In this document: positions 1-64,000 of the stretch, piece by piece | How the letters are laid out: each line of letters begins with the position of its first letter | How positions within the stretch are numbered: position 1 is the first letter of the stretch | NCBI GenBank assembly: GCA_032622095.1 | Contig: CP136067.1 | Coordinates: 81,184,705 to 81,248,704 of the forward strand | Direction of reading: 5' to 3' | DNA: 64,000 nucleotides | From: Siphonodentalium dalli | Taxonomy: Eukaryota; Mollusca; Scaphopoda; Gadilida; Siphonodentaliidae | Program-made: the position numbers and the translations under genes | Notes under the pieces: model-generated | Seen by the model: only the letters and a program-made list of their open reading frames with translations | What the model was told of the DNA's origin: nothing | The model's database searches: none

Positions 1-203
1 AAATGAAAGTCCCGTAACACAGTGTAAAAACAGATTTGACCTCGGCACGTGAAAAGTTGACCTCGGATCTGAAAATCAATAGGCCTATGTTACTCCTGGC
101 CCGAAAATACCCCCACATACCAAGTTTCATCAAAATCGGGTCGGCCGTTTTCGAGTTCATCGATTACACACACACAAACAGATCTTCCAAAATATATAAT
201 AGA
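1..203 (-). mobile_element. Helitron-like element, 5' portion
   Basis: Read on the minus strand, the element begins TCTATTATATATTTTGG directly after a host A, as Helitron 5' ends do (insertion between A and T). A GTGTGTGTGTAATCGA stretch and an ACTTGGTATG word follow. The same order (TCTATTA start, TCTGT, GTGTGTAAT, ACTCGAA, TTGGTATG) occurs in the better-bounded element at 42228-42649. The element runs off the left edge of the window, so its 3' end is not visible. Confidence 0.45.
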
Positions 204-3181
204 TATGCCATTATAGCCTGCAGGATCGTATCCTCCAAAATTTATGACCACAACAATTCAGCATTGATAAAGCCATCAAGCAAGTTTGTTTTGATTCCAA
301 CTGGGGCATTCTTAGGTCTGAGAAATAACTCTAGTACATATCCATATTTTCAACAGTTGGAAATTTAATGCCTGATGCAATATCAGACAAAAATTAGGTT
401 GAATTTGTTCTGTTACATTAACATAGTTTGATATTCCAACCAGTATCAGTATTTTAGTGTTAAATCAGGGTTTCCGCTATAGGGGCTGTTGGTCCCTTTT
501 AGGGTCCCTTTCCCCATACCCAAATTTCCCCTCTGAGATACATGTATTCCCCTACCCAATCCGCATATTTTATGCCTACACCACTAGAGTACTAGTATCT
601 GCCACTAATAAAACCAACAGGCAATTGATGATACACAAAGATAATTTATTTGCCACTAGCACTGATCTCTAGTGAAACATTTTGCTGGAAAAGAATGCTT
701 TTCATACATCAACAATTATTGCCTTATTCTGAAAGAAATCAAAGCGGATATCGCTAAATACCACGTGGTTGATTCTTCCACCAGCAGCTACATGTATAGG
801 GCTACCATTCCTCTAACCTTTACCCGAAACCCTGGTTTAAATCTGATGTTTTTAGTCCAGACATTGAATATTTGTTCTACTTTCTGTCACTATTTTGAAC
901 TGAGATGGCCATCTGTTAGAGTATCCCACCATATTGGGGTATCAGGTTAGAAATATCCAACAGTTTTAAAATCTACTATATACTAGATTTAAAATTCTAA
1001 CCCATGGGGGGATGCATGTGGAATGTCCTTGACTTTGAAAGTTTGGATTGGACCAAGATGGGGCTGTGCAGTTGGAAATTTTAAGTTGGACTCTTTTCCA
1101 ACTAAGAATCTGGTGCAATACATAATATATTGACTGGTGTATTTAATATAAATTATACATGGCCAGGGTTCACGTTGTACAGTATGTGGCATTGTGGCCA
1201 ATGGTTAATATTTTTTTTAAATGGCAAAAAAAAAATTATTTTCACCAAACTTTGTAGCCAAAAAGTTTCAAAGCTACCGTACTAGTACCGGTATATAGTC
1301 AACCAAACATTTTGGCCAAAACGTTTCAAGGCTACAGTCAGATTTCACCTCGCTGATTATCATCAGATCTTCACAAACCCTGTAATAATTTAACAGGTAA
1401 TTAGCAGATGCTCGCCCGTGTATGGGTAACAATTCTATCAGAAGCGTGCATCAATAAATTATCAAAACAATGATGATAAACTGCTAGAATGGTGCTCTTT
1501 CAAAATCAAATGACAATACTTTACTGCTTTGTGGTTTCAAAATATGACAATGTACCACACATGTAGCTCATTGCTATACGTTACTGGCTGGACCTTCATG
1601 TAGTTTAGTTTTTGCTATTCCCATCCATGCACATTTCCTTTGTATTTATTGTCCAACTCAAAATATATCTGGTTTTCTGAATGATCCCTTATTCAGGTTT
1701 GTTTTAATTTGGTCAAAGTTTAAAGGCCCATTTAATTTTTGAGTCACTGATTATATTTTTTATAGTGCCTTGATATACGGTTTTAATAACAATCTGTGAC
1801 ATAAAATGTGATTAAAATACTATAATGCATCACCATTTGGAACGTCTGTGTCTAAAAAGATGTCCATAGAGTAATCGAAAATAGCTGAAATCATAGAAAC
1901 ATCCCCCCCCTTTGGCTCCCAGAATGCAACAGAATTCAATCTAAGATATAGAGTTATTCCCCTTCCATTGAAAATAATACAATAATGAAACTTAAGCACA
2001 GAAAACATGTTGATACATCAACAAATGCCACATGTTCACCAGATAAGTTGATAATACAATGTTTTGGAGCTTCCTCTTTCAAATGGTATATACATGTAAT
2101 ATGGCATATATTTTGTATAATGTGATCTGGGGGTTCGAAAATTAAGTGGGCCTTTAACCAAACAAATTCAGAAATGGCCAAAAAATAGGCCCAAAAATTT
2201 GTTCTGGCCAGTGTGAACTATGGACATGGGTGGTGTCTTGAAACTTACCGGTACATATTCATTCAACTTTCAATATGTATAAGATTAAAGTTTAGCAAGG
2301 GAAGCCTACATGTAACTGTTTTGGTATAGCATTTGTCGGTATGAGTTCTCATAAGTTGCTTGTTAAGTATGATATCTTACATGTAGGTGATAAGTATTTG
2401 GTATACAATAATATGTTTATAGTTTAGTGGGTTTACTGATTTCTCTTGCGTTAAGCTCTTCAAGTGCTTCAATATGTATACATATATTTAAATTGAAAAA
2501 CTCAACTACTGTAGTTGATCAGGGTTTGCACTGTTTGAAGAGACAATTTACATGTATTTATTATGAACTACATTGTAGCTGTTGTTGTGATTGATTCATT
2601 ATCCTCAGAGTTCACATACACTTATTCCAAAGATTTTAATACGGGAAATGTGTTTCTGGAAATTGCAGAGTAAATTTCTCAATTGGAAAAAGAAAGTTTT
2701 AGGCTTCATGAACTTTGTTATTTAAAAAAATAACTCATTGTTTCCACTAAGTTTATGCAGTTATGATCGAAAAGTTTAAAGACATATTCTATGACCCGCT
2801 TGTTATAGTAATTTATCTTCAAACTTTCGATTACATGCGTAACTATTAAATAAAAGTTAATCTAAACAAGAGTTATTTTTGTAATTTAATCCCAATTTTG
2901 GTTAAAAATATCTTGTTTCCCCAATATATTTCCATAAAATTAGATAAGATCTTTGCAATGTCAATTTATGTCATTGGGGGGAAAAAACACCTGTCATTCA
3001 GGCCCCCAGTTGCAGAAAAACTTTTATTTTCATTGGTCAGTCAATTGAAATAAACAATTCTGGCATCTTTCCAAACTTCTGGCAATGTAGTCTAGAAACT
3101 AGTTCATGTACCTGTGCTTTCTGGAAGAGTGACCACGACCAATTAAGTTTACCGATGTACATGAACAGCATTGTCCTAAAT
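204..3181. other. Non-coding stretch, presumed SDR intron
   Basis: About 3 kb of AT-rich DNA upstream of the first visible SDR exon. I see no exon with splice signals and no Rossmann GxxxGxG-coding segment on either strand. It carries scattered TACATGTA words and fragments related to dispersed repeats that mention 'ttccaac/gttggaa' (for example 350-370 and 1070-1110). The ORFs here are short and lack family features. Confidence 0.5.
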
Positions 3182-3404
3182 AATAGACCCCTATTAAAAC
3201 CACAACAGAATTATGGGACATTTTTCAGGATTTAGTCGGAAATATGGCTTGTTGCCATTCATCGGAAAGCTCTGTCGGAAATATGGCTTGTTGCCATTCA
3301 TCGGAAAGCTCTCACCGAGAGCTTTCCGATGAATGGCAACAAGCCATATTTCCGACTAAAACCTGAAAAATTTTCCCATAATTCTGTTGTGGTTAAAGGG
3401 TCAT
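3182..3404. mobile_element. Hairpin MITE family HP1, copy 1
   Basis: Nearly perfect inverted repeat. The left arm runs from ACCACAACAGAATTATGGG through GTCGGAAATATGGC to the loop near CTCACCGAGAG, and the right arm is its reverse complement. The left arm contains an extra internal tandem copy of about 40 bp (GTCGGAAATATGGC...GGAAAGCTCT), so the foldback is asymmetric. The terminal TAATGCCC seen in other copies is degraded here. The same family recurs eight times between 29.3 and 36.5 kb. Confidence 0.85.
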
Positions 3405-3694
3405 ATTATTGTACTAGTATAACATTAACATATACTTTAGGCATTATTGTACTAGTATAACATTAACATATACTTTAGGCATTATTGTACTAGTATAACA
3501 TTAACATATACTTTGGGCATTATTGTACTAGTATAACATTAACATATACTTTGGGCATTATTGTACTAGTATAACATTAACATATACTTTGGGCATTATT
3601 GTACTAGTATAACATTAACATATACTTTGGGCATTATTGTACTAGTATAACATTAACATATACTTTGGGCATTATTGTACTAGTATAACATTAA
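3405..3694. repeat. 38-bp tandem repeat, about 7.6 copies
   Basis: Unit starts ATTATTGTACTAGTATAAC and ends ACTTT(A/G)GGC. Unit starts are at 3405, 3443, 3481, 3519, 3557, 3595, 3633 and a partial unit at 3671. The first two units carry ACTTTAGGC and the later ones ACTTTGGGC. There are no spacers, so this is a minisatellite and not a CRISPR array. It abuts hairpin MITE HP1 copy 1 and ends about 90 bp before an SDR exon. Confidence 0.95.
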
Positions 3695-3782
3695 TTGCTA
3701 AATAAGTGACAGCCTAATGATTTATGCTTTAATATGATTAAATTATTGAATATTACATATGTACATGTATGTCCACTTTCAG

Positions 3783-3868
3783 ATTGCATATTCTCCAGTT
3801 AGACTTGACAGACAGCAAACAAATTGAAAGTGCTGTTGATAGTGTCAAAACAGAGGTGGGCGAGGAGG
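3783..3868 (+). CDS. SDR9C-like dehydrogenase, first exon in window
   Basis: Internal exon encoding LHILQLDLTDSKQIESAVDS followed by VKTEVGEEG, the typical stretch of short-chain dehydrogenases between beta-strand 3 and the LWGLVNNA segment. It contains the conserved D-L-T-D acidic motif that contacts the adenine ring in this superfamily. It follows an acceptor (ACTTTCAG) and ends at a GTGAGT donor. It enters with one base completing a codon and leaves in phase 1, which matches the next exon. The N-terminal exons with the TGxxxGxG cofactor loop are not found in 1-3780 and must lie upstream of the window. Confidence 0.93.
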
Positions 3869-5610
3869 GTGAGTAATTTTATTCATTCTAAAGATGAATA
3901 CTCACTAAAGAATACTGGTTCACTCCCAAATCCCCGTTTGGTTTCTTGCTGAATTAAAATATTGCAAATAGTTTTGGTATGATTGCCCCCTGAACAAATT
4001 AAGAGTAAATGTACATAGTTCTGGTATGATTAATAGTAAATGCACATAGTTCTGGCATGATTAATAGTAAATTTATGCACATATTTCTGGCATGATTAAT
4101 AGTAAATGCACATATTTATGGTATTATTAACTCAAAATATTTATGTCCATCTGTCTATGAACACAACTTTGTCAGAGTCCGTATCCCTACATTTTTCAGT
4201 AATTTTTTTTTCAACTTGGCAAATTTATTTAGTACCATGGGATCATGTGCACCTGCGATTAAGAGGTCCGTCCAACTTTTTTTTGTAGAGTTATCCCCAT
4301 TTTTTCAACTTATAAATATTTTTCAAAATGCATAATTTAATTATATTTTTTTTTTTAATTTTTCTATGGACTGAGATAATCTACCAAAATATCGTATATT
4401 CCTTCCCTGTACCCAGAGAAGCTAGGAAATAGGTCCCAGAGATGTTTTTTGCAGATACAGTCTCACATGATCGGAGTTACATGTGGGTTTGTATCGCCAA
4501 AAATGGACTCTAAGATCTAATTCCTTGTTCTCTCATCTCATGTCAAATATATATCTATTATATATTTTGACAATGTGTGTTTGTCTGTGTTTCAGCCTAC
4601 ATTATTCCATGATCGTTTTTGAGCTTCACCCAGGTCGGGCAAAGATGCAAAATTGGCTTACTAGCAAAATCGGGCTCAGTAAGCCAATTCGATCTCTCGT
4701 TTTAATGTGTTTTGTCAACACACACCTGACTTTGCTAGGTGCCGCGAAAATGCGACATCCAAATTTCAACCCATCATTTAGGACTCATTAGCACGCTTTA
4801 AAAACCACCATTGTTTCACCTACTCGTAACGGCGTTAATCCCTTTATTTGGTGTTACTTATTGTTCATTTGATAATTCCAGTGACTGTTTCATAGCTTTG
4901 TTCTCGCTCATAAGTTTCTTTTCGAAATGTTCTTGGGCCGGAAATGATAAATTGTGACAGCAGCAGAAAATTTTCACAAGGAACACTTTTGATTGGCTGT
5001 TTATATATCTGGCGAAATGCTTGCAAACACCTTTATGATTAGTGCTCTTTATAAAATCTACGGAAGACTGCTTCAGTTTTTCGGAACAAATACATTCTAG
5101 CCGTCATTTTACCACTCTCGTAGCCGGTTTTTCCTACCGCTCTCGGTGCAAAAACGTTAATGAGGTCGAGACACGGGTAATCGTGATAACGAGTTCATTT
5201 CATTGTCAATCTTCACACTTCCGTATTTGATCTTTGTTATTTTGTGATTGTCTGTTCGTGCTTCCATACTAATGTTCTCTTAACCATGAAAATAATGTGA
5301 ATTTGCGAAATAATATCCTCCAATCAATTTTCTTGCAACCAAAAACTTACCTTGACCTTTGTTAACAGATTGTCTTAAAAAAATGACGTGGATGGCCATC
5401 ACCAGACTTGCGCTACTAACTTAACCAGGGAATTAATGCCATTACGAATAGGTGAGACAGTGGTGGTTTTTAAAGCGTGCCAATGCGTCCTAAATGATGG
5501 GTTGAAAATTGGATGTCGCATTTTCACGGCACCTGGCAAAGTCAGGTGTGCATTGACAAAACACATTAAAACGAGATATCGAATTGGCTTACTGAGCACG
5601 ATTTCGCTAG

Positions 5611-5984
5611 TACCGCTATACTTAAAGTAATTGACCACCAATAACGTGGTGTCACCCCGTTAATACCGCGGTACTATACCGCGGTATCCTCCAATACCGC
5701 TTGTTAATGCGAACAAGTATGTGGGAGTAAATACCTGCCCTCAAGAGTTCCATGAAAATTACTGCGGTATTCAAAAAAATTAATGCAGTGCCCGCTAAAA
5801 GACCGCGTTATTCAAAACAATTAATGCGGTGCCCGCTAAAAGACTGCGGTATCATTATCGCCCAATACCGTAACTCCACCGCCGTGACCATCTCGATACC
5901 GTTACCGTTTATTACCGGCATCACCGCGGTCATAACCGGGGTATCACCCCGTTTTTCTGGTCAATTACTTTGAGAATAGCGGTA
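5611..5984. mobile_element. ACCGCGGTAT-rich MITE, copy 1
   Basis: TIRs read TACCGCTATACTTAAAG...TTGACC on the left and the reverse complement of TACCGCTATTCTCAAAG...TTGACC on the right. The interior is full of ATACCGCGGTAT-type self-complementary words, so it can fold many ways. It is bounded by TA on both sides, consistent with a Tc1/mariner- or similar TA-targeting transposase acting in trans. It has no coding capacity. Confidence 0.85.
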
Positions 5985-6848
5985 ACTCCGAAGGCCTGAT
6001 TCTCCAACGCCCATAACTCCGAAGGTCCGATTCTCCGAAGGTCTGATTCTCCGAAGATTTTGTTTTATCGGGGTATTATCGTTTACTAAATAGTGTACAG
6101 TCCAGTGGCGAAGCCAAGGGGTCCCAAAATTCCTACTGCCCCCATTAAATCTCTACTTGCTATTTCAGACAATATGGGCCCCTACCAAAACATGTCCAAT
6201 GTCATGTAAACGCCCGGAAAACGTTCATGGGGCATCAACATATTCAAACTTTTCCTACTGCCCCCACCTAAATGGGAATTCTGGCCCGCCACTGATGATA
6301 CACCAGATACTATAACGATACGTTGGCCCATGAGATGCCAGAGTAAAATGTACAGGGGTGAACGGGGAAGAACTTGTCCTTTTTTCATATATAAAATGAA
6401 CTTGATTGCATCAAATCACCCCAATGCAGTCGGATGTGCACAGTTTAATCATATTAATTGTATTATGACGTACATTGTGGCAAAATAATTGTATTTCTTA
6501 CATAAATTTAAGCATTCTGTGGAAAATTAAGGCTTGTCGCACACTACTGGTGGTGTAGATATCACCTTATTATATAAATACATAGTTAACGTTTCCAATA
6601 TATGAGGGCCCCTTTCCCCCTTTTCGTACGCCGGATTCCACCCATTTTGGACCGTACGCCGGATTCCAGACGTCAATTTGAAGCTGGACGCCGGATTCCA
6701 GGGTTAATTTGAAACTGGACGCCGGATTCCAGTATCAATTTGAAGCTGGAGGTCGGATTCCATGGTAAATTTGAAGCTGGATTCCTGATTCTCTACATGT
6801 ACATGTTCCATACAAAATATAACCATACGCGAGGGATTTCCGGACGTT
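5985..6848. other. Spacer between two MITE copies
   Basis: DNA trapped between two direct MITE copies. It begins with a short array of GATTCTCCGAAGG words (about 5996-6055) and includes the ACGCCGGATTCCA minisatellite. No coding region is recognised. It appears to have moved together with the MITEs as one TA-flanked unit. Confidence 0.6.
6620..6790. repeat. Degenerate minisatellite, ACGCCGGATTCCA core
   Basis: Five to six imperfect units of about 36-40 bp share the core ACGCCGGATTCCA followed by a variable TTTGAAGCTGG spacer; the last unit is altered to GGTCGGATTCCA. It lies inside the composite insertion 5611-7191. Confidence 0.75.
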
Positions 6849-7191
6849 TACCGCTATACTTAATTGACCACCAATAACGTGGTGTCACCCCCTTAAAATG
6901 GCGGTACTATACCGCGGTATCCTCCAATACCGCGGTACTGATACCGCTTGTTAACGCGAACAAGTATGTGTGAGTAAATACCTCCCCTCAAAGAGTTCCA
7001 TGAAAATCACTGCGGTATTCAACAAAATTAATGCGGTGCCCGCTAAAAGACCGCGGTATCATTATCACCCAATACCGTAATTCCACCACCATGACCGTCT
7101 CGATACCGCTACCATTTATTACCGGTATCACCGCGGTCATGACCGGGGTATCACCCCGTTTTTCTGGTCAATTACTTTGAGAATAGCGGTA
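6849..7191. mobile_element. ACCGCGGTAT-rich MITE, copy 2
   Basis: Same orientation, TIRs and interior as the copy at 5611-5984, with small indels (343 against 374 bp). Its right TA (7190-7191) joins directly to the continuation of the interrupted TIR of the host element. The two copies plus the intervening 0.86 kb behave as one composite insertion. Confidence 0.85.
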
Positions 7192-7221
7192 AGCCAATTT
7201 TGCATATTTGCCCGACTTGTC

Positions 7222-7557
7222 ACCTTGTCGTTGATATTGGTGGTTGTTTTCAGCGGCAAATGAACAGGTTTGTTGAGGTCACCTGACATCAAAATTGCAA
7301 AAGCATCTTTTGTTGCTGCAGTTTTATGGGACTCCAAATTTGAATTACCACCTGATTCACTTTCGAGCGAAAATCTTATGTAGGGCCCAAGAAACGCGAC
7401 CGTGTCGTCAGTTTTCGTAGATGCACTACACCCGGTGAGCACTTTCTCGTTACGTCCAACAGCAACTTTAATCCGGAGATTTTGTTGGTCGATTTGTGGC
7501 TCGTTATCATACGGGGACGGCAGGTAGACAACCTTCTTGGTTATGCTGTCCCCGATA
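7222..7557 (-). other. Possible captured coding fragment, unknown
   Basis: On the minus strand an open stretch of about 110 codons begins near an AG (AATGAG) with AIGDSITKKVVYLPSPYDNE. It continues through VGRNEKVLTGCSASTKTDDT and ends with NINDKVTS, where it runs into the transposon TIR. Codon usage and composition look more protein-like than neighbouring ORFs, but I recognise no family and see no ATG or complete gene. It may be a host exon fragment next to the transposon, or chance. Confidence 0.2.
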
Positions 7558-8045
7558 GCTCATTGAATGTTATACTATTACACTGTATATATTTGTATAT
7601 ATCATATGAATGAGTTATGAATAAATAATCATAGTCATACTGGCCGGCCGCAAAACTATTAAAGACATCTGCGAGAGTCGCCTAGTCGTTGACCTCGCAG
7701 CCAAACCATGGCTTTATTTGTTTTGGCCCCGATATTATGGATAATATTACAAACATTTTAATTTGTAACATTTACAAATTTAAAACCGCATGATTTATGA
7801 TATAAAACGGAAGCTACTCCGTGATTACTCCCCTTGGGAAAAGTATACGTTCCGGTCTTTAAATCGTCAACCGCCGGACGGCGTCTTTGGGCATTCCAGG
7901 AAGAGATTATTTTTGCGGTGAGATGAATTTTGCGCTTAACTACCTTACCATGAAAATATATGCAATAAAAAATTTCGGGGCAGCTAGAAAAAAACGGGTG
8001 GGCGGGGATGTAAATCTAGCATATTTTTTATTTTGGCCTAAGCAT

Positions 8046-9154
8046 GGAATTTTCGTTTACATAATAATTAGTACAATTTGGAATTTAGAGGTTCTGAATG
8101 AATAAAACCTTGTCGATACATTGATGTTACCCATTTGTGGGTGTAAACCGCCATGCTCATAGATCTAAAGAAGGCTTAGGGGAAAATTAAACCAGTTGGA
8201 AATTAATTTGTATCCTTTTTTGTACCCAATTCCGGGTAATGAGTGCCAGAAAGTGAAGTGATTGTGAGGTAAGAAAAATTTAACATTTTGTCTTGAGGAG
8301 AAAATAAAGATGCAACCAGCAGGTACATTGTATTCCAGCCAGGGTTGGCCGATTTACATCAAGCGATTTAAATAAATGATTTTTTTTCATACAAAACCAG
8401 TTGGACTTGCCGGAGAGCTAGGAATACCCATGACGAACCAATAACATGGTATATACATGTGTATATGTATGATATATAACTGAACAAAGTGAAACATACA
8501 TGTATAACAAAATAGGCATAGCAAGAATAAAACATGTGCAAACACAAGGAAGATAAAGTTTGAACCTGAAGTTAATAACAACCATAAAAAGGAATTATAC
8601 TGTGAGTGAGCGATGCCCGAGACTGAAAACAGAATGGCCAGCCAGAAAATGTGCATCCAAACTAGAGCAGTTACAGGGAGGGTGGGTGGGAAAATTATTA
8701 TTAAAAATGAAAAATTAACTTTGTTGTGGCAAACTTAGAACAAAAGACGCTAAATATTTAAATTAGCCCACAAGTCAGCACAAGTACTCAAATTTACGTA
8801 ATGTTATGGTGTGCGCTGATTGGCTCCGTTAAAACATTTACCTTCGCATGTGAACTTCATTTTTGATAGGCATTATTTCATTGGCATATAGCCGTCATGT
8901 GACCGCGTTAGCTTACACGTGACTGCAGTCACGTGATGTTTACATCATTCTAAATTTAACTGCATAACCACAGCAAACCGGTGATCATGGAGTCGCTGCT
9001 CCACGCGGTAAAGTACTCGTCATGAGTGCATAAATAATTTTACTTCGTAAATATCCTTTATGCTCTAACTCCTATTTTGGGAACCTGCCCTGGTATTTGG
9101 GGAGTGATTGACACAAACACCCGATTGATGGTCCGACTAGTTTATTTCGCCTCT
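8046..9154. repeat. 1.1-kb tandem segmental duplication, copy A
   Basis: Starts GGAATTTTCGTTTACATAAT and ends GTTTATTTCGCCTCT. It is nearly identical to 9185-10362. Only a few substitutions distinguish the copies, such as CCGGAG/CTGGAG, so the duplication is recent. Copy A lacks about 70 bp that copy B has, where B carries a complete MITE. The hydrophobic minus-strand ORF shared by both copies has no gene features. Confidence 0.92.
8916..8935. promoter_or_regulatory. Perfect 20-bp palindrome with two E-boxes
   Basis: CACGTGACTGCAGTCACGTG is exactly self-complementary and holds two CACGTG E-box cores, the type bound by Myc/Max, USF and MITF proteins. It is conserved in both duplicate copies. 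Any regulatory role is inference. Confidence 0.4.
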
Positions 9155-9477
9155 GGTTGTTAATAGTCCAGCCTTGATAAGAATGGAATTTTCGTTTACA
9201 TAATAATTAGTACAATTTGGAATTTAGAGGTTCTGAATGAATAAAACCTTGTCGATACATTGATGTTACCCATTTGTGGGTGTAAACCGCCATGCTCATA
9301 GATCTAAAGAAGGCTTAGGGAAAATTAAACCAGTTGGAAATTAATTTGTATTCTTTTTTGTACCCAATTCCGGGTAATGAGTGCCAGAAAGTGAAGTGAT
9401 TGTGAGGTAAGAAAAATTTAACATTTTGTCTTAAGGAGAAAATAAAGATGCAACCAGCAGGTACATTGTATTCCAGC

Positions 9478-9594
9478 CAGGGTTGGCCGATTTACATCAA
9501 GCGATTTAAATAAATGATTTTTTTTCAAAAAAATCATTGATTTAAATCAAATAAATCGATTTTTTTGATTTATTTAAAAAAATCACCAACCCTG
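9478..9594. mobile_element. MITE with CAGGGTTGG TIRs
   Basis: Terminal inverted repeat CAGGGTTGG...CCAACCCTG enclosing a very AT-rich, self-complementary 117-bp body (AAATCGATTTTTTTGATTTA and similar). The flanking 8-mers ATTCCAGC and ATTGCGGC match at 6 of 8 bases, which may be a decayed target duplication. In copy A of the segmental duplication only the left part remains (about 8340-8390). Confidence 0.75.
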
Positions 9595-10123
9595 ATTGCG
9601 GCATACAAAACCAGTTGGACTTGCTGGAGAGCTAGGAATACCCATGACGAACCAATAACATGGTATATACATGTGTATATGTATGATATATAACTGAACA
9701 AAGTGAAACATATAACAAAATAGGCATAGCAAGAATAAAACATGTGCAAACACAAGGAAGATAAAGTTTGAACCTGAAGTTAATAACAACCATAAAAAGG
9801 AAATATACTGTGAGTGAGCGATGCCCGAGACTGAAAACAGAATGGCCAGCCAGAAAATGTGCATCCAAACTAGAGCAGTTACAGGGAGGGTGGGTGGGAA
9901 AATTATTATTAAAAATGAAAAATTAACTTAGTTGTGGCAAACTTAGAACAAAAGACGCTAAATATTTAAATTAGCCCACAAGTCAGCACAAGTACTCAAA
10001 TTTACGTAATGTTATGGTGTGCGCTGATTGGCTCCGTTAAAACATTTACCTTCGCACGTGAACTTCATTTTTGATAGGCATTATTTCATTGGCATATAGC
10101 CGTCATGTGACCGCGTTAGCTTA

Positions 10124-10143
10124 CACGTGACTGCAGTCACGTG
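10124..10143. promoter_or_regulatory. Perfect 20-bp E-box palindrome, second copy
   Basis: Identical to the palindrome at 8916-8935 and part of the duplicated block. Two CACGTG cores lie 14 bp apart, start to start. Confidence 0.4.
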
Positions 10144-10768
10144 ATGTTTACATCATTCTAAATTTAACTGCATAACCACAGCAAACCGGTGATCATGGAG
10201 TCGCTGCTCCACGCGGTAAAGTACTCGTCATGAGTGCATAAATAATTTTACTTCGTAAAGATCCTTTATGCTCTAACTCCTATTTTGGGAACCTGCCCTG
10301 GTATTTGGGGAGTGATTGACACAAACACCCGATTGATGGTCCGACTAGTTTATTTTGCCTCTATTTTTAGAATAATAGATAGGAGTTATCCCACATGGTA
10401 TGCTCCGAATGAACATGAGCCGTAATACATGTACATGTATGTCCAAAATTTATTGTACCTACATTGTATATTATACCAGACAATTTTAAATAAAATCAAT
10501 ATTAATTGATAGAACCATTTCCAGACAGGGATCTTCGATTCATATTTATTATTATATACCCAGGAAACTATATTAAAGTTGTTGTAGGAAAGAGAGGGAC
10601 CATTGTATAATAGTCACCCTTAATGTATCCCAATTGCACTGCGGGGCGTTATCCTTAGTCCAATTCAGACAGTCACTTGACACCTCTAGTTATTGTCTGT
10701 GCATACCTACATGACCTATTATATACCAGTATACATGTACTAGTAATTACCATCTTCATGATTTTCAG

Positions 10769-10951
10769 GTCTGTGGGGTCTTGTTAATAATGCTGCTCTG
10801 TGCTACTTCTCTGAAATTGAAATGACTGCTGAGAAGATATTTGATCGTGTCTTCAGTGTTAATGTGTTTGGACCAATTCGGATAACTAAAGCTGTTCTTC
10901 CACTGATACGCAAATCAAAAGGGAGGATAATCAACATCTCAAGTGTTCTAG
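10769..10951 (+). CDS. SDR9C-like dehydrogenase, NNA/catalytic-Ser exon
   Basis: This exon encodes GLWGLVNNAALCYFSEIEMT, then a helix ending in FSVNVFGPIRITKAVLPLIR, then KSKGRIINISSVLG. NNA(A) is the SDR structural motif after beta-4 (usually NNAG), and N in SVNVFG is the Asn of the Asn-Ser-Tyr-Lys tetrad. The second Ser of NISSVLG sits where the catalytic Ser lies. The wording LWGLVNNA and IINISSVLG is typical of the SDR9C group: BDH1, retinol dehydrogenases, HSD17B2/6. The acceptor is ATTTTCAG and the donor GTATGG. The exon starts and ends in phase 1 (2 + 60 codons + 1), matching both neighbours. Confidence 0.95.
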
Positions 10952-10964
10952 GTATGGCTGTCTT

Positions 10965-11285
10965 AAAGTGATATGAAACCCTCGGGTAGGGTGATCAAAT
11001 AGAAATGGAGAATACTCTTGCTCAAAGTGGTAAATTTTATAAATATATCTAAATTGACAACAAGCACCGTCATTCTTATATATTAATTAAATACAGTGAC
11101 TCTCGATGGCGAAATCGTTTTTGTTAGTTAATCGCAGATAGTGTTGCATCCCGAATCGAGAAGTAAATATTTACAATTGTGAGTAGTTCAGACGATTTTT
11201 TATATGAAGTGGTAAGGTCAATTTGTTTGAAATTTTTGGCGATTTTAATAGAATGCTACATTCCTCCAGTTGGCATAGCACCTGA
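10965..11285. repeat. Dispersed repeat family G, copy A
   Basis: Begins AAAGTGATATGAAACCCTCG 14 bp after the SDR splice donor and ends near CAGTTGGCATAGC. The reverse complement of the whole segment recurs at 29908-30228 with moderate divergence, including matching internal words such as ACAGTGACTCTCG and CCGTCATTCTTATATATTAA. No coding potential; probably a non-autonomous element. Confidence 0.8.
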
Positions 11286-11329
11286 ATACCAACTTATTAG
11301 TTTTACGCATCCGAATAAGTAAATAATAT

Positions 11330-11435
11330 GTTTTAACCCTTTCTATACTAAAGCATCATTGATGAGTAGTTATAGCATAGGAAATGTTCTCATAATAAGT
11401 TTAACCCTTTCTATAATAAAGCATCATTGATGAGG
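11330..11435 (-). repeat. Family F repeat fragment, locally duplicated
   Basis: Two adjacent copies of CCCTTTCTATA(C/A)TAAAGC followed by ATCATTGATGAG. This is the reverse complement of the end of the F repeats at 28284-28490 and 37308-37500 (CATCAATGAGTATTCAGTAT). It is a small truncated copy inside the SDR intron. Confidence 0.6.
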
Positions 11436-12466
11436 CCTAAAAAAATAATACCTTTGTTTCCGCTAACGAGCTAAAAAAAATTAGGGTAGGTAGGTAGGCT
11501 TAACTTTTTTTTCAGTATCTTTAAAAATAACTGTATAATACTTGTCAATAACCCAAACTATGCACTTCTTAGCCCCAATCAGGTTAACCCAGATGACAGA
11601 GGAACTAGAAACTCCAATTCAATCTTACATATGCGTTAATATTTACATATATACTAGTCTATATACTAATATAGTCTTTGATAATCATAATAATTCCCAT
11701 ATGGTCTGGCGACAACTGGAGTCAGTCCAGCACCACTGCACTGTTCACATATTGGAGTGACCGTCTTGTACCGATCTCTTAAGGATTGCTTCACAACACC
11801 ACCTTCTCCTCCGCATTCAGTGAAGGATCTACATGTAGGTATATTTTGGGGACACCTTTTTTTAGCAATGATATGCCGAAGGCATAACCTGAAGGCCTGA
11901 GCAGAGGAATGTTTGGGAAGGGTGACCCCCTGATGATTGGTGGGGGTTCTTCCCCTGGAAAATTTTATAAAATCCATTGCATTTAGTCTTAGAGCTAATC
12001 TAAGGCTCTTGGAGTCAGTATTTTGAATTTTACTGAGAGGTCAAGTTGATCAAGTTTCTCAAGCATAACTTTGGAACTTTTTATATATGTATGGATTGGA
12101 AATGCTTATAAGTTATTGTCAGATATCTTTTGGTTCAATGGATTATGCTTATCCTGCTTGAAATGAGACTTGCCATTATCACTCTAATTCACAAATAGGC
12201 TATTTTATAAAATTCAACTGAGACACATACCGTACATAATATACTACATGTACTAGTACATGTAGTACAGAAATACTACATGTACATGTTGTATAGAAAC
12301 AATGTACATGTATTAAGGTAGTAATGCATATATATGGTACTAATCTCTATGTTAATTTTTCATTTGGTATTATGAGATCCCACTTGATAACCAGGTTGAT
12401 TTGATCAAATTGTTAATGTTCCTGTGCTGTAATTGATTGAAATACTGAAGTCTGAACGCTGAATGA

Positions 12467-13316
12467 TAGGCTTGCCGCGATTTTGGGAATAATCAAACAA
12501 TCGTCAGTGGTATCGACTTTTTTAGTTCAAATAACAATGCATATTATACAACAACACAAGAACGCTGGCATACAGCATATTTGCAAAGAACTTATCTCAA
12601 CTTAAGAGGCAATATTTTGCACCATATTTACAGCACTAATCTAACCCAGAAACACACCCATGCAAACATTTGTGACAATGTAACTTCAGTTGCGGCGTCT
12701 TTTGGGGTCAGGCCGACAGAGTAATCTAGTTCCGTCTTGGTTTCACGTCATGGCGGTTTTTCTTTTAATGTGCCGACGCATGTGTATACTCCGCGGCATG
12801 CGTGATAGCAGATGTTCAGCGGCCACGTGCTATTCCGCTTTTGAGAGATTCCCGACTTTGAATTAAGGCACGATCCCGAACTTCAAATTCAATTAATGCA
12901 CGATCCCAAATTCGCGAACAGTCTCACGAAGCACGTGGACCGACGAGAGTTGGGAGTATTTTTCCGATTTTTTTCGTTCAATTTGTTTAATCAAAATGAT
13001 TTCTGAATCTGCTTAGTGCTTACATAAAGTTCATAAACTACGAGTAATTATTTTGTTTTTATTGTTTAATAGAGGCATTTGAATTTATATGGGAGCAAAT
13101 TCTCAGAACTAATGCCCTTCATTTCCGACGTGCGGGAGTTATACTTACCATCTTACACTTACCAGACGCACCTCTTAATAGTCTCTTTTTTGGCATCTAT
13201 TTACTACAAATTAAATCTCTATTTGAGATTTAATTTCATGGGTAGAAAAATCGATTAATCGTCGATTATAGCCACCGATTAATCGATTTTGAAAATCCAA
13301 AATCGTGGCAAGCCTA
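12467..13316. mobile_element. hAT-like non-autonomous element with 8-bp TSD
   Basis: Terminal inverted repeats TAGGCTTGCC...GGCAAGCCTA, extended imperfectly by CGCGATTTTGG against CCAAAATCGTG. The element is flanked by the exact 8-bp direct repeat CTGAATGA (12459-12466 and 13317-13324), the signature of hAT transposition. It is 850 bp long with no transposase ORF. The interior holds GATTAATCG-type self-complementary words at the right end. Confidence 0.9.
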
Positions 13317-13475
13317 CTGAATGATAACATACCTGAACTCAAATTATTTGAAGTTTTCACAGATGAAAGCTAGATAAAGCCAAACATACTTTACAGTATG
13401 ATTCCATGCAACTGTTAAACTTAAATCTTTTTGTAAACTTAAATTTCTTATGTCAATATATAGAGGATATGAAAT

Positions 13476-13600
13476 GAGTGTTTCTCTCATATGATATTTA
13501 TGAAACGAGTCTAAGAATTTTCAGTTTTCTCGAGCCTTCGGCGAGAGAAAACTGAAAATTCGTGACGAGTTTCATAAATATCATATGAGAGAAACACGAA
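13476..13600. mobile_element. Foldback hairpin, about 120 bp
   Basis: GTGTTTCTCTCATATGATA... on the left pairs with its reverse complement ...TATCATATGAGAGAAACAC on the right. The central stem TTTTCAGTTTTCTCG/CGAGAGAAAACTGAAAA closes on a small AGCCTTCGG loop. The arms are almost fully complementary. A related TIR (TTTATCATATGAC) bounds the next segment. Confidence 0.8.
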
Positions 13601-13609
13601 TTACATATT

Positions 13610-14062
13610 CTATTTATCATATGACACCTATAAATTGATTATGATGTCCAAAACGCACACAAATCACTAAATAGCTATATGACATTGGCAGCAAAAGGTT
13701 AAAAAAATGTGACGTCACTTCATTGCACCGGAAGCCCAATTACACCTGGTGAACTAGCAGAAATAATATGCACGCGAAGATATAGTGCGCTATTCTGTTC
13801 TCAGTTTGTGACATTATATCGTATGTTTATTAGATAAATACGGATTATAATTGCGAGAATTTCGGCATCGCGTTGATTGACGCGCACGAATTTGACCTGC
13901 ATTTAGTTAGAGATGCGGTTCGGCCCAGGCTGCCAATCAGAACACACTTTTTGTCAACAAACCAATCCAATTATCGGAAGGTGATATGAACTAGTAGTTC
14001 ATATGAAATTGATTTATGACATACGTTCCAACGTAAATAATGATTGAGTCATATGATAAACA
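13610..14062. mobile_element. Element with TTTATCATATGAC TIRs
   Basis: Left end TTTATCATATGACACC, right end GAGTCATATGATAAACAT as inverted match. The right part also carries a second CATATGAACTAGTAGTTCATATG palindrome. It is about 450 bp with no coding region and directly abuts the hairpin to its left, so the two may be parts of one larger foldback element. Confidence 0.5.
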
Positions 14063-15049
14063 TAAATATATAAATGTTTTGCATCTTGTTATGATATGAA
14101 TTGGGACCTAAATTAAAAAATAAAATAAAATTTAAGTAAAAAAAAAATGTACACTATTTAACTGACTGGGAGAATCCATTTAGTACATAATGGGTTAAAG
14201 ATGTGTCACAGTTACTGAATACAAAGAGAAAAATAAATTAATCATGTGTTTAGTTGATAATATGTTGAACATTTATGATCAAGCAATGAAGACATTTATC
14301 TGCTGCTAGATTTAAGATTAGATGCGAGGCCAGCAGACCGTGACAATGTGACCTACGAAATATGAATGGAGAATGAATTACATCTAGAGGTGCCACGATT
14401 ATTGATTTTGGTAATCGATAATCGGTCGTCAATAATCGACTATAATCGATTAATCGTACCTAATATTAATAACATCAGTGGAAGTATTCCGTAATATGGC
14501 CTATTGGCTGGGTGCTGGTTAACTGCACTGTCGCTGGTTGTTTGAGGCATCTGCTGATGTAATTTTTATGTTAATAAGGTGCATCATAATTACTATTAAT
14601 ACTAATGAGCACAATGTATTGAATACCATTACCAGCACAGTTCTCGGCGATGTTATGGTTATAATATTTGTGATTCTATTTCATTGTTATGAATAGGGCC
14701 AAAAAAAAAACATCTGTGTTTCCAGTTTCCCGACCTACATGTACCTGCCGAAAATAGGCCGACCTGGATTTGTTTCACAAAGTTTTTTTTTTTTTTTTTT
14801 TTAAATCTACTATAAAGATAAAGGCTGGAAAATAAACCATGGCTTTATTTTAGCACGTGCTAGAATAAAGCAAGAACGGACACTCCAGCTATCATAATCA
14901 AGTCACGCTCTCAGAACTACATGTACAACCAAAAATCTTGCAATCGATTTAATTGTTTCCTGAAGAAATTCCCCATTAATTTCTTATCCCATTTAAACAA
15001 ATTTAATAGATGTTAACGACTTTTAAACTTTGGCGATCGATAAAAACAA

Positions 15050-15182
15050 TACAGTTTGACAAGATACAAGGTACATGTATATTTCCTCGTATGATTCAGC
15101 AAATGGGGAACATCGCTAAAGCTCGTTCCCCCATTTGCTGAATCTACACGCGAAAATAAACCTTGTTTCTCGTCAAACTATA
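15050..15182. mobile_element. Foldback hairpin, about 130 bp
   Basis: CAGTTTGACAAGATACAAGG at the left matches the reverse complement of CCTTGTTTCTCGTCAAACT at the right. An inner stem GATTCAGCAAATGGGG/CCCCATTTGCTGAATC surrounds a loop of about 20 bases. It lies upstream of the Penelope-like ORF within the large hAT-like element. Confidence 0.7.
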
Positions 15183-15506
15183 AGGATATTCTATTATATA
15201 TATATATATATTTTGGAGACTATTTTCAGCTTGTATTATAATTTGATTCGGGCCCTTCGATTCGATTCAAAATCGTTTGTCTGATATGATTCAAAATCAT
15301 TCCGTCCGATTCAATTTGATTCAAAATCAACTGTCCTGATAAATTTTTTATCAGAATCATTTCCACATGATATCAAGCATCCGTATATCTGATGTCCGTT
15401 AAATGTCGAAGCAATGAGATTTAAAGTAAATAAAGCTTCTTTTTTTTCAGTGAATTTCGATTTGTCATGCTAACAATGCATCAAACGATCGTCTCATCAC
15501 TATATA

Positions 15507-15612
15507 GAATCTTAGACTAACAACTTACTTTGCTCACGCCCTTTAAGAATCTTAGACTAACAACTTACTTTGCTCACGCCCTTTAAGAATCTTAGACTAA
15601 CAACTTACTTTG
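15507..15612. repeat. 40-bp tandem repeat at the 5' edge of the Penelope ORF
   Basis: Unit CTTAGACTAACAACTTACTT + TGCTCACGCCCTTTAAGAAT starts at 15511, 15551 and 15591, the last unit breaking off at TTTGC where the RT reading frame continues. 40 is not a multiple of three, so only the last unit is in frame with the protein. The array marks the 5' truncation point of the element and includes codons for its first visible residues (NLRLTTYFA). Confidence 0.9.
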
Positions 15613-17300
15613 CGGACCCTACTGATGCTTTCCAATGTGAACTCGCGGACCTCATACAATCGTTGCCCGAAAACGACAGAGATCTCGTTCGTCCGGCCGT
15701 CATTCAGACACCCCGCATTGGAACATTCTACACACTTCCTAAGATACATAAACATGGTGTCCCAGGCCGTCCAATTGTATCAGGTTGTGGAACTATCACT
15801 GAGAACATTTCTAAGCTGATAGACGACGAACTCAAACTTATCGCGCGATCTGCTCACAGTTATATAAAAGACTCCACTCACTTTCTAAACAAGATTTCCA
15901 GCATTGATGATATTGATGAACAAACTTTACTTGTAACTCTCGACGTAAAGGCATTGTATTCTAATATAAATCACGTGGATGGAATACAGGCTCTGACACG
16001 ATCGTTAATCTCATATTCTGGAAACACCTCAATGGCCACCGAAACCATCGCTAAATTGACCGAATTTATTCTTAACCACAACTACTTTCAGTTTAATGGA
16101 GATATTTTTCTACAGAAATTGGGAACCGCGATGGGCACTCCCATGGCCCCTCAGTTCGCCAATATATATATAGCTGACTTTGAGAAAACATTCTTGGACA
16201 ATATTGAGCTAAAACCTAAAGTTTATTTTCGGTATATAGATGACATTTTCATCATTTGGGAGCACGGTTTGTCAGAACTTGAAGAATTTTATGACAAAAT
16301 TAACAATGTTCACCCTAACCTGAAGTTTACCATGGAAAAGTCTACAGAGACTATCAGCTTCTTGGATGTCAGAGTTTTCAAAACTGATGGGAAATTAGAA
16401 ACTGCTGTTTATAGGAAACCAACTGACAAATATAATTACTTACATTCTACAAGTTATCATCCGGATCATACTAAGAGATCTGTTATATATAGTCAGGCTT
16501 TACGTTACCATCGAATCAACTCGGATCCGAACATTCGCACACAACAAATCTCCAAATTAAAATCGGAATTCGTGAAACTCGGGTATGAAAAGCGAACTGT
16601 GGAGAAGCAGACAACTAAGGCGCTTTCCAAGGACCGTACGGATTTGTTAGCTTATAAATGTTCTGACGTTAAAGAACGCGTTCCGCTTGTTGTTACACAT
16701 CACCCCGCAACTAAACTAATGAGACTCATTCTGGTTCAGTCCCAGCATATTCTGGACGGCGATGATCTACTTCAGAACTTATTCAAGGAGAGGCCGTTAC
16801 TGGCGACTAGGCAACCACCTAACTTACGACAGATGCTTGTTTCTAGCCAATGTCGGTCGTCTAATCTTTCTATCGGAACCAAACCGTGTAACACTCCAAG
16901 ATGTGGCACATGCCAACTAGTATCTTCGGATACTATTAGTTCTAAAGACGGATATCCGATCATTCCGAAGGGTCTATTCACCTGTCGAAGCACATGTGTG
17001 GTATACATCTTAACTTGCGCACGATGCCCGGATGTTCACTACATAGGAGAGACTGGACAGCCGTTATGTAGACGAATCACTGGCCACCGACAGAATATCA
17101 ACAACCACGACGATTTGCCTGTTGCGAACCATTTCTGCCTTCCGCGCCATTCTGTTAAGGACATTCGTGTCCAAGTGATACAGGGAGGACTATCGGACCT
17201 TCACAGTCGCAGGATTACAGAGCAAAAATACATTTCAATGTTTGACAGTTTCAATTCCGGTATCAATAGAGATGCTGGATTCATGTCCGCGTGGTTGTAG
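15570..17300 (+). CDS. Penelope-like element: reverse transcriptase with GIY-YIG endonuclease
   Basis: Open frame of 576 codons with no ATG start (it opens at a TTG inside a 40-bp repeat), so the N-terminus is truncated. RT motifs are in order: the finger segment TPRIGTFYTLPKIHKHG (about residues 47-63) with GRPIVSG; motif A LVTLDVKALYSNI (121-133) with the first catalytic Asp; motif B GTAMGTPMAPQFANIY (185-200); motif C YFRYIDDIFIIW (219-230) with the catalytic Asp pair; and TISFLDVRV downstream. A Cys cluster (PCNTPRCGTC, 439-448) precedes a GIY-YIG nuclease: VVYILTC...VHYIGETGQPLCRRITGHR (477-507). This order is diagnostic of EN+ Penelope-like retroelements. Intact RT and nuclease motifs with no stop suggest a fairly young insertion. 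It sits in an SDR intron, in the sense orientation. Confidence 0.93.
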   Translation: MLTPFKNLRLTTYFADPTDAFQCELADLIQSLPENDRDLVRPAVIQTPRIGTFYTLPKIHKHGVPGRPIVSGCGTITENISKLIDDELKLIARSAHSYIKDSTHFLNKISSIDDIDEQTLLVTLDVKALYSNINHVDGIQALTRSLISYSGNTSMATETIAKLTEFILNHNYFQFNGDIFLQKLGTAMGTPMAPQFANIYIADFEKTFLDNIELKPKVYFRYIDDIFIIWEHGLSELEEFYDKINNVHPNLKFTMEKSTETISFLDVRVFKTDGKLETAVYRKPTDKYNYLHSTSYHPDHTKRSVIYSQALRYHRINSDPNIRTQQISKLKSEFVKLGYEKRTVEKQTTKALSKDRTDLLAYKCSDVKERVPLVVTHHPATKLMRLILVQSQHILDGDDLLQNLFKERPLLATRQPPNLRQMLVSSQCRSSNLSIGTKPCNTPRCGTCQLVSSDTISSKDGYPIIPKGLFTCRSTCVVYILTCARCPDVHYIGETGQPLCRRITGHRQNINNHDDLPVANHFCLPRHSVKDIRVQVIQGGLSDLHSRRITEQKYISMFDSFNSGINRDAGFMSAWL

Positions 17301-17484
17301 TCTTATTGTGATATCTTATTGCAACTAACATGCAGCTACTAGTATATACCTTTCAATTGTACCTATACACTAGGTCCTAATTTATATCTACTAGAATTTG
17401 GTAACCATCAACTTGTTTACCTGGGATACAACGTCATCACGTCATCATCAATGCTTCATGTAGCTTTAACGTTTCTTGTCTCAT

Positions 17485-17560
17485 TTCTCGTTTGTCTGTC
17501 ACTTGATAAAGTCTATGTTAGACGAAAGCTCGTGAGAAAACAAATATACAATAGGTCTTA
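17485..17560 (+). ncRNA. Hammerhead-like motif in the Penelope 3' region
   Basis: About 200 bp after the RT stop, TTGATAA (17503-17509) is followed by a 4-bp stem GTCT/AGAC (17511-17514, 17520-17523) and GAAA (17524-17527). A small possible stem III (CTC...GAG) comes next, with flanking TTTGT/ACAAA that could form stem I. This is the layout of a hammerhead: CUGANGA, stem II, GAAA. Hammerheads are known from Penelope-like elements. Two core positions differ (C3 to T, G8 to A), so it is probably decayed. Confidence 0.5.
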
Positions 17561-17585
17561 AAGGTGTTACCATTTATTTCAACCC

Positions 17586-17588
<3 letters not shown>

Positions 17589-17651
<63 letters not shown>
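17589..17651. repeat. (TA)n microsatellite
   Basis: About 30 consecutive TA/AT dinucleotides right after the Penelope 3' region. It may mark the end of the retroelement insertion or have been its target. Confidence 0.95.
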
Positions 17652-17653
<2 letters not shown>

Positions 17654-18438
17654 TATACTATGTTTACATTCAGCAGCAATTATTTTATATTGAATTTTCA
17701 AAAAGAATTTACTTCTATTAAGATATATGATTACATGTATTTGTGGTTGCAGATGAATCCAAATATTCAGGAATAAATCTGTTCTGTTCTGAGAGTCGCA
17801 CGGCCAGGTGAAAATGAGATGTCAACATGGTGGCATAGAAGTTGTCTAGACTTTTGCTAGCAATGCCGATAGTATCAATGTTGTCATGTACAGTATTGCG
17901 CAACATTGTGACATGGTGCCATGAGCCACAGGAGATAGCATTTTTGTGTCCCTTCTTGGAACTCAGATCACTCCAAACTTTCTGGTGCATATTCTGGGTA
18001 TATTGTCAGATATAAAACTAGTTTTCTGTCAGAAACTTCAGCAACTGGATATAAAGGTATTGAGAATACCAACTTTTATCTTGTTTTTAGAATATGGTGC
18101 ATTATAGAAGGATTTTGAAGAAAAAAAAATTGCCAAAAAAATAACATTTGCCTACCTGGATTTTTTTGCTCATGAAATCGGAAACAGACATGTTGTTTTT
18201 TTTTGGCCTAGCCAAATATACAAACAATATAAAAGTAGGAATGTATCGACTGCCGGCGGTTCCTTAAAAAAGTAATCGAATCGGAAACTAAAATTTTCAT
18301 CAAACTACCAAAGCATGGTTTACAATCACACATTGCAGGACTCAGAACAAGCTAAGTATTTGATAATAGTCAGTTTCATTCAGCATTCACCACACGATAT
18401 GCGATAGCCTTTACTAGTAATTTCTAAGTATACTTATG

Positions 18439-19484
18439 TAGTGCTGGGCGGTTTCCCGATTAATCGGCAATACCCGGTTAAAATTTCAATATCGTCAGTA
18501 ATATCATCTAAAATAAAATAATCGTAATATCGTCGGCAAGCAGTGGGTGCCATAAACGTGTACAATGAAATAATTTAACTCAAGCCTAAATCAAGTTATT
18601 TAAGTTTTAAAATCCCAGCGTAACATCCAGGCATCAAGCGTGCAATCAAAACACACATACTAGAAAACAGGGTCAGATTGGGAACGAGGCTCCGGGAGCA
18701 TTGGGCTTGAATCAAGTAAGTATGGTCTACATTTTGCGTGTTGATTGAGAATTGAACAGTTCATTCGGTGCAGCATGGTTCTATGATTACGCAACCACGA
18801 GAAACACCCGCTTTGACACAACGATGCTGCGCCCTCTTCCCCGGGTTCAAGAAGAAATAATTCACTGCGATTGGTTAAAACCAATTAACTGAATTGGAGC
18901 TTCAAACCCGCCCAAAAATACATGGTGTCCTTCCAAGGATTATGTACTACGCGTGTTTGGACTTCGCTGAAAGACTGACCCTCATTGTCAAATTTGTCTT
19001 GTCAGTAAACCACATTTCCATTTCTCAAATGACTCGAGTGTCATCGGGAATAACTGTAAACATGTATATAAAATATATCTACTCAACATAGTATAACATG
19101 CCAAATTAGAAAAGGATACTATATAGTATGAAACGCTTTTAGTTTTGTCATAGACGAAATAGTGAGTTTACTAATTACCGGTATAAACCAGAATATATCA
19201 AGTCACCGGACCGAAATTGTCCAAATAGCGTAATTTAACTTGTGAATTTACTTTTCATCCCGAATATCGATCGAGCACGAGGTTGTCACTTGTTGAGTGG
19301 TTGTGTATGTTATTCCCGATGTTACTTTTAAAATTAATGCTAATGATATGTGTTTCTTTCGAATAGTGACAAATTGTTTTCAGTCTCCAGTAACTGTTTT
19401 AAAAAACTGCGATTATATCGTTAACCGCGGTTTTAATTTTTAAAATTTGTGTTTTTTTTCTCTCGTTAATATCGTCCAGCCCTA
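18439..19484. mobile_element. hAT-like element nested inside a hAT-like element
   Basis: Ends TAGTGCTGGGCGGTTT and ATATCGTCCAGCCCTA are imperfect inverted repeats, and the element is flanked by the exact 8-bp TSD TACTTATG (18431-18438 and 19485-19492). The 1046-bp interior has no transposase, and its ORFs are short and unremarkable. It lies wholly inside 14385-20027, so it inserted later. Confidence 0.88.
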
Positions 19485-20035
19485 TACTTATGCAAACAAT
19501 GTATACTCGCAATTACATCGCTGATTAAAATGCCGTATATATTGGTTCCCTGGTTTTAGAGAGAATGTCAATCAACTTCCCATTGGTCCAATCAGATTCA
19601 AGGGCGAGTGCATTCAGTTCATTGAACACGGTGAAAGTCGCCACATTTCAAAGACATAGTGCCACCTTTCAAGTATAAATATACAACGACTTCGCCATGT
19701 GTTCAAATCTGCAGTGCCTCCAATTTGTAGAATACATGTATACAACGACCCGATGAGAAACCATGTCACATCATCAAATGAACTGCCGACTGTTTGCTAC
19801 ATATATTAGTACCGGTACTACTCATGTTATTGGAATCTCTTTGATACCCGTTCAAAGGATGTTAACCCCTCGGTTGTAGATTAAACTGTGTAAAACAAAC
19901 ACGGTATTCAATAATACCTGGCATTTTCTGACGTCCGAAATAAATAATGCAGATTAATCGATGATGGTAATTGATTATCGGCTTTATCAATGGTTCATCG
20001 ATTATATGATTAATCGTGGCACCCCTAATTACATC

Positions 20036-20821
20036 ATAATTATGTCAAGTATTCAAGGACATGTTATCAGCGCATGCGCACCAGTCTACTTTCACATACC
20101 AGTTGTTGCAATAATGCTGTGTTCGCTTCTGATTTGTCAATGATTCTAAATCTCGTGTTGAAAAGACTATAATGTTAAGACTGGTTTTTTGTTTTTGGTA
20201 TCTATAATCCTTTCTGGGCTTTTGACCACGTGGCCCCAATATATTCCCAATTTTGCGATTTCCCATTTTATGTAACAAATATGGCGAAGTCTGTCAACTA
20301 TTTTCAGCACTAACTTTAACTTATCTCATATTCACCCAATGCTTTGATGCTTATTCACTGTATTAGCCACAATGTAGTGTTTTAAATATAATCGACTGAC
20401 CATACTTACAATACTTACCGTATAACACATAAAACAACCGTTTATTTGAAAATTCATTTACTGTTCACTCTCGCTTTTCCAGAAAAGCGAAACAATTGGA
20501 ATAGCAAGATTTTTTTGTCGATGCCGATTACAAATAGATAACCCAAATTTCGACCGATTTTGATTGCCGTTCCAGTTAATCTGTTCATCACTAGACTGTT
20601 TCTATCAACAGAAGAATTACTATTCATCGATAGTAGGCCAGTAGGATTCTATTGGAAATAGCATAGCAGGCTGCAGCCATTCAGAACACAAGATAGTGTT
20701 GTGAGATAAAATATTCAACTATGAATATTAGTGAGCACAGTTTTATTGTAACAATACTATAGTAACATGCAATGAATGCTGTGCATTCCCGGATATTCAT
20801 CTGCACCTATTTGTTATTCAG
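20036..20821. other. SDR intron remainder
   Basis: Non-coding. It contains a short hairpin TCGCTTTTCCAGAAAAGCGA at about 20472-20491 and otherwise unique AT-rich sequence up to the acceptor of the next SDR exon. No RNA gene was recognised. Confidence 0.5.
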
Positions 20822-20959
20822 GTAAAGTTTCGATGGAAGGCTTTGGAGCCTACGCAATGGCTAAGCATGCCCTTGTTGCATATACAGATACTCTGAGGCT
20901 CGAAATGAAGAAATGGGATGTATTTGTGGCAATGATCGAGCCAAGTGGTTATAACACAG
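20822..20959 (+). CDS. SDR9C-like dehydrogenase, YxxxK exon
   Basis: Encodes GKVSMEGFGAYAMAKHALVA followed by YTDTLRLEMKKWDVFVAMIE and PSGYNTG. YAMAK is the YxxxK catalytic motif, with Tyr as the general base and Lys binding the nicotinamide ribose. MIEPSGYNTG corresponds to the xxEPGxxxT stretch that closes over the cofactor, with Ser in place of the usual Gly. Acceptor TTATTCAG, donor GTTAGT. The exon is 2 + 45 codons + 1, in phase with both neighbours. The preceding intron is 9.9 kb and is filled by transposons. Confidence 0.95.
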
Positions 20960-23100
20960 GTTAGTTATTTGACAGATACTGTTTGACATTGTTCAATTGT
21001 TTTACATACATCTGGTGTAAAATATAGTCTGAAGTATTTTATGGAATTCAAAGTCAACATCTTGTTTCTCAGACTCACGCACATGGCACTGAACCCCCAA
21101 GCGTACAACATTTTGGATGGTGACTATTTTAAAGTTTTCTTTTAACCCGGAATGCTAGAAAAATACAATTTTGTCTAATTTGGTATCGATTGCGTGGGAC
21201 CACGCTTGGATCTTCAAATGTATATGTTTTGTTTTTAAATATTTGATGAGGACAAATAAATAATTGAATTGCAGTGATTTAATTCTGGTAATAAAAACAG
21301 AATTTAACTAAATTATTAAACTAAAATATAGTACGGTAAAAAGTAAGTTAATATTTATCATATGCTTGTCTATACAATAGCGGACAATTACTGAAACGTA
21401 GATCTCGAAAACATATATCTCTTCGAAGCTACATTGAATACGATTTCGTTATTTCATCATCATGGAAGTAACACGACCTCATCGAGTGATCATTGCGGTG
21501 CATGCTGTCCACTAGCCAATCAAAACCGACGAAGCTATGACGCACGTGTTCAATCGAGAATTCTGTGTTTGAATCACAGCGTATCAATTTCAACTTTGGG
21601 CCCAGGTTATTTCCTTTTTGTAAACACTGACACATGCGTTCTTTTATTAAGTAGAGTAAACACTTAATTAATTAAGAGTTAACTTAGTAACTTTGAGTAT
21701 AAATAAGATGCATGTAATAATAACGAGGAATTATTGCACAAACATATTAGCATCACCACCCTATTAATTAAATGTCTGGCCACTATCAAAGGAAGACACG
21801 CCCGTGAATTGTTTGGAAAAAAATTTGGAACGGCAATCTACTTTAGAGACGCCCACGTGTGCGCGACAGATGTTGAATATCCAAATTTGCTGTACTGTCA
21901 ATCAATACAGAAGACAAGCTGGTAGGAGGAGTCATCTTCACCAAATTGCTACACGGTAATAAAATATCTTGTGGATGCAGAAAGGCCTTTGACGGTGTTA
22001 AGTTTGACCTAAATGGTCAAATAGAGGTTCACGATGGGGAAGTTATGGTTTTCCATGCAAAAGGGCACCGATCTCTAAATTATATTTTACGAACTGCCGA
22101 CGAAAGGCTAATTAAAGTCCGAATAATCAAGTCCTGGTATTCTTCAGCATAAATCACAAATCGTGTTATTTTATAATGATAATTGGTTTATTTAATATAT
22201 GCTATGGTGGTATGAATAACGAGCGTGTGTGAAAATTTTAAAACGACTGGAAAATTTCAGTTTTTTTTCATGGCGTTTGTTCATGGCGTAAAGTATATGA
22301 ACGCTCTTTATTGTTACATGCTGTAGAATACAGTTTAGGCCGACATCGGAACTGACACAATAAAATGAGACAATTACTCAATTTGTATACCTACACGGAT
22401 GAACATGCAAAACTGACAAGAAACTTATATGCATGTGCGGTTCCGTACATTTATGTGTTTCAAACGGCAAAAACAGATAGTATAAAATAAGATAAAGGCA
22501 AACTAAATAACATGTATTTCCGATTTGTTGACCTAAAAACTCCAAGTAGATAAGAACATGTGTTCATGTACACACATTCGGCTACATGCCATCATCTCAG
22601 CCTTTCCATCATTGTTGAATTAATTAATTCATGTTAAACATTCATTGCGTTTGAAAGCTTCGATATTCACTGAAGACATGCCCCATATTGAATTTGATTT
22701 CATTGGCACCGCTGTCAATCATTCGCGGCAGGCTCCTGATCTGTCAGTAAAAGTGACAAATCATTGGTTACCACGTCGATTACACGTGTACATGTATGTG
22801 TTATCATATCCTCCCGAAGATTTCAAATGACATCAGACCCTTGGCGTACAGGGGCGTACAGGTAATCGACCTTTATTCGGATATGACGCTGAATATTAAA
22901 CATTCAATGAACACATGTGCATTGCGACGTGACCTCAAAGTTTTCTGTTTGTTAGAAGTCTCAATTACTAGTACATCTCCATTAATTCGTGCAGCACGAT
23001 CAACGTGATATACATTTATTTATTAGTTTTTTCTCCGATAAAATTCTAAATGTATATGTAAAACATTTAACACCAATCAATCATGCATTACCTGTGCCTC
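20960..23100. other. SDR intron, no gene seen
   Basis: About 2.1 kb without recognisable coding or RNA genes. The short ORFs around 21.7-22.15 kb have no family features, and their frames break repeatedly when extended. Confidence 0.5.
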
Positions 23101-23104
23101 CCAC

Positions 23105-23345
23105 CACGCCAACAACATTGTATTATGTTGGCAACGTTCCATTTTGTTGACAGTTATCTCGACTGCGTTTGTTACATTGACGGTTACCTCAATCGCGTTT
23201 GTTGCGTTGACGGTTACCTCGACCGCGTTATTTTGCATTGATGGTTACCTCAACTGTGTTGGAGTAATGTTACGACCACGTTGGAGTAACGTTACGACCG
23301 CGTTGCGTTAACATGATTACCGCGTTGATGAAAAATTCTCATCGT
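23105..23345. repeat. Degenerate minisatellite, GCGTTxxxGTTGACGGTTACC type
   Basis: Six or more imperfect units of about 22-35 bp built on the pattern (C/T)CGACxGCGTT...ACGGTTACC, including TTGACGGTTACCTCGACC, and shortening to GTTGGAGTAACGTTACGACC. They are rich in CG and strongly diverged, so this is an old array. Confidence 0.75.
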
Positions 23346-23868
23346 GGTTCCAACGCGGTCGAGAGGGACATTAATTTTGAGAGGATCTGTATATAGCATA
23401 TGTATTATTTCTTCCTGTATCCTTGTTGGCAATAAAGCCGAGCCACAAATTAATTCGTCGCTTGCCATTCACATTCTGATGATTAACCTATTGTCTTATA
23501 CTCGCTGGTCGTAAAACACCAACATCATAAATACGTGATATACAATGTCACCAGGAATATGCAGTGTTACAATAATGACTGCATCCAGGACCCAAAACAA
23601 AGGGGATTAAATGTAAAAACTATTTTATAATTACCTTTTGCTTTTTGGTGCAAAGTGACATAATCTACCTTGAGACACTATAACAAAAAAATTACTTATG
23701 CCAACCTCAATGAAAACTTTACAAAACATTGCCTTTTCTGACTGTCATATTTTAACCACGGTCGATTAACTGTTAGATGAAAGTTTGATTATTACAAAAA
23801 GAAGGTATTACCATTTTGTGAAAACCAGGAAAAAAAAACATAATCTTCATTATTCTTTCTCTTTGTAG

Positions 23869-24212
23869 GAAGTTTTCCAGACCACATTGTGAGAGCGAAG
23901 ATCAATGAAACATGGGAAAGCCTGGATTCAGATACTCAACAAGTTTATGGAAAAGACTATGTAGACTCAATGTATAAAAATCTGAGTGCTTCTATTGAGA
24001 AATATCCCTCGGATTTAACACCAGTGATTAGAGCCATGAGGAGCAGTTTGCTGTCAAAGAGGCCAAGAGAGCGGTACCCGGTCGGAACGGGAACGGATTT
24101 CTTACTCACTCTATATCCTCTTCTTCCTGTGTGGATTGCCGATAAAATCAGCTCCGGTGCAAGTCTCATTCCTAAGAATGCGAAACCGGCAGGTCTCGTC
24201 GAAGCAACATAA
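23869..24212 (+). CDS. SDR9C-like dehydrogenase, last exon and stop
   Basis: The terminal exon follows the acceptor CTCTTTGTAG. It encodes GSFPDHIVRAKINETWESLD, then TQQVYGKDYVDSMYKNLSAS, then a region with SDLTPVIRAMRSSLLSKRPRERYPVG and the hydrophobic DFLLTLYPLLPVWIADKI, ending ...KPAGLVEAT. The pattern MWE/TWESL...YGKDY...D.SPVI.A...RYPVG is the substrate-lid and C-terminal region of BDH1 and retinol-dehydrogenase-like SDR9C enzymes, which oxidise or reduce hydroxyl/keto groups with NAD(P)(H). The exons in the window total about 250 residues of a usual 310-340. Whether it is a mitochondrial hydroxybutyrate or a microsomal retinoid/steroid enzyme cannot be told without the N-terminus. Confidence 0.95.
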
Positions 24213-24215
24213 AAA

Positions 24216-24221
24216 AATAAA
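24216..24221 (+). terminator. Candidate poly(A) signal just after the SDR stop
   Basis: AATAAA begins four bases after the TAA stop, inside AAAAAATAAATAATAATG. A second AATAAA lies at 24474-24479. If the first is used the 3' UTR would be extremely short, so the second may be the main signal. Confidence 0.4.
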
Positions 24222-24703
24222 TAATAATGTGCTCAAAACGTGAGATTCGTGAAAAACTCCTTTTTCTCTGAATTTTTATTTCATTTTGATGTCAAGTACA
24301 AGGTTTGTCTTGTCATAAAAATGCTAACTATTAGGTAAAGTATTAAGTGCTTTGCTTGGTTTCTGGAAACTAGAATCTAAAAATATCTTCTTCTGTCTAT
24401 GGACCAGAAGAACCCAAATGTTATAATTTGGATTTTGACAAAAATTCCATTAATATATTGCCTAAATACATCAAATAAATTCACTTTTGCATGATATCAA
24501 CATTTCACAGAATTAAACTGATCACTTATAACCTATCAAAAGAATAGATTGTATCTTGTTATTTGGATTTTCACCTAAAATGGATTGTTCAGAATGGAAC
24601 CTGTTCATTTTTAACTGTAAACAAATATGCTCATTGGCAGAATTTATTAATTTTGCTGACAATAGTCTAACATCTATCCACAGCCAGTATCTTGATTCAT
24701 TTT

Positions 24704-26885
24704 TAGCTCAACTGTACTTCGTAAAGTTTGAGCTATCGCCGTGGGTTGGTGTCCGTCGTCTCTCCTTCTGTTAAAAATTTCCTTTGCCTCACCCTACAGG
24801 CTGTATCCCTCATCTGATCATCACCAAACTTCATATGGATCGTTGGGGTGACCTCTAGATGGAAGCCATCGATTTTTTTTTCTTCGAAATTTGTCAAAAA
24901 ACATGGCCACCAGCAGCCATCCGTCAGCACACCCTGCAGCGCGCATTTATTGGAGAAATGTTTTGAAAATTTTCAGGCATGTTTAGGATCACCTCTGGAG
25001 CTATCAAATTTGAGCAATTTTCTATGAAAAACATCGCTGCCGGCAGACATCTTGGTTTTACATTTTGCATGAATATTCCTTTGGATCACCCTACACTCCA
25101 CTCGCACCTCGCATTTATTGGACAATTGGTTTAAAAATTTGCAGGCATGTTTAGGATCACCTCTATATAGGAGCCATCGATTTTGATTTTTCGATGAAGA
25201 ACATGGCCACCGGCAGCCATCTTGGATTTTACACTTTGCATGACAAAATCATCGGCACACCCAACAAACCGCATCCCGCATCCAATCATCATCAAACTTT
25301 ATATGGATCTTCATGGTGACTTCTAGATGGGAGCCATCCATTTTTTTTCTCGAAATTCCTAGAAAAACATTGCTGCCAGCAGCTATTTTGGATTTTACTC
25401 TTTGCATGACTAAATCCTTCGGCACACCCTACAGGGCTCATCCCTCATCCGATCGTCACCAAACTTCATATCGATCTCCGGGTTGAACTCTAGATGGGAG
25501 CCATTGCTTATTCCCGAAATTCTTCAAATAACATGGCTGCCAGCGGCCATCTTTGATTTTACTGCCTGACTAATTCCTTCGGCACACCCTACAGGCCACA
25601 TCCCTCATCCAATAATCACCAAACTTCATATGGATCTTCGGGGTGTCCTCCAGATTGGAGCCATCGATTATTTCTGAAATTTGAGTTCAAATTTGAATCC
25701 ATCGGCCCACCCTGCAGCCCACATTTATTAGTGAAATGTTTCAAATGAAAATAATTTCATCTACACAATACAAGACCTTTACTGAACTTTTTGGTTTTCC
25801 TTCTTATTTATCATTCCATTCAGTGCTCAGCAAAAAATAAACTCCTTACCAAGTTCACACGGCACAATCGTTTTGACGATTCTACGACCAATTTCATGAT
25901 TCTGCGACTTGACAACCACGGTGCTATGGCAGTTTAACGATTCTACGACCTTATTATACGTGATATTTTATGACAAACTTAGATACAGGAGCTTTTTACT
26001 GAATTGGGAAGACAAAAGTCGGCTTCTTCTTGTTTTCATTGTATAGAGTAGACTATGCAGGTCCACCAGGTTGACTCACGGAATACATAAGGGCCTGAGA
26101 TGTATACATAAAATGAGCTCATAATGTCTTAATGCTGGGTTAGTGACAGGTGGACATCTCTTATGTGGCGTGGTCTCTATGGTATCACATGTGGGGATCA
26201 GTATAGACACAGTAGTGCATTGAATCCATGATATGTTCATTACAACGAAGGCACAGTGCTTAACATTATTGATGCAGCATACATGGGCTTAATGCAGAAC
26301 TAAGCTGCCCGATCAGTGTCAGATATGTCGTATACAAATGAAAATTACCGCTCAACAAGTCGCACAATCGTCGTTGTCATGGTCGAACCCGGGGCGTTGC
26401 CAAATAGTTGACATTGTTACTGCATTTCTGTGTGAGTTTAATCGAATATTGCATCAATTGATGTACGAATTTGACAAATCCTACATTTATGCTTATCAAA
26501 GCTTATGTTGGATGTTAATTTTCGCACTGTTATTGTCCCCTTGTAGCCCAAGAAATGACTTTTAGCAATCGGTTCGTGGTTTGGTCTGATGGTCCCGATT
26601 TGACCAAGCCGATTGTGACTCATTTTATGTATACATCTCAGCCACGTATGTATTCCGTGAGTCAAACTGGTGGACCTGCAAAGTCTACTCTATACAACAA
26701 AAACAAGAAGAAGCCCACTTTTGTCGTCCCAATTCAGTAAAAAGCTCCTGTATCAAAGTTTGTCATAAAATATCATGTATAATAAGGTCGTAGAATCGTT
26801 ATAAACTGCCTTAGCACCGTGGTTGTCAAGCAGCAGAATCTTGAAATTGGTCGTGAATCGTTTGTGCCGTGTGAAGTTGAGCTAC
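24704..26885 (+). mobile_element. Tandem-array element R, copy 1, with nested insertion
   Basis: Starts TTAGCTCAACTGTACTTCG...GAGCTATC and ends AAGTTGAGCTACAGT, giving TAGCTCAAC/GTTGAGCTA termini. The interior is four to five diverged units of about 160-180 bp, each with TAGATGGGAGCCAT, AACATGGCCxCCxGCAGCCAT, TTGGATTTTACTCTTTGCAT and CACCCTACAGGC words. The same element recurs at 59.9-61.15 kb and 62.73-64 kb. A 1-kb TIR element interrupts this copy at 25854-26872. Confidence 0.8.
25854..26872. mobile_element. Long-TIR element inserted in element R
   Basis: Left arm begins TTCACACGGCACAATCG and the right arm ends TTGTGCCGTGTGAA. The arms run about 250-260 bp each and match through the words AGAATCGT, TGACAAACTT, GGAGCTTTTTACTGAATTGG and GAATACAT. 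The interior is about 500 bp without transposase. The left flank reads ACCAAG and the right flank continues GTTGAGCTACAG; the uninterrupted copy reads ACCTAAGTTGAGCTACAG at 61131-61147, which fixes the insertion point. Confidence 0.85.
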
Positions 26886-27770
26886 AGTATCATTGACATT
26901 TCATTATTTTCAAGATTTGTTAGCATCCACAGTCTGGCATTTGCTACTCATAATCATTATTATGGCATTTATTTAATAGTGCTGTCAATATTGTTAGCAT
27001 CCCCTCACACCACACTCATTGTGGACCAAACTCCTTCATCTTTTTCTGGTACCTTACAACACATGAGCAGATATAATGTGTTATAACACAAAAGAAATAA
27101 ATGACAAATTATTGTTGTTACATTATGTTAAAATTTTCTTGTCCAACACTTAGTGAAGAATTGTATTCACCAACTAGCAATATCAGTCGAGAAAAACACT
27201 GGACATGATGAAGTTTCAAACGAGACCTCTCAGGCCATGCAAAGTCAATTTCCAATTTCTCTAACCAAATAATTTTGAAAATCATGCGAGCGCACATATT
27301 TAAATTTTATTATTTACTTCTGGGGTGCATGGCATTGAAGCATTCCATCTCCGCATCAGCAGGCCCTGGGTCTAATTTCTTTTGCCCGTGTCCATTATTT
27401 CCCTAATAAATGTCCATAGAAAGTTACCGGTACTTGATAGCTTCCATGTGATTTATTTCATTAAAAATTGCCCAATCAAGCATGACCGATGCATTTTTTA
27501 CTGAGAGTGCAGTCACAATCCATCGCATGTTTAACAATTACAGTAATGAATCGGAAATCTGAACCTAGAAATGGTCCTGTTCGATCACATTTCAGTGCAT
27601 GTTTATCTAAAAAAAAATGCACCACAATTTAATTCGTAATGATTCAATTTTCCATTACAGATTGAATGCAAATAAAAAGGATGCACATATGTGGATTCGG
27701 GACCATGTGTTCAGCCCCGAGAAAAGGGGAAATTAACTTTGCGTGGCCTTAGCCCACAATTTATGACTCT
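26886..27770. other. Intergenic, nothing recognised
   Basis: AT-rich sequence downstream of the SDR gene with no recognisable coding region, RNA gene or bounded repeat. Confidence 0.4.
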
Positions 27771-27774
27771 TGTC

Positions 27775-28015
27775 CATGACTGGAGCTTCCTGCAATTTTG
27801 CGAAAACCCTGTGCCAATGCCCACAGGGAGCCTCACATATATAAGAGTATACATGGGCCTAACAATATTTACATTCACCTTGTACGGCAAGAGAGTAGAT
27901 GGGCACAAAGCGCCCGGGATGGTCGAAAAGATCGACTGATCTTCTCCTTCACCCCACACCTCACCTTGTAAGCCAGTGAATTCACTTATATATGCGAGAC
28001 ATGGATCCATTTATA
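27775..28015. repeat. Two-hairpin module HP3, copy 1 (degraded)
   Basis: Contains GGAGCTTCCTGCAATTTTGC, GTGCCAATGCCCACAGGGAG and TCACATATATAAGAG, then an interrupted link and AAGCCAGTGAATTCACTTATATATGCGAG. It is a broken version of the module at 28590-28825 and 32470-32690. Confidence 0.6.
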
Positions 28016-28283
28016 GGAGTTTTCAGCTAATTAGGATGTTTGTTAAACTTATCAGCTGAACACACCTACAAATGAATCCTGAGGATCTCTATTGGCCTGC
28101 TGTCTGCTTATATTTTCTAAATATCATTAATAACAAAGAATGGACCATTGCATTGTATACTTTTATATCTGTTGTAGAATCCATTTAGTAATCAAAGTGT
28201 AACCACAATTGAGAGAAAATAAACATGTTGATGGTGGTCTTGAATCATTTCTATACTAAATGCATTCTCCTTCGCAGTTATAC

Positions 28284-28490
28284 AAGTAGATATTGGAATT
28301 GTCTATTCATTTGGAGGGATGTTCAGGAAAAAGGAGCAGACGACAGACGTGAAAAGATAGCTGAAGTGCAGAGAGATTCCTATACATTGGTGGGAAATGT
28401 TTAGTTAATAAGTTCAACAAATGACCTATTATCTGAATATTTCCTAAGGGAACTACTCATCAATGAGTATTCAGTATAGAAAGGATTAGA
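28284..28490 (+). repeat. Dispersed repeat family F, copy
   Basis: Shares the ordered words ATTGGAAT(T/G)GTCTATTCATTTGG, ATTCAGGAAA, GCAGACGACAGAC, TTCCTATACATTGGTGGGAAATG, AATAAGTTCAA, TATCTGAATATTTCCTAAGG and CATCAATGAGTATTCAGTAT with copies at 32135-32310, 34822-34970, 35124-35270, 37308-37500 and 57985-58135. No coding capacity; probably a SINE- or MITE-like element of unknown class. Confidence 0.75.
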
Positions 28491-28589
28491 GGCAGTCTTT
28501 TTCAAATATAAGAATCTAAAAACATTGTACCTTCTGTGTCATGTTGTGTCATTGTTATATAATTCTGAAAATGTATTGCATAACCATTC

Positions 28590-28825
28590 CATGACTGGAT
28601 ACTCCTGAATTTTGGAAAAATCCTGTGCCAATGCATTCTCTTATATATGCAAGTTTCCCATAGGGAGCATCACATATATAAGAAAATCCATTGACCTAAC
28701 AATATACACCTTGGCATTACAAGCAAGTTCATTTGATTTACTTTGATTTGTGAGCCAGTGCATTCTCTTATATAAATGCTAGTCTCCCAATAGGAGACTC
28801 ATATATAAGAGAATGCACTGGAACA
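28590..28825. repeat. Two-hairpin module HP3, copy 2
   Basis: Two small hairpins (28626-28695 and 28754-28821) are each made of GTGC(A/C)ATTCTCTTATATA... and its inverse around a CCCATAGGGAG-like centre. They are joined by a linker with AACAATATACACCTTG. With the preceding F repeat it forms a block of about 580 bp that recurs at 32135-32710. Confidence 0.7.
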
Positions 28826-29297
28826 GGATCTTTAAATAATGCTTTAATGCTCCTGTCATGAAAAGGATAACGCATAGCACTGGCTTCACTCCAGCAGATT
28901 CTGCCACAGCAGACTATGGGCTTGGTACATTGTCATTTCCAGACCTATCTCAACTGATATCACTTGTTTTGTGAAAACGATAGAAACTTAGTTCACTTTT
29001 AGGCTGATAATATTCCTCATAGCTACAGGGTGTCATCAACAGTTTCTTTCCATAAAACTTGCACAACATATTTGTTTTGTAGCTCTTCATTTGCCTTTAG
29101 TGGTAGAAAATATTTTCTCTATCAGCATTATAGATGCTACAAAGGTGGGCTTATCCCAGTAGTGTCTAGGCCATACTAGTATGGGAAGAAACAAATGGAT
29201 TACAAACTAAATAGCCTTCATTATCCTTTACAATAATGTGTGTGTTCTGTTTAATTTCAGAGTATGTAATCAGAATGATTCTATCCCATATATACAG

Positions 29298-29491
29298 TAA
29301 TGCCCTAAGTAATCGACTCCTTAAACACAGGAGAATTATGGGTAACTTTTCAGGGTTTAGTCGGAAATATGGCTTGTTGCCATTCTCGGGGAGAGCTTTC
29401 CGATGAATGGCAACAAGCCATATTTCCGACTAAATCCTGAAAAGTTACCCATAATTCTACTGTGTTTAAGGAGTCGATTACTTAGGGCATA
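29298..29491. mobile_element. Hairpin MITE family HP1, copy 2
   Basis: Almost perfect palindrome from TAATGCCCTAAGTAATCGAC to its inverse ending GGGCAT, with a very short centre. The arms are about 90 bp each. It abuts TA, suggesting TA targeting. Confidence 0.9.
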
Positions 29492-29619
29492 CTGTTGAGG
29501 TGTTTAAAAAAAATATATGAAATAAATTTCCTCATGCATGTCTTAATTTTATTACCTTCATTACCTGAAACATTACTATGATTTTTAGGCATATCTATTT
29601 AACAAAATTTACATCTTGA

Positions 29620-29725
29620 AACAGCTGTTCTTGGCTCATAGTAGTTTATAGACCAAGATCTATATATCTGTTCTTGGCTCATAGTAGTTTATAGACCAAG
29701 ATCTATATAGCTGTTCTTGACTGAG
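29620..29725. repeat. 55-bp local direct duplication
   Basis: CTGTTCTTGGCTCATAGTAG through AGACCAAGATCTATATA occurs twice back to back (about 29623 and 29670), followed by a third start CTGTTCTTGACTGAGA. Confidence 0.8.
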
Positions 29726-29907
29726 ACTTAGCTTGGTCAAATATCAGATTTATATTTGCGATTATCTGGGCATTTATTTGGCTCGATGGTTCCAAAAGGT
29801 TTTCCCACATACGAGGAAAAATAAATCTGATATTCTACCCCACTATTTGTATTAAAGACATATTATGTACTTGTTCGGGTGTGTGAAACTGATAATTTAG
29901 TATAAAG

Positions 29908-30228
29908 GCGCTATGCCAACTGGAGGAATGTACTATTCTACTAACATCACCGAAAATCTGAAGCATATCGACCGTACCACTTAGTAGAAAACATCGTCTC
30001 AACTACGCTCAAATGTAAATATTTACTAATCGATTCGGGGCGCATCTATCGGCGATAAACTAACGAAAACGATTTCGCAACCGAGAGTCACTGCATTTAA
30101 TTAATATATAAGAATGACGGTGTGTGTTGTCAATTTGGATATAATATATTTTTTTAAATACTACTTTGAACAAGATTATTCTCCATTTATATTTGATCAC
30201 CCTACCGGAGTGTTTCATATCACTTTAA
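29908..30228. repeat. Dispersed repeat family G, copy B (inverted)
   Basis: Reverse-complement relative of 10965-11285. It ends TTTCATATCACTTTAATT, which inverts to the start of copy A. The two copies are about 19 kb apart in opposite orientation and moderately diverged. Confidence 0.8.
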
Positions 30229-30427
30229 TTGTGACTGCATTGCACAATAGTCTGCTTTGTCATTTTTAAATTATGCCGGAAAATTCCGTGTTATGAATGC
30301 AAGTTGTAATAAAATGTTCACCTTTCACGAATAGCTCAAATTTTAAATTGAAGTGGATGAGTATAGCAGTCATGAGAATATGGATGGTTGCATTTTAACT
30401 CACTCACGGATGATTATTACCATAAAG

Positions 30428-30620
30428 TAATGCCCTAAATAATCGACTCCTTAACCACAGCAGAATTATGGATAATTTTTCAGGATTTAGTCAGAAATAT
30501 GACTTGTTGCCATTCACTGAGAGGTTTCCACTGAATGGCAACAAGCCATATTTCCGACTAAATCCTGAAAAGTTACCCATAATTCTGCTGTGGTTAAGGA
30601 GTCGATTATTTAGGGCATTA
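30428..30620. mobile_element. Hairpin MITE family HP1, copy 3
   Basis: TAATGCCCTAAATAATCGAC to GGGCATTA. Both termini are complete, which defines the family ends as TA-ATGCCC...GGGCAT-TA. The arms match almost base for base around a GGTTTCCACTGAA centre. Confidence 0.9.
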
Positions 30621-31066
30621 CTTCACTTTATTGTAATAAGCTGCCAATTGCTCAATCAGTGTAATCCTTATCAACTATGTGACAAAACATTTGAAATTTA
30701 CTATTCTATTTTAGTGTGTTTTGGGGGTGCAAATTTTTATCATTTTGTGACTACTGATTTCATGAAAAACATTGTTTGTTGTTGACATTTCTAAAGACAC
30801 TGTCACGAGCAACGGAAGCCACCAGGGGGCTTTCTAATCATTCTCCATGATGTTGCGACTGCCTCAGTGACATCACTTGTGAACTGTTGGAGGTCAACTA
30901 CCCCAAGTTATTGTAACCGTTCTTCCTTGCATACTGTTAAGTTTATCTGTCTAGTAGAGGATGCTTTATCCATCTAGTGGATGGATAGAGGTGTGGGTTA
31001 TCTGATGGTTTTATCTGTATAGTAGAGAGGGGTGGGAGGTGGATAAACAGTAGAATCTATATGGGA

Positions 31067-31396
31067 GAGCTCATTGAATTATATTTTCTTTGTCACTTTA
31101 GCCAGGAAGAGATATTCTTACAGTAATGCCCTAAATAATCGACTCCTTAACCACAGCAGAATTATGGGTAATTTTTCAGGATTTAGTCGGAAATATGGCT
31201 TGTTGCCATTCATCGAAAAGCTCTCCCCGAGAGCTTTCCGATGAATGGCAACAAGCCATATTTCCCACAAAATCCTGAAAAGTTACCCATAATTCTGCTG
31301 TGGTTAAGCAGTCGATTAATTAAGGTATTCCTGTAGGAGACCTCATTGAATTATATTTTCTTTATCACTTTAGTAGCCAGGAAGAGATATTCTTAT
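31067..31396. mobile_element. Hairpin MITE HP1 copy 4 with flanking host duplication
   Basis: The hairpin (31124-31328) begins TAATGCCCTAAATAATCGAC; its right terminus is altered to AAGGTATTCC. It is flanked on both sides by the same host segment of about 55 bp: CTCATTGAATTATATTTTCT...CCAGGAAGAGATATTCTTA at 31071-31120 and again at 31342-31396. This is far longer than a TA target duplication. Confidence 0.85.
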
Positions 31397-32134
31397 CTTT
31401 AACCTTTGAAATCTTATTTTCTTCTGCCTATCAATGCAAATTATTAGCAATTGTTATGTTTAGTATGTGCATTTTTACGTTGTATAATGGATATTTTATA
31501 GTGTTATGTATTATGTATATGTCCTTGTTGCTTTTTGATTATGAGATTAGTATGAGTGTAGTTTTGTGGTTGTCTTCCCATTACATTTCCTTCCTAAACC
31601 TCTTTACAGATGGTTTGTGTGTCATTTTCTATTTCTGGATCTGACCAGGTCTGACACTCAATTAGAATAAATAATTGAGGTTTTCACATGGCACACGTCA
31701 CGTATGCAATCAACATAAGTTTTGATGGGTATATAGAAGTGATAGATTCAGAAAATCAGACTAATTTATTTATCAAAGCCTTAGAATATTGCAAAAAGTT
31801 TGTTCCGACTGTTATGTAGTGAATGAAGTAACAGTACCATAAATAACTAAGACTAAATTAACTAACTATGCAGACAATGATTCCCCCACTTCAGTTTATA
31901 TATAGCCTTTCCAGGAAACTTTTGTCACTCGTCTAAACAACTAATTTGTTTTTGTTCATTTGCGAGGGCCAAGTTGAAAGTGTCATGTGCAAGAATAATG
32001 CAGTGCTTTAATTTGATGTTGCATGCAGTGTGTTCATCCGACAGTTTCTGTACTTTATGGCCATAAAGACTGTTGGAAGATGCTGGAAATAGATTAATCC
32101 TTTCTTCACTATATGGATTCTCCCATTCAGCCAT

Positions 32135-32310
32135 AAAATGATACATTGGAATGATCTATTATTCACTTAGAGGGGTGTTCATGTAATAAAGGCAGACGAC
32201 AGACTAAAACAGATGATACAAGAGTAGAATGATTCAAATTCATTGGTGGGAAATGTTCTGATAATAAGTTGTTGAACTTATTATCTGAATGTTTCCAAAG
32301 GCAACTACAG
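32135..32310 (+). repeat. Dispersed repeat family F, copy
   Basis: Related to 28284-28490 (ATTGGAATGATCTATTATTC, GGCAGACGACAGAC, CATTGGTGGGAAATGTTC, TTATCTGAATGTTTCC). Its end is replaced by a half HP1 hairpin. Confidence 0.7.
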
Positions 32311-32410
32311 CAATGTCCTAAATAATCGACCCTAAGCCACAGCAGAATTATGGGAAATTTTTCAGTATTTAGTTGGAAATATGGCTTGCTGCCATTCATC
32401 GGAAATCTCT
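32309..32410. mobile_element. Half of hairpin MITE HP1, copy 5
   Basis: Only the left arm is present (CAATGTCCTAAATAATCGAC ... GCCATTCATCGGAAATCTCT). The right arm is missing, so this copy cannot fold back. It is more diverged than the full copies. Confidence 0.8.
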
Positions 32411-32469
32411 TTGACATGACATAAATTATGTTGAACTCAACAGTTGAAACCATATCTTTAATTCTTCCA

Positions 32470-32690
32470 TGACTGAAGCTTCCCGAAATTTTGCAAAAAC
32501 CCAGTGCCAATGCATTCACTTATATATGCGAGTCTCACATAGGGAGCCTCACATATACAAAAAATGTACAAGAGAATGCATTGGCTTAACAATATTTACC
32601 TTGACATTGTAAGCCAGTGCATTCTCTTATATATGTGAGGCTCCCTATGGAAGACTCACATATATGAGAGAATGCACTGGCTTACAGGAT
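32470..32690. repeat. Two-hairpin module HP3, copy 3
   Basis: Hairpins at 32501-32586 and 32612-32685 share GTGCATTCTCTTATATATG and CTCCCTATGG centres and are linked by AACAATATTTACCTTGACAT. The order F repeat, linker, HP3 module, then a GATCTTTAATA tail repeats that at 28284-28860. Confidence 0.75.
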
Positions 32691-33165
32691 CTTTAATACT
32701 GCACCAGCGCAGCTCCCATTATGAAAGGGTCAAATCAAAATGATGACATATGACAAGAGGAGAAATACCAATTAAAATAATAAAATAAAATCTTTAGATA
32801 GCACCTCTTAATAGAAGTTATTGGTTTTGCGTGTAATAAACACAGAACCGATCATGTGTGTTAAATTCCTTTGGCCTCTTGTTCTATCCTTACGCCATCA
32901 CAGTTGTGCTATAAACTGACTGCACATAATATGTGCAGTTCTGTATATGTGTTTGCTTCACATTTCTAACTGAAAATATTGAGGACTTCCCTACTTTGTT
33001 CCCCAATTAACAAATAAAACAAGTGAACCAAAGTATGACAGAAATCAGAGAATATCATTCTAATGCATATTTGATGCCTTGACGGCGACAAAGCATAAAT
33101 CGTGGATGATGCTCCAATCACAATCGCATCAATATAGGGACCGTTATCCCTTTCTTAACTAAATG

Positions 33166-34426
33166 CAGGGTTTCTGCCAAGGGGAAATTAATGAGTCCGT
33201 ATTGGGGAAACACATAACGCGACGGGACGACCATGGTTCGAAAATTTTGTTATTTGACACTGAATAGTAGCCATTTCCTTGCACCTGAGTGTCACACAAA
33301 GCAATCCAAAGCTACGTATATTACGCAAGTCGATCATTTTCTGTGGGTGCATTAATTCTGTTGATGGTATCCAGATAATTAATCATGTAATTACGCACGT
33401 AAGACTGCCGTCTGATTGAAGACTAATGAGACTATATCAAGCTACAACTTACAGTGTTTAAAAATTTATAACTTACAATAATATTCCGACAGGTATACTG
33501 AAACTAAACACTAAAAAGCATCTATCAAATACTACCTAGCTGGGAGAATTGAATTAAGTATTTCCTAGAATTTCAAGTAGCTTCCGTGAAAACGAAACTG
33601 ATTTTTCCATGTATTCTTTCAATCGTAAAACTATGTGTGCGCTGTGATGTCATATATACTGCAGGGTTTGTCTGCAGGAGATATTTATAGCGCCGAAATA
33701 CGAATGTTAGTGAAATCATTCAAACTCGGAACGCGTAGCTTGTCAATAGTCTGTATTAGTCAAACAACAGTTGTTGACGATCGCTGCTGTAGAGTTTTAG
33801 CCAACGTGTTATAAAATATAATTGAGTTTTGGCGGGAAACGGGAATATGTGAGCCGTTGTTTGTGTTTGGGGACCCAGGCGGGACAACGAAACTATTATG
33901 GACCGTACTTTGACTTTATCTCCATATTGGGTGGGGGTATTTTTTTGTGTTTTTCCTCCATGCATGTTATATGGGTCAAATAAATGGTGTTGTCACTATG
34001 AATTCCCGCTATAAAGACTGATTTGGGACAGGTTCCGTATTATAACAGTATGATAGCACGGGATCTCGGAGGTAGATACCTCCTTTGGTAGGAGAACCGC
34101 CTGTTGGCGTATGTTGATCCCTACTCTGCCTAACTCAGCAATTCGGCATTCTTTGATCAAATTACAATGTATGTAATCGTACGATAGCACAGGATCTCCG
34201 AGCGTGAGTAGTTTCAACCACAGAAATCCCGTGCGAAGTAATATCCGTACTCAGCAGTCCGACATTCTTTGATGTTACCGCGACATTTATTACGCTGTAT
34301 ATAACATCGCTATTTCAATGCACACCAAACATTACGTTGTAGTTTTGGCGCTTTGATTTCAAAGGGTTACGCTGTACCGGTAAAGTACTATACTCAATTA
34401 ACCCGTTTTTCACCAGTATTCTGTTC

Positions 34427-34465
<39 letters not shown>

Positions 34466-34596
34466 AACTCCCGTTGCAGCCGGATTTTTTATGACATATT
34501 GCTACTGACTTTTGGTACATGTATGAATTAAAAAGATCATCTGCGAGGGGAATGGGTCTGTGGGACAGACCCGCAGCCGGCCTGGCGGAAACCCTG
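33166..34596. mobile_element. TIR element with CAGGGTTTC ends
   Basis: CAGGGTTTCTGCCA at the left and TGGCGGAAACCCTG at the right are inverted repeats. The 7-bp word CTAAATG flanks both sides (33159-33165 and 34597-34603), consistent with a target duplication of the hAT type or a relative. It is 1431 bp with no transposase and contains a 36-bp poly-C tract. It abuts HP1 copy 6 at its right end. Confidence 0.75.
34429..34464. repeat. Poly-C homopolymer, 36 bases
   Basis: An uninterrupted run of 36 C. It can form i-motif/G-quadruplex structures and its length may be uncertain in the assembly. Confidence 0.95.
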
Positions 34597-34603
34597 CTAA
34601 ATG

Positions 34604-34818
34604 TAATGTCCTGCCTTAATTAATCGACTGCTTAACCACAGCAGAATTATGGGTAACTTTTCAGGATTTTGTGGGAAATATGGCTTGTTGCCATTCATCG
34701 GAAAGCTCTCGGGGAGAGCTTTCCGATGAATGGCAACAAGCCATATTTCCGACTAAATCCTGAAAAGTTACCCATAATTCTGCTGTGGTTAAGCAGTCGA
34801 TTAATTAGGGCATTACTG
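34604..34818. mobile_element. Hairpin MITE family HP1, copy 6
   Basis: Left terminus TAATGTCCTGCCTTAATTAA, right terminus TTAATTAGGGCATTA. The arms are nearly identical around CTCGGGGAGAG. It begins at the right TSD of the CAGGGTTTC element. Confidence 0.88.
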
Positions 34819-34821
34819 TAT

Positions 34822-35270
34822 CTATTAGAATGGTCTGTTATTCATTTGGGATATTCAGGGAATATAAGTAGACGACACTGTCACAGATGGACGAAAAAAC
34901 AATATGAATGCGAAGGATTCCTATTTATTGGAATGAAATGTTCAGATAATATGTTCAATAAATGACCTACAGTAATGCCCTAATTAATCGACTCCTTAAC
35001 CACAGCAAAATTATGCGTAATTTTTCAGGATTTAGTCGGAAATATGGCTTGTTGCCATTCATCGGAAAATTACCCATAATTCTGCTGTGGTTAAGCAGTC
35101 GATTAATTAGGGCATTACTGTATCTATTAGAATGGTCTGTTATTCATTTGGGATATTCAGGGAATATAAGTAGACGACACTGTCACAGATGGACGAAAAA
35201 ACAATATGAATGCGAAGGATTCCTATTTATTGGAATGAAATGTTCAGATAATATGTTCAATAAATGACCT
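34822..35270. repeat. 302-bp tandem duplication carrying F repeat and HP1
   Basis: The stretch TCTATTAGAATGGTCTGTTA ... AATAAATGACCTACAG is repeated at an offset of 302 bp (34821 and 35123) and is virtually identical. Each unit pairs an F-type repeat with an HP1 hairpin, so both were duplicated together recently. Confidence 0.9.
34973..35118. mobile_element. Hairpin MITE HP1, copy 7, centre deleted
   Basis: Complete termini (TAATGCCC, GGGCATTA), but the inner half of the right arm is missing: after GCCATTCATCGGAAA it jumps to ATTACCCATAATTCTGC. This leaves about 146 bp instead of about 205. Confidence 0.88.
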
Positions 35271-35274
35271 ACAG

Positions 35275-35482
35275 TAATGCCCTAATTAATGGACTCCTTA
35301 ACCACCGCAAAATTATGCGTAATTTTTCAGGATTTAGTCGGAAATATGGCTTGTTGCCATTCATCAGAAAGCTCTCGCCGAGAGCTTTCCGATGAATGGC
35401 AACAAGCCATATTTCCGACTAAATCCTGAAAAATTACCCATAATTCTGCTGTGGTTATGGAGTCGATTAATTAGGGCATTAC
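35275..35482. mobile_element. Hairpin MITE HP1, copy 8
   Basis: Full-length foldback from TAATGCCCTAATTAATGGAC to TTAGGGCATTA with a CTCTCGCCGAGAG centre. It lies in the 302-bp tandem duplication neighbourhood. Confidence 0.9.
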
Positions 35483-35770
35483 TGTATGTCCTTTTGTTGA
35501 ACTTATTACCTCTTTTAATAAGGTATCTTCAGTTGCAGGTTGCATTTCATTGCAAGTATCCTGAGTTTTGCGATTTGAAGATGTTGACATTTGGTGCTTG
35601 AATCGAATCAACCTGCAGCCCAATTTGCAAATTGAATCAAATTCAAAGTTTCAAAGGGCCCTTTTTCAAATCACTATTCTTGCCTCAGAATTTTTATTGT
35701 ATACACTGGAATCTGTTAGTTGCCTCATGCTTTCTCAAAAACAAGCCTGCAAATACTGTGTCTGTCATTA

Positions 35771-35850
35771 GCAGAATGAGGTCCCCAGAGGATGATTTTA
35801 GTGACAGTGGGCTAGCATCATCAAATTCTCCCTCTGGGGACCTCATTCTG
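35771..35850. mobile_element. Hairpin MITE family HP2, copy 1
   Basis: GCAGAATGAGGTCCCCAGAG pairs with CTCTGGGGACCTCATTCTG around a centre of about 40 bp containing AGTGGGCTAGC. It is a small foldback unrelated to HP1. Confidence 0.85.
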
Positions 35851-36054
35851 ATTAGGCCTCATCTTCTGGGAAGTATACATAGCCTCAAATTAACATTGTT
35901 TTTAGTTACGTTTTCCCTTCTGGAAAGTTTCTATATCCACATATAAATTTGCAGAAGATAAAATGCATAATCGAGGTGACTACTGCAACATCACCAACTT
36001 TAACTGGGGAACTTCAATCATATCCTAGGATCTCCCATAGTAGTTGAGGCCTAA

Positions 36055-36147
36055 GCAGAATGAGGTTTCCAGAGGGTGAATTTGGTAATGCTAGCCCACT
36101 GTGCGGGATAGTGTCACTAAATTCACCCTCTGGGGACCTCATTCTGC
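36055..36147. mobile_element. Hairpin MITE family HP2, copy 2
   Basis: GCAGAATGAGGTTTCCAGAG + GGTGAATTTGGT pairs with ACTAAATTCACCCTCTGGGG + ACCTCATTCTGC, with a centre that includes TAGCCCACTGTGCGGG. Confidence 0.85.
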
Positions 36148-36375
36148 AAATGAAAGAGGCTTGCTCACAAATATATTTGTTCCATATAGCTTTGATCAGA
36201 CTGGCCAGCATATTCGATATAATTGCAGACAAGCCACAAGACTTACATCTCCATCTGAGCATCCCACGAGTATATTAGAGTGATTCATCAGAAAAATACT
36301 CAGTTTAGACCTTGTTTCCTTCTACATGAACCAGCTATATTCAGTTATATGATATCTACAGTAAGAGACATACAG

Positions 36376-36540
36376 TAATGCCCTAAATAATCGACCCCTT
36401 AACCACAGCAGAATTATGGGCAATTTTTCAGGATTTAGTCGGGGAAATATGGCTTTCCAGAAGATGAGGCCTAAGCAGAATGAGGTCCCATGAGGGTGAA
36501 TTTGGTGATACAAGCCCACTGTGCTAACATTGTTTTAGTT
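36376..36540. mobile_element. Half HP1 (copy 9) joined to half HP2
   Basis: An HP1 left arm (TAATGCCCTAAATAATCGAC ... GGAAATATGGCTT, 36376-36453) runs into TCCAGAAGATGAGGCCTAAG, and then an HP2 left arm starts (GCAGAATGAGGTCCCATGAG, from 36475) without a partner. It is a chimaeric junction of two truncated hairpins. Confidence 0.75.
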
Positions 36541-37307
36541 ACTTTTTCCCCTTCTGTTCGGTCTCTATATCCCCTAGTTTGCAGAGGATATAATGCAAAC
36601 ATCGAGGTGACTAATGAGTGAACATCACCAACTTCATCTGGGGAACTTCAATCTGATTCTAGGTCTCTCATAGCAGTTGAGGCCCAAGCGGAATAAATTT
36701 GGTGACGCTAACCCGCCATGCTATTTCATGGCTTGTCCATAACCATGTCTGGCACATCTTGTAGTTAAATATTACTGTTTTATTCAATTTTTACAGTTAA
36801 ATGTTTTATTAGAAATTGTTACGGCTAAGTTAAAATTCACCCGCCTGCCACAATTTAAAAAAATTGTTGGGTTGGAATTGAGCAATTTATTTTTGTGAGG
36901 GCTGAGGATACAGATACCTATAATATAGTATTTGGATTATTTGTCAATTAAAATATTTGACCTATAAAAGACTAATTCGCTGGCGAAAAAAAAAATGTGT
37001 ATCCTTTCAATTAAAAGCTGATTAACATTGAAAAGTTATTCATCATCTGGAGCAATTATAATAACCAAATATCACTGATTACTGGAAGCAGTGGAAACTA
37101 GGAATCTATCAGTGTTCTGTCCACATCCTTTGTCTCCAGTTTTGACTCCACGGTAGATGTTATGTTATATTTTATATATTGTTTTTGAAATATGGTTGTG
37201 TGCTAAGAATGTACTGTGCTATTTGAATAAAATGGCTTGATCTACTATTTGTGTTTTGTATTACATTTTAACCATTCATTAACTAAATGGAATCTCCCAT
37301 TCAATTG

Positions 37308-37500
37308 TAAAGTATATATTGGAATGGTCTATTATTCGTCTGGAGGGATATTCAGGAAATATAAGTAGGCGGCAGCCAAATAAACAGATAATACAAGTGC
37401 AGAATGATTCCTAAACATTGGTGGGAAATGTTCAGATAATAAGTTCAAAAAGGCTGTTCATTGAACTTATTATCTGTATATTTCCTAAGGGAACAACTCA
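37308..37500 (+). repeat. Dispersed repeat family F, best copy
   Basis: TATATTGGAATGGTCTATTA, TTCAGGAAATATAAGTAGGC, GGTGGGAAATGTTCAGATAA, TTATCTGTATATTTCCTAAG and a GGGAACAACTCATC end. An internal inversion of the AACTTATTATCTG words suggests that the right third can fold. Confidence 0.75.
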
Positions 37501-37663
37501 TCTATTATAAACACCTAAAAAAAAGAAAGCCCCCCCCCCCAAATATATTCGGTAATATTTTATGAGATATTGGATGGATTTTGACGAAACTTTACGCAAA
37601 TGTTTAGTGGTATCTGAGACACAACCTGTGTGAGGCACCGTCCTGTGAGTTATGTTATGGCCG

Positions 37664-38130
37664 GCTGAGCACGATTTGAATAGAAGAGGGGTGCTTTTCA
37701 AAAGTTGCAAAACACTGACTAAGAGTGGACAGTCACCCCAGTGTTCCATTGTTCACACAAGTTGTTACTGGCTGTAAATGTGGTCCAAAATTGACACTGA
37801 GTCCACGATAACATGCGTGTCATCTTCGGGACACAATGTGTCCGCTGCATGCCCAGACCATTTAGTCTAACCACATTCCTTTGGAATGACACCTTGAAGT
37901 TTCATGCCGTGAGCAACACAAGAGTTATTGAAATAAGTCTCTTTGAAGGCATTTTTCAGTAAACGATGTTTCCCACCATGTAGGCTGTTGAGGTGCCAAC
38001 ATATAAGGATGTCCCACGCCCGTGCGAGAAGTGGAGGACCAAGGCACAGCCGAATAACTGATCACTCTGCCTGTGTTTTTGCAACTTTTAAAAGTGCCCC
38101 TCTTTCATTCAGTTCGTGTTCACTCAGCCA
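37664..38130. mobile_element. Inverted-repeat element with GGCTGAGCACGA end
   Basis: Left GGCTGAGCACGATTTGAATA + AGAGGGGTGCTTTTCAAAAG matches the inverse of CTTTTAAAAGTGCCCCTCTT + TCATTCAGTTCGTGTTCACT + CAGCC at the right. The arms are about 70 bp and the interior about 320 bp, with no coding region. Confidence 0.65.
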
Positions 38131-38132
38131 AG

Positions 38133-38515
38133 AAACGCAAAGGAAAATCGCTCACAAAGTCACTTAAATCGTGAAATTTCGAATTGGGACCTTCACCTAC
38201 ACTGAAGTACATTATTAAGAAAGAGATAATAACAAAGAAATATATTCCCTTTGTTATGACAGGGAACCTTATAAAGTCAAAAAAATAACACGGGGGGGGG
38301 GGGGGAATATATTTCTTAGTGATTATCTGTTCCTTAATAGTGTACTTCACTATATGTGAAGGTCCCAACTCGAAATTGCATGTTTTTCTGTGACTTTTGT
38401 GAGCCAATATCGCAATAAATATTAAATTAATTACCCAGGAAAAGATCCATAATTGTAATAAACGCAAAGCAAAATCGCTCACAAAGTCACTTAAATCGTG
38501 AAATATATCAAATAA
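38133..38515. mobile_element. Foldback element HP4, copy 1
   Basis: ACGCAAAGGAAAATCGCTCA through TTGGGACCTTCACCTACACT inverts at 38329-38405 (TGTGAAGGTCCCAACTCGAA, TTCTGTGACTTTTGTGAGC). The centre has a G-run. A third partial start ACGCAAAGCAAAATCGCTCA lies at 38462. The same family is found at 43556-43870 inside another element. Confidence 0.75.
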
Positions 38516-38531
38516 AATGTTACATTATATG

Positions 38532-38887
38532 CAGGGGCGCCGGAAGAGGGGGCAGCTGCCCTTGACCAAGGGGGGGGGGGGGGCCAGCGGGGGCAGGACT
38601 TGCCCTTTTTCTGAAGACAGAAAATGCTTGTTGTGTGTTTATTCTCGTGTTTTTATAGAAAAATGTGACTTTTTTGGTCCAAATACCACCAATTTCACAA
38701 GGAATATTAATTTTTTGTCAATTTGATCACAAAAACCGACAAATACCATTAAAATAGGGATTTTTGCCACAATGAATTTATGGTTATTTTCCCGAGTTTG
38801 CGGAGAAAATGCCCTTTTTTGCGGAAAAGTGCCCTTTTTGTAGGCTCTGCCCCCCCCCCCTGCCCTTGGATGCTTCCGGCGCCCCTG
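38532..38887. mobile_element. hAT-like MITE with 8-bp TSD
   Basis: TIRs CAGGGGCGCCGGAAG...CTTCCGGCGCCCCTG (the right end reads GCTTCCGGCGCCCCTG) are flanked by the exact 8-bp repeat ATTATATG (38524-38531 and 38888-38895). It is 356 bp with no transposase. The G/C homopolymers inside lie near both ends. Confidence 0.92.
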
Positions 38888-38977
38888 ATTATATGCATAC
38901 TTGTCCCAGAGTTGAGTTGACGCCCACCTCGATATATATTTTAACACGGTGTGTGGTAAATGTAACCCAATCCACAT

Positions 38978-39043
38978 CCGTTAATCATGGTTATGTCGCG
39001 TAGACATCCGTTAATCATGGTTATGTCGCGTAGACATCCGTGG
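38978..39043. repeat. 30-bp tandem duplication
   Basis: ATCCGTTAATCATGGTTATG + TCGCGTAGAC occurs twice in a row, followed by a third ATCCGT start. Confidence 0.9.
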
Positions 39044-39049
39044 AAATAA

Positions 39050-39475
39050 CGACGGTGTTGATGATGATGCATGGTGACAACGATAACAATGACGACGATG
39101 TTGACGACGGCGGTAATAATAATGATGATGATGACGACGACAATGGCGATGATGATGATGATGATCATCATCATCATCATCACCACCGTCATAGTTATCG
39201 TGATCTTTATGAACGTCGTTATCTTCATCGTCATCATTATCATCATCATTAATTAGCATCATTATTATTATTTTCATCGCCGTCGTCGCCATCATCTTCA
39301 TCATTATCGTCGTCGTCATCATCATCATCATCATCATCTCCATCATCATCGCCGCCACCGTCATCAACTTTCATTTTGTCGTCATCGTCACAATCATCTC
39401 ACCAACCACCATAATCATCTTCATTCTCATCAACTTCCTTGTCGTCATCGTCAACATTGTCGTATTATTAAAATT
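39050..39475. repeat. GAT/ATC trinucleotide microsatellite with strand switch
   Basis: The first half (39050-39165) is GAT/GAC-rich, the second half (39165-39470) ATC/GTC-rich. The tract therefore inverts near the perfect GATGATGATCATCATC centre at about 39155-39185 and could fold back. The long ORFs through it are low-complexity D/H/I/M repeats and not genes. Confidence 0.95.
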
Positions 39476-40073
39476 AAAAGTACAGTATATACACCTTGAT
39501 ACCGTCCTCGCCCACGCCATGTTACGCAACGCTTTGTTCTTCAGTTAACCTGAGGTTAAGCAAGGGCAGTAAGGTCACGTGTACGTTTATGTCAGCTAGA
39601 CTCGAATATTATGCATTATATTCTACATTCGACATTTTCTTTTGCCTCTGTGGGCTGACTACGTCGCGCGATGACCGGTCAAATGGTCAGCAGCTATAAA
39701 AAACGTAACCCAGATAGTACAGCACGACGTACCTCCTGATTGATAGCCTTGTTGTTTGTGCCGTCTTTTCGCACTTGCAGATCTCGTTATATAAAATACG
39801 TTGGTATTTCACGCCTCTCTCCTTTGAGACACCATGAATGGGGTCATTTGTCATTGTTGACCATCATGTTTGACCTGCATGACCTTATACTGGTGAAGAG
39901 TACGATATGTTGCAGAGCTTATGGTTGATCTCAGTCCAGGTTGATGTGTATATGGTGAGGTTATCGTCCATCGATTCATATCGTCAGGTAAGTTTAGTTC
40001 TGTTGAATTGGTCATTGTCTCAGTTCGGTGTAAAATTTACACTTTCCTCCAGTGAGGATTAATATTCAGGTGT

Positions 40074-40205
40074 GTGAAGTTAGTTGGACGTTCGATATTC
40101 AACGGACATTCGCGTGAAGTTAGTTGGACGTTGGACATTGGATATTCAATATTAAAACATTTAAGAGCATTTCGTATTTTCGTGAAGTTAGTTGGACGTT
40201 CGACA
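40074..40205. repeat. Short direct repeats GTGAAGTTAGTTGGACGTT
   Basis: Three imperfect copies of GTGAAGTTAGTTGGACGTT followed by (C/G)GA(C/T)ATT...ATATTCAAT occur at about 40075, 40114 and 40182, forming the left outer part of a foldback element. Confidence 0.75.
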
Positions 40206-40834
40206 TTGGATATTCGATATTCGGCACTTTCAAAAAAATCAATTTTGGTTTTATGCATGAGGGGTGCGCCATGAGTCCAATTCGTGCTCTCCCACTCAAA
40301 CTTCGTCCGAATTTCCGCGCTTTTCCCGTTTTCCAGACCATATCTGGACTTACACTTCATATAGCTATAGAGGGCGCATGCAGGCTGTATATATTGACGA
40401 GTAGATTGAGCTGAAATTTGGTAACTATAGTCATTCCCATACGAGAACTGCACATGCCAACCTACAAGACCAGACATGGTCAGCGTCATGCGTTTTGAAT
40501 ATCGAATACAATATCTTGACTGAAAATTTCGGCCAACATATCAACAAAAAATAAAAATTCGCAGTTTCCCGATGGCACCAGGAGACTTCTCTAGACTTGA
40601 TTCGTGCTCTCCAACTCACAAATTTTCCACTTTTGTTTAGCTTAAAATTTATTTCACGTTGGATATTCAACGGATATTTGGACGAAGTCTGAGTGTGAGA
40701 GCACGAATTGGACTCATGGCGCACCCCTCATGCATAAAACCAAAATTGATTTTTTTGTAATTTTCTAAGTGCCGAATATCGAATATCCAACGTCGAACGT
40801 CCAACTAACTTCACGAAAATACGAAATGCTCTCT
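40166..40834. mobile_element. Foldback element with arms of about 150 bp
   Basis: AGAGCATTTCGTATTTTCGT at the left matches the inverse of ACGAAAATACGAAATGCTCT at the right. The arms continue through TTAGTTGGACGTTCGACATT, ATGCATGAGGGGTGCGCCAT and CCAATTCGTGCTCTC, then diverge. The interior is about 350 bp. The long minus-strand ORF across it only reflects repeated noncoding words (ERPTNFT twice). Confidence 0.85.
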
Positions 40835-41090
40835 AAATTATGGTGACCAACGATTTTGGCCGACCCGCCAAAATTCAAGAATGGAAACAAGTCAATCCAT
40901 AAAACACACCTACTATAGGCATACAAAATCCGTTTTCAGATCGCTTTTAACGAATCATAAATGCAAAATGACATAAGGAATCCGACATGAAAGATAGAAA
41001 AGCAGATGAAACTATATTAGATATTGAATTAACCAAGTTTAACTCTGACTAGCGTATCGTTTTGATTTTGATTCTTCTTATATATGATGA

Positions 41091-41216
41091 TCACTTTTTG
41101 TTTAGTTGTTCAGTCAGTTCTCCTTCCAACTTGATCGCCTTTTCTTTGTACATTCGCGCAATGTCCGTGTTGTGGCGATTGTATACAAGAGAAAGATGGT
41201 TGGCAAATGGTTGGCG
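41091..41216 (-). CDS. Possible minus-strand terminal exon, unknown protein
   Basis: On the minus strand, after CCTAG|CGCC, an open stretch encodes RQPFANHLSLVYNRHNTDIA + RMYKEKAIKLEGELTEQLNK + K and a TGA. The last 25 residues look like an amphipathic helix or coiled coil with a protein-like composition. Slightly upstream is ATGGATTGCTACTCTGCAAAT|GTAAGT (about 41318-41338), which could be a short first exon. I recognise no family, and the implied intron of about 100 bp lacks a strong pyrimidine tract, so the call is weak. Confidence 0.25.
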   Translation of the reverse strand, partial: RQPFANHLSLVYNRHNTDIARMYKEKAIKLEGELTEQLNKK

Positions 41217-41739
41217 CTAGGTTTGTCCAATTTGAGTTTGATATCAGAGAGATGTGACCTCATGCGGACTATGAGTTAATTTTTAGGTCTGACTACAAAT
41301 TGGAATCGGCAAAACTTACATTTGCAGAGTAGCAATCCATTTGATGAGTGATAAGATGTTGATGGGGTGGATTCTCTCTCAAAGAAATTCCCAATCTACG
41401 ATATTGATGGGGGTGGATTCTCTCTCTAAGAAATTTCCAATTTGGATATATTTTCTGGTGTTTATGGCACAATGCTTCTATTTAGAGTAACTGACATTTC
41501 CGTCCGAGAAGGTGCGGCCGTTCGGTGCAGGTTGAAAGAAAGTGAAGGCTATTGAAATTGAAGAAATTCATTAATACTTTCAGATTTGTTTTTTTCTTCT
41601 GAGTTGGCGTATCGCGTATAGCCTCAATGAATGAGAGATTGGAAGAGAATGTTACAAGATCATGTTACATCTATATATAGTGGTTTAAACGCCAGGCAAA
41701 TTCACACACACACATTTGTTGAACGCCCGGTGTGAAAAC

Positions 41740-42090
41740 ATTTTGAAATATTAACATGGGAATTGCAAAATCCTAGCACTTAGACTGTACTCAAGCCTAC
41801 CAATTGTTGTACATTTCCAACCTAACACCCCCTCAGGTTGGAACATTTCCAACTGATGGTCATTTCAGTCCAAACTTTTTACCAAAAGTAGGAAAATATG
41901 CAAGAGTTGGTCTAAAACCAACAAATTCCCCGCTAATAAATTGTTGAAAAATCAAACTACGAGATCAAATTCGACATAATGCTGGTGTGAAATTTCCAAC
42001 TAATGTTGTGTGTCAGCACCTGGTATGAAATTTCCAACTGATGAACATTTTGACCAAAGTTGGGGGAGGGTGAGACACCCTCCCACCCCA
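41740..42090 (-). repeat. Dispersed repeat, inverted relative of 58380-58615
   Basis: Words in 41860-41950 (TCAGTCCAAACTTTTTACCA, GTTGGTCTAAAACCAACAAA, TTGTTGAAAAATCAAAC) recur inverted at 58500-58595 (GTTTGATTTTTCAACAAGTA, GTTGGTTTTAGACC, TTGGTCTGAAAT). Both carry TTCCAACTGAT-like words and G-rich ends. Probably one non-autonomous family. Confidence 0.6.
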
Positions 42091-42227
42091 TGTCGCCACG
42101 TCCCTGGCTCGACCCTGTGGGCATGGACAAGGGCATCAGTATATCGTGGCATTATACATGCAATACACATTTTAATTCAACCGGTTAGTTACTTTATCGT
42201 ATGTGGTGCTTGGTGACTGATTTCTCA

Positions 42228-42649
42228 TCTATTAAAATTTTTGGAACTTCTGTCTGTCTGTATGTTTGTGTATGTGTGTAATGGACTCGAAACCGATCCG
42301 ACTCGAATTTGGTATGTAGGCCTACTTTGATCCCGAGAACAATATGGGCGGATCCAACTTCACGCACGATCGTGTCCTTGACCTTACTCATATACGCTCA
42401 TATAGGCATGTTTCTGGAGCTCGACCTATCCGACTCAAATTTGGTATGTAGGCCTACTTTGATCAATGGAACAACACGGGTGGGTCCAATTTCACGTGCG
42501 ACCGTGTCCTTGGCCTTGACCTCGCTCATATACGCTCATATATAGACATGTTTATGGACCTCCAGTCGCTGTATATTCTGCTCGGACGGAGGCGATCACA
42601 AAGAAATCCCCAAATAGCCCGGACGAAGTCGGGCACATCAGCAGACTAG
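42228..42649 (+). mobile_element. Non-autonomous Helitron
   Basis: The 5' end TCTATTAAAATTTTTGG follows a host A (42227). The 3' end has a hairpin GCCCGGACGAAGTCGGGC (42617-42634), then 11 bases, then CTAG (42646-42649) followed by a host T. This is the canonical Helitron layout: 5' TC, subterminal hairpin 10-12 nt before CTRR, A/T target, no TSD. The body is two diverged units of about 120 bp (TTGGTATGTAGGCCTACTTT ... CGTGTCCTTG.CCTT). It has no Rep/helicase. Confidence 0.75.
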
Positions 42650-43297
42650 TTTTAATATTTTTTTTGACGCATATATATATACGCTCTTTATTTCAGCTTA
42701 TTGGAAAAAGAAAACGGACTCTTTTTTTTCTGGATGGGGGATACCATTTCCACCACTCCATTAAGTTTTTACACCAATCAATATAGTATATAGCAACCGC
42801 ACATTGTTTCGATCTATTATGATACCCGACTCATATTTTGATTTCCTTCCAGGGTTCGAAAAGGAAGTGAAGTATTCGCAAGGAAACTATACTACGTAAG
42901 CCAATTCACCTGGGGCATCGAATGGAAAGGAAAGTAAAAATTACACAATGTCCTCCAATTCAAGCCAGTCAGCAACACACGAAAGAAACCAGGGGAAAGT
43001 TCAATCTCTTTGTTCGTACCCGAAATCTATACAACGACATACAGAACATCTATTGAGTCTGGAAGACTTATCGCCATGTAATACAACCAAATGTCATGTT
43101 CTCGTGATTTAGCTATTAAATACCCAGACAATCCACTGCGATAGAACTATATCTAGGTTTTTGTAAATCGCAAAGAATACATTATTCTTTTCTAACAAGA
43201 AGGATGCTGCGGTCTGTCTGACATCACTCAAGGACGTGGCAATATAGTGTTTATATTATGAGACAGTTTTAGTATCTATCCATCTTGCTGCATGGGA

Positions 43298-43325
43298 TAT
43301 AAAACTTTGAGATTAAAATCAGTCT
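43298..43325 (+). promoter_or_regulatory. TATA box and Inr-like sequence of the Hv1-like gene
   Basis: TATAAAA at 43298-43304 is followed, 21 bp from its first base, by TCAGTCT (43319-43325), which fits the TCAGT(C/T) initiator. The ATG of exon 1 lies 30-35 bp further on. The spacing suits a core promoter with a very short 5' UTR; this is inference from sequence only. Confidence 0.45.
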
Positions 43326-43354
43326 CATCTTCCGGATAACTGACTATACTTACA

Positions 43355-43431
43355 ATGAGCTCGTCCGACTCTTCAATGGCAACTCCAGCGGATCATCGAA
43401 ATCGAGGAAACAAAGAAACGCATTGCGACAG
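43355..43431 (+). CDS. Hv1-like voltage-sensor protein, exon 1 (start)
   Basis: The first coding exon starts ATG (context TTACAATGAGC) and encodes MSSSDSSMATPADHRNRGNK + ETHCD plus two bases, ending at a donor G|GTAATC. The two leftover bases (AG) join the single base A that opens the S1 exon to give AGA (Arg), so the frame passes exactly into RFRQRVSKF. A short polar cytoplasmic N-terminus fits the Hv1 family. The ATG was chosen because the phase match is exact and a TATA-like promoter lies just upstream; a second in-frame ATG occurs at codon 8. Intron 1 is 6.7 kb and full of TIR elements. Confidence 0.65.
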
Positions 43432-43476
43432 GTAATCAATACATGGTTTCCAGTGTAAAGACGCTGTTGCTATATA

Positions 43477-44061
43477 GATCATGCCACGAATCTCTACTCT
43501 TGCTAACGAGCTATAGAGATCATATTCCACCAGGATAAAACCTGGGAACATTTAGAAGTTTTGACAGGGAACCTTATAAAGTCGAAAAATAACACGGGGA
43601 ATATATTTCTTAGTTATTATCTGTTCCTTCAAATAATGCATTTCACTGTAGGAGAAGGCCCCAACTCGAAATGGTATGGTTTTCTGTGACGTTTGAGCCG
43701 ATATCGCAATAACTTTAAATGAATTACCCAGGAGAAATTCCATAATTGTAAGCGACGCAAAGGAAAATCGCTCACAAAGTCACTTAAATCGTGAAATTTC
43801 GAGTTGGGACCTTCACCTACAGTGAAGTACATTATTAAGGAACAGATACTAAGAAATATATTCCCACGTTATTTTTTTCTACTTGATTAGGTTCTGATCT
43901 GTCAAAATTTCAAAAAGTTCCCAGGTTTTGTACTGGTTGAATATGAGCTCGACGAGCGTTAGCCAGTCTATGTAAACATACACTCAGATTCATACTTATA
44001 TGTGGGTATGTAGTTTACTCCAGACTGGGCGTTAGCCAGAGTAGAGATTCGTGGCATGATC
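43477..44061. mobile_element. TA-flanked TIR element containing HP4 copy 2
   Basis: GATCATGCCACGAATCTCTA + CTCT...GCTAACG is inverted at the right as CGTTAGCCAGAGTAGAGATT + CGTGGCATGATC, with TA at both ends. The interior holds a foldback (43556-43870) of the family seen at 38133-38515, so one element seems to have inserted in another. It lies in intron 1 of the Hv1-like gene. Confidence 0.85.
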
Positions 44062-44094
44062 TACGTTATTACAAAAAACCGGAGTTTAGTTTAA

Positions 44095-44275
44095 ACATAT
44101 TTATTTGTCTAAATTCAATAATACATAGGAAATAACACATATACTTGTATACAGACAATGGGATTGGAGGACAAGTGCTGACTCACTTATGAGTACCTCC
44201 TCTCCCGAGAGCATGTATAGGCGCGTTCCAGTCCCATTGCAATCAACTGACGCCTATATGTTGTAGTTTCACAAT
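44095..44275 (-). mobile_element. Possible LINE 3' tail, antisense
   Basis: On the minus strand the sequence runs GGAGGTACTCATAAGTGAGT, TTGTCCTCCAATCCCATTGT and ends AGACAAATAAATATGTTTAA, resembling a 3' UTR with AATAAA. A related stretch (GGGATTGGAGGACAAGTTCT, with a similar AT-rich neighbour) lies at 55250-55330. The class is uncertain. Confidence 0.35.
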
Positions 44276-44300
44276 TTTAACCCTGAATTTTAACCCTGGT

Positions 44301-44380
44301 AAGCGATGTAATCAAATGTATTTAAAATGTAACTGAAAATAAGCGATGTAATCAAATGTATTTAAAATGTAACTGAAAAT
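44301..44380. repeat. 40-bp perfect tandem duplication
   Basis: AAGCGATGTAATCAAATGTA + TTTAAAATGTAACTGAAAAT occurs twice, exactly. Confidence 0.95.
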
Positions 44381-44796
44381 ACTCTTTAATTTAAAAACTT
44401 GTTATTATTACAAGCTTCATAATTTGTAAATATGTCCTCCCCTAAATTGGCGGGAGTTTCCAAGTCATTTCTATAGCCACCATGTATGGCTATATACCAT
44501 GCACCTCTTCGCTTTTGAAAAGTTAACATATGTTGGTGCCCTACCGATTTCACACCAGCAACATATTATATGTACGTTTTGCACTCGAAAATGATATTGG
44601 ACCTATATATGGAGATATTTGTAGGACGGCATGATTATCAACGGAGGCAAATTTACCATGCAGATTTAGAATTTTATTTAGGATCCCGCAATGTCACTTA
44701 TAACGAAAGTTTACGTTTCCTTTGCAGAGTTATATAGCGACTAATTTAAAGAGCGGTGTCAATTGTTGGTTTATATAATTCTTATTAAACGACCGT

Positions 44797-45200
44797 TTGA
44801 TAAAAAAAAACGGTCGTATTATGCAAATGGGTTGTCCGCCGTCCATCCGTCGTCCATCCATCCGCTTTTGGTTTCCGGATGATAACTTTAGATTGAATCG
44901 AGTGAACTGAACCAAATTTGGTATGTTAGTTTACCACACCAAAATACAGATCGAGTTCGAATATGGGGTTCGTCCCAATAATTTTGACTGAATTATGCCC
45001 ATTTTTCTACTTAGATTTGTACCTGATTTGCGGTTTCCGGATGATAACTTTAGATTGATTCAAGTGAACTGAACCAAAATTTGTTTATTAATTTACCACC
45101 CCAAAATACAAATCAAGTTCGAATATGGCTTTCGTCCGCATGATTTTGACTGAGTTAAGCCCCTTTGTTTACTTAGATTTTACCTGATTTATGCGCCTGT
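44797..45200. repeat. Two tandem units of about 170 bp
   Basis: GGTTTCCGGATGATAACTTT + AGATTGA starts two diverged units (about 44871 and 45032) that share AGTGAACTGAACCAAA, TACCAC.CCAAAATACA, AAGTTCGAATATGG and ATTTTGACTGA. They are preceded by an ACGACCGTTT...AAAACGGTCGT stem. Confidence 0.8.
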
Positions 45201-45218
45201 GAGTTATGAATTATTCTA

Positions 45219-47334
45219 GTTGGAAGTAATTTTCATTGTATGTTGACTGGAGGGGGAAACAGGAAAAATTCCAAGAGATTTTCAACAAAGAATTTCTCTG
45301 GACCTTATCACATATCATCTTCTTCTTTGTATAAAGAATCTGAACAGTTATTGAGAAAAGACAATAACAATGGATTTTAAATTCATTTTTAAAGTTGAAA
45401 ATCGTTCCTACCGTCGTCGATCGAACAATTTGTCACAAAATATTCAAAATATCGACTCGTCAATTCAAATCAAAATTGGACGAAAACTTATTAACCAAGC
45501 CAAGCTATGTTCAAAACATATGCACGCGACCTGTACATGCATATATACCACTGCAGACTCTGTCTGGGTTGTAGTAACTTAAACGCCGACATCATAACAA
45601 ATCATATTAGTAACGACCCCATGTGTGCATTTAATCACTTCTTAATCGAATGCCCCCTATAAGCGAAAAGTAGGCGAAATTGGATCTGTGATATCATACT
45701 TTATACACCATAAAGACTCATATACTCAATGGATCTGAGAGCCTTAGTATTTCAGAAAACATAGCAATTGTTATGGCTGTAAAAAAAAATCATTATCCAA
45801 ACTAAACGGTTTTCGTAACTTGTGTTTACTTAGATGACAATTACTGCATGAGTTATGACGATCCACCCCTCCCGCCAAAATATCTCACTGGGTCTAGCGA
45901 AAAATAACATGTAACTTGACTAATCGTCGTGGTCATGCACGTTATCCTTATCTATATCTTCAATAATTATAATATATATATAGTCAGGCAGGACTGGCAG
46001 GAACATGACTTAAATATAAATATAAATGTATACACATTCCAAATCCATACGCATACAGATGCCTTAATATTACAGCACCCAATTTATATACCCCCACCAT
46101 GAAGCGACCCATGTGACGGGTCAAACCCGCACCGGGTAATATATCCACTTAAAATCCTCATGACTGGGGTATCACGACAATAATGGATATGGCTTTAATT
46201 CAGATTCCTTTGCTTTATGCCAAATCCATTTATTCCACAAATTTCTGACAAACCATTATTACATATTCTGTATGTCTATTTATTTGGAATAATAAAATAT
46301 GTTTGCATCAAAGTTGAAAACATGATTTTCTTTTTGCCACGTAGGCATACAGAACTGCCAAGTTAACTAATAATTAAACATAACAATTCAATTACCATAC
46401 AGCTTATTTAGTTATTTATGAGAGGAAGCTTCATTTGTGTCATAATATTTAGTTACAGTTTTAATTGCACGATTTGGCATCACACTTCTGAAATATTACA
46501 TTGAAGAATAAAGCTGCCACAACTATTTCAGCCCAATGAAAATAAATGTTGATATGCAGGGAACAACCAACAGGTAATATGCCACATTATTAGAGATATA
46601 CCTGGTCAGCTGGCGATTTTTCTATGGACCTATCATATGACCTAAAACTCATTTCAGCCCAAAGTTTTTTGATCAGCCTGCATGACATGACAATTCTGAA
46701 GTATAGAGCATTATTTATGTGTGGTTGTCTTTCCACATGAAAATAATGATGAAATTTCTTGAAACAAGAAACATTAAGTATTAAAGGTACTCAACCCGTA
46801 AAGAGGGTCCCCATCTCAACAGATTCCAACAACAACAATCCGATCAGAGGGTCCTATATTACTATTTCTTTGGCTTTGGGGATAAAAAATATTTGATTCG
46901 AGTCGAGGAACCCATCAAACAAAGCTCAGAGTTATTAGATATTGATTTTTCAAATTTGTTATGTTCTCGAGATGAGTACCAATAACTGCCGTAATCTGCT
47001 CTGGATGTGTACTCCAAATCTATTCAAACAGACAAGGATGAATAACTCTAAAATCAAGTGGTAATTTTAACGCAATTTTGACTGAGTTCTGGGCCAGATA
47101 GTATTCCCGATAATGAAAAATAATAGATTTCTAAAATCGATATCTAACAAATCTGAGCTTTGATGGGTGACTTCATCGACTCGAATCAAATATTGTTGAC
47201 CCCCGAAGCCATTGAAATAGTAATTGAGAAGAGTTTTATCGGGTTGAGTACCTTTAAGCATAACGCGCGTCAGGCTATTAAGCCAATTCCTCCCACCACT
47301 ATATATAGACTATAAAATGAAAATTACTTCCAAC
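45219..47334. mobile_element. 2.1-kb TA-flanked TIR element
   Basis: GTTGGAAGTAATTTTCAT at the left is exactly inverted at the right (ATGAAAATTACTTCCAAC), with TA on both sides. No transposase is recognisable despite the length. It encloses a second inverted-repeat element at 46781-47257. It lies in intron 1 of the Hv1-like gene. Confidence 0.8.
46781..47257. mobile_element. Foldback element with TTAAAGGTACTCAACCC ends
   Basis: TTAAAGGTACTCAACCCGTA at the left matches the inverse of GGGTTGAGTACCTTTAA at the right. The arms of about 190 bp also share AATATTTGATTCGAGTCGA, ACCCATCAAA, AAGCTCAGA and TTAGATAT. The termini contain TTAA. Nested in 45219-47334. Confidence 0.85.
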
Positions 47335-47336
47335 TA

Positions 47337-49000
47337 ACGCCATAACTGCACTTTTGAAAACAATCATACAGAGCTTCTTGGTTCCGGAAACATAAATTTG
47401 TTTTTAATATTTTCATGCCGAATGAGAATTTGTGTCAAATCTACAATATTATGAAATTTAAAAATTCATTTTAGGTCCGAACTGAAATATCAAGTTAAAA
47501 CTTTCGAGTTGGGACCTAACATTTTTTAATTTAAAATTTCGAGTTGGATCCACAAAATGTCGGACGTAAGCTTAACATTTGGGGCAATTTTTTATGTTAC
47601 AAATGTCACCAACACGTATTGTCTATACATGTAACTGAGACAGGAACAGTAAATTGGGCCTACTTCACACACGATATACGCTGTCATTCGGTTTGGTACT
47701 CGGATTTCCGTTTAGCGTTACCGGTTTAAATTTGTTTTGACTCACCACAAAGTGAAACAATATGAAAGGCATGAACTGTCGTAATATTATTGTTTTGGCA
47801 GGGGTGGGGTGGTAATACACATTTGCAGGCAGGCATGCCGGGGTGGGTGGGTGGTCAAAGAGGCAAAAACGCATTTTTGACAACATCATGCACATTTTCC
47901 ACTAAAGAACTTTTGATTGACTCTTCAATAAACATTTAAAAAATTGTGCCCATATTTAACATTTGTAATAGTTCAAAACATATTATAACTGCAAAAACGC
48001 CTTATTTATGTTACTGGGACCTCATATGGGCCTCAGTGGAGATGACATTAAGCCATTGGCATGTTGTATGTGTGGGACGGTGAAGTGAAACACTCCTTCC
48101 CGACACCCTTCCTTCGGAAAGAAGCTTCGAGAAATGTAAAACTGAAATAAATAAATTTGTCCTCGTGTAAATAAGATTAAGACATTTAAGCCTATACAAT
48201 TGTGTGCATGGGAAAAGAGCGAGCAACTGTCTCAAACATTAAGAGTGGCACAGAGAACGAGCGATCTCATTGGTTAATGGCAAAACAGATAACTTCACAG
48301 ATCAGAGTGCAGTGACATGTTTTGATAATTTCCCCACGCATTGTCAAACACAACTATTGTTGGAAAACTGAATACAGGCGATATATCCATAATTCAGTAT
48401 ACCCATCGCAATATAGGAGACATCATATTCGAGTTTTTATCAGTCAATGACATTAATGACTGATTATTCTATCGCATCTTGTTGTATTTATAACTATTTA
48501 TAAATACTACGATTCTCACAAACATTTACTGCTCCATATTTTAAAACGGTTTATTTCGTAATGTTGGGAATGCTGCGTCTTCGTAGAAATTAAATATAAT
48601 CGACAAATCTAGAGACGTACACCCATTAGGATTTTCGTTGGCTTTTCAAAGAGACTGCCTGATAGCCAAAACACATTTTCGGTTCATGTAATAGCTTGGA
48701 AAGGGGGGTGATATCTCACTGGATATGTAGGGGGTATTCTGGGATAAGTATAATTTGTTTGTCTATTTGTGTTTTTGTAAAATTGAATTCATATAGCTTA
48801 TAATAGTGTTTTATGTGCACCTATCAGCTTACGATAGGTTACTGTATTTGTCCGCTATATCAACACATTCGAATTCACATTTAGCAGTATGGAATTTGAC
48901 AGGAAGACCTAGCATACTCTCATATCAGCCGCACTCAAACAGTAACTTTTATTTACCTGAATTAAAAACCATCTCCGATACTTGAATTTATTAGCAATTG
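47337..49000. other. Hv1-like intron 1, nothing recognised
   Basis: Unique-looking AT-rich sequence with no exon, RNA gene or bounded element that I can support. Confidence 0.4.
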
Positions 49001-49150
49001 AATGCCAGGGGAGAGGAGCTCAGATAAGTTCGGCAACTTGTGCTCCGATCCTCTGTGCCCACAGACATATCATCATTGTTATATATCATCTGTGTAATAT
49101 GTATTGTATATTGTGGGTTACAATAAATATGCTCAAATCAAATCATACTC
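49000..49150 (+). mobile_element. Possible LINE 3' UTR tail
   Basis: CAACTTGTGCTCCGATCCTC, TGTAATATGTATTGTATATT and ACAATAAATATGCTCAAATC + AAATCATAC resemble the non-coding 3' end of a CR1/jockey-type LINE, with AATAAA followed by a short direct repeat (CAAATC). No RT coding remains. Confidence 0.4.
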
Positions 49151-49482
49151 TCATCATATACTGGAGACTCCAATGAATGTCAATGTATGTGGTAGACAAA
49201 ATTTATGCCTATCAGCCATTATTTGAAAACAATCTTCATATCTGCCTATAACCATTTTTTCAATTAAAACAGCAACTGAAACAGGTTAAACTGTCATTGG
49301 AAATAAAGGAGATAATTTCCCAGTCATAGTAGGAGTGATATCAGTAGGTGTTTCTGTGGTTTTTAGACCAAAATTAATGAAAATGGGTGGGGGTGTAACA
49401 AAATTGGGAGTAAAAATTATTTTTTTGCAGGTTTGTTGGGGGGTGGGTGGGATTGACATCCGGAATGACAGATGCACATACA

Positions 49483-49498
49483 CCCCCCCCCCCCCCCC
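49483..49498. repeat. Poly-C tract inside a G/C-skewed repeat
   Basis: A run of about 16 C, followed by a CACACACACACCC stretch. It forms the end of a GGTGGGGG/TGGGGGGTGGGTGGG region (49380-49460). Confidence 0.8.
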
Positions 49499-49804
49499 AC
49501 ACACACACCCTCACGAATACTTTCCTGTAATATTTTACTACCCGCTAGTTTTTACATAGTAAATATACCTCTACTCGATTGATCCCATTATTATTAAACG
49601 ACTTTTGTGGAATTATCATTGTTGAAGCCGAATAATTTTATCGCATATATAAATAACGTTTTGCTGTAATGCCGGGTCGTTTCAAATCTTACCGGGGCAG
49701 TATGAAGACTCAATTGTTATCGTCAAACGATTAATGCGGAATTTATCTTACCCGGGTTATGTTTGAAGACTGCCTCAGTATCGCACTAAAAAAGTATAAC
49801 TAAA

Positions 49805-50040
49805 TTTTTGTGCGACTCTAACCCAACGTTTAGTCAACCGAATCCGAATAAACGTTGATTGGGTTATGGCTGTTAACTAAACTAGTCGGGTTAGAAGAAA
49901 GTAACCAAACATTGGGTTATGGTAACCCAACTTTGTAATCAAACGTTGGGTTAAATTTAACAAACATTGGGTTTGAAGTAACTAAGAATGGGGTTAGAGA
50001 AAACCCAACCATTAACCCAACTTTGGATAACCCAACCATT
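49805..50040. repeat. Degenerate AACCCAA/TTGGGTTA repeat
   Basis: About fifteen imperfect AACCCAA(C/A) or TTGGGTTA words in both orientations with spacers of 8-20 bp, ending 55 bp before the S1 exon. It is not a telomeric array, because unit, spacing and orientation vary. Confidence 0.75.
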
Positions 50041-50093
50041 TTGACTAAACTTTATTTTGAGGGCTCACAATACCATGTACCATTTATTTTCAG

Positions 50094-50218
50094 ATTTCGC
50101 CAGAGGGTTTCTAAGTTCCTTCACACCCATGTCATTCTTATCATTGTGAGCACATTGGCCGTGCTGGACGCAATATGCGTGACTGGTCAGGCCATTGGCG
50201 ACATCCTCATTCTCCGGG
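50094..50218 (+). CDS. Hv1-like voltage-sensor protein, S1 exon
   Basis: Encodes (R)FRQRVSKFLHTHVILIIVST followed by LAVLDAICVTGQAIGDILIL + R. This aligns with S1 of voltage-gated proton channels. The Asp of VLDA is at the position of the human Hv1 selectivity-filter Asp112 and the later Asp at Asp123, but the intervening Glu119 position is Gln. Acceptor TTATTTTCAG, donor G|GTAAGT. It starts with one base completing Arg from exon 1 and ends with one base that makes Val with the next exon. The last 40 bases and the donor are the unit of a tandem array immediately downstream. Confidence 0.85.
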
Positions 50219-50650
50219 GTAAGTAAACAGTCTGTACACAAGTAGATATATAGAGTATCTCACGTGATCGTGTTGTGTGTGTGTGTGTGTGTGTGATTGG
50301 TCAGGCCATTGGCGACATCATCATTCTCCGGGGTAAGTAAACAGTCTGTACACAAGTAGATAGAGTATCTCACGTGATCGTGTTGTATGTGTGATTGGTC
50401 AGGCCATTGGCGACATCCTGATTCTCCGGGGTAAGTAAACAGTCTGTACACAAGTAGATAGAGTATCTCGCGTGATCGTGTTGTATGTGTGTGATTGGTC
50501 AGGCCATTGGCGACATCCTCATTCTCCGGGGTATGTGTGTGATTGGTCAGCCCATTGGCGACATCCTCCTCCGGAGCAAGTGAACAAACGGATCCTATCT
50601 CACGTCTGATTGGTCAGGCTATTGGCGACATCCTTATACCCATATTAAGT
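50181..50650. repeat. Tandem array of the S1 exon end plus its splice donor
   Basis: GATTGGTCAGGCCATTGGCG + ACATCCTCATTCTCCGGGGT + AAGTAAACAG recurs after the true exon end, with unit starts near 50295, 50393, 50493, 50541 and 50608. Units 2 to 4 keep the coding words and an intact GGGGTAAGT donor at 98-100 bp period, while the later ones degrade (GGGGTATGT, GGAGCAAGT). A (GT)n run and CTCACGTGATCGTGTTGT link the units. The array contains several perfect 5' splice sites. Confidence 0.92.
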
Positions 50651-52160
50651 CAGCAGACAAGCAGATATATCTTATCTCACGTTATCGGTTTGTGGGCATG
50701 TGCGCCGATGGGCACATAACAGAACAGAACTCGCTGATTTTAATCGTGGAAACTGATCTAGCCCAATCGGCTGACCGAATTCAAATATGTTCGTCACCGA
50801 GATTAATTGGAGCCAACGTTTTGTTCAAACTGCTTAAAATATTAGCTAGCTGTTCGTATATAGCAAGGCAGCAAGGTTTTTGTGTTGTTAATTTCTAGTA
50901 AATAACGAAACTAGACGAATTTGACAAAAAGAAAAAATAGACAGACAAACAGACACAAAACAAGCAAAACATGGTCGATTTACTTCCAACGGTCACAGTA
51001 TACATGCAGATTACTCCAAGAGAGGGCGTATAATAACTTATGGCGCGAAATTGGCAAACTGGTGTATTGCTTCTTGTAGATGTTGTTATATGGTGTATTT
51101 TAGCTACATGTTGTACTGTATTACCACTTGTGTGGCAAACTATATAACCCTATTTTATTTAACACGTGTGTAAATAAAACAACAAGAATATTCTTTCCCA
51201 CGAAAAGATGACTAAAAATGCGTTGGTTTGAAAGACAATGTGTAGCCACAAATGTGATTTGGGCTTGTAACAATGACCCTCCCAACGACAATGACTGGCA
51301 TGCAACAGTTGTGAGTTATCTCACAAAAAGAAAATACACTACAAATACACCTTACACACTACAAATGTCACAAATAGCATTATGAAGGTTATGCTGTTTC
51401 CGGGTTAGACTTTGTTAGTATGTTAGTATGTAACTCATTCGAGAGTCACCTTGATGTAAGGATTAATGTACCTGTCCGTGTCGGATTCGCGGTTGCTGCG
51501 CAAGCGGTTTCCGCATTGGGCAATTTTTCAGCGGTCTGCATCCGGGAAGTGCATGTGAACCAATGTATAATTGGGTTGATTTAGACATGCAGTGGCGCCA
51601 CAATCAGTTGTTCGCATCCGAATTTTCAACTAAATTCGCATTGGTTTCGGTTCAAATCAGATGACCAACTGTTGTAAATCAATCCACATTCGTTATTAAT
51701 GTCATAGCGATGAAACCTCTGACTGTATGGAAATGTTTAAGTGTATATTCGTGGGAAAACATCCAACGAAGGTGGCTATTCAATGTAAAAAACTAAAATG
51801 AAAATGTTCCATTACTATGTAATCCACGGTAAAACAAAATCAATGTTGACGCCGCCACATTCACACAAGGCAATCAACGCCGACAAATTAAGATTAAAAG
51901 AATTGGTCTATGTTGGTGTATGGTTACATTTCATTCAGCTCATGTTACAATAGATTTCAGATTCGTATACGTATCAACGACGCGTTCGATATGAGTTATA
52001 ACTATACAAAAGTTAGACATGTCATGCCTTTATTATTGGAAATTTCAGACCAAAGTAGTTTTAATTTTTTCGGCTAGTTTGATATTCAAACTAGTATTTG
52101 GTGTCATTTTTTTAAATTTTAGACCAACTGTCGAATATTTTAAAACTTTCGGTTAAATAT
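50650..52160. other. Hv1-like intron 2, first part
   Basis: No exon or RNA gene recognised. Contains a TACACTACAAATACACCTTACACACTAC-type local repeat at about 51337-51370. Confidence 0.4.
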
Positions 52161-52164
52161 TTAG

Positions 52165-52830
52165 AGGAGGAGGCGTTAGATTAACAAAATTCGAACCATT
52201 GGTGGGGAGGGGGTGCCTGGTTAGAAATTTCGAACCATTGATAGGGAGGGGTGTTTTTTGGTTAGAAATTTCCAACCATTGGTGGGGTGTGTTGGGTGTT
52301 TGGTTAAAAAATTCCAATCATTGTTGGTGAGGGGTGTTTGCAACTGTTTGGTTAGAAAATTCCAACCGTTGGTGTGGAGGGGGTGGGTGTTTGATTAGAA
52401 ATCTCCAACAATTGGTGGGGGAGGGGATGTTTGGTTTGAAATTTGCAATCATTGTTGGTGAGGGGGTGGGTGTTTGGTTTGATATTTCCAGCCATTGGTG
52501 GGGAGGGGTGTATGGTTAAAATTTTCAACAATTGGTGTGGAAGGGGGCGTTTGTTTAGAAATTACCAACCATTTATGTGGGAGGGGATGTTTGATTAGAA
52601 ATCTGCAACCAGTGGTGGTGGTGGTGGGGGGGGGGGGGGTTGTTTGGTTAGAAATTTGCAACCATTGGTGCATGGGGCAAGGAATGTTTGGTTAGAAATT
52701 TCAAACCATTGGTGGGGAGGGATGGGTGTTCGGTTTGAAATTTCCAGCCATTGGTGGGGGAGGGGGTGTTTGGTTTGAAATTTCCAACCATTGGTGGAAT
52801 ATCCGTCTGTTTCAAAGGGGAGGGGGTGAA
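52165..52830. repeat. G-rich minisatellite
   Basis: About 15 units of roughly 35-50 bp: TTTGGTTAGAAATTTCCAAC + CATTGGTGGGGAGGGGGTG. They are imperfect, with G-runs (up to 13 G near 52628) and strong G/T skew on the + strand, so G-quadruplex formation is likely. The ORFs through it are repeat artefacts. Confidence 0.93.
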
Positions 52831-53676
52831 GTAGAAAATACCAAGGTGGACGCGCCCCAACCGAGACTTCTAGTCACGTCTCTGATTCTATATTCAGATG
52901 CTTATTGCATTTTTATGTGTACCCACACCATGTCTAAATCTGAATCATAATAACCATATGTCGTTCGTCTGTCCGCATTGTCGTCTGTTCGGGCATGCGT
53001 CTGTCCGTAGACACATGTGCTATCCGATGTGATAACTTTGAATATTTTTTTATCGGATCGTATTCATATTTTGTGTGCAGATTTATGATGAAACACCTAC
53101 AAGTTGTATAGTTTTTGTTATCGGTCGGTTGATCAGTTCAGAAAATGTTAACAGGTTCCACCCATCACAGGGACATGCGATAACCCGAGTATTTCTCGTT
53201 CTGACCATCATCATATTTCATAATTTGGTTTATCATGGCACACTATACACATGTAATGATGTTGCTGATGATTGATTGGTTTTGAAAATGTTAACCATTC
53301 CAACCATCCAATTGAGACATGCCGTCAATAACTTAAATATTTTTTTCTGGTTATGATTAAAGAATGAAATAAAGTCACTAACAAACTCCCTGTTTTCGCC
53401 CTTCCTTTCTAGTTATATTAGTCTAGTCAAATTGCAGGGTCAGCCTAGAACACATTGTTAGTAAGATGATTTTGGTGTCAAAACATACGCAAATGTCCAA
53501 GGAACAACATATCCAAAATCCGCTAAAATCCGCTTTGGAGAAACTTTGTTAACCAAGATGGCATCCAACACGGTGCCTATGTTACATCAGTTCTCGAAAT
53601 AAGTCAGTATACGATATGTTATGGCATATGAATCGGCCTCTGGTTAGATGTAACCAATCTATGTTTGTTTTTGCAG

Positions 53677-54020
53677 TTGAGTTGCACGAGAAGCATGCCC
53701 AGACGCAACACGTCGCCAAACTACTGGAGGACCTCGTTCCACAAGTGTTCGACGCTTCAACATACGGTCATATCACATTTGAGAAAATCGTTTCCATTTT
53801 GCAAGATATCAGAGAGAGCGTATTGGAAGAGTACCGTATAAAGACATTTGGGCCGCGTTCGTTTTTCTCCCCGACCAATGTGACTCGGCACCGGAGGGAC
53901 GTTCTGTTCTTGTCTGATCATGACGTGCACATGAACCAGTATGGACACGATTTACTCCATGGAATTTCACACAAATTCCACATGATTAGTATGGCGATTC
54001 TTTCAGCTCTAATGTTTGAG
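53677..54020 (+). CDS. Hv1-like voltage-sensor protein, S1-S2 loop and S2 exon
   Basis: Encodes (V)ELHEKHAQTQHVAKLLEDLV, a helical stretch TFEKIVSILQDIRESVLEEY, then FFSPTNVTRHRRDVLFLSDH + DVHMNQYGHDLLHGISHKFH and the start of S2, MISMAILSALMFE. The loop between S1 and S2 is about 98 residues, against roughly a dozen in human Hv1. It is His-rich (six His within SDHDVH...KFH), holds an NVT N-glycosylation sequon and an RHRR furin-like site. KFHMIS keeps the Zn2+-binding His140 position, and MFE keeps Glu153, but the Phe150 charge-transfer position is Leu. Acceptor TTTTTGCAG, donor GAG|GTGAGT; it ends in phase 0. Confidence 0.85.
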
Positions 54021-54179
54021 GTGAGTTGGTATAACATTACACAAAGGAGAAGACGAAGATGAAGATCTGAGTGTATATGTAATTGGTAGTCATATTACAA
54101 CGCTCTGTAAGGTTGTCATAATGTTAGCTCGAGTGTCACATGTGAGCCCGGGGACATTGTTTCTATAATAAATATGCAT

Positions 54180-54363
54180 ACTGAGTCAGTGCCTCAACAA
54201 GAGGAAATAACAGGAAATTATATAGACAAAAGTTCAACAAGAATGTTAGAAAATACTTCTTCACCCAGACCATATCGTTCAACTAAAAGCTCTGGATGAA
54301 TTTAAGACTAACATAGACGCTTACTTCTATCACTTGAAGTATGATTACGAATACGTCAATTGA
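54180..54363 (+). pseudogene. LINE ORF2 C-terminal fragment, decayed
   Basis: NKNVRKYFFTQ, then after a frame break ALDEFKTNIDAYFYHLKYDY + EYVN and a stop, match the usual C-terminal pattern of CR1/jockey-type LINE polyproteins (RKYFFSQR...WNSLP...LxxFKxxLDxxW). It is frameshifted or stop-broken after KYFFTQTISFN. It lies in intron 3 of the Hv1-like gene, right before the histone fragment. Confidence 0.55.
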
Positions 54364-54384
54364 TTTGTTGTTGTTGTGTTGTCT

Positions 54385-54465
54385 GGTGTGACCATCGCCC
54401 AGGGTGGTGTTCTGCCAAACATCCAGGCTGTCCTCCTCCCCAAGAAATCTCAGAGCAGCAAGTAA
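54385..54465 (+). pseudogene. Histone H2A C-terminal fragment
   Basis: Encodes [20 protein letters not shown] + KSQSSK and a TAA stop. It matches the invariant C-terminal docking region of H2A almost residue for residue, with a variant tail. Only 26 codons are present; upstream is a TTG repeat and LINE-like sequence, and no histone 3' stem-loop was seen within the next 60 bases. It is a captured 3' piece of an H2A gene, not a functional gene. The intact codons suggest a recent event. Confidence 0.85.
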
Positions 54466-55157
54466 ACAGTTTGCTACTCAAACACAACAACAAAATATTT
54501 CGCATATGGGAACAATTGCTATCTAAATATTAATATTACAGTAGCATTACCGATCAAAGTCAAATTAGATACCAATGTTTAATCAAAACTTGACGGTAAA
54601 ATATTGGAAATGGTCAAAGGATTTAAAAATATCTGAAAATCATATAATTAAGGAAGGTCAACTTAGACTAAAATATTTGAACTTACTACACACAGATGTT
54701 TGTTGACAAATCACTGTACTAGTTTTGTTTAAATAACATGATCTCAACACGAGAAAATTCGTCAGTGGAGAGCTATCAATAATGAATATAAAAGTGTGCA
54801 TGTCCTTCTTATAGTGGTGATGTTTTAAGGCTTTTATATTGTTTGCATGTTTATACCGCGAGTGCATTGGGTCGTTCGTGGATCATGTTAGTATTTATCT
54901 TGTTTTGATATGATTCCGCATCTGAGACGACGTTAAAATCTTCTTGTTTCTCAAAATGCATCGATGCCACCCTCTGCCAAAATGTTATACTGTTTAGCAG
55001 AGAGACATGCTAATATAAGAGAGAGATATGTTTATTCCTCCAAATATGGAGACCATTATGGTATATCCCATTACAATCAACGCTATTAAAATATGGTCTA
55101 ATTAGACTGAGTCACACCACAAAGAGTCGAATTTTCATATTTTGATTTTATTTTCAG
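54466..55157. other. Hv1-like intron 3, remainder
   Basis: AT-rich and non-coding. Nothing bounded was recognised before the next acceptor. Confidence 0.4.
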
Positions 55158-55211
55158 ACGTTCTTAAAAGTATTTGCAATGGGAAAGAAAATATTAAAGC
55201 ACAAAATAGAG
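55158..55211 (+). CDS. Hv1-like voltage-sensor protein, S2 end/S2-S3 linker exon
   Basis: A 54-nt phase 0-0 exon after TTATTTTCAG encodes TFLKVFAMGKKILKHKIE and ends GAG|GTGAGT. With the previous exon S2 reads ALMFE-TFLKVFAM. The Lys of FLK is at the Lys157 position of Hv1, and KHKIE aligns with the HHKFE before S3. The small size makes it easy to miss; the phase match on both sides and the clear alignment support it. Confidence 0.82.
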
Positions 55212-56610
55212 GTGAGTCCAAATTGCAATTGCCCCAGTATCCTACCCTTTGATTTAAACATATTTTTATTAGTATTATGCATAAATAATACATTACATAT
55301 CAGGGATTGGAGGACAAGTTCTGTGAAACTTAGATGGACCTCCGCTCCCTACAGATCATACATGATGATGAAACATAAATATAACAATTTATTTGGATTT
55401 ATATCAGGTTTTGGTAGGGCTATATATATTTTGAGTGCGTGAGTATAAGATATTACATGGGGTGTTAACTAGTTTAAATCGGCGGTCTGATGGGGGTAAT
55501 GAGTATACTTATACATACATATGACTAGTATGACAACTGGCAGCATATATATGTATAATGTGGGGAAAGCGTTAGTTGGTGTGTTTTTGGAAATGGTAAA
55601 TAGAAAGGGGTCTTGTTTATAGTATATCAGTTGCATTTATGTTGTAATTATATGGACACATGTATACACGATATAAGAATGAACAATTGTATACTGCATA
55701 CACATGATACACTGCCTGCATATAGCGCACATGCAGTTGTATGTAACTCCAGAACTTTGACCAACACTGGGCACTGGGTGGATTCAAAGGCAAGTAAGCG
55801 ACTCAGTGATCTCACTTATTTATTCATTTGTTGTCTACATTTCCCATTAAAGATAGCAGTATATTTTGACGGCACAGAAATGACTTAATTTAATGATTTA
55901 ATCGTCTGTGTCTTTTCTTCACGTCGTTCACATATTGGGACTGATATGTGGGCGTTGTACTTTGTTTCTCGGAATTTGAGACAATAATTTCACACAGACC
56001 TGTGCATGTGGCTAATCAACGGTTGTTTATAACAGTCGCCTCTAATACATCTCTGTCTTCTCATAAAATGTCACAACGTGGTACAGGCATTGTCATCTGC
56101 GCGCAACGAACTACTTTATTAATTTACTTGTCAAAATCTTGCCTCCGGCGACGCATTCTTGTGTGCAAAGATTTGAAACAACAGCCCTTGTTCTCATCTA
56201 TTGTTGGCTTTAGATACGGTGCATTGTTTCGCCGACGTGTTCATTTGGACATGTGATATAAATCTTGCCGAGAGTTGTTCAGATTACATTCGCCATATAG
56301 AGGGGAGGTGATCAGGTGGGACACAATGGTCCCTTGGTAATAGGATTAGACGGGAACGCATACTGCAGATGCGTTCTCGTATGTTCGTGCTGAGCGGATG
56401 ATCCTAATTCTTCGGAACCCCGGGAAATCGCGGACATAATCACGAATGGGGATTCGTTTTGCAGGTAAGCCGTCTTATGAATTTTCGGGGGCGCTGGTGT
56501 TAATCAAAGACAAGGGGAATATTCGAATAACTTTTAAAAAGCGTACATTTTTAGTCATGGTGATGCATATACACAGAAATTGTCTCACACAAATAACATA
56601 TTCTTAGAAA

Positions 56611-56680
56611 TATAGGGGTAATATAGGGGTAATATAGGGGTAATATATGGGTAATATAGGGGTAATATAGAGGTAATTAA
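56611..56680. repeat. 11-bp tandem repeat TATAGGGGTAA
   Basis: Six consecutive units with two single-base variants (ATGGG, AGAGG). Confidence 0.95.
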
Positions 56681-57189
56681 GCTCATACTAAGGCCACAGA
56701 TATCAACTTCAAATGAATTATATGGAAGGATCGGCAAATAAAATGAAATTCTTTCATCAGATATGCATGTGTACAATGAACACTAACTTCTAGCTGAATA
56801 TAATATTGAATGTTAAGAGGGAGTAAAGTGGTAACATTTGAATAGGGAATTTGGTGTTAATTTTGGGGATAAGAATACTCAATACTTACAAAGCGCAGAA
56901 GACCGCTTCGTGTCTTGTTGGAAAGTGTGAACACATCTTTAGTGACAACGCGAAGTGGATTTTTTTTTATAAAAATCATTCACAGTACAAAATGACTAAT
57001 GCATTCTGGGGGAAAAACAACTGCTATGTGGCCCAACCGAGTTACGCTGCATGTGATGTTCGTGGTACATAATGCATCCCCTTGATCATCAACGCTGTCT
57101 ACATATATGTGCAGATGCGAAACGCATGCATGAGTCTGGATTGAGCTTTTTAGAGTATATCTTCAGAATACAAAATTGAGCCTTATGTC

Positions 57190-57700
57190 ATTCACACACG
57201 ATCACATGTGCACATTGCTCGCGAAATGGTTTCTAGATTGCGCGTGAGCAACCACATATTGGCATGCAATAGAAAAAGGGAGGCACGGACAACCAGTAAT
57301 ACCATAAGAAAATCGCTGTGTTCCATGTGTGACAAACAATGTGTCGAATCTGAAATGCATTTTATAATGGAATGTAACGCATACGATGATTTAAGATCTA
57401 ATTTATTCAGCGAAATTGAGAAACACGATAGTGAATTCAATAATTTGAATGACGCAGATAAATTTGCACTGATTATGAGAAATGATAATACTAAATTAAA
57501 CAAGGTTTGCAACACAGTCCGGTTATTCTTCCTTCGGCCGAATAAAAAAACTTGAAGAAATAATTGAGGGAATGTTGATAAGAACTGTGTTTGTTATAAT
57601 AATATATTTATGTATTGCTCATTTATGTATATGATACTCATCAGTATCTTGCAACTGCCCATTGAGGTGCCCGTTTTGCAATAAATTATTGTATCATGTA
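57190..57700 (+). mobile_element. LINE C-terminal zinc-finger fragment and 3' UTR
   Basis: An open stretch to the TGA at 57553-57555 encodes HIAREMVSRLRVSNHILACN, then CSMCDKQCVESEMHFIMECN and AYDDLRSNLF. C-x2-C-x(9-11)-H-x4-C after a RLRxSNH helix is the C-terminal zinc-binding region of many animal non-LTR retrotransposons. The following 140 bp ends GCAATAAATTATTGTATC, like a LINE 3' end. RT is absent, so it is a 5'-truncated insertion in sense orientation in intron 4. Confidence 0.75.
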
Positions 57701-57761
57701 TACAGTCGCTTTACATTACACTCACATTTATACATGTACTATATGACCCCATGTATTCCAG

Positions 57762-57900
57762 GTTTTCGATGCATTTGTTGTTACTGTATCCTGGATACTG
57801 GATGTTTCTCTCTGGAAGGGGCTTTGGTCGCAGCCAGGGGCGGACGCCGCGACGATTCTTGCGATCATGTTACCGTGGAGGGTAATCCGAATCGTCAACA
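57762..57900 (+). CDS. Hv1-like voltage-sensor protein, S3-S4 exon
   Basis: Encodes VFDAFVVTVSWILDVSLWKG + LWSQPGADAATILAIMLPWR + VIRIVN plus one base. VFDAxVVxVSxxLD is the S3 signature of Hv1, with both Asp174 and Asp185 positions kept. S4 reads MLPWRVIRIVN against LLRLWRVARIIN in human Hv1: the second and third gating arginines and Asn214 are present, but the first (Arg205 position) is Leu, followed by Pro. The S3-S4 loop lacks the Zn2+-binding His193. Acceptor ATTCCAG, donor ACA|GTAAGT. Confidence 0.87.
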
Positions 57901-57984
57901 GTAAGTCTCCTGTACATAATCTTGTCCGATGTTCACCTGTTCTTTACTAAATAGATTATCCCGGCAGTTATCGAAGCATTCCAT

Positions 57985-58135
57985 GGGAATCATTGATTAT
58001 TCATTTGGAGAATGAAATATAAGCAGAGGGCAGACAGGCAAAATGGTCATTTCAGGAGGGAAATGTTCAGATAATAAGTTGAGGAAACTACTCGTCGATG
58101 AGTATTTAGTAAAGAAATGGTTTAAAGCAGTATTT
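57985..58135 (+). repeat. Dispersed repeat family F, diverged copy
   Basis: ATTCATTTGGAGAATGAAAT, AGGGCAGACAGGC, GGGAAATGTTCAGATAATAA and ACTACTCGTCGATGAGTATT match the F copies at 28-37 kb with more substitutions. Confidence 0.65.
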
Positions 58136-58379
58136 TTTCATTCAATGCCCCATTTAATTTGACGCCGAAATATACATAATTTTCTAAGCCATTGTTTGGC
58201 TTACGAGGTGAATAAATTCTGAAAATAAAATTGCAATCGTCATTCGCATCGTGCGAGACAAAATGGCATATCAATTATACTCTTTAATGTAAATTTACAT
58301 AGCTCAGGCCAACTTCAATGTGATTTAATTGGCAATATAAAAAGTACATTATGTGAGCTATGTGTATGAAGGGTGGGGT

Positions 58380-58615
58380 TGATCGGGGAGGGGCGGCTAC
58401 CCTCAACTTTGTCAAAATGTTCAACAGTCCGAAATTTCATGCCTGACCCAATATTAGTTGGACATTTTACACCACTTATAGGTTGAAACTGTTCTCATTG
58501 TTTGATTTTTCAACAAGTAATGAGCGGAAATTGTGTTGGTTTTAGACCTTAGCATATTTGTTCTACTTTTGGTCAAAATTTTGGTCTGAAATGCTTTGGC
58601 TCAAGTGGGGGGGGG
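58380..58615 (+). repeat. Dispersed repeat, relative of 41740-42090
   Basis: G-rich ends enclosing GTTTGATTTTTCAACAAGTA, GTTGGTTTTAGACC and TTGGTCTGAAAT. In inverse orientation to the copy at 41.8 kb. Confidence 0.6.
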
Positions 58616-58667
58616 GGGATGCATTAGAAATTTGACAATCCACAATTTATGTATTCATATCCCATTT

Positions 58668-58751
58668 TTAACTCATTCAGTGCCGGCGACGTATATATAC
58701 GTCGCCCGAAAAGCGCCAACCATTTGCCGGCGACGTAAATATACGTCGCCC
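58668..58751. repeat. Paired GCCGGCGACGTATATACGTCGCC palindromes
   Basis: GGCGACGTATATATACGTCG + CC at 58685-58706 is a perfect 22-bp palindrome, and a one-mismatch copy lies at 58729-58750. The left context TTTTTAACTCATTCAGTGCC resembles the TTAA-anchored ends of some piggyBac-like elements, but no partner end was found. Confidence 0.6.
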
Positions 58752-59890
58752 AGAACATCTCGCTTAAAACATGCTCTACTGGCCGAAAAACTCACAATTT
58801 CATTATTGGTGTACATGTTTAAAACACTGTGGATTACAAGTCACATCTTGGGAGAATTTTCATCGGGGGGGGGGGGGGGGGTGAGTGGCGGCTGGTATGT
58901 TAATACGCGCATGCGTATATCCAATTTGTAAACCATGGCGTAGCCGAAGATATCTCCGTTCAAACGACGTATCGGGCAGCTCCGTACGTTGAGGCATTCG
59001 GGAGATAGAGCCGCCTGAATATAGGTGGTGAAAAATTGTGTGTTTTGTGGGCGTGACTAAAGTCAACGTATACAGCGTCCAGATCTGTTAATTGGAGACC
59101 GATTTTGATTGCATAAAAGGCGATTACTATCAAGTCGGGCATGCCCTAATCCATAGAACACTTGGTTTGTCCCCAAACGATCGAGGAACACCGATTTGGA
59201 CAACGCGCACATTACGTCAATCAAAATATGTACCTTAAGGGGTTCGCCAAATTACAATGATAAATTACTACAGGAAACATTGTCAATATATTGCTCTTAC
59301 ATGTTTTAAGATATCGAACGGACATTTGGTAGTGAGGGGTTATTCGATGTGCTGAATTCGATTGAATTGTCACCGAGTAACTCTGATTGCCCAAATTTGT
59401 GTCATTGACGCCATACATGTAGCTACGTGTAGGCCTACCGCATGAACGGGGAACTATAGTATACGCCGCACAGCGAAAGTACGATTGTTGTAGGCCTTTA
59501 GAACGGACACAATTGATTTTCAAATTGTCTTCAGTTTTGCCATAAATTTGCTTTTCTAGGAAATCGGTTATTGTAAACGTCATCCCATTTAGAAAATTCG
59601 TTAGGTCTCACTAATCACCCCCCCCCCCACAATTCCGATCTTTGCCATAACATAATGCTAGGTTATTCCACCATCACAATTAATGCCTAAAACTACACAG
59701 AATATATTAGTTAGATGGCAACATAAAACAACACATTTGCAATTTCATACAATCGGTGTTAATTTGAAGTATTCGTTGCCATGGCAACGTGAAAGTTTGG
59801 AGCTGTGATGAACCTGTATTACCGGAATTGGACTTTTAAAGAACTTCTTGAGTAGGGCCTATACTATCAATGTTTGCTGTCAATTCAAAG
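58752..59890. other. Hv1-like intron 5, unique part
   Basis: No exon with S4-continuation coding was found. Contains a poly-G run at about 58864-58880 and a poly-C run at about 59619-59628. Confidence 0.4.
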
Positions 59891-59894
59891 TAAA

Positions 59895-61147
59895 TATGAA
59901 ATGAAATTTTGCATGAATGTTGACATTGACATGTAGATGGGAACGAGTCATTTTGGGGTCATTCGGCCAAAAAACATGGCCGCTGGTGGCCATCTTGGAT
60001 TTCAAAATTCAATCCATTGGTGCGGGCTACAGGTCGTAATGTTCGTTTGATCATCATGAAATTTGTCATGGATGTTAATATTGACATGTAGATGGGAACG
60101 AGTCATTTTGGGGTCGTTCGGCCAAAAAACATGGCCGTCAGCAGCCATCTTGGATTTTACTCTTTGCATGACTAAATCATTTGGCGCAGGCTACAGGTCG
60201 TAGTTTTGATCGGAACTTCATGAAATTTGTCATGGATGTTAACAATGATATGTAGATGGGAACGAGTGATTTTAGGGTTGTTCGGCCAAAAAACATGGCC
60301 GCCAGCAGCCATCTTGGATTTTACTCTTTGCATGACTAAATCCTTTGGCGCGGGCTACAGGTCGTACCTTTGGTCTGATCTTTATGAAATTTGTCATGAA
60401 TGTTTACATTGACATGTAGATGGGAACGAGTCATTTTGGAGTCATTCGGCCAAAAACCATGGCAGCTGGTGGCCATTTTGGATTTCAAAATTCAATCCAT
60501 TGGCGCGGGCTACAGGTCGTACTGTTTGTCTGATCATCATGATATTTATCATGGATGTTAATATTAACATGTAGATGGGAACGAGTCATTTTGGGGTCGT
60601 TTGGCTAAAAACATGTCCGCCAGCAGCCATATTGGATTTTACTCTTTGCATGAATAAATCCTTTGATGCGGGCTACAGGTCGTAGCTTTGGTCGGAACTT
60701 CATGAAATTTGTCATGTATGTTAACAATGACATGTAGATGGGAAACGAGTCATTTTGGGGTCGTTCAGCTGAAAAACATGGCCGCCAGCAGCCATCTTGG
60801 ATTTTACTCTTTGCATGACTAAATCCATTGGCACAGGCTACAGGTCATACCTTTGATCAGATCATTATGAGATTTGTAAAGGCTGTAGATGGGAACAAGT
60901 CATTTTGGGGTAATTCGGAAAAAAACATGGCTGCCAGTGACCATTTTAGAATTTACTCTTTGCATCAATAAATCCTTTGGCACACCATAATCACCACATC
61001 CCTGATCCGATCATTATGAAACCTGTTATGAATGTTGATATTGACATATACATCTAGTGTTACTTAGACATTTCAATTAGCACTTTTCCTATTCCTCCAT
61101 TTACTGTCGACCATTAAATTATTCCCCTACCTAAGTTGAGCTACAGT
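59895..61147 (+). repeat. Tandem-array element R, copy 2 (3' part)
   Basis: Seven to eight units of about 160 bp, each with GACATGTAGATGGGAACGAG, CATTTTGGGGTC, TTCGGCCAAAAAACATGGCC, CAGCAGCCATCTTGGATTTT, ACTCTTTGCATGACTAAATC and GGGCTACAGGTCGTAC. It ends AAGTTGAGCTACAGT like copy 1. The 5' terminus (TAGCTCAAC...GAGCTAT) is absent. Its end lies 30 bp before the putative last exon of the Hv1-like gene. Confidence 0.88.
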
Positions 61148-61176
61148 GTCATTGACACTTTCATTTTTGTTCGCAG

Positions 61177-61328
61177 AGACAGTGAGGTGCGAACATATTT
61201 CTAGAAAGTTCAAAACATTTTCGAAAGATCCTGGTGCATATAAAGCATGTCCGGCAAAACAGTCGAGCGTTGTTCAATTGAAAAACAATTGCACTCAAAA
61301 ATGTGAATGTGGAAACATGGATTATTAA
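61177..61328 (+). CDS. Hv1-like voltage-sensor protein, tentative last exon
   Basis: After TTTTTGTTCGCAG, an exon starting AG completes a Lys codon with the leftover base of the S4 exon. It encodes (K)TVRCEHISRKFKTFSKDPGA + YKACPAKQSSVVQLKNNCTQ + KCECGNMDY and TAA. KTVRCEHISRKFK loosely resembles the KTRSERQLLRLK after S4 of Hv1, but the hydrophobic GIIISV and the long coiled coil that dimerises Hv1 are missing. The tail is Cys-rich (five Cys). If right, the protein is about 296 residues and probably lacks the coiled coil. The acceptor lies next to repeat R, so it could be fortuitous. Confidence 0.4.
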
Positions 61329-62730
61329 AATGCCTTATTAATTAACTGGGAAAACAAGCTTTCCCATTCTCAACGCAATAGACAATTTGATATGTCTCGA
61401 AGATTGTAGATCAGTCGCTAATGGGGGAATGTTCTCATTGACAAACACACTGTTGATCAAAGACTAGCCAACGGTCGCGTGTCCTTTATTTAATTATGTC
61501 GGTATTTGTAATTATGTCGTTCTAGTCACACTAGTAATTTAACCCAATTGGTATATAATATAGCATCATCGGCAACCAATCGTTTTCACATCCTTTATAT
61601 GAAAGATATGTCTATATTTTTCTATACATATGTCAAACAACTCGTACGTATTACTAAGACTAGCATTAGTGTAATAGATCAACTTGAGATAACAGATATT
61701 CTGTCCGTACATACAACTATTTCAGCGATGGATGAACTGAAATTTGATATCTAGAGTTTTGTTATCGATCTCTCTCAAACGAGGGGCCAGCACCCGTGGT
61801 TCAAACTGTTGTTGGTAAGACACCACAAAACATGCCAAATTTGTGATGGGCGCAAGTATAGGCATCTCCACTGAGTGCATTCTAGTTAGCTACATGTATT
61901 CATGGCATATGGTAATTCGTCGGTGTCCAATCGGATATTACATTGTTTACCAGATCGCACGCACGGATGGTGATCGGTAGTTTGGTCGCCTCGAGCGATA
62001 TTGCCACGACAACGCAACACAACCAGAGCGTGAACATAATAAGTTTGATAAGATGTATGACTGTATATAGTCGCACTAAAATTGTTCAGGTCACATTAGC
62101 ACGAACTTTCTAGTACTTTGATTGCTTCTTCTGTGAAACAGCTATATTATACATGTATATACTTCAACAACACATTTCCCTATATTATCATTGTGGATAT
62201 TCTTGTATATGAAAATTCTTAATTCGTGATAACTGTTACCTACTGAGAAACACAAGCCTTATTGATCTCGGTAGGGAGCTTTCAGCTACCGCGAATTAAG
62301 AAACACCAAAATATATCGGTTTCTGGTATGAAAATGACGCTTTCCAAATTCAAATTCATGGTGTGATATACATATTACTCAATCAGACACGTTAGTCAAG
62401 TATATCAGAATTATGAATGAGATCTCGTACTCTGCTATAAGATGAATATACAATTTTATTAATCAATAATTGTGTCATATAGGGGTAAACACATTTTTCT
62501 TCAATGTGCGAAAAACCCGTTGTATAGAAATGTCTACTAAGTCAGCTGACTAAGTGACGGAAGTGACGAACTTCAGCTCTAAACGGATTTCCCCTCTCGG
62601 ACAATAAAACGCGTTCAGAAGTTCCTTGTCAGTCTTTTACTGATATGGCAACAATAAAGAGCGTTTACCCATTTATGTGCAAAACGTATTTACATGTACT
62701 ATTAATTAAACCTTGAGTGAATGCAGCCTT
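61329..62730. other. Downstream flank of the Hv1-like gene, nothing recognised
   Basis: No clear poly(A) signal near the tentative stop and no recognisable gene. A short inverted pair ACTGAGAAACACAAGC... and CGCGAATTAAGAAACACC near 62240-62310 suggests a small degraded hairpin (AATTCGTGATAACTG / TACCGCGAATTAAG). Confidence 0.4.
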
Positions 62731-62732
62731 TT

Positions 62733-64000
62733 TAGCTCAACGTTTCTTTGTAAAGTTTGAGCTATTACCATGGCTTTGTCGTCCGTGTGTGCGTGTGTGC
62801 GTAAGGCGTCGACAATACAGGCTACAGGTCGTACCTTTGATCGGATCATTATGAAATTTGTCATAGCTGTTGACATCAACATTTGTACCGGAATGATTTA
62901 TTTTGGGGTCATTCGGAAAAAAATATGGCCGCCAGCGGCCATCTTAGATTTCAAAATTCAACCCATTAGCACGGGCTACTGGCCGTACTGTTCGTCTGAT
63001 CATCATGAAATTTGTCATGGATGTTAATATTGACATGTAGATGGGAACGAGTATTTTTGGGGTCATTCGGCCAAAAAACATGGCCGCCAGCTTGGATTTT
63101 ACTCTTTGTATGACTAAATCCTTTAGCACGGGCTACAGGCCGTACCTTTAGTCTGATCATCATGAAATTTGTCATGGCTGTTGAAATTGGAATGTAGATG
63201 GGAACGAGTCATTTTGAGGTCATTCGGACAAAAAACATGGCCGCAAGTGGCCATCTTTGTTTTCAAAATTCAATCCATTAGCACGGGCCACAGGTCGCAT
63301 TGTTCGTCTGATCATCATGAAATTTGTCATGGATTTTAATATTGACATGTAGATGGGAACGAGTAATTTTGTGGTCATTCGGCCCAAAAACATGGCCGCC
63401 AGCAGCCATCTTGGATTTTACTCTTTGTATGACTAAATCCTTTAGCACGGGCTACAGGTCGTACCTTTAGTCTGATCATCATACAATTTGTCATGGATGT
63501 TAAGAATGACATGTAGATTGGAACAAGTCATTTTGGGGTCATTCGGCCAAAAAACATGGCCGTCAGCAGCCGTCTTGGATTATACTCTGTGTATGACTAA
63601 ATCCTTTAGGACAGGCTACAGGTCGTACCTTTAGTCTGATCATCATAAAATTTGTCATGGCTTTTGAAATTGGAATGTAAATGGGAACGAGTCATTTTGG
63701 GGTCATTCGGGCAAAAAACATGGCCGCCAGTGGCCATCTTTGATTTCAAAATTCAATCCATTAGCACGGGCCACAGGTCGTACTGTTTATCTGATCATCA
63801 TGAAATTTGTCATGGATGTTAATATTGACATGTAGATGGGAAACGAGTCATTTTGGGGTCATTCGGCCCAAAAACATGGCCGCCAGCAGCCATCTTGAAA
63901 ATTTTACTCTTTGTATGACTAAATCCTTTAGCACGGGCCACAGGTCGTACATTTAGTCTGGTCATCATAAAATTTGTCAAGGATGTTAACAATGACATGT
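62733..64000 (+). repeat. Tandem-array element R, copy 3 (5' part, runs off window)
   Basis: Starts TTTTTAGCTCAACGTTTCTT + TGTAAAGTTTGAGCTATTACC like copy 1. At least seven units of about 157-160 bp then follow, with TGTAGATGGGAACGAG at about 63035, 63193, 63350, 63512, 63675 and 63830. Two alternating unit types exist, ending CTTGGATTTTACTCTTTG or TTTCAAAATTCAATCCATT, so the higher-order period is about 315 bp. It continues past the window end. Confidence 0.9.

Follow-up and report, generated by a model that had tools for sequence, protein, structure and literature searches.

The 64-kb window (the whole stretch of Siphonodentalium dalli DNA that was analysed) contains most of a gene which very likely encodes an Hv3-type, unconventional voltage-gated proton channel, the likeness being one of described motif and architecture and not of alignment. 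Passages of a review (PMC10377628) describe 'unconventional' Hv3 channels, known from molluscs, a few brachiopods and phoronids, whose signature combines the motif LPWRxxR with a long loop between S1 and S2. The signature is also given as xPWRxxR plus a very large S1-S2 loop, and the Aplysia californica channel AcHV3 has Leu at the position of the first S4 arginine (R1) and produces a proton current (passages of PMC10377628 and PMC11853527). One passage of the review names Lys as the R1 replacement in Hv3, which is contradicted by other passages of the same text (PMC10377628). Both traits are present in the window gene: LPWRVIR lies in the exon 57762-57900, and an S1-S2 loop of about 100 aa lies within a single exon. 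The original prediction of a divergent proton channel, or a voltage sensor with altered gating, thus pointed in the right direction, but the gene is not unique and most probably adds one more channel to a type already described from molluscs.

Exon structure of the gene

Four exons encode S1-S4, with GT-AG borders and matching phases, and are preceded by a candidate first coding exon. In the following, W denotes the gene in the window and A-G its seven sister loci with LPWR in this genome; residue numbers are taken to follow human Hv1 numbering.

43355..43431, + strand: candidate first coding exon (MSSSDSSMATPADHRNRGNKETHCD), with ATG, GT donor and fitting phase
50094..50218, + strand: S1 exon with Asp112, Gln at 119 and Asp123; related S1 exons at loci A, B, C and E
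53677..54020, + strand: exon for the extracellular loop between S1 and S2 (about 100 aa) and for the greater part of S2, including His140, Leu at 150 and Glu153
55158..55211, + strand: exon with the end of S2 and the S2-S3 linker, including Lys157, His168 and Glu171; related exons at A, C and G
57762..57900, + strand: S3-S4 exon, VFDAFVVTVSWILD ... LPWRVIRIVN

The candidate first exon had itself as its sole match in a search of the whole genome. In a comparison of W, A, B, C and E, no paralogous counterpart of it appeared upstream of the four sister loci, the stretches compared being short (0.7-0.8 kb at B, C and E, about 9 kb at A). Relatives of the loop exon were found at A, B and C, and by profile at E and G. 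That of D was placed by eye, with a profile E-value of 2.9; it precedes the S4 exon of that locus, and its end resembles S2. No loop exon was found at locus F.

The next conserved exon, which follows S4, starts 534 bases beyond the window end and corresponds to 64534-64649 when the window numbering is continued. It has direct matches downstream at A, B, C and E, while the exon of G matches those of C and E, and that of F matches G; at locus D, no counterpart was present within the stretch compared. Comparison of 19 kb of W, 12 kb of A, 6 kb of C and 3.4 kb of E for further 3' exons (B, D, F and G were left out) gave only repeats and chance-level matches. The introns carry satellite arrays and a repeat insertion, and the donor end of exon 2 is multiplied as 98-bp tandem copies, as might be expected of an Hv3-family pseudogene in decay. 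Such a state is, nevertheless, highly improbable: the S1-S4 exons and the exon that follows them are open, in phase and bordered by GT-AG, and the residues shared by the family are retained.

Repeats and a misleading last exon

The gene had originally been read as a five-exon chain spanning 43355-61328. Its S1-S4 exons and their phases stand, but the chain needs six exons, and the proposed last one, 61177-61328, was rejected since it lies inside an interspersed repeat, behind a copy of the true splice acceptor. The features of this part of the window are the following:

59901..60980, no strand assigned: 164-bp satellite array in the post-S4 intron; a second block, 62820-64000, continues beyond the window end
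61133..61170, + strand: duplicated true splice acceptor, 97% identity over 38 bp; the true acceptor is 3.4 kb downstream, outside the window
61164..61897, + strand: interspersed repeat holding the decoy exon 61177-61328; its right end may extend further

Of 2020 candidate copies of the 61177-61328 repeat, 40 were scored; every one of them was a match, the window's own copy and 39 others, with 92-95% identity. Neither this segment nor the true next exon gave any Pfam match at E up to 10. It is very unlikely that the repeat-derived exon belongs to a true alternative transcript, whose channel would end in a short C-terminus of unrelated sequence. Although the acceptor copy is almost intact and the phase fits through to a stop codon, the exon is repeat DNA with 39 further copies among those scored, and both frame and homology are kept by the conserved exon downstream. 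Exons other than those predicted occur at the 3' end only, and none restoring R1 was seen. The case shows that a duplicated splice acceptor beside a mobile repeat can misguide exon-by-exon reading.

Voltage-sensor residues and family matches

The gene shares with human Hv1 (PDB 5oqk) the S1-S4 order and Asp112, Asp123, His140, Glu153, Lys157, His168, Glu171, Asp174, Asp185, the second and third S4 arginines (R2 and R3) and Asn214. It departs from both human Hv1 and PDB 3wkv in several residues: Glu119 is replaced by Gln, Phe150 by Leu, and R1 with the residue after it by Leu-Pro, and His193 has no His counterpart. Moreover, its S1-S2 loop has about 100 residues, compared to a short one in both structures. 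The sequence of 3wkv, a mouse Hv1 chimera, has the same S1-S4 order and differs at some of the residues common to the gene and human Hv1. On exon reading, all landmark residues previously listed as kept or lost, including the missing first S4 Arg and the Pro next to it, are as described. The general Hv hallmarks are present, namely the S1 selectivity Asp (in VLDA) with R2 and the S4 Trp (WR in LPWR); the conventional Hv1 motif RxWRxxR is not, Leu being at the R1 position. No pore domain occurs in the exons read.

A phmmer search of the originally predicted protein against PDB sequences returned 5oqk ('Voltage-gated hydrogen channel 1') at E 1.5e-9 and 3wkv ('Ion channel') at E 8.1e-9; once the C-terminal exon had been corrected, the values were 8.1e-11 and 1.1e-9, respectively. 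These were the only two matches at E up to 10; a best match to another voltage-sensor family, such as TMEM266 or voltage-sensing phosphatases, was looked for among PDB sequences only, and none was found there. Pfam gave no family for the whole originally predicted protein at E up to 10. Together with the related exons at the seven other LPWR loci, the PDB matches uphold the prediction of an Hv1-like S1-S4 sensor.

With several gating residues altered (Gln119, Leu150 and the lost R1), the protein could be a sensor without proton conduction, acting only as a sensor or scaffold and TMEM266-like in function. This is unlikely: the selectivity Asp112, R2, R3 and the S4 Trp are retained, the PDB search gave 5oqk and 3wkv only, and proton conduction persists in AcHV3 despite its identical LPWRxxR motif (passages of PMC10377628).

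As an Hv3-type channel, the protein would let protons pass through the voltage sensor itself, as in Hv1. Loss of R1 would leave one charge fewer and abolish the closed-state contact between R1 and Asp112, and Leu in place of Phe150 would alter the hydrophobic gasket. Given these two changes, a shallow voltage dependence and some proton leak at rest would be expected, as measured for AcHV3, which is described as proton-conducting, leaky when closed and weak in voltage sensing (passages of PMC10377628). The C-terminal part would continue in the conserved exon outside the window, where Hv1 carries a cytoplasmic helix. Passages of the same review describe Hv3 with much larger intracellular domains (PMC10377628), whereas such domains are not seen here: the DNA compared has one conserved post-S4 exon, and the N-terminal exon is a candidate only.

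Sister loci in the same genome

All eight LPWR loci, W included, are on one contig (C7), and three conventional RLWR loci are on two others (C4:53431404, C3:182538586 and C3:180562776). The conventional loci have the S3-S4 pattern and the S4 WRxxR in common with the gene but keep R1; S1-S4 of the C4 gene is open in a single 219-aa frame, with 54% identity to the human query. In a small tree of loci of this genome and human Hv1 only (123 columns, with gaps where exons were unread), the eight LPWR loci were separated from the C4/C3 genes and human Hv1 with a bootstrap of 100, the other branches having values of 45-81. Replacement of Phe150 by Leu or Ile is a recurrent feature of the LPWR loci read, and so, for the most part, is Gln at 119. 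Since the same changes occur in the sister loci, and the published Hv3 type is itself recognised by LPWRxxR and a long loop between S1 and S2, the residue pattern is largely a family trait and not the unique mix for which it had been taken.

A furin-type site in the S1-S2 loop

The extracellular loop contains a furin-type motif:

53886..53897, + strand: RHRR followed by Asp; the surrounding loop sequence, NVTRHRRDV, also contains an N-glycosylation sequon (motif scan; position from exon coordinates)

In W, A, B and C, the loop carries the pattern RX[KR]R, always equally far from S2. The less certain loop of D has it too, and those of E and G lack it. Shuffling gave a probability of 1e-8 for at least five of seven loops with a site (D included), the loops being treated as independent though they are paralogues. 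Composition alone does not explain this recurrence. It is conceivable, though doubtful, that Hv3 channels are proproteins: a furin-like convertase would act on RX[KR]R in the loop and leave S1 on one chain of the sensor and S2-S4 on another. Proton flow might then be tuned or switched on by the cut and by the His-rich remnant preceding S2.

A structure of the loop exon predicted from six sequences was of low quality (mean pLDDT 55, pTM 0.29). The furin-type site (residues 70-73) falls in the least confident stretch, 60-85, and is partly overlapped by a short helix at 72-78; such a model would bear only weakly on the site, either way. The loop exons of W and A gave no Pfam match at E up to 10. 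The loop was also inspected by eye as a possible EF-hand-like element; since the ligand positions were not conserved, this idea was dropped.

Hv1 in human sperm undergoes N-terminal cleavage. The term 'post-translational cleavage' appears a single time in each of a set of Hv1 papers, so proteolytic cleavage of an Hv channel is not in itself a novelty. The main text of PMC10377628 has no word beginning with 'cleav', and a loop cleavage site is not discussed there under such wording. Among open-licence papers found for Hv loop cleavage and for molluscan Hv genes, as judged by listing and abstract openings, no report of such a cut was found.

Implications

If Hv3 channels were indeed processed in this way, they would be two-chain proton channels, and use of the site would represent a new mode of voltage-sensor regulation. 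Apart from the loop, the gene enlarges the family, described only recently, of natural proton channels that lack the first gating charge. The eight LPWR and three conventional loci in one animal make up a natural series in which the roles of R1 and of the Phe150 gasket can be tested.

Exon structure and residues of the window gene

The S1-S4 part of the window gene is encoded by four exons with GT-AG borders and matching phases:

50094-50218, + strand, exon with S1
53677-54020, + strand, exon with the S1-S2 loop and most of S2
55158-55211, + strand, exon with the end of S2 and the S2-S3 linker
57762-57900, + strand, exon with S3 and S4

The landmark residues named in the original prediction, an Hv1-like voltage sensor chained over 43355-61328, agreed with this exon reading and with the Hv1 alignment, under human Hv1 numbering. 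The selectivity aspartate, the second and third S4 arginines (R2, R3) and the Trp are kept; the first arginine (R1) is lost and the gasket residue is changed. Against PDB sequences, the predicted protein had two matches at E ≤10: human Hv1 (5oqk, E 1.5e-9) and 3wkv (labelled 'Ion channel', E 8.1e-9), the mouse Hv1 chimera. The candidate exon at 43355-43431 fits in phase and had a single match genome-wide, itself; no paralogue counterpart was found in a limited comparison of the window locus (W) with loci A, B, C and E of the same genome. The S1 exon's 3' end and splice donor recur as tandem copies of ~98 bp (50179-50533), which leaves spare donors downstream of the real one. Two further open frames were seen in the window:

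15561-17297, + strand, 579 aa, reverse transcriptase domain (RVT_1, E 5.8e-12), perhaps a Penelope-like element with a GIY-YIG-like end by eye
23844-24209, + strand, 122 aa, resembling a short-chain dehydrogenase end by eye; Pfam gave DUF1776 alone, sub-threshold

A decoy exon and the real continuation

While the predicted S1-S4 exons and residues stood, the predicted last exon (61177-61328) did not: it falls within an interspersed repeat, and a different exon continues the gene. The 296-residue predicted model gave 132 matches across all nine contigs, most of them covering residues ~240 to 296, the part encoded by this exon. As DNA, it was matched by all 40 scored candidates (of 2020): the window itself and 39 more at 92-95% identity. 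Among five compared copies, the similarity started at 61164 in four and at 61158 in one, extending to 61897 in the longest; a 164-bp satellite flanks the repeat on either side. Two features define the region:

61133-61170, acceptor copy, 38 bp at 97% identity to a twin lying 3.4 kb further on, past the window end
64534-64649 (534-649 of stretch L018), real next exon, beyond the window end

The acceptor copy immediately precedes the repeat, and its downstream twin is the acceptor of another, unrelated-looking exon. Thus, 61177-61328 is a decoy exon, the product of a duplicated intron end and a mobile repeat lying beside it; we infer that the duplication came first and the repeat was then placed alongside. 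The real exon continues 57762-57900 in frame (RIVN-SFVLAIQEKDSVALKIVKQLYRGTIKRGDELERKVEPYM) and improves the Hv1 match to E 8.1e-11 when included; loci A, B, C and E each have a counterpart of it downstream. The post-S4 exon of locus G matches those of C and E, and that of F matches G; none was seen at D in the stretch compared. The window gene extends past the window end, and no more 3' exons beyond 64534-64649 were found in the DNA compared.

Hv loci across the genome

The genome (2.23 Gb, nine contigs) was searched with the S1-S4 query, and the 25 matches at E ≤10 were grouped into loci by position and reading of exons. Twenty fall in eight loci on contig C7, all with the LPWR motif, and four in three conventional RLWR loci (one on C4, two on C3); a weak row at C3:168505425 (E 1.5) was placed in no locus.

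Loci matched by the S1-S4 query (position; match rows; for W and A-D, RX[KR]R motifs of the S1-S2 loop)
W (window), C7; 4; RHRR-D
A, C7 75.82-75.83 Mb; 4; REKR-D
B, C7 75.71-75.74 Mb; 3; RKKR-D
C, C7 179.51-179.56 Mb; 4; RTRR-S
D, C7 179.74 Mb; 1; RDKR-S and RFRR-A (loop placed by eye, profile E 2.9)
E, C7 169.89-169.90 Mb; 2
F, C7 29.95 Mb; 1
G, C7 121.66 Mb; 1
Conventional locus, C4 53.43 Mb; 2
Conventional loci, C3 180.56 and 182.54 Mb; 1 each

With human Hv1 as the query, five matches came up at E ≤1: all three conventional loci, the window (E 0.008) and, weakly, a C9 locus (E 0.02) with a strong Ion_trans match. The two C3 loci (L016, 182.53 Mb; L017, 180.56 Mb) are near-identical where read, in opposite orientation and ~2 Mb apart, being either recently duplicated or duplicated by the assembly. 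At F, the S4 exon end (ILACFLPWRVIRVVN, altered in some copies) recurs 15 more times in a minisatellite of ~86-88 bp, the second instance of a repeated exon end among these paralogues:

L013 3763-5067 (C7 ~29.95 Mb), minus strand, minisatellite

Leu-Pro occupies R1 in all eight C7 loci and in none of the three conventional ones. All six tabulated LPWR loci (W, A, B, C, E, G) have Leu or Ile at position 150, where the C4 gene and human Hv1 have Phe. Of the five LPWR loci with S1 read, four (W, A, C, E) carry Gln at position 119 and B carries Glu; counter to tidy conservation, position 153 varies (Gln in B, Val in E). An 11-sequence tree split the eight LPWR loci from human Hv1, the C4 gene and one of the C3 genes with a bootstrap of 100; its remaining branches had 45 to 81.

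Fit to the Hv3 type

Molluscan channels are sorted in PMC10377628 into a conventional type (RxWRxxR/K) and the unconventional Hv3, the latter marked by xPWRxxR, a very large S1-S2 loop and larger intracellular domains, with up to eight Hv3 per bivalve species; the S4 proline occurs as well in a few brachiopods and phoronids. The Aplysia californica member, AcHV3 (LPWRxxR), is a proton conductor with a closed-state leak, and its gH-V is shallow, at ~60 mV per e-fold; on R1 in Hv3, a single passage gives Lys, contradicted by the others (PMC10377628). Human R205W also leaks and is likened to AcHV3, R2 replacing R1 in the Asp112 contact across the gasket in simulations (PMC11853527). The window gene fits the Hv3 type in its S4 motif and long S1-S2 loop, so that what seemed surprising in it is mostly accounted for in the literature. 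This fit also points to a mollusc as the source animal. The predicted divergent proton channel with altered gating held in direction; its peculiarity is largely that of published Hv3 traits common to the sister loci. Judging from the kept and lost residues, the window protein would conduct protons, with a shallow response to voltage and a leak at rest.

A furin-type motif in the S1-S2 loop

By analogy with Hv1 topology, the S1-S2 loop would be extracellular. Six loops were found by profile (E-values 1e-54 to 3e-5), and four of them (W, A, B, C) carry RX[KR]R, starting 29 to 31 residues ahead of the loop end as delimited; it is absent in E and G, and F's loop was not found. Shuffling each loop put the chance of the motif between 0.0007 and 0.03, rising to 0.2 in the long loop of D, the seventh. 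An N-glycosylation sequon is present in all seven. The D loop is apparently much longer (~250 aa, one exon, several multibasic sites):

L027 4567-5694, + strand, D S1-S2 loop

No report of Hv S1-S2 loop cleavage was found among listings of open-licence papers. Since E and G are without the site and exposure cannot be judged from so poor a structure model, loop cleavage at RX[KR]R stays a prediction from the motif, and the site may be inherited yet unused. If it happens, cleavage would part S1 from S2-S4.
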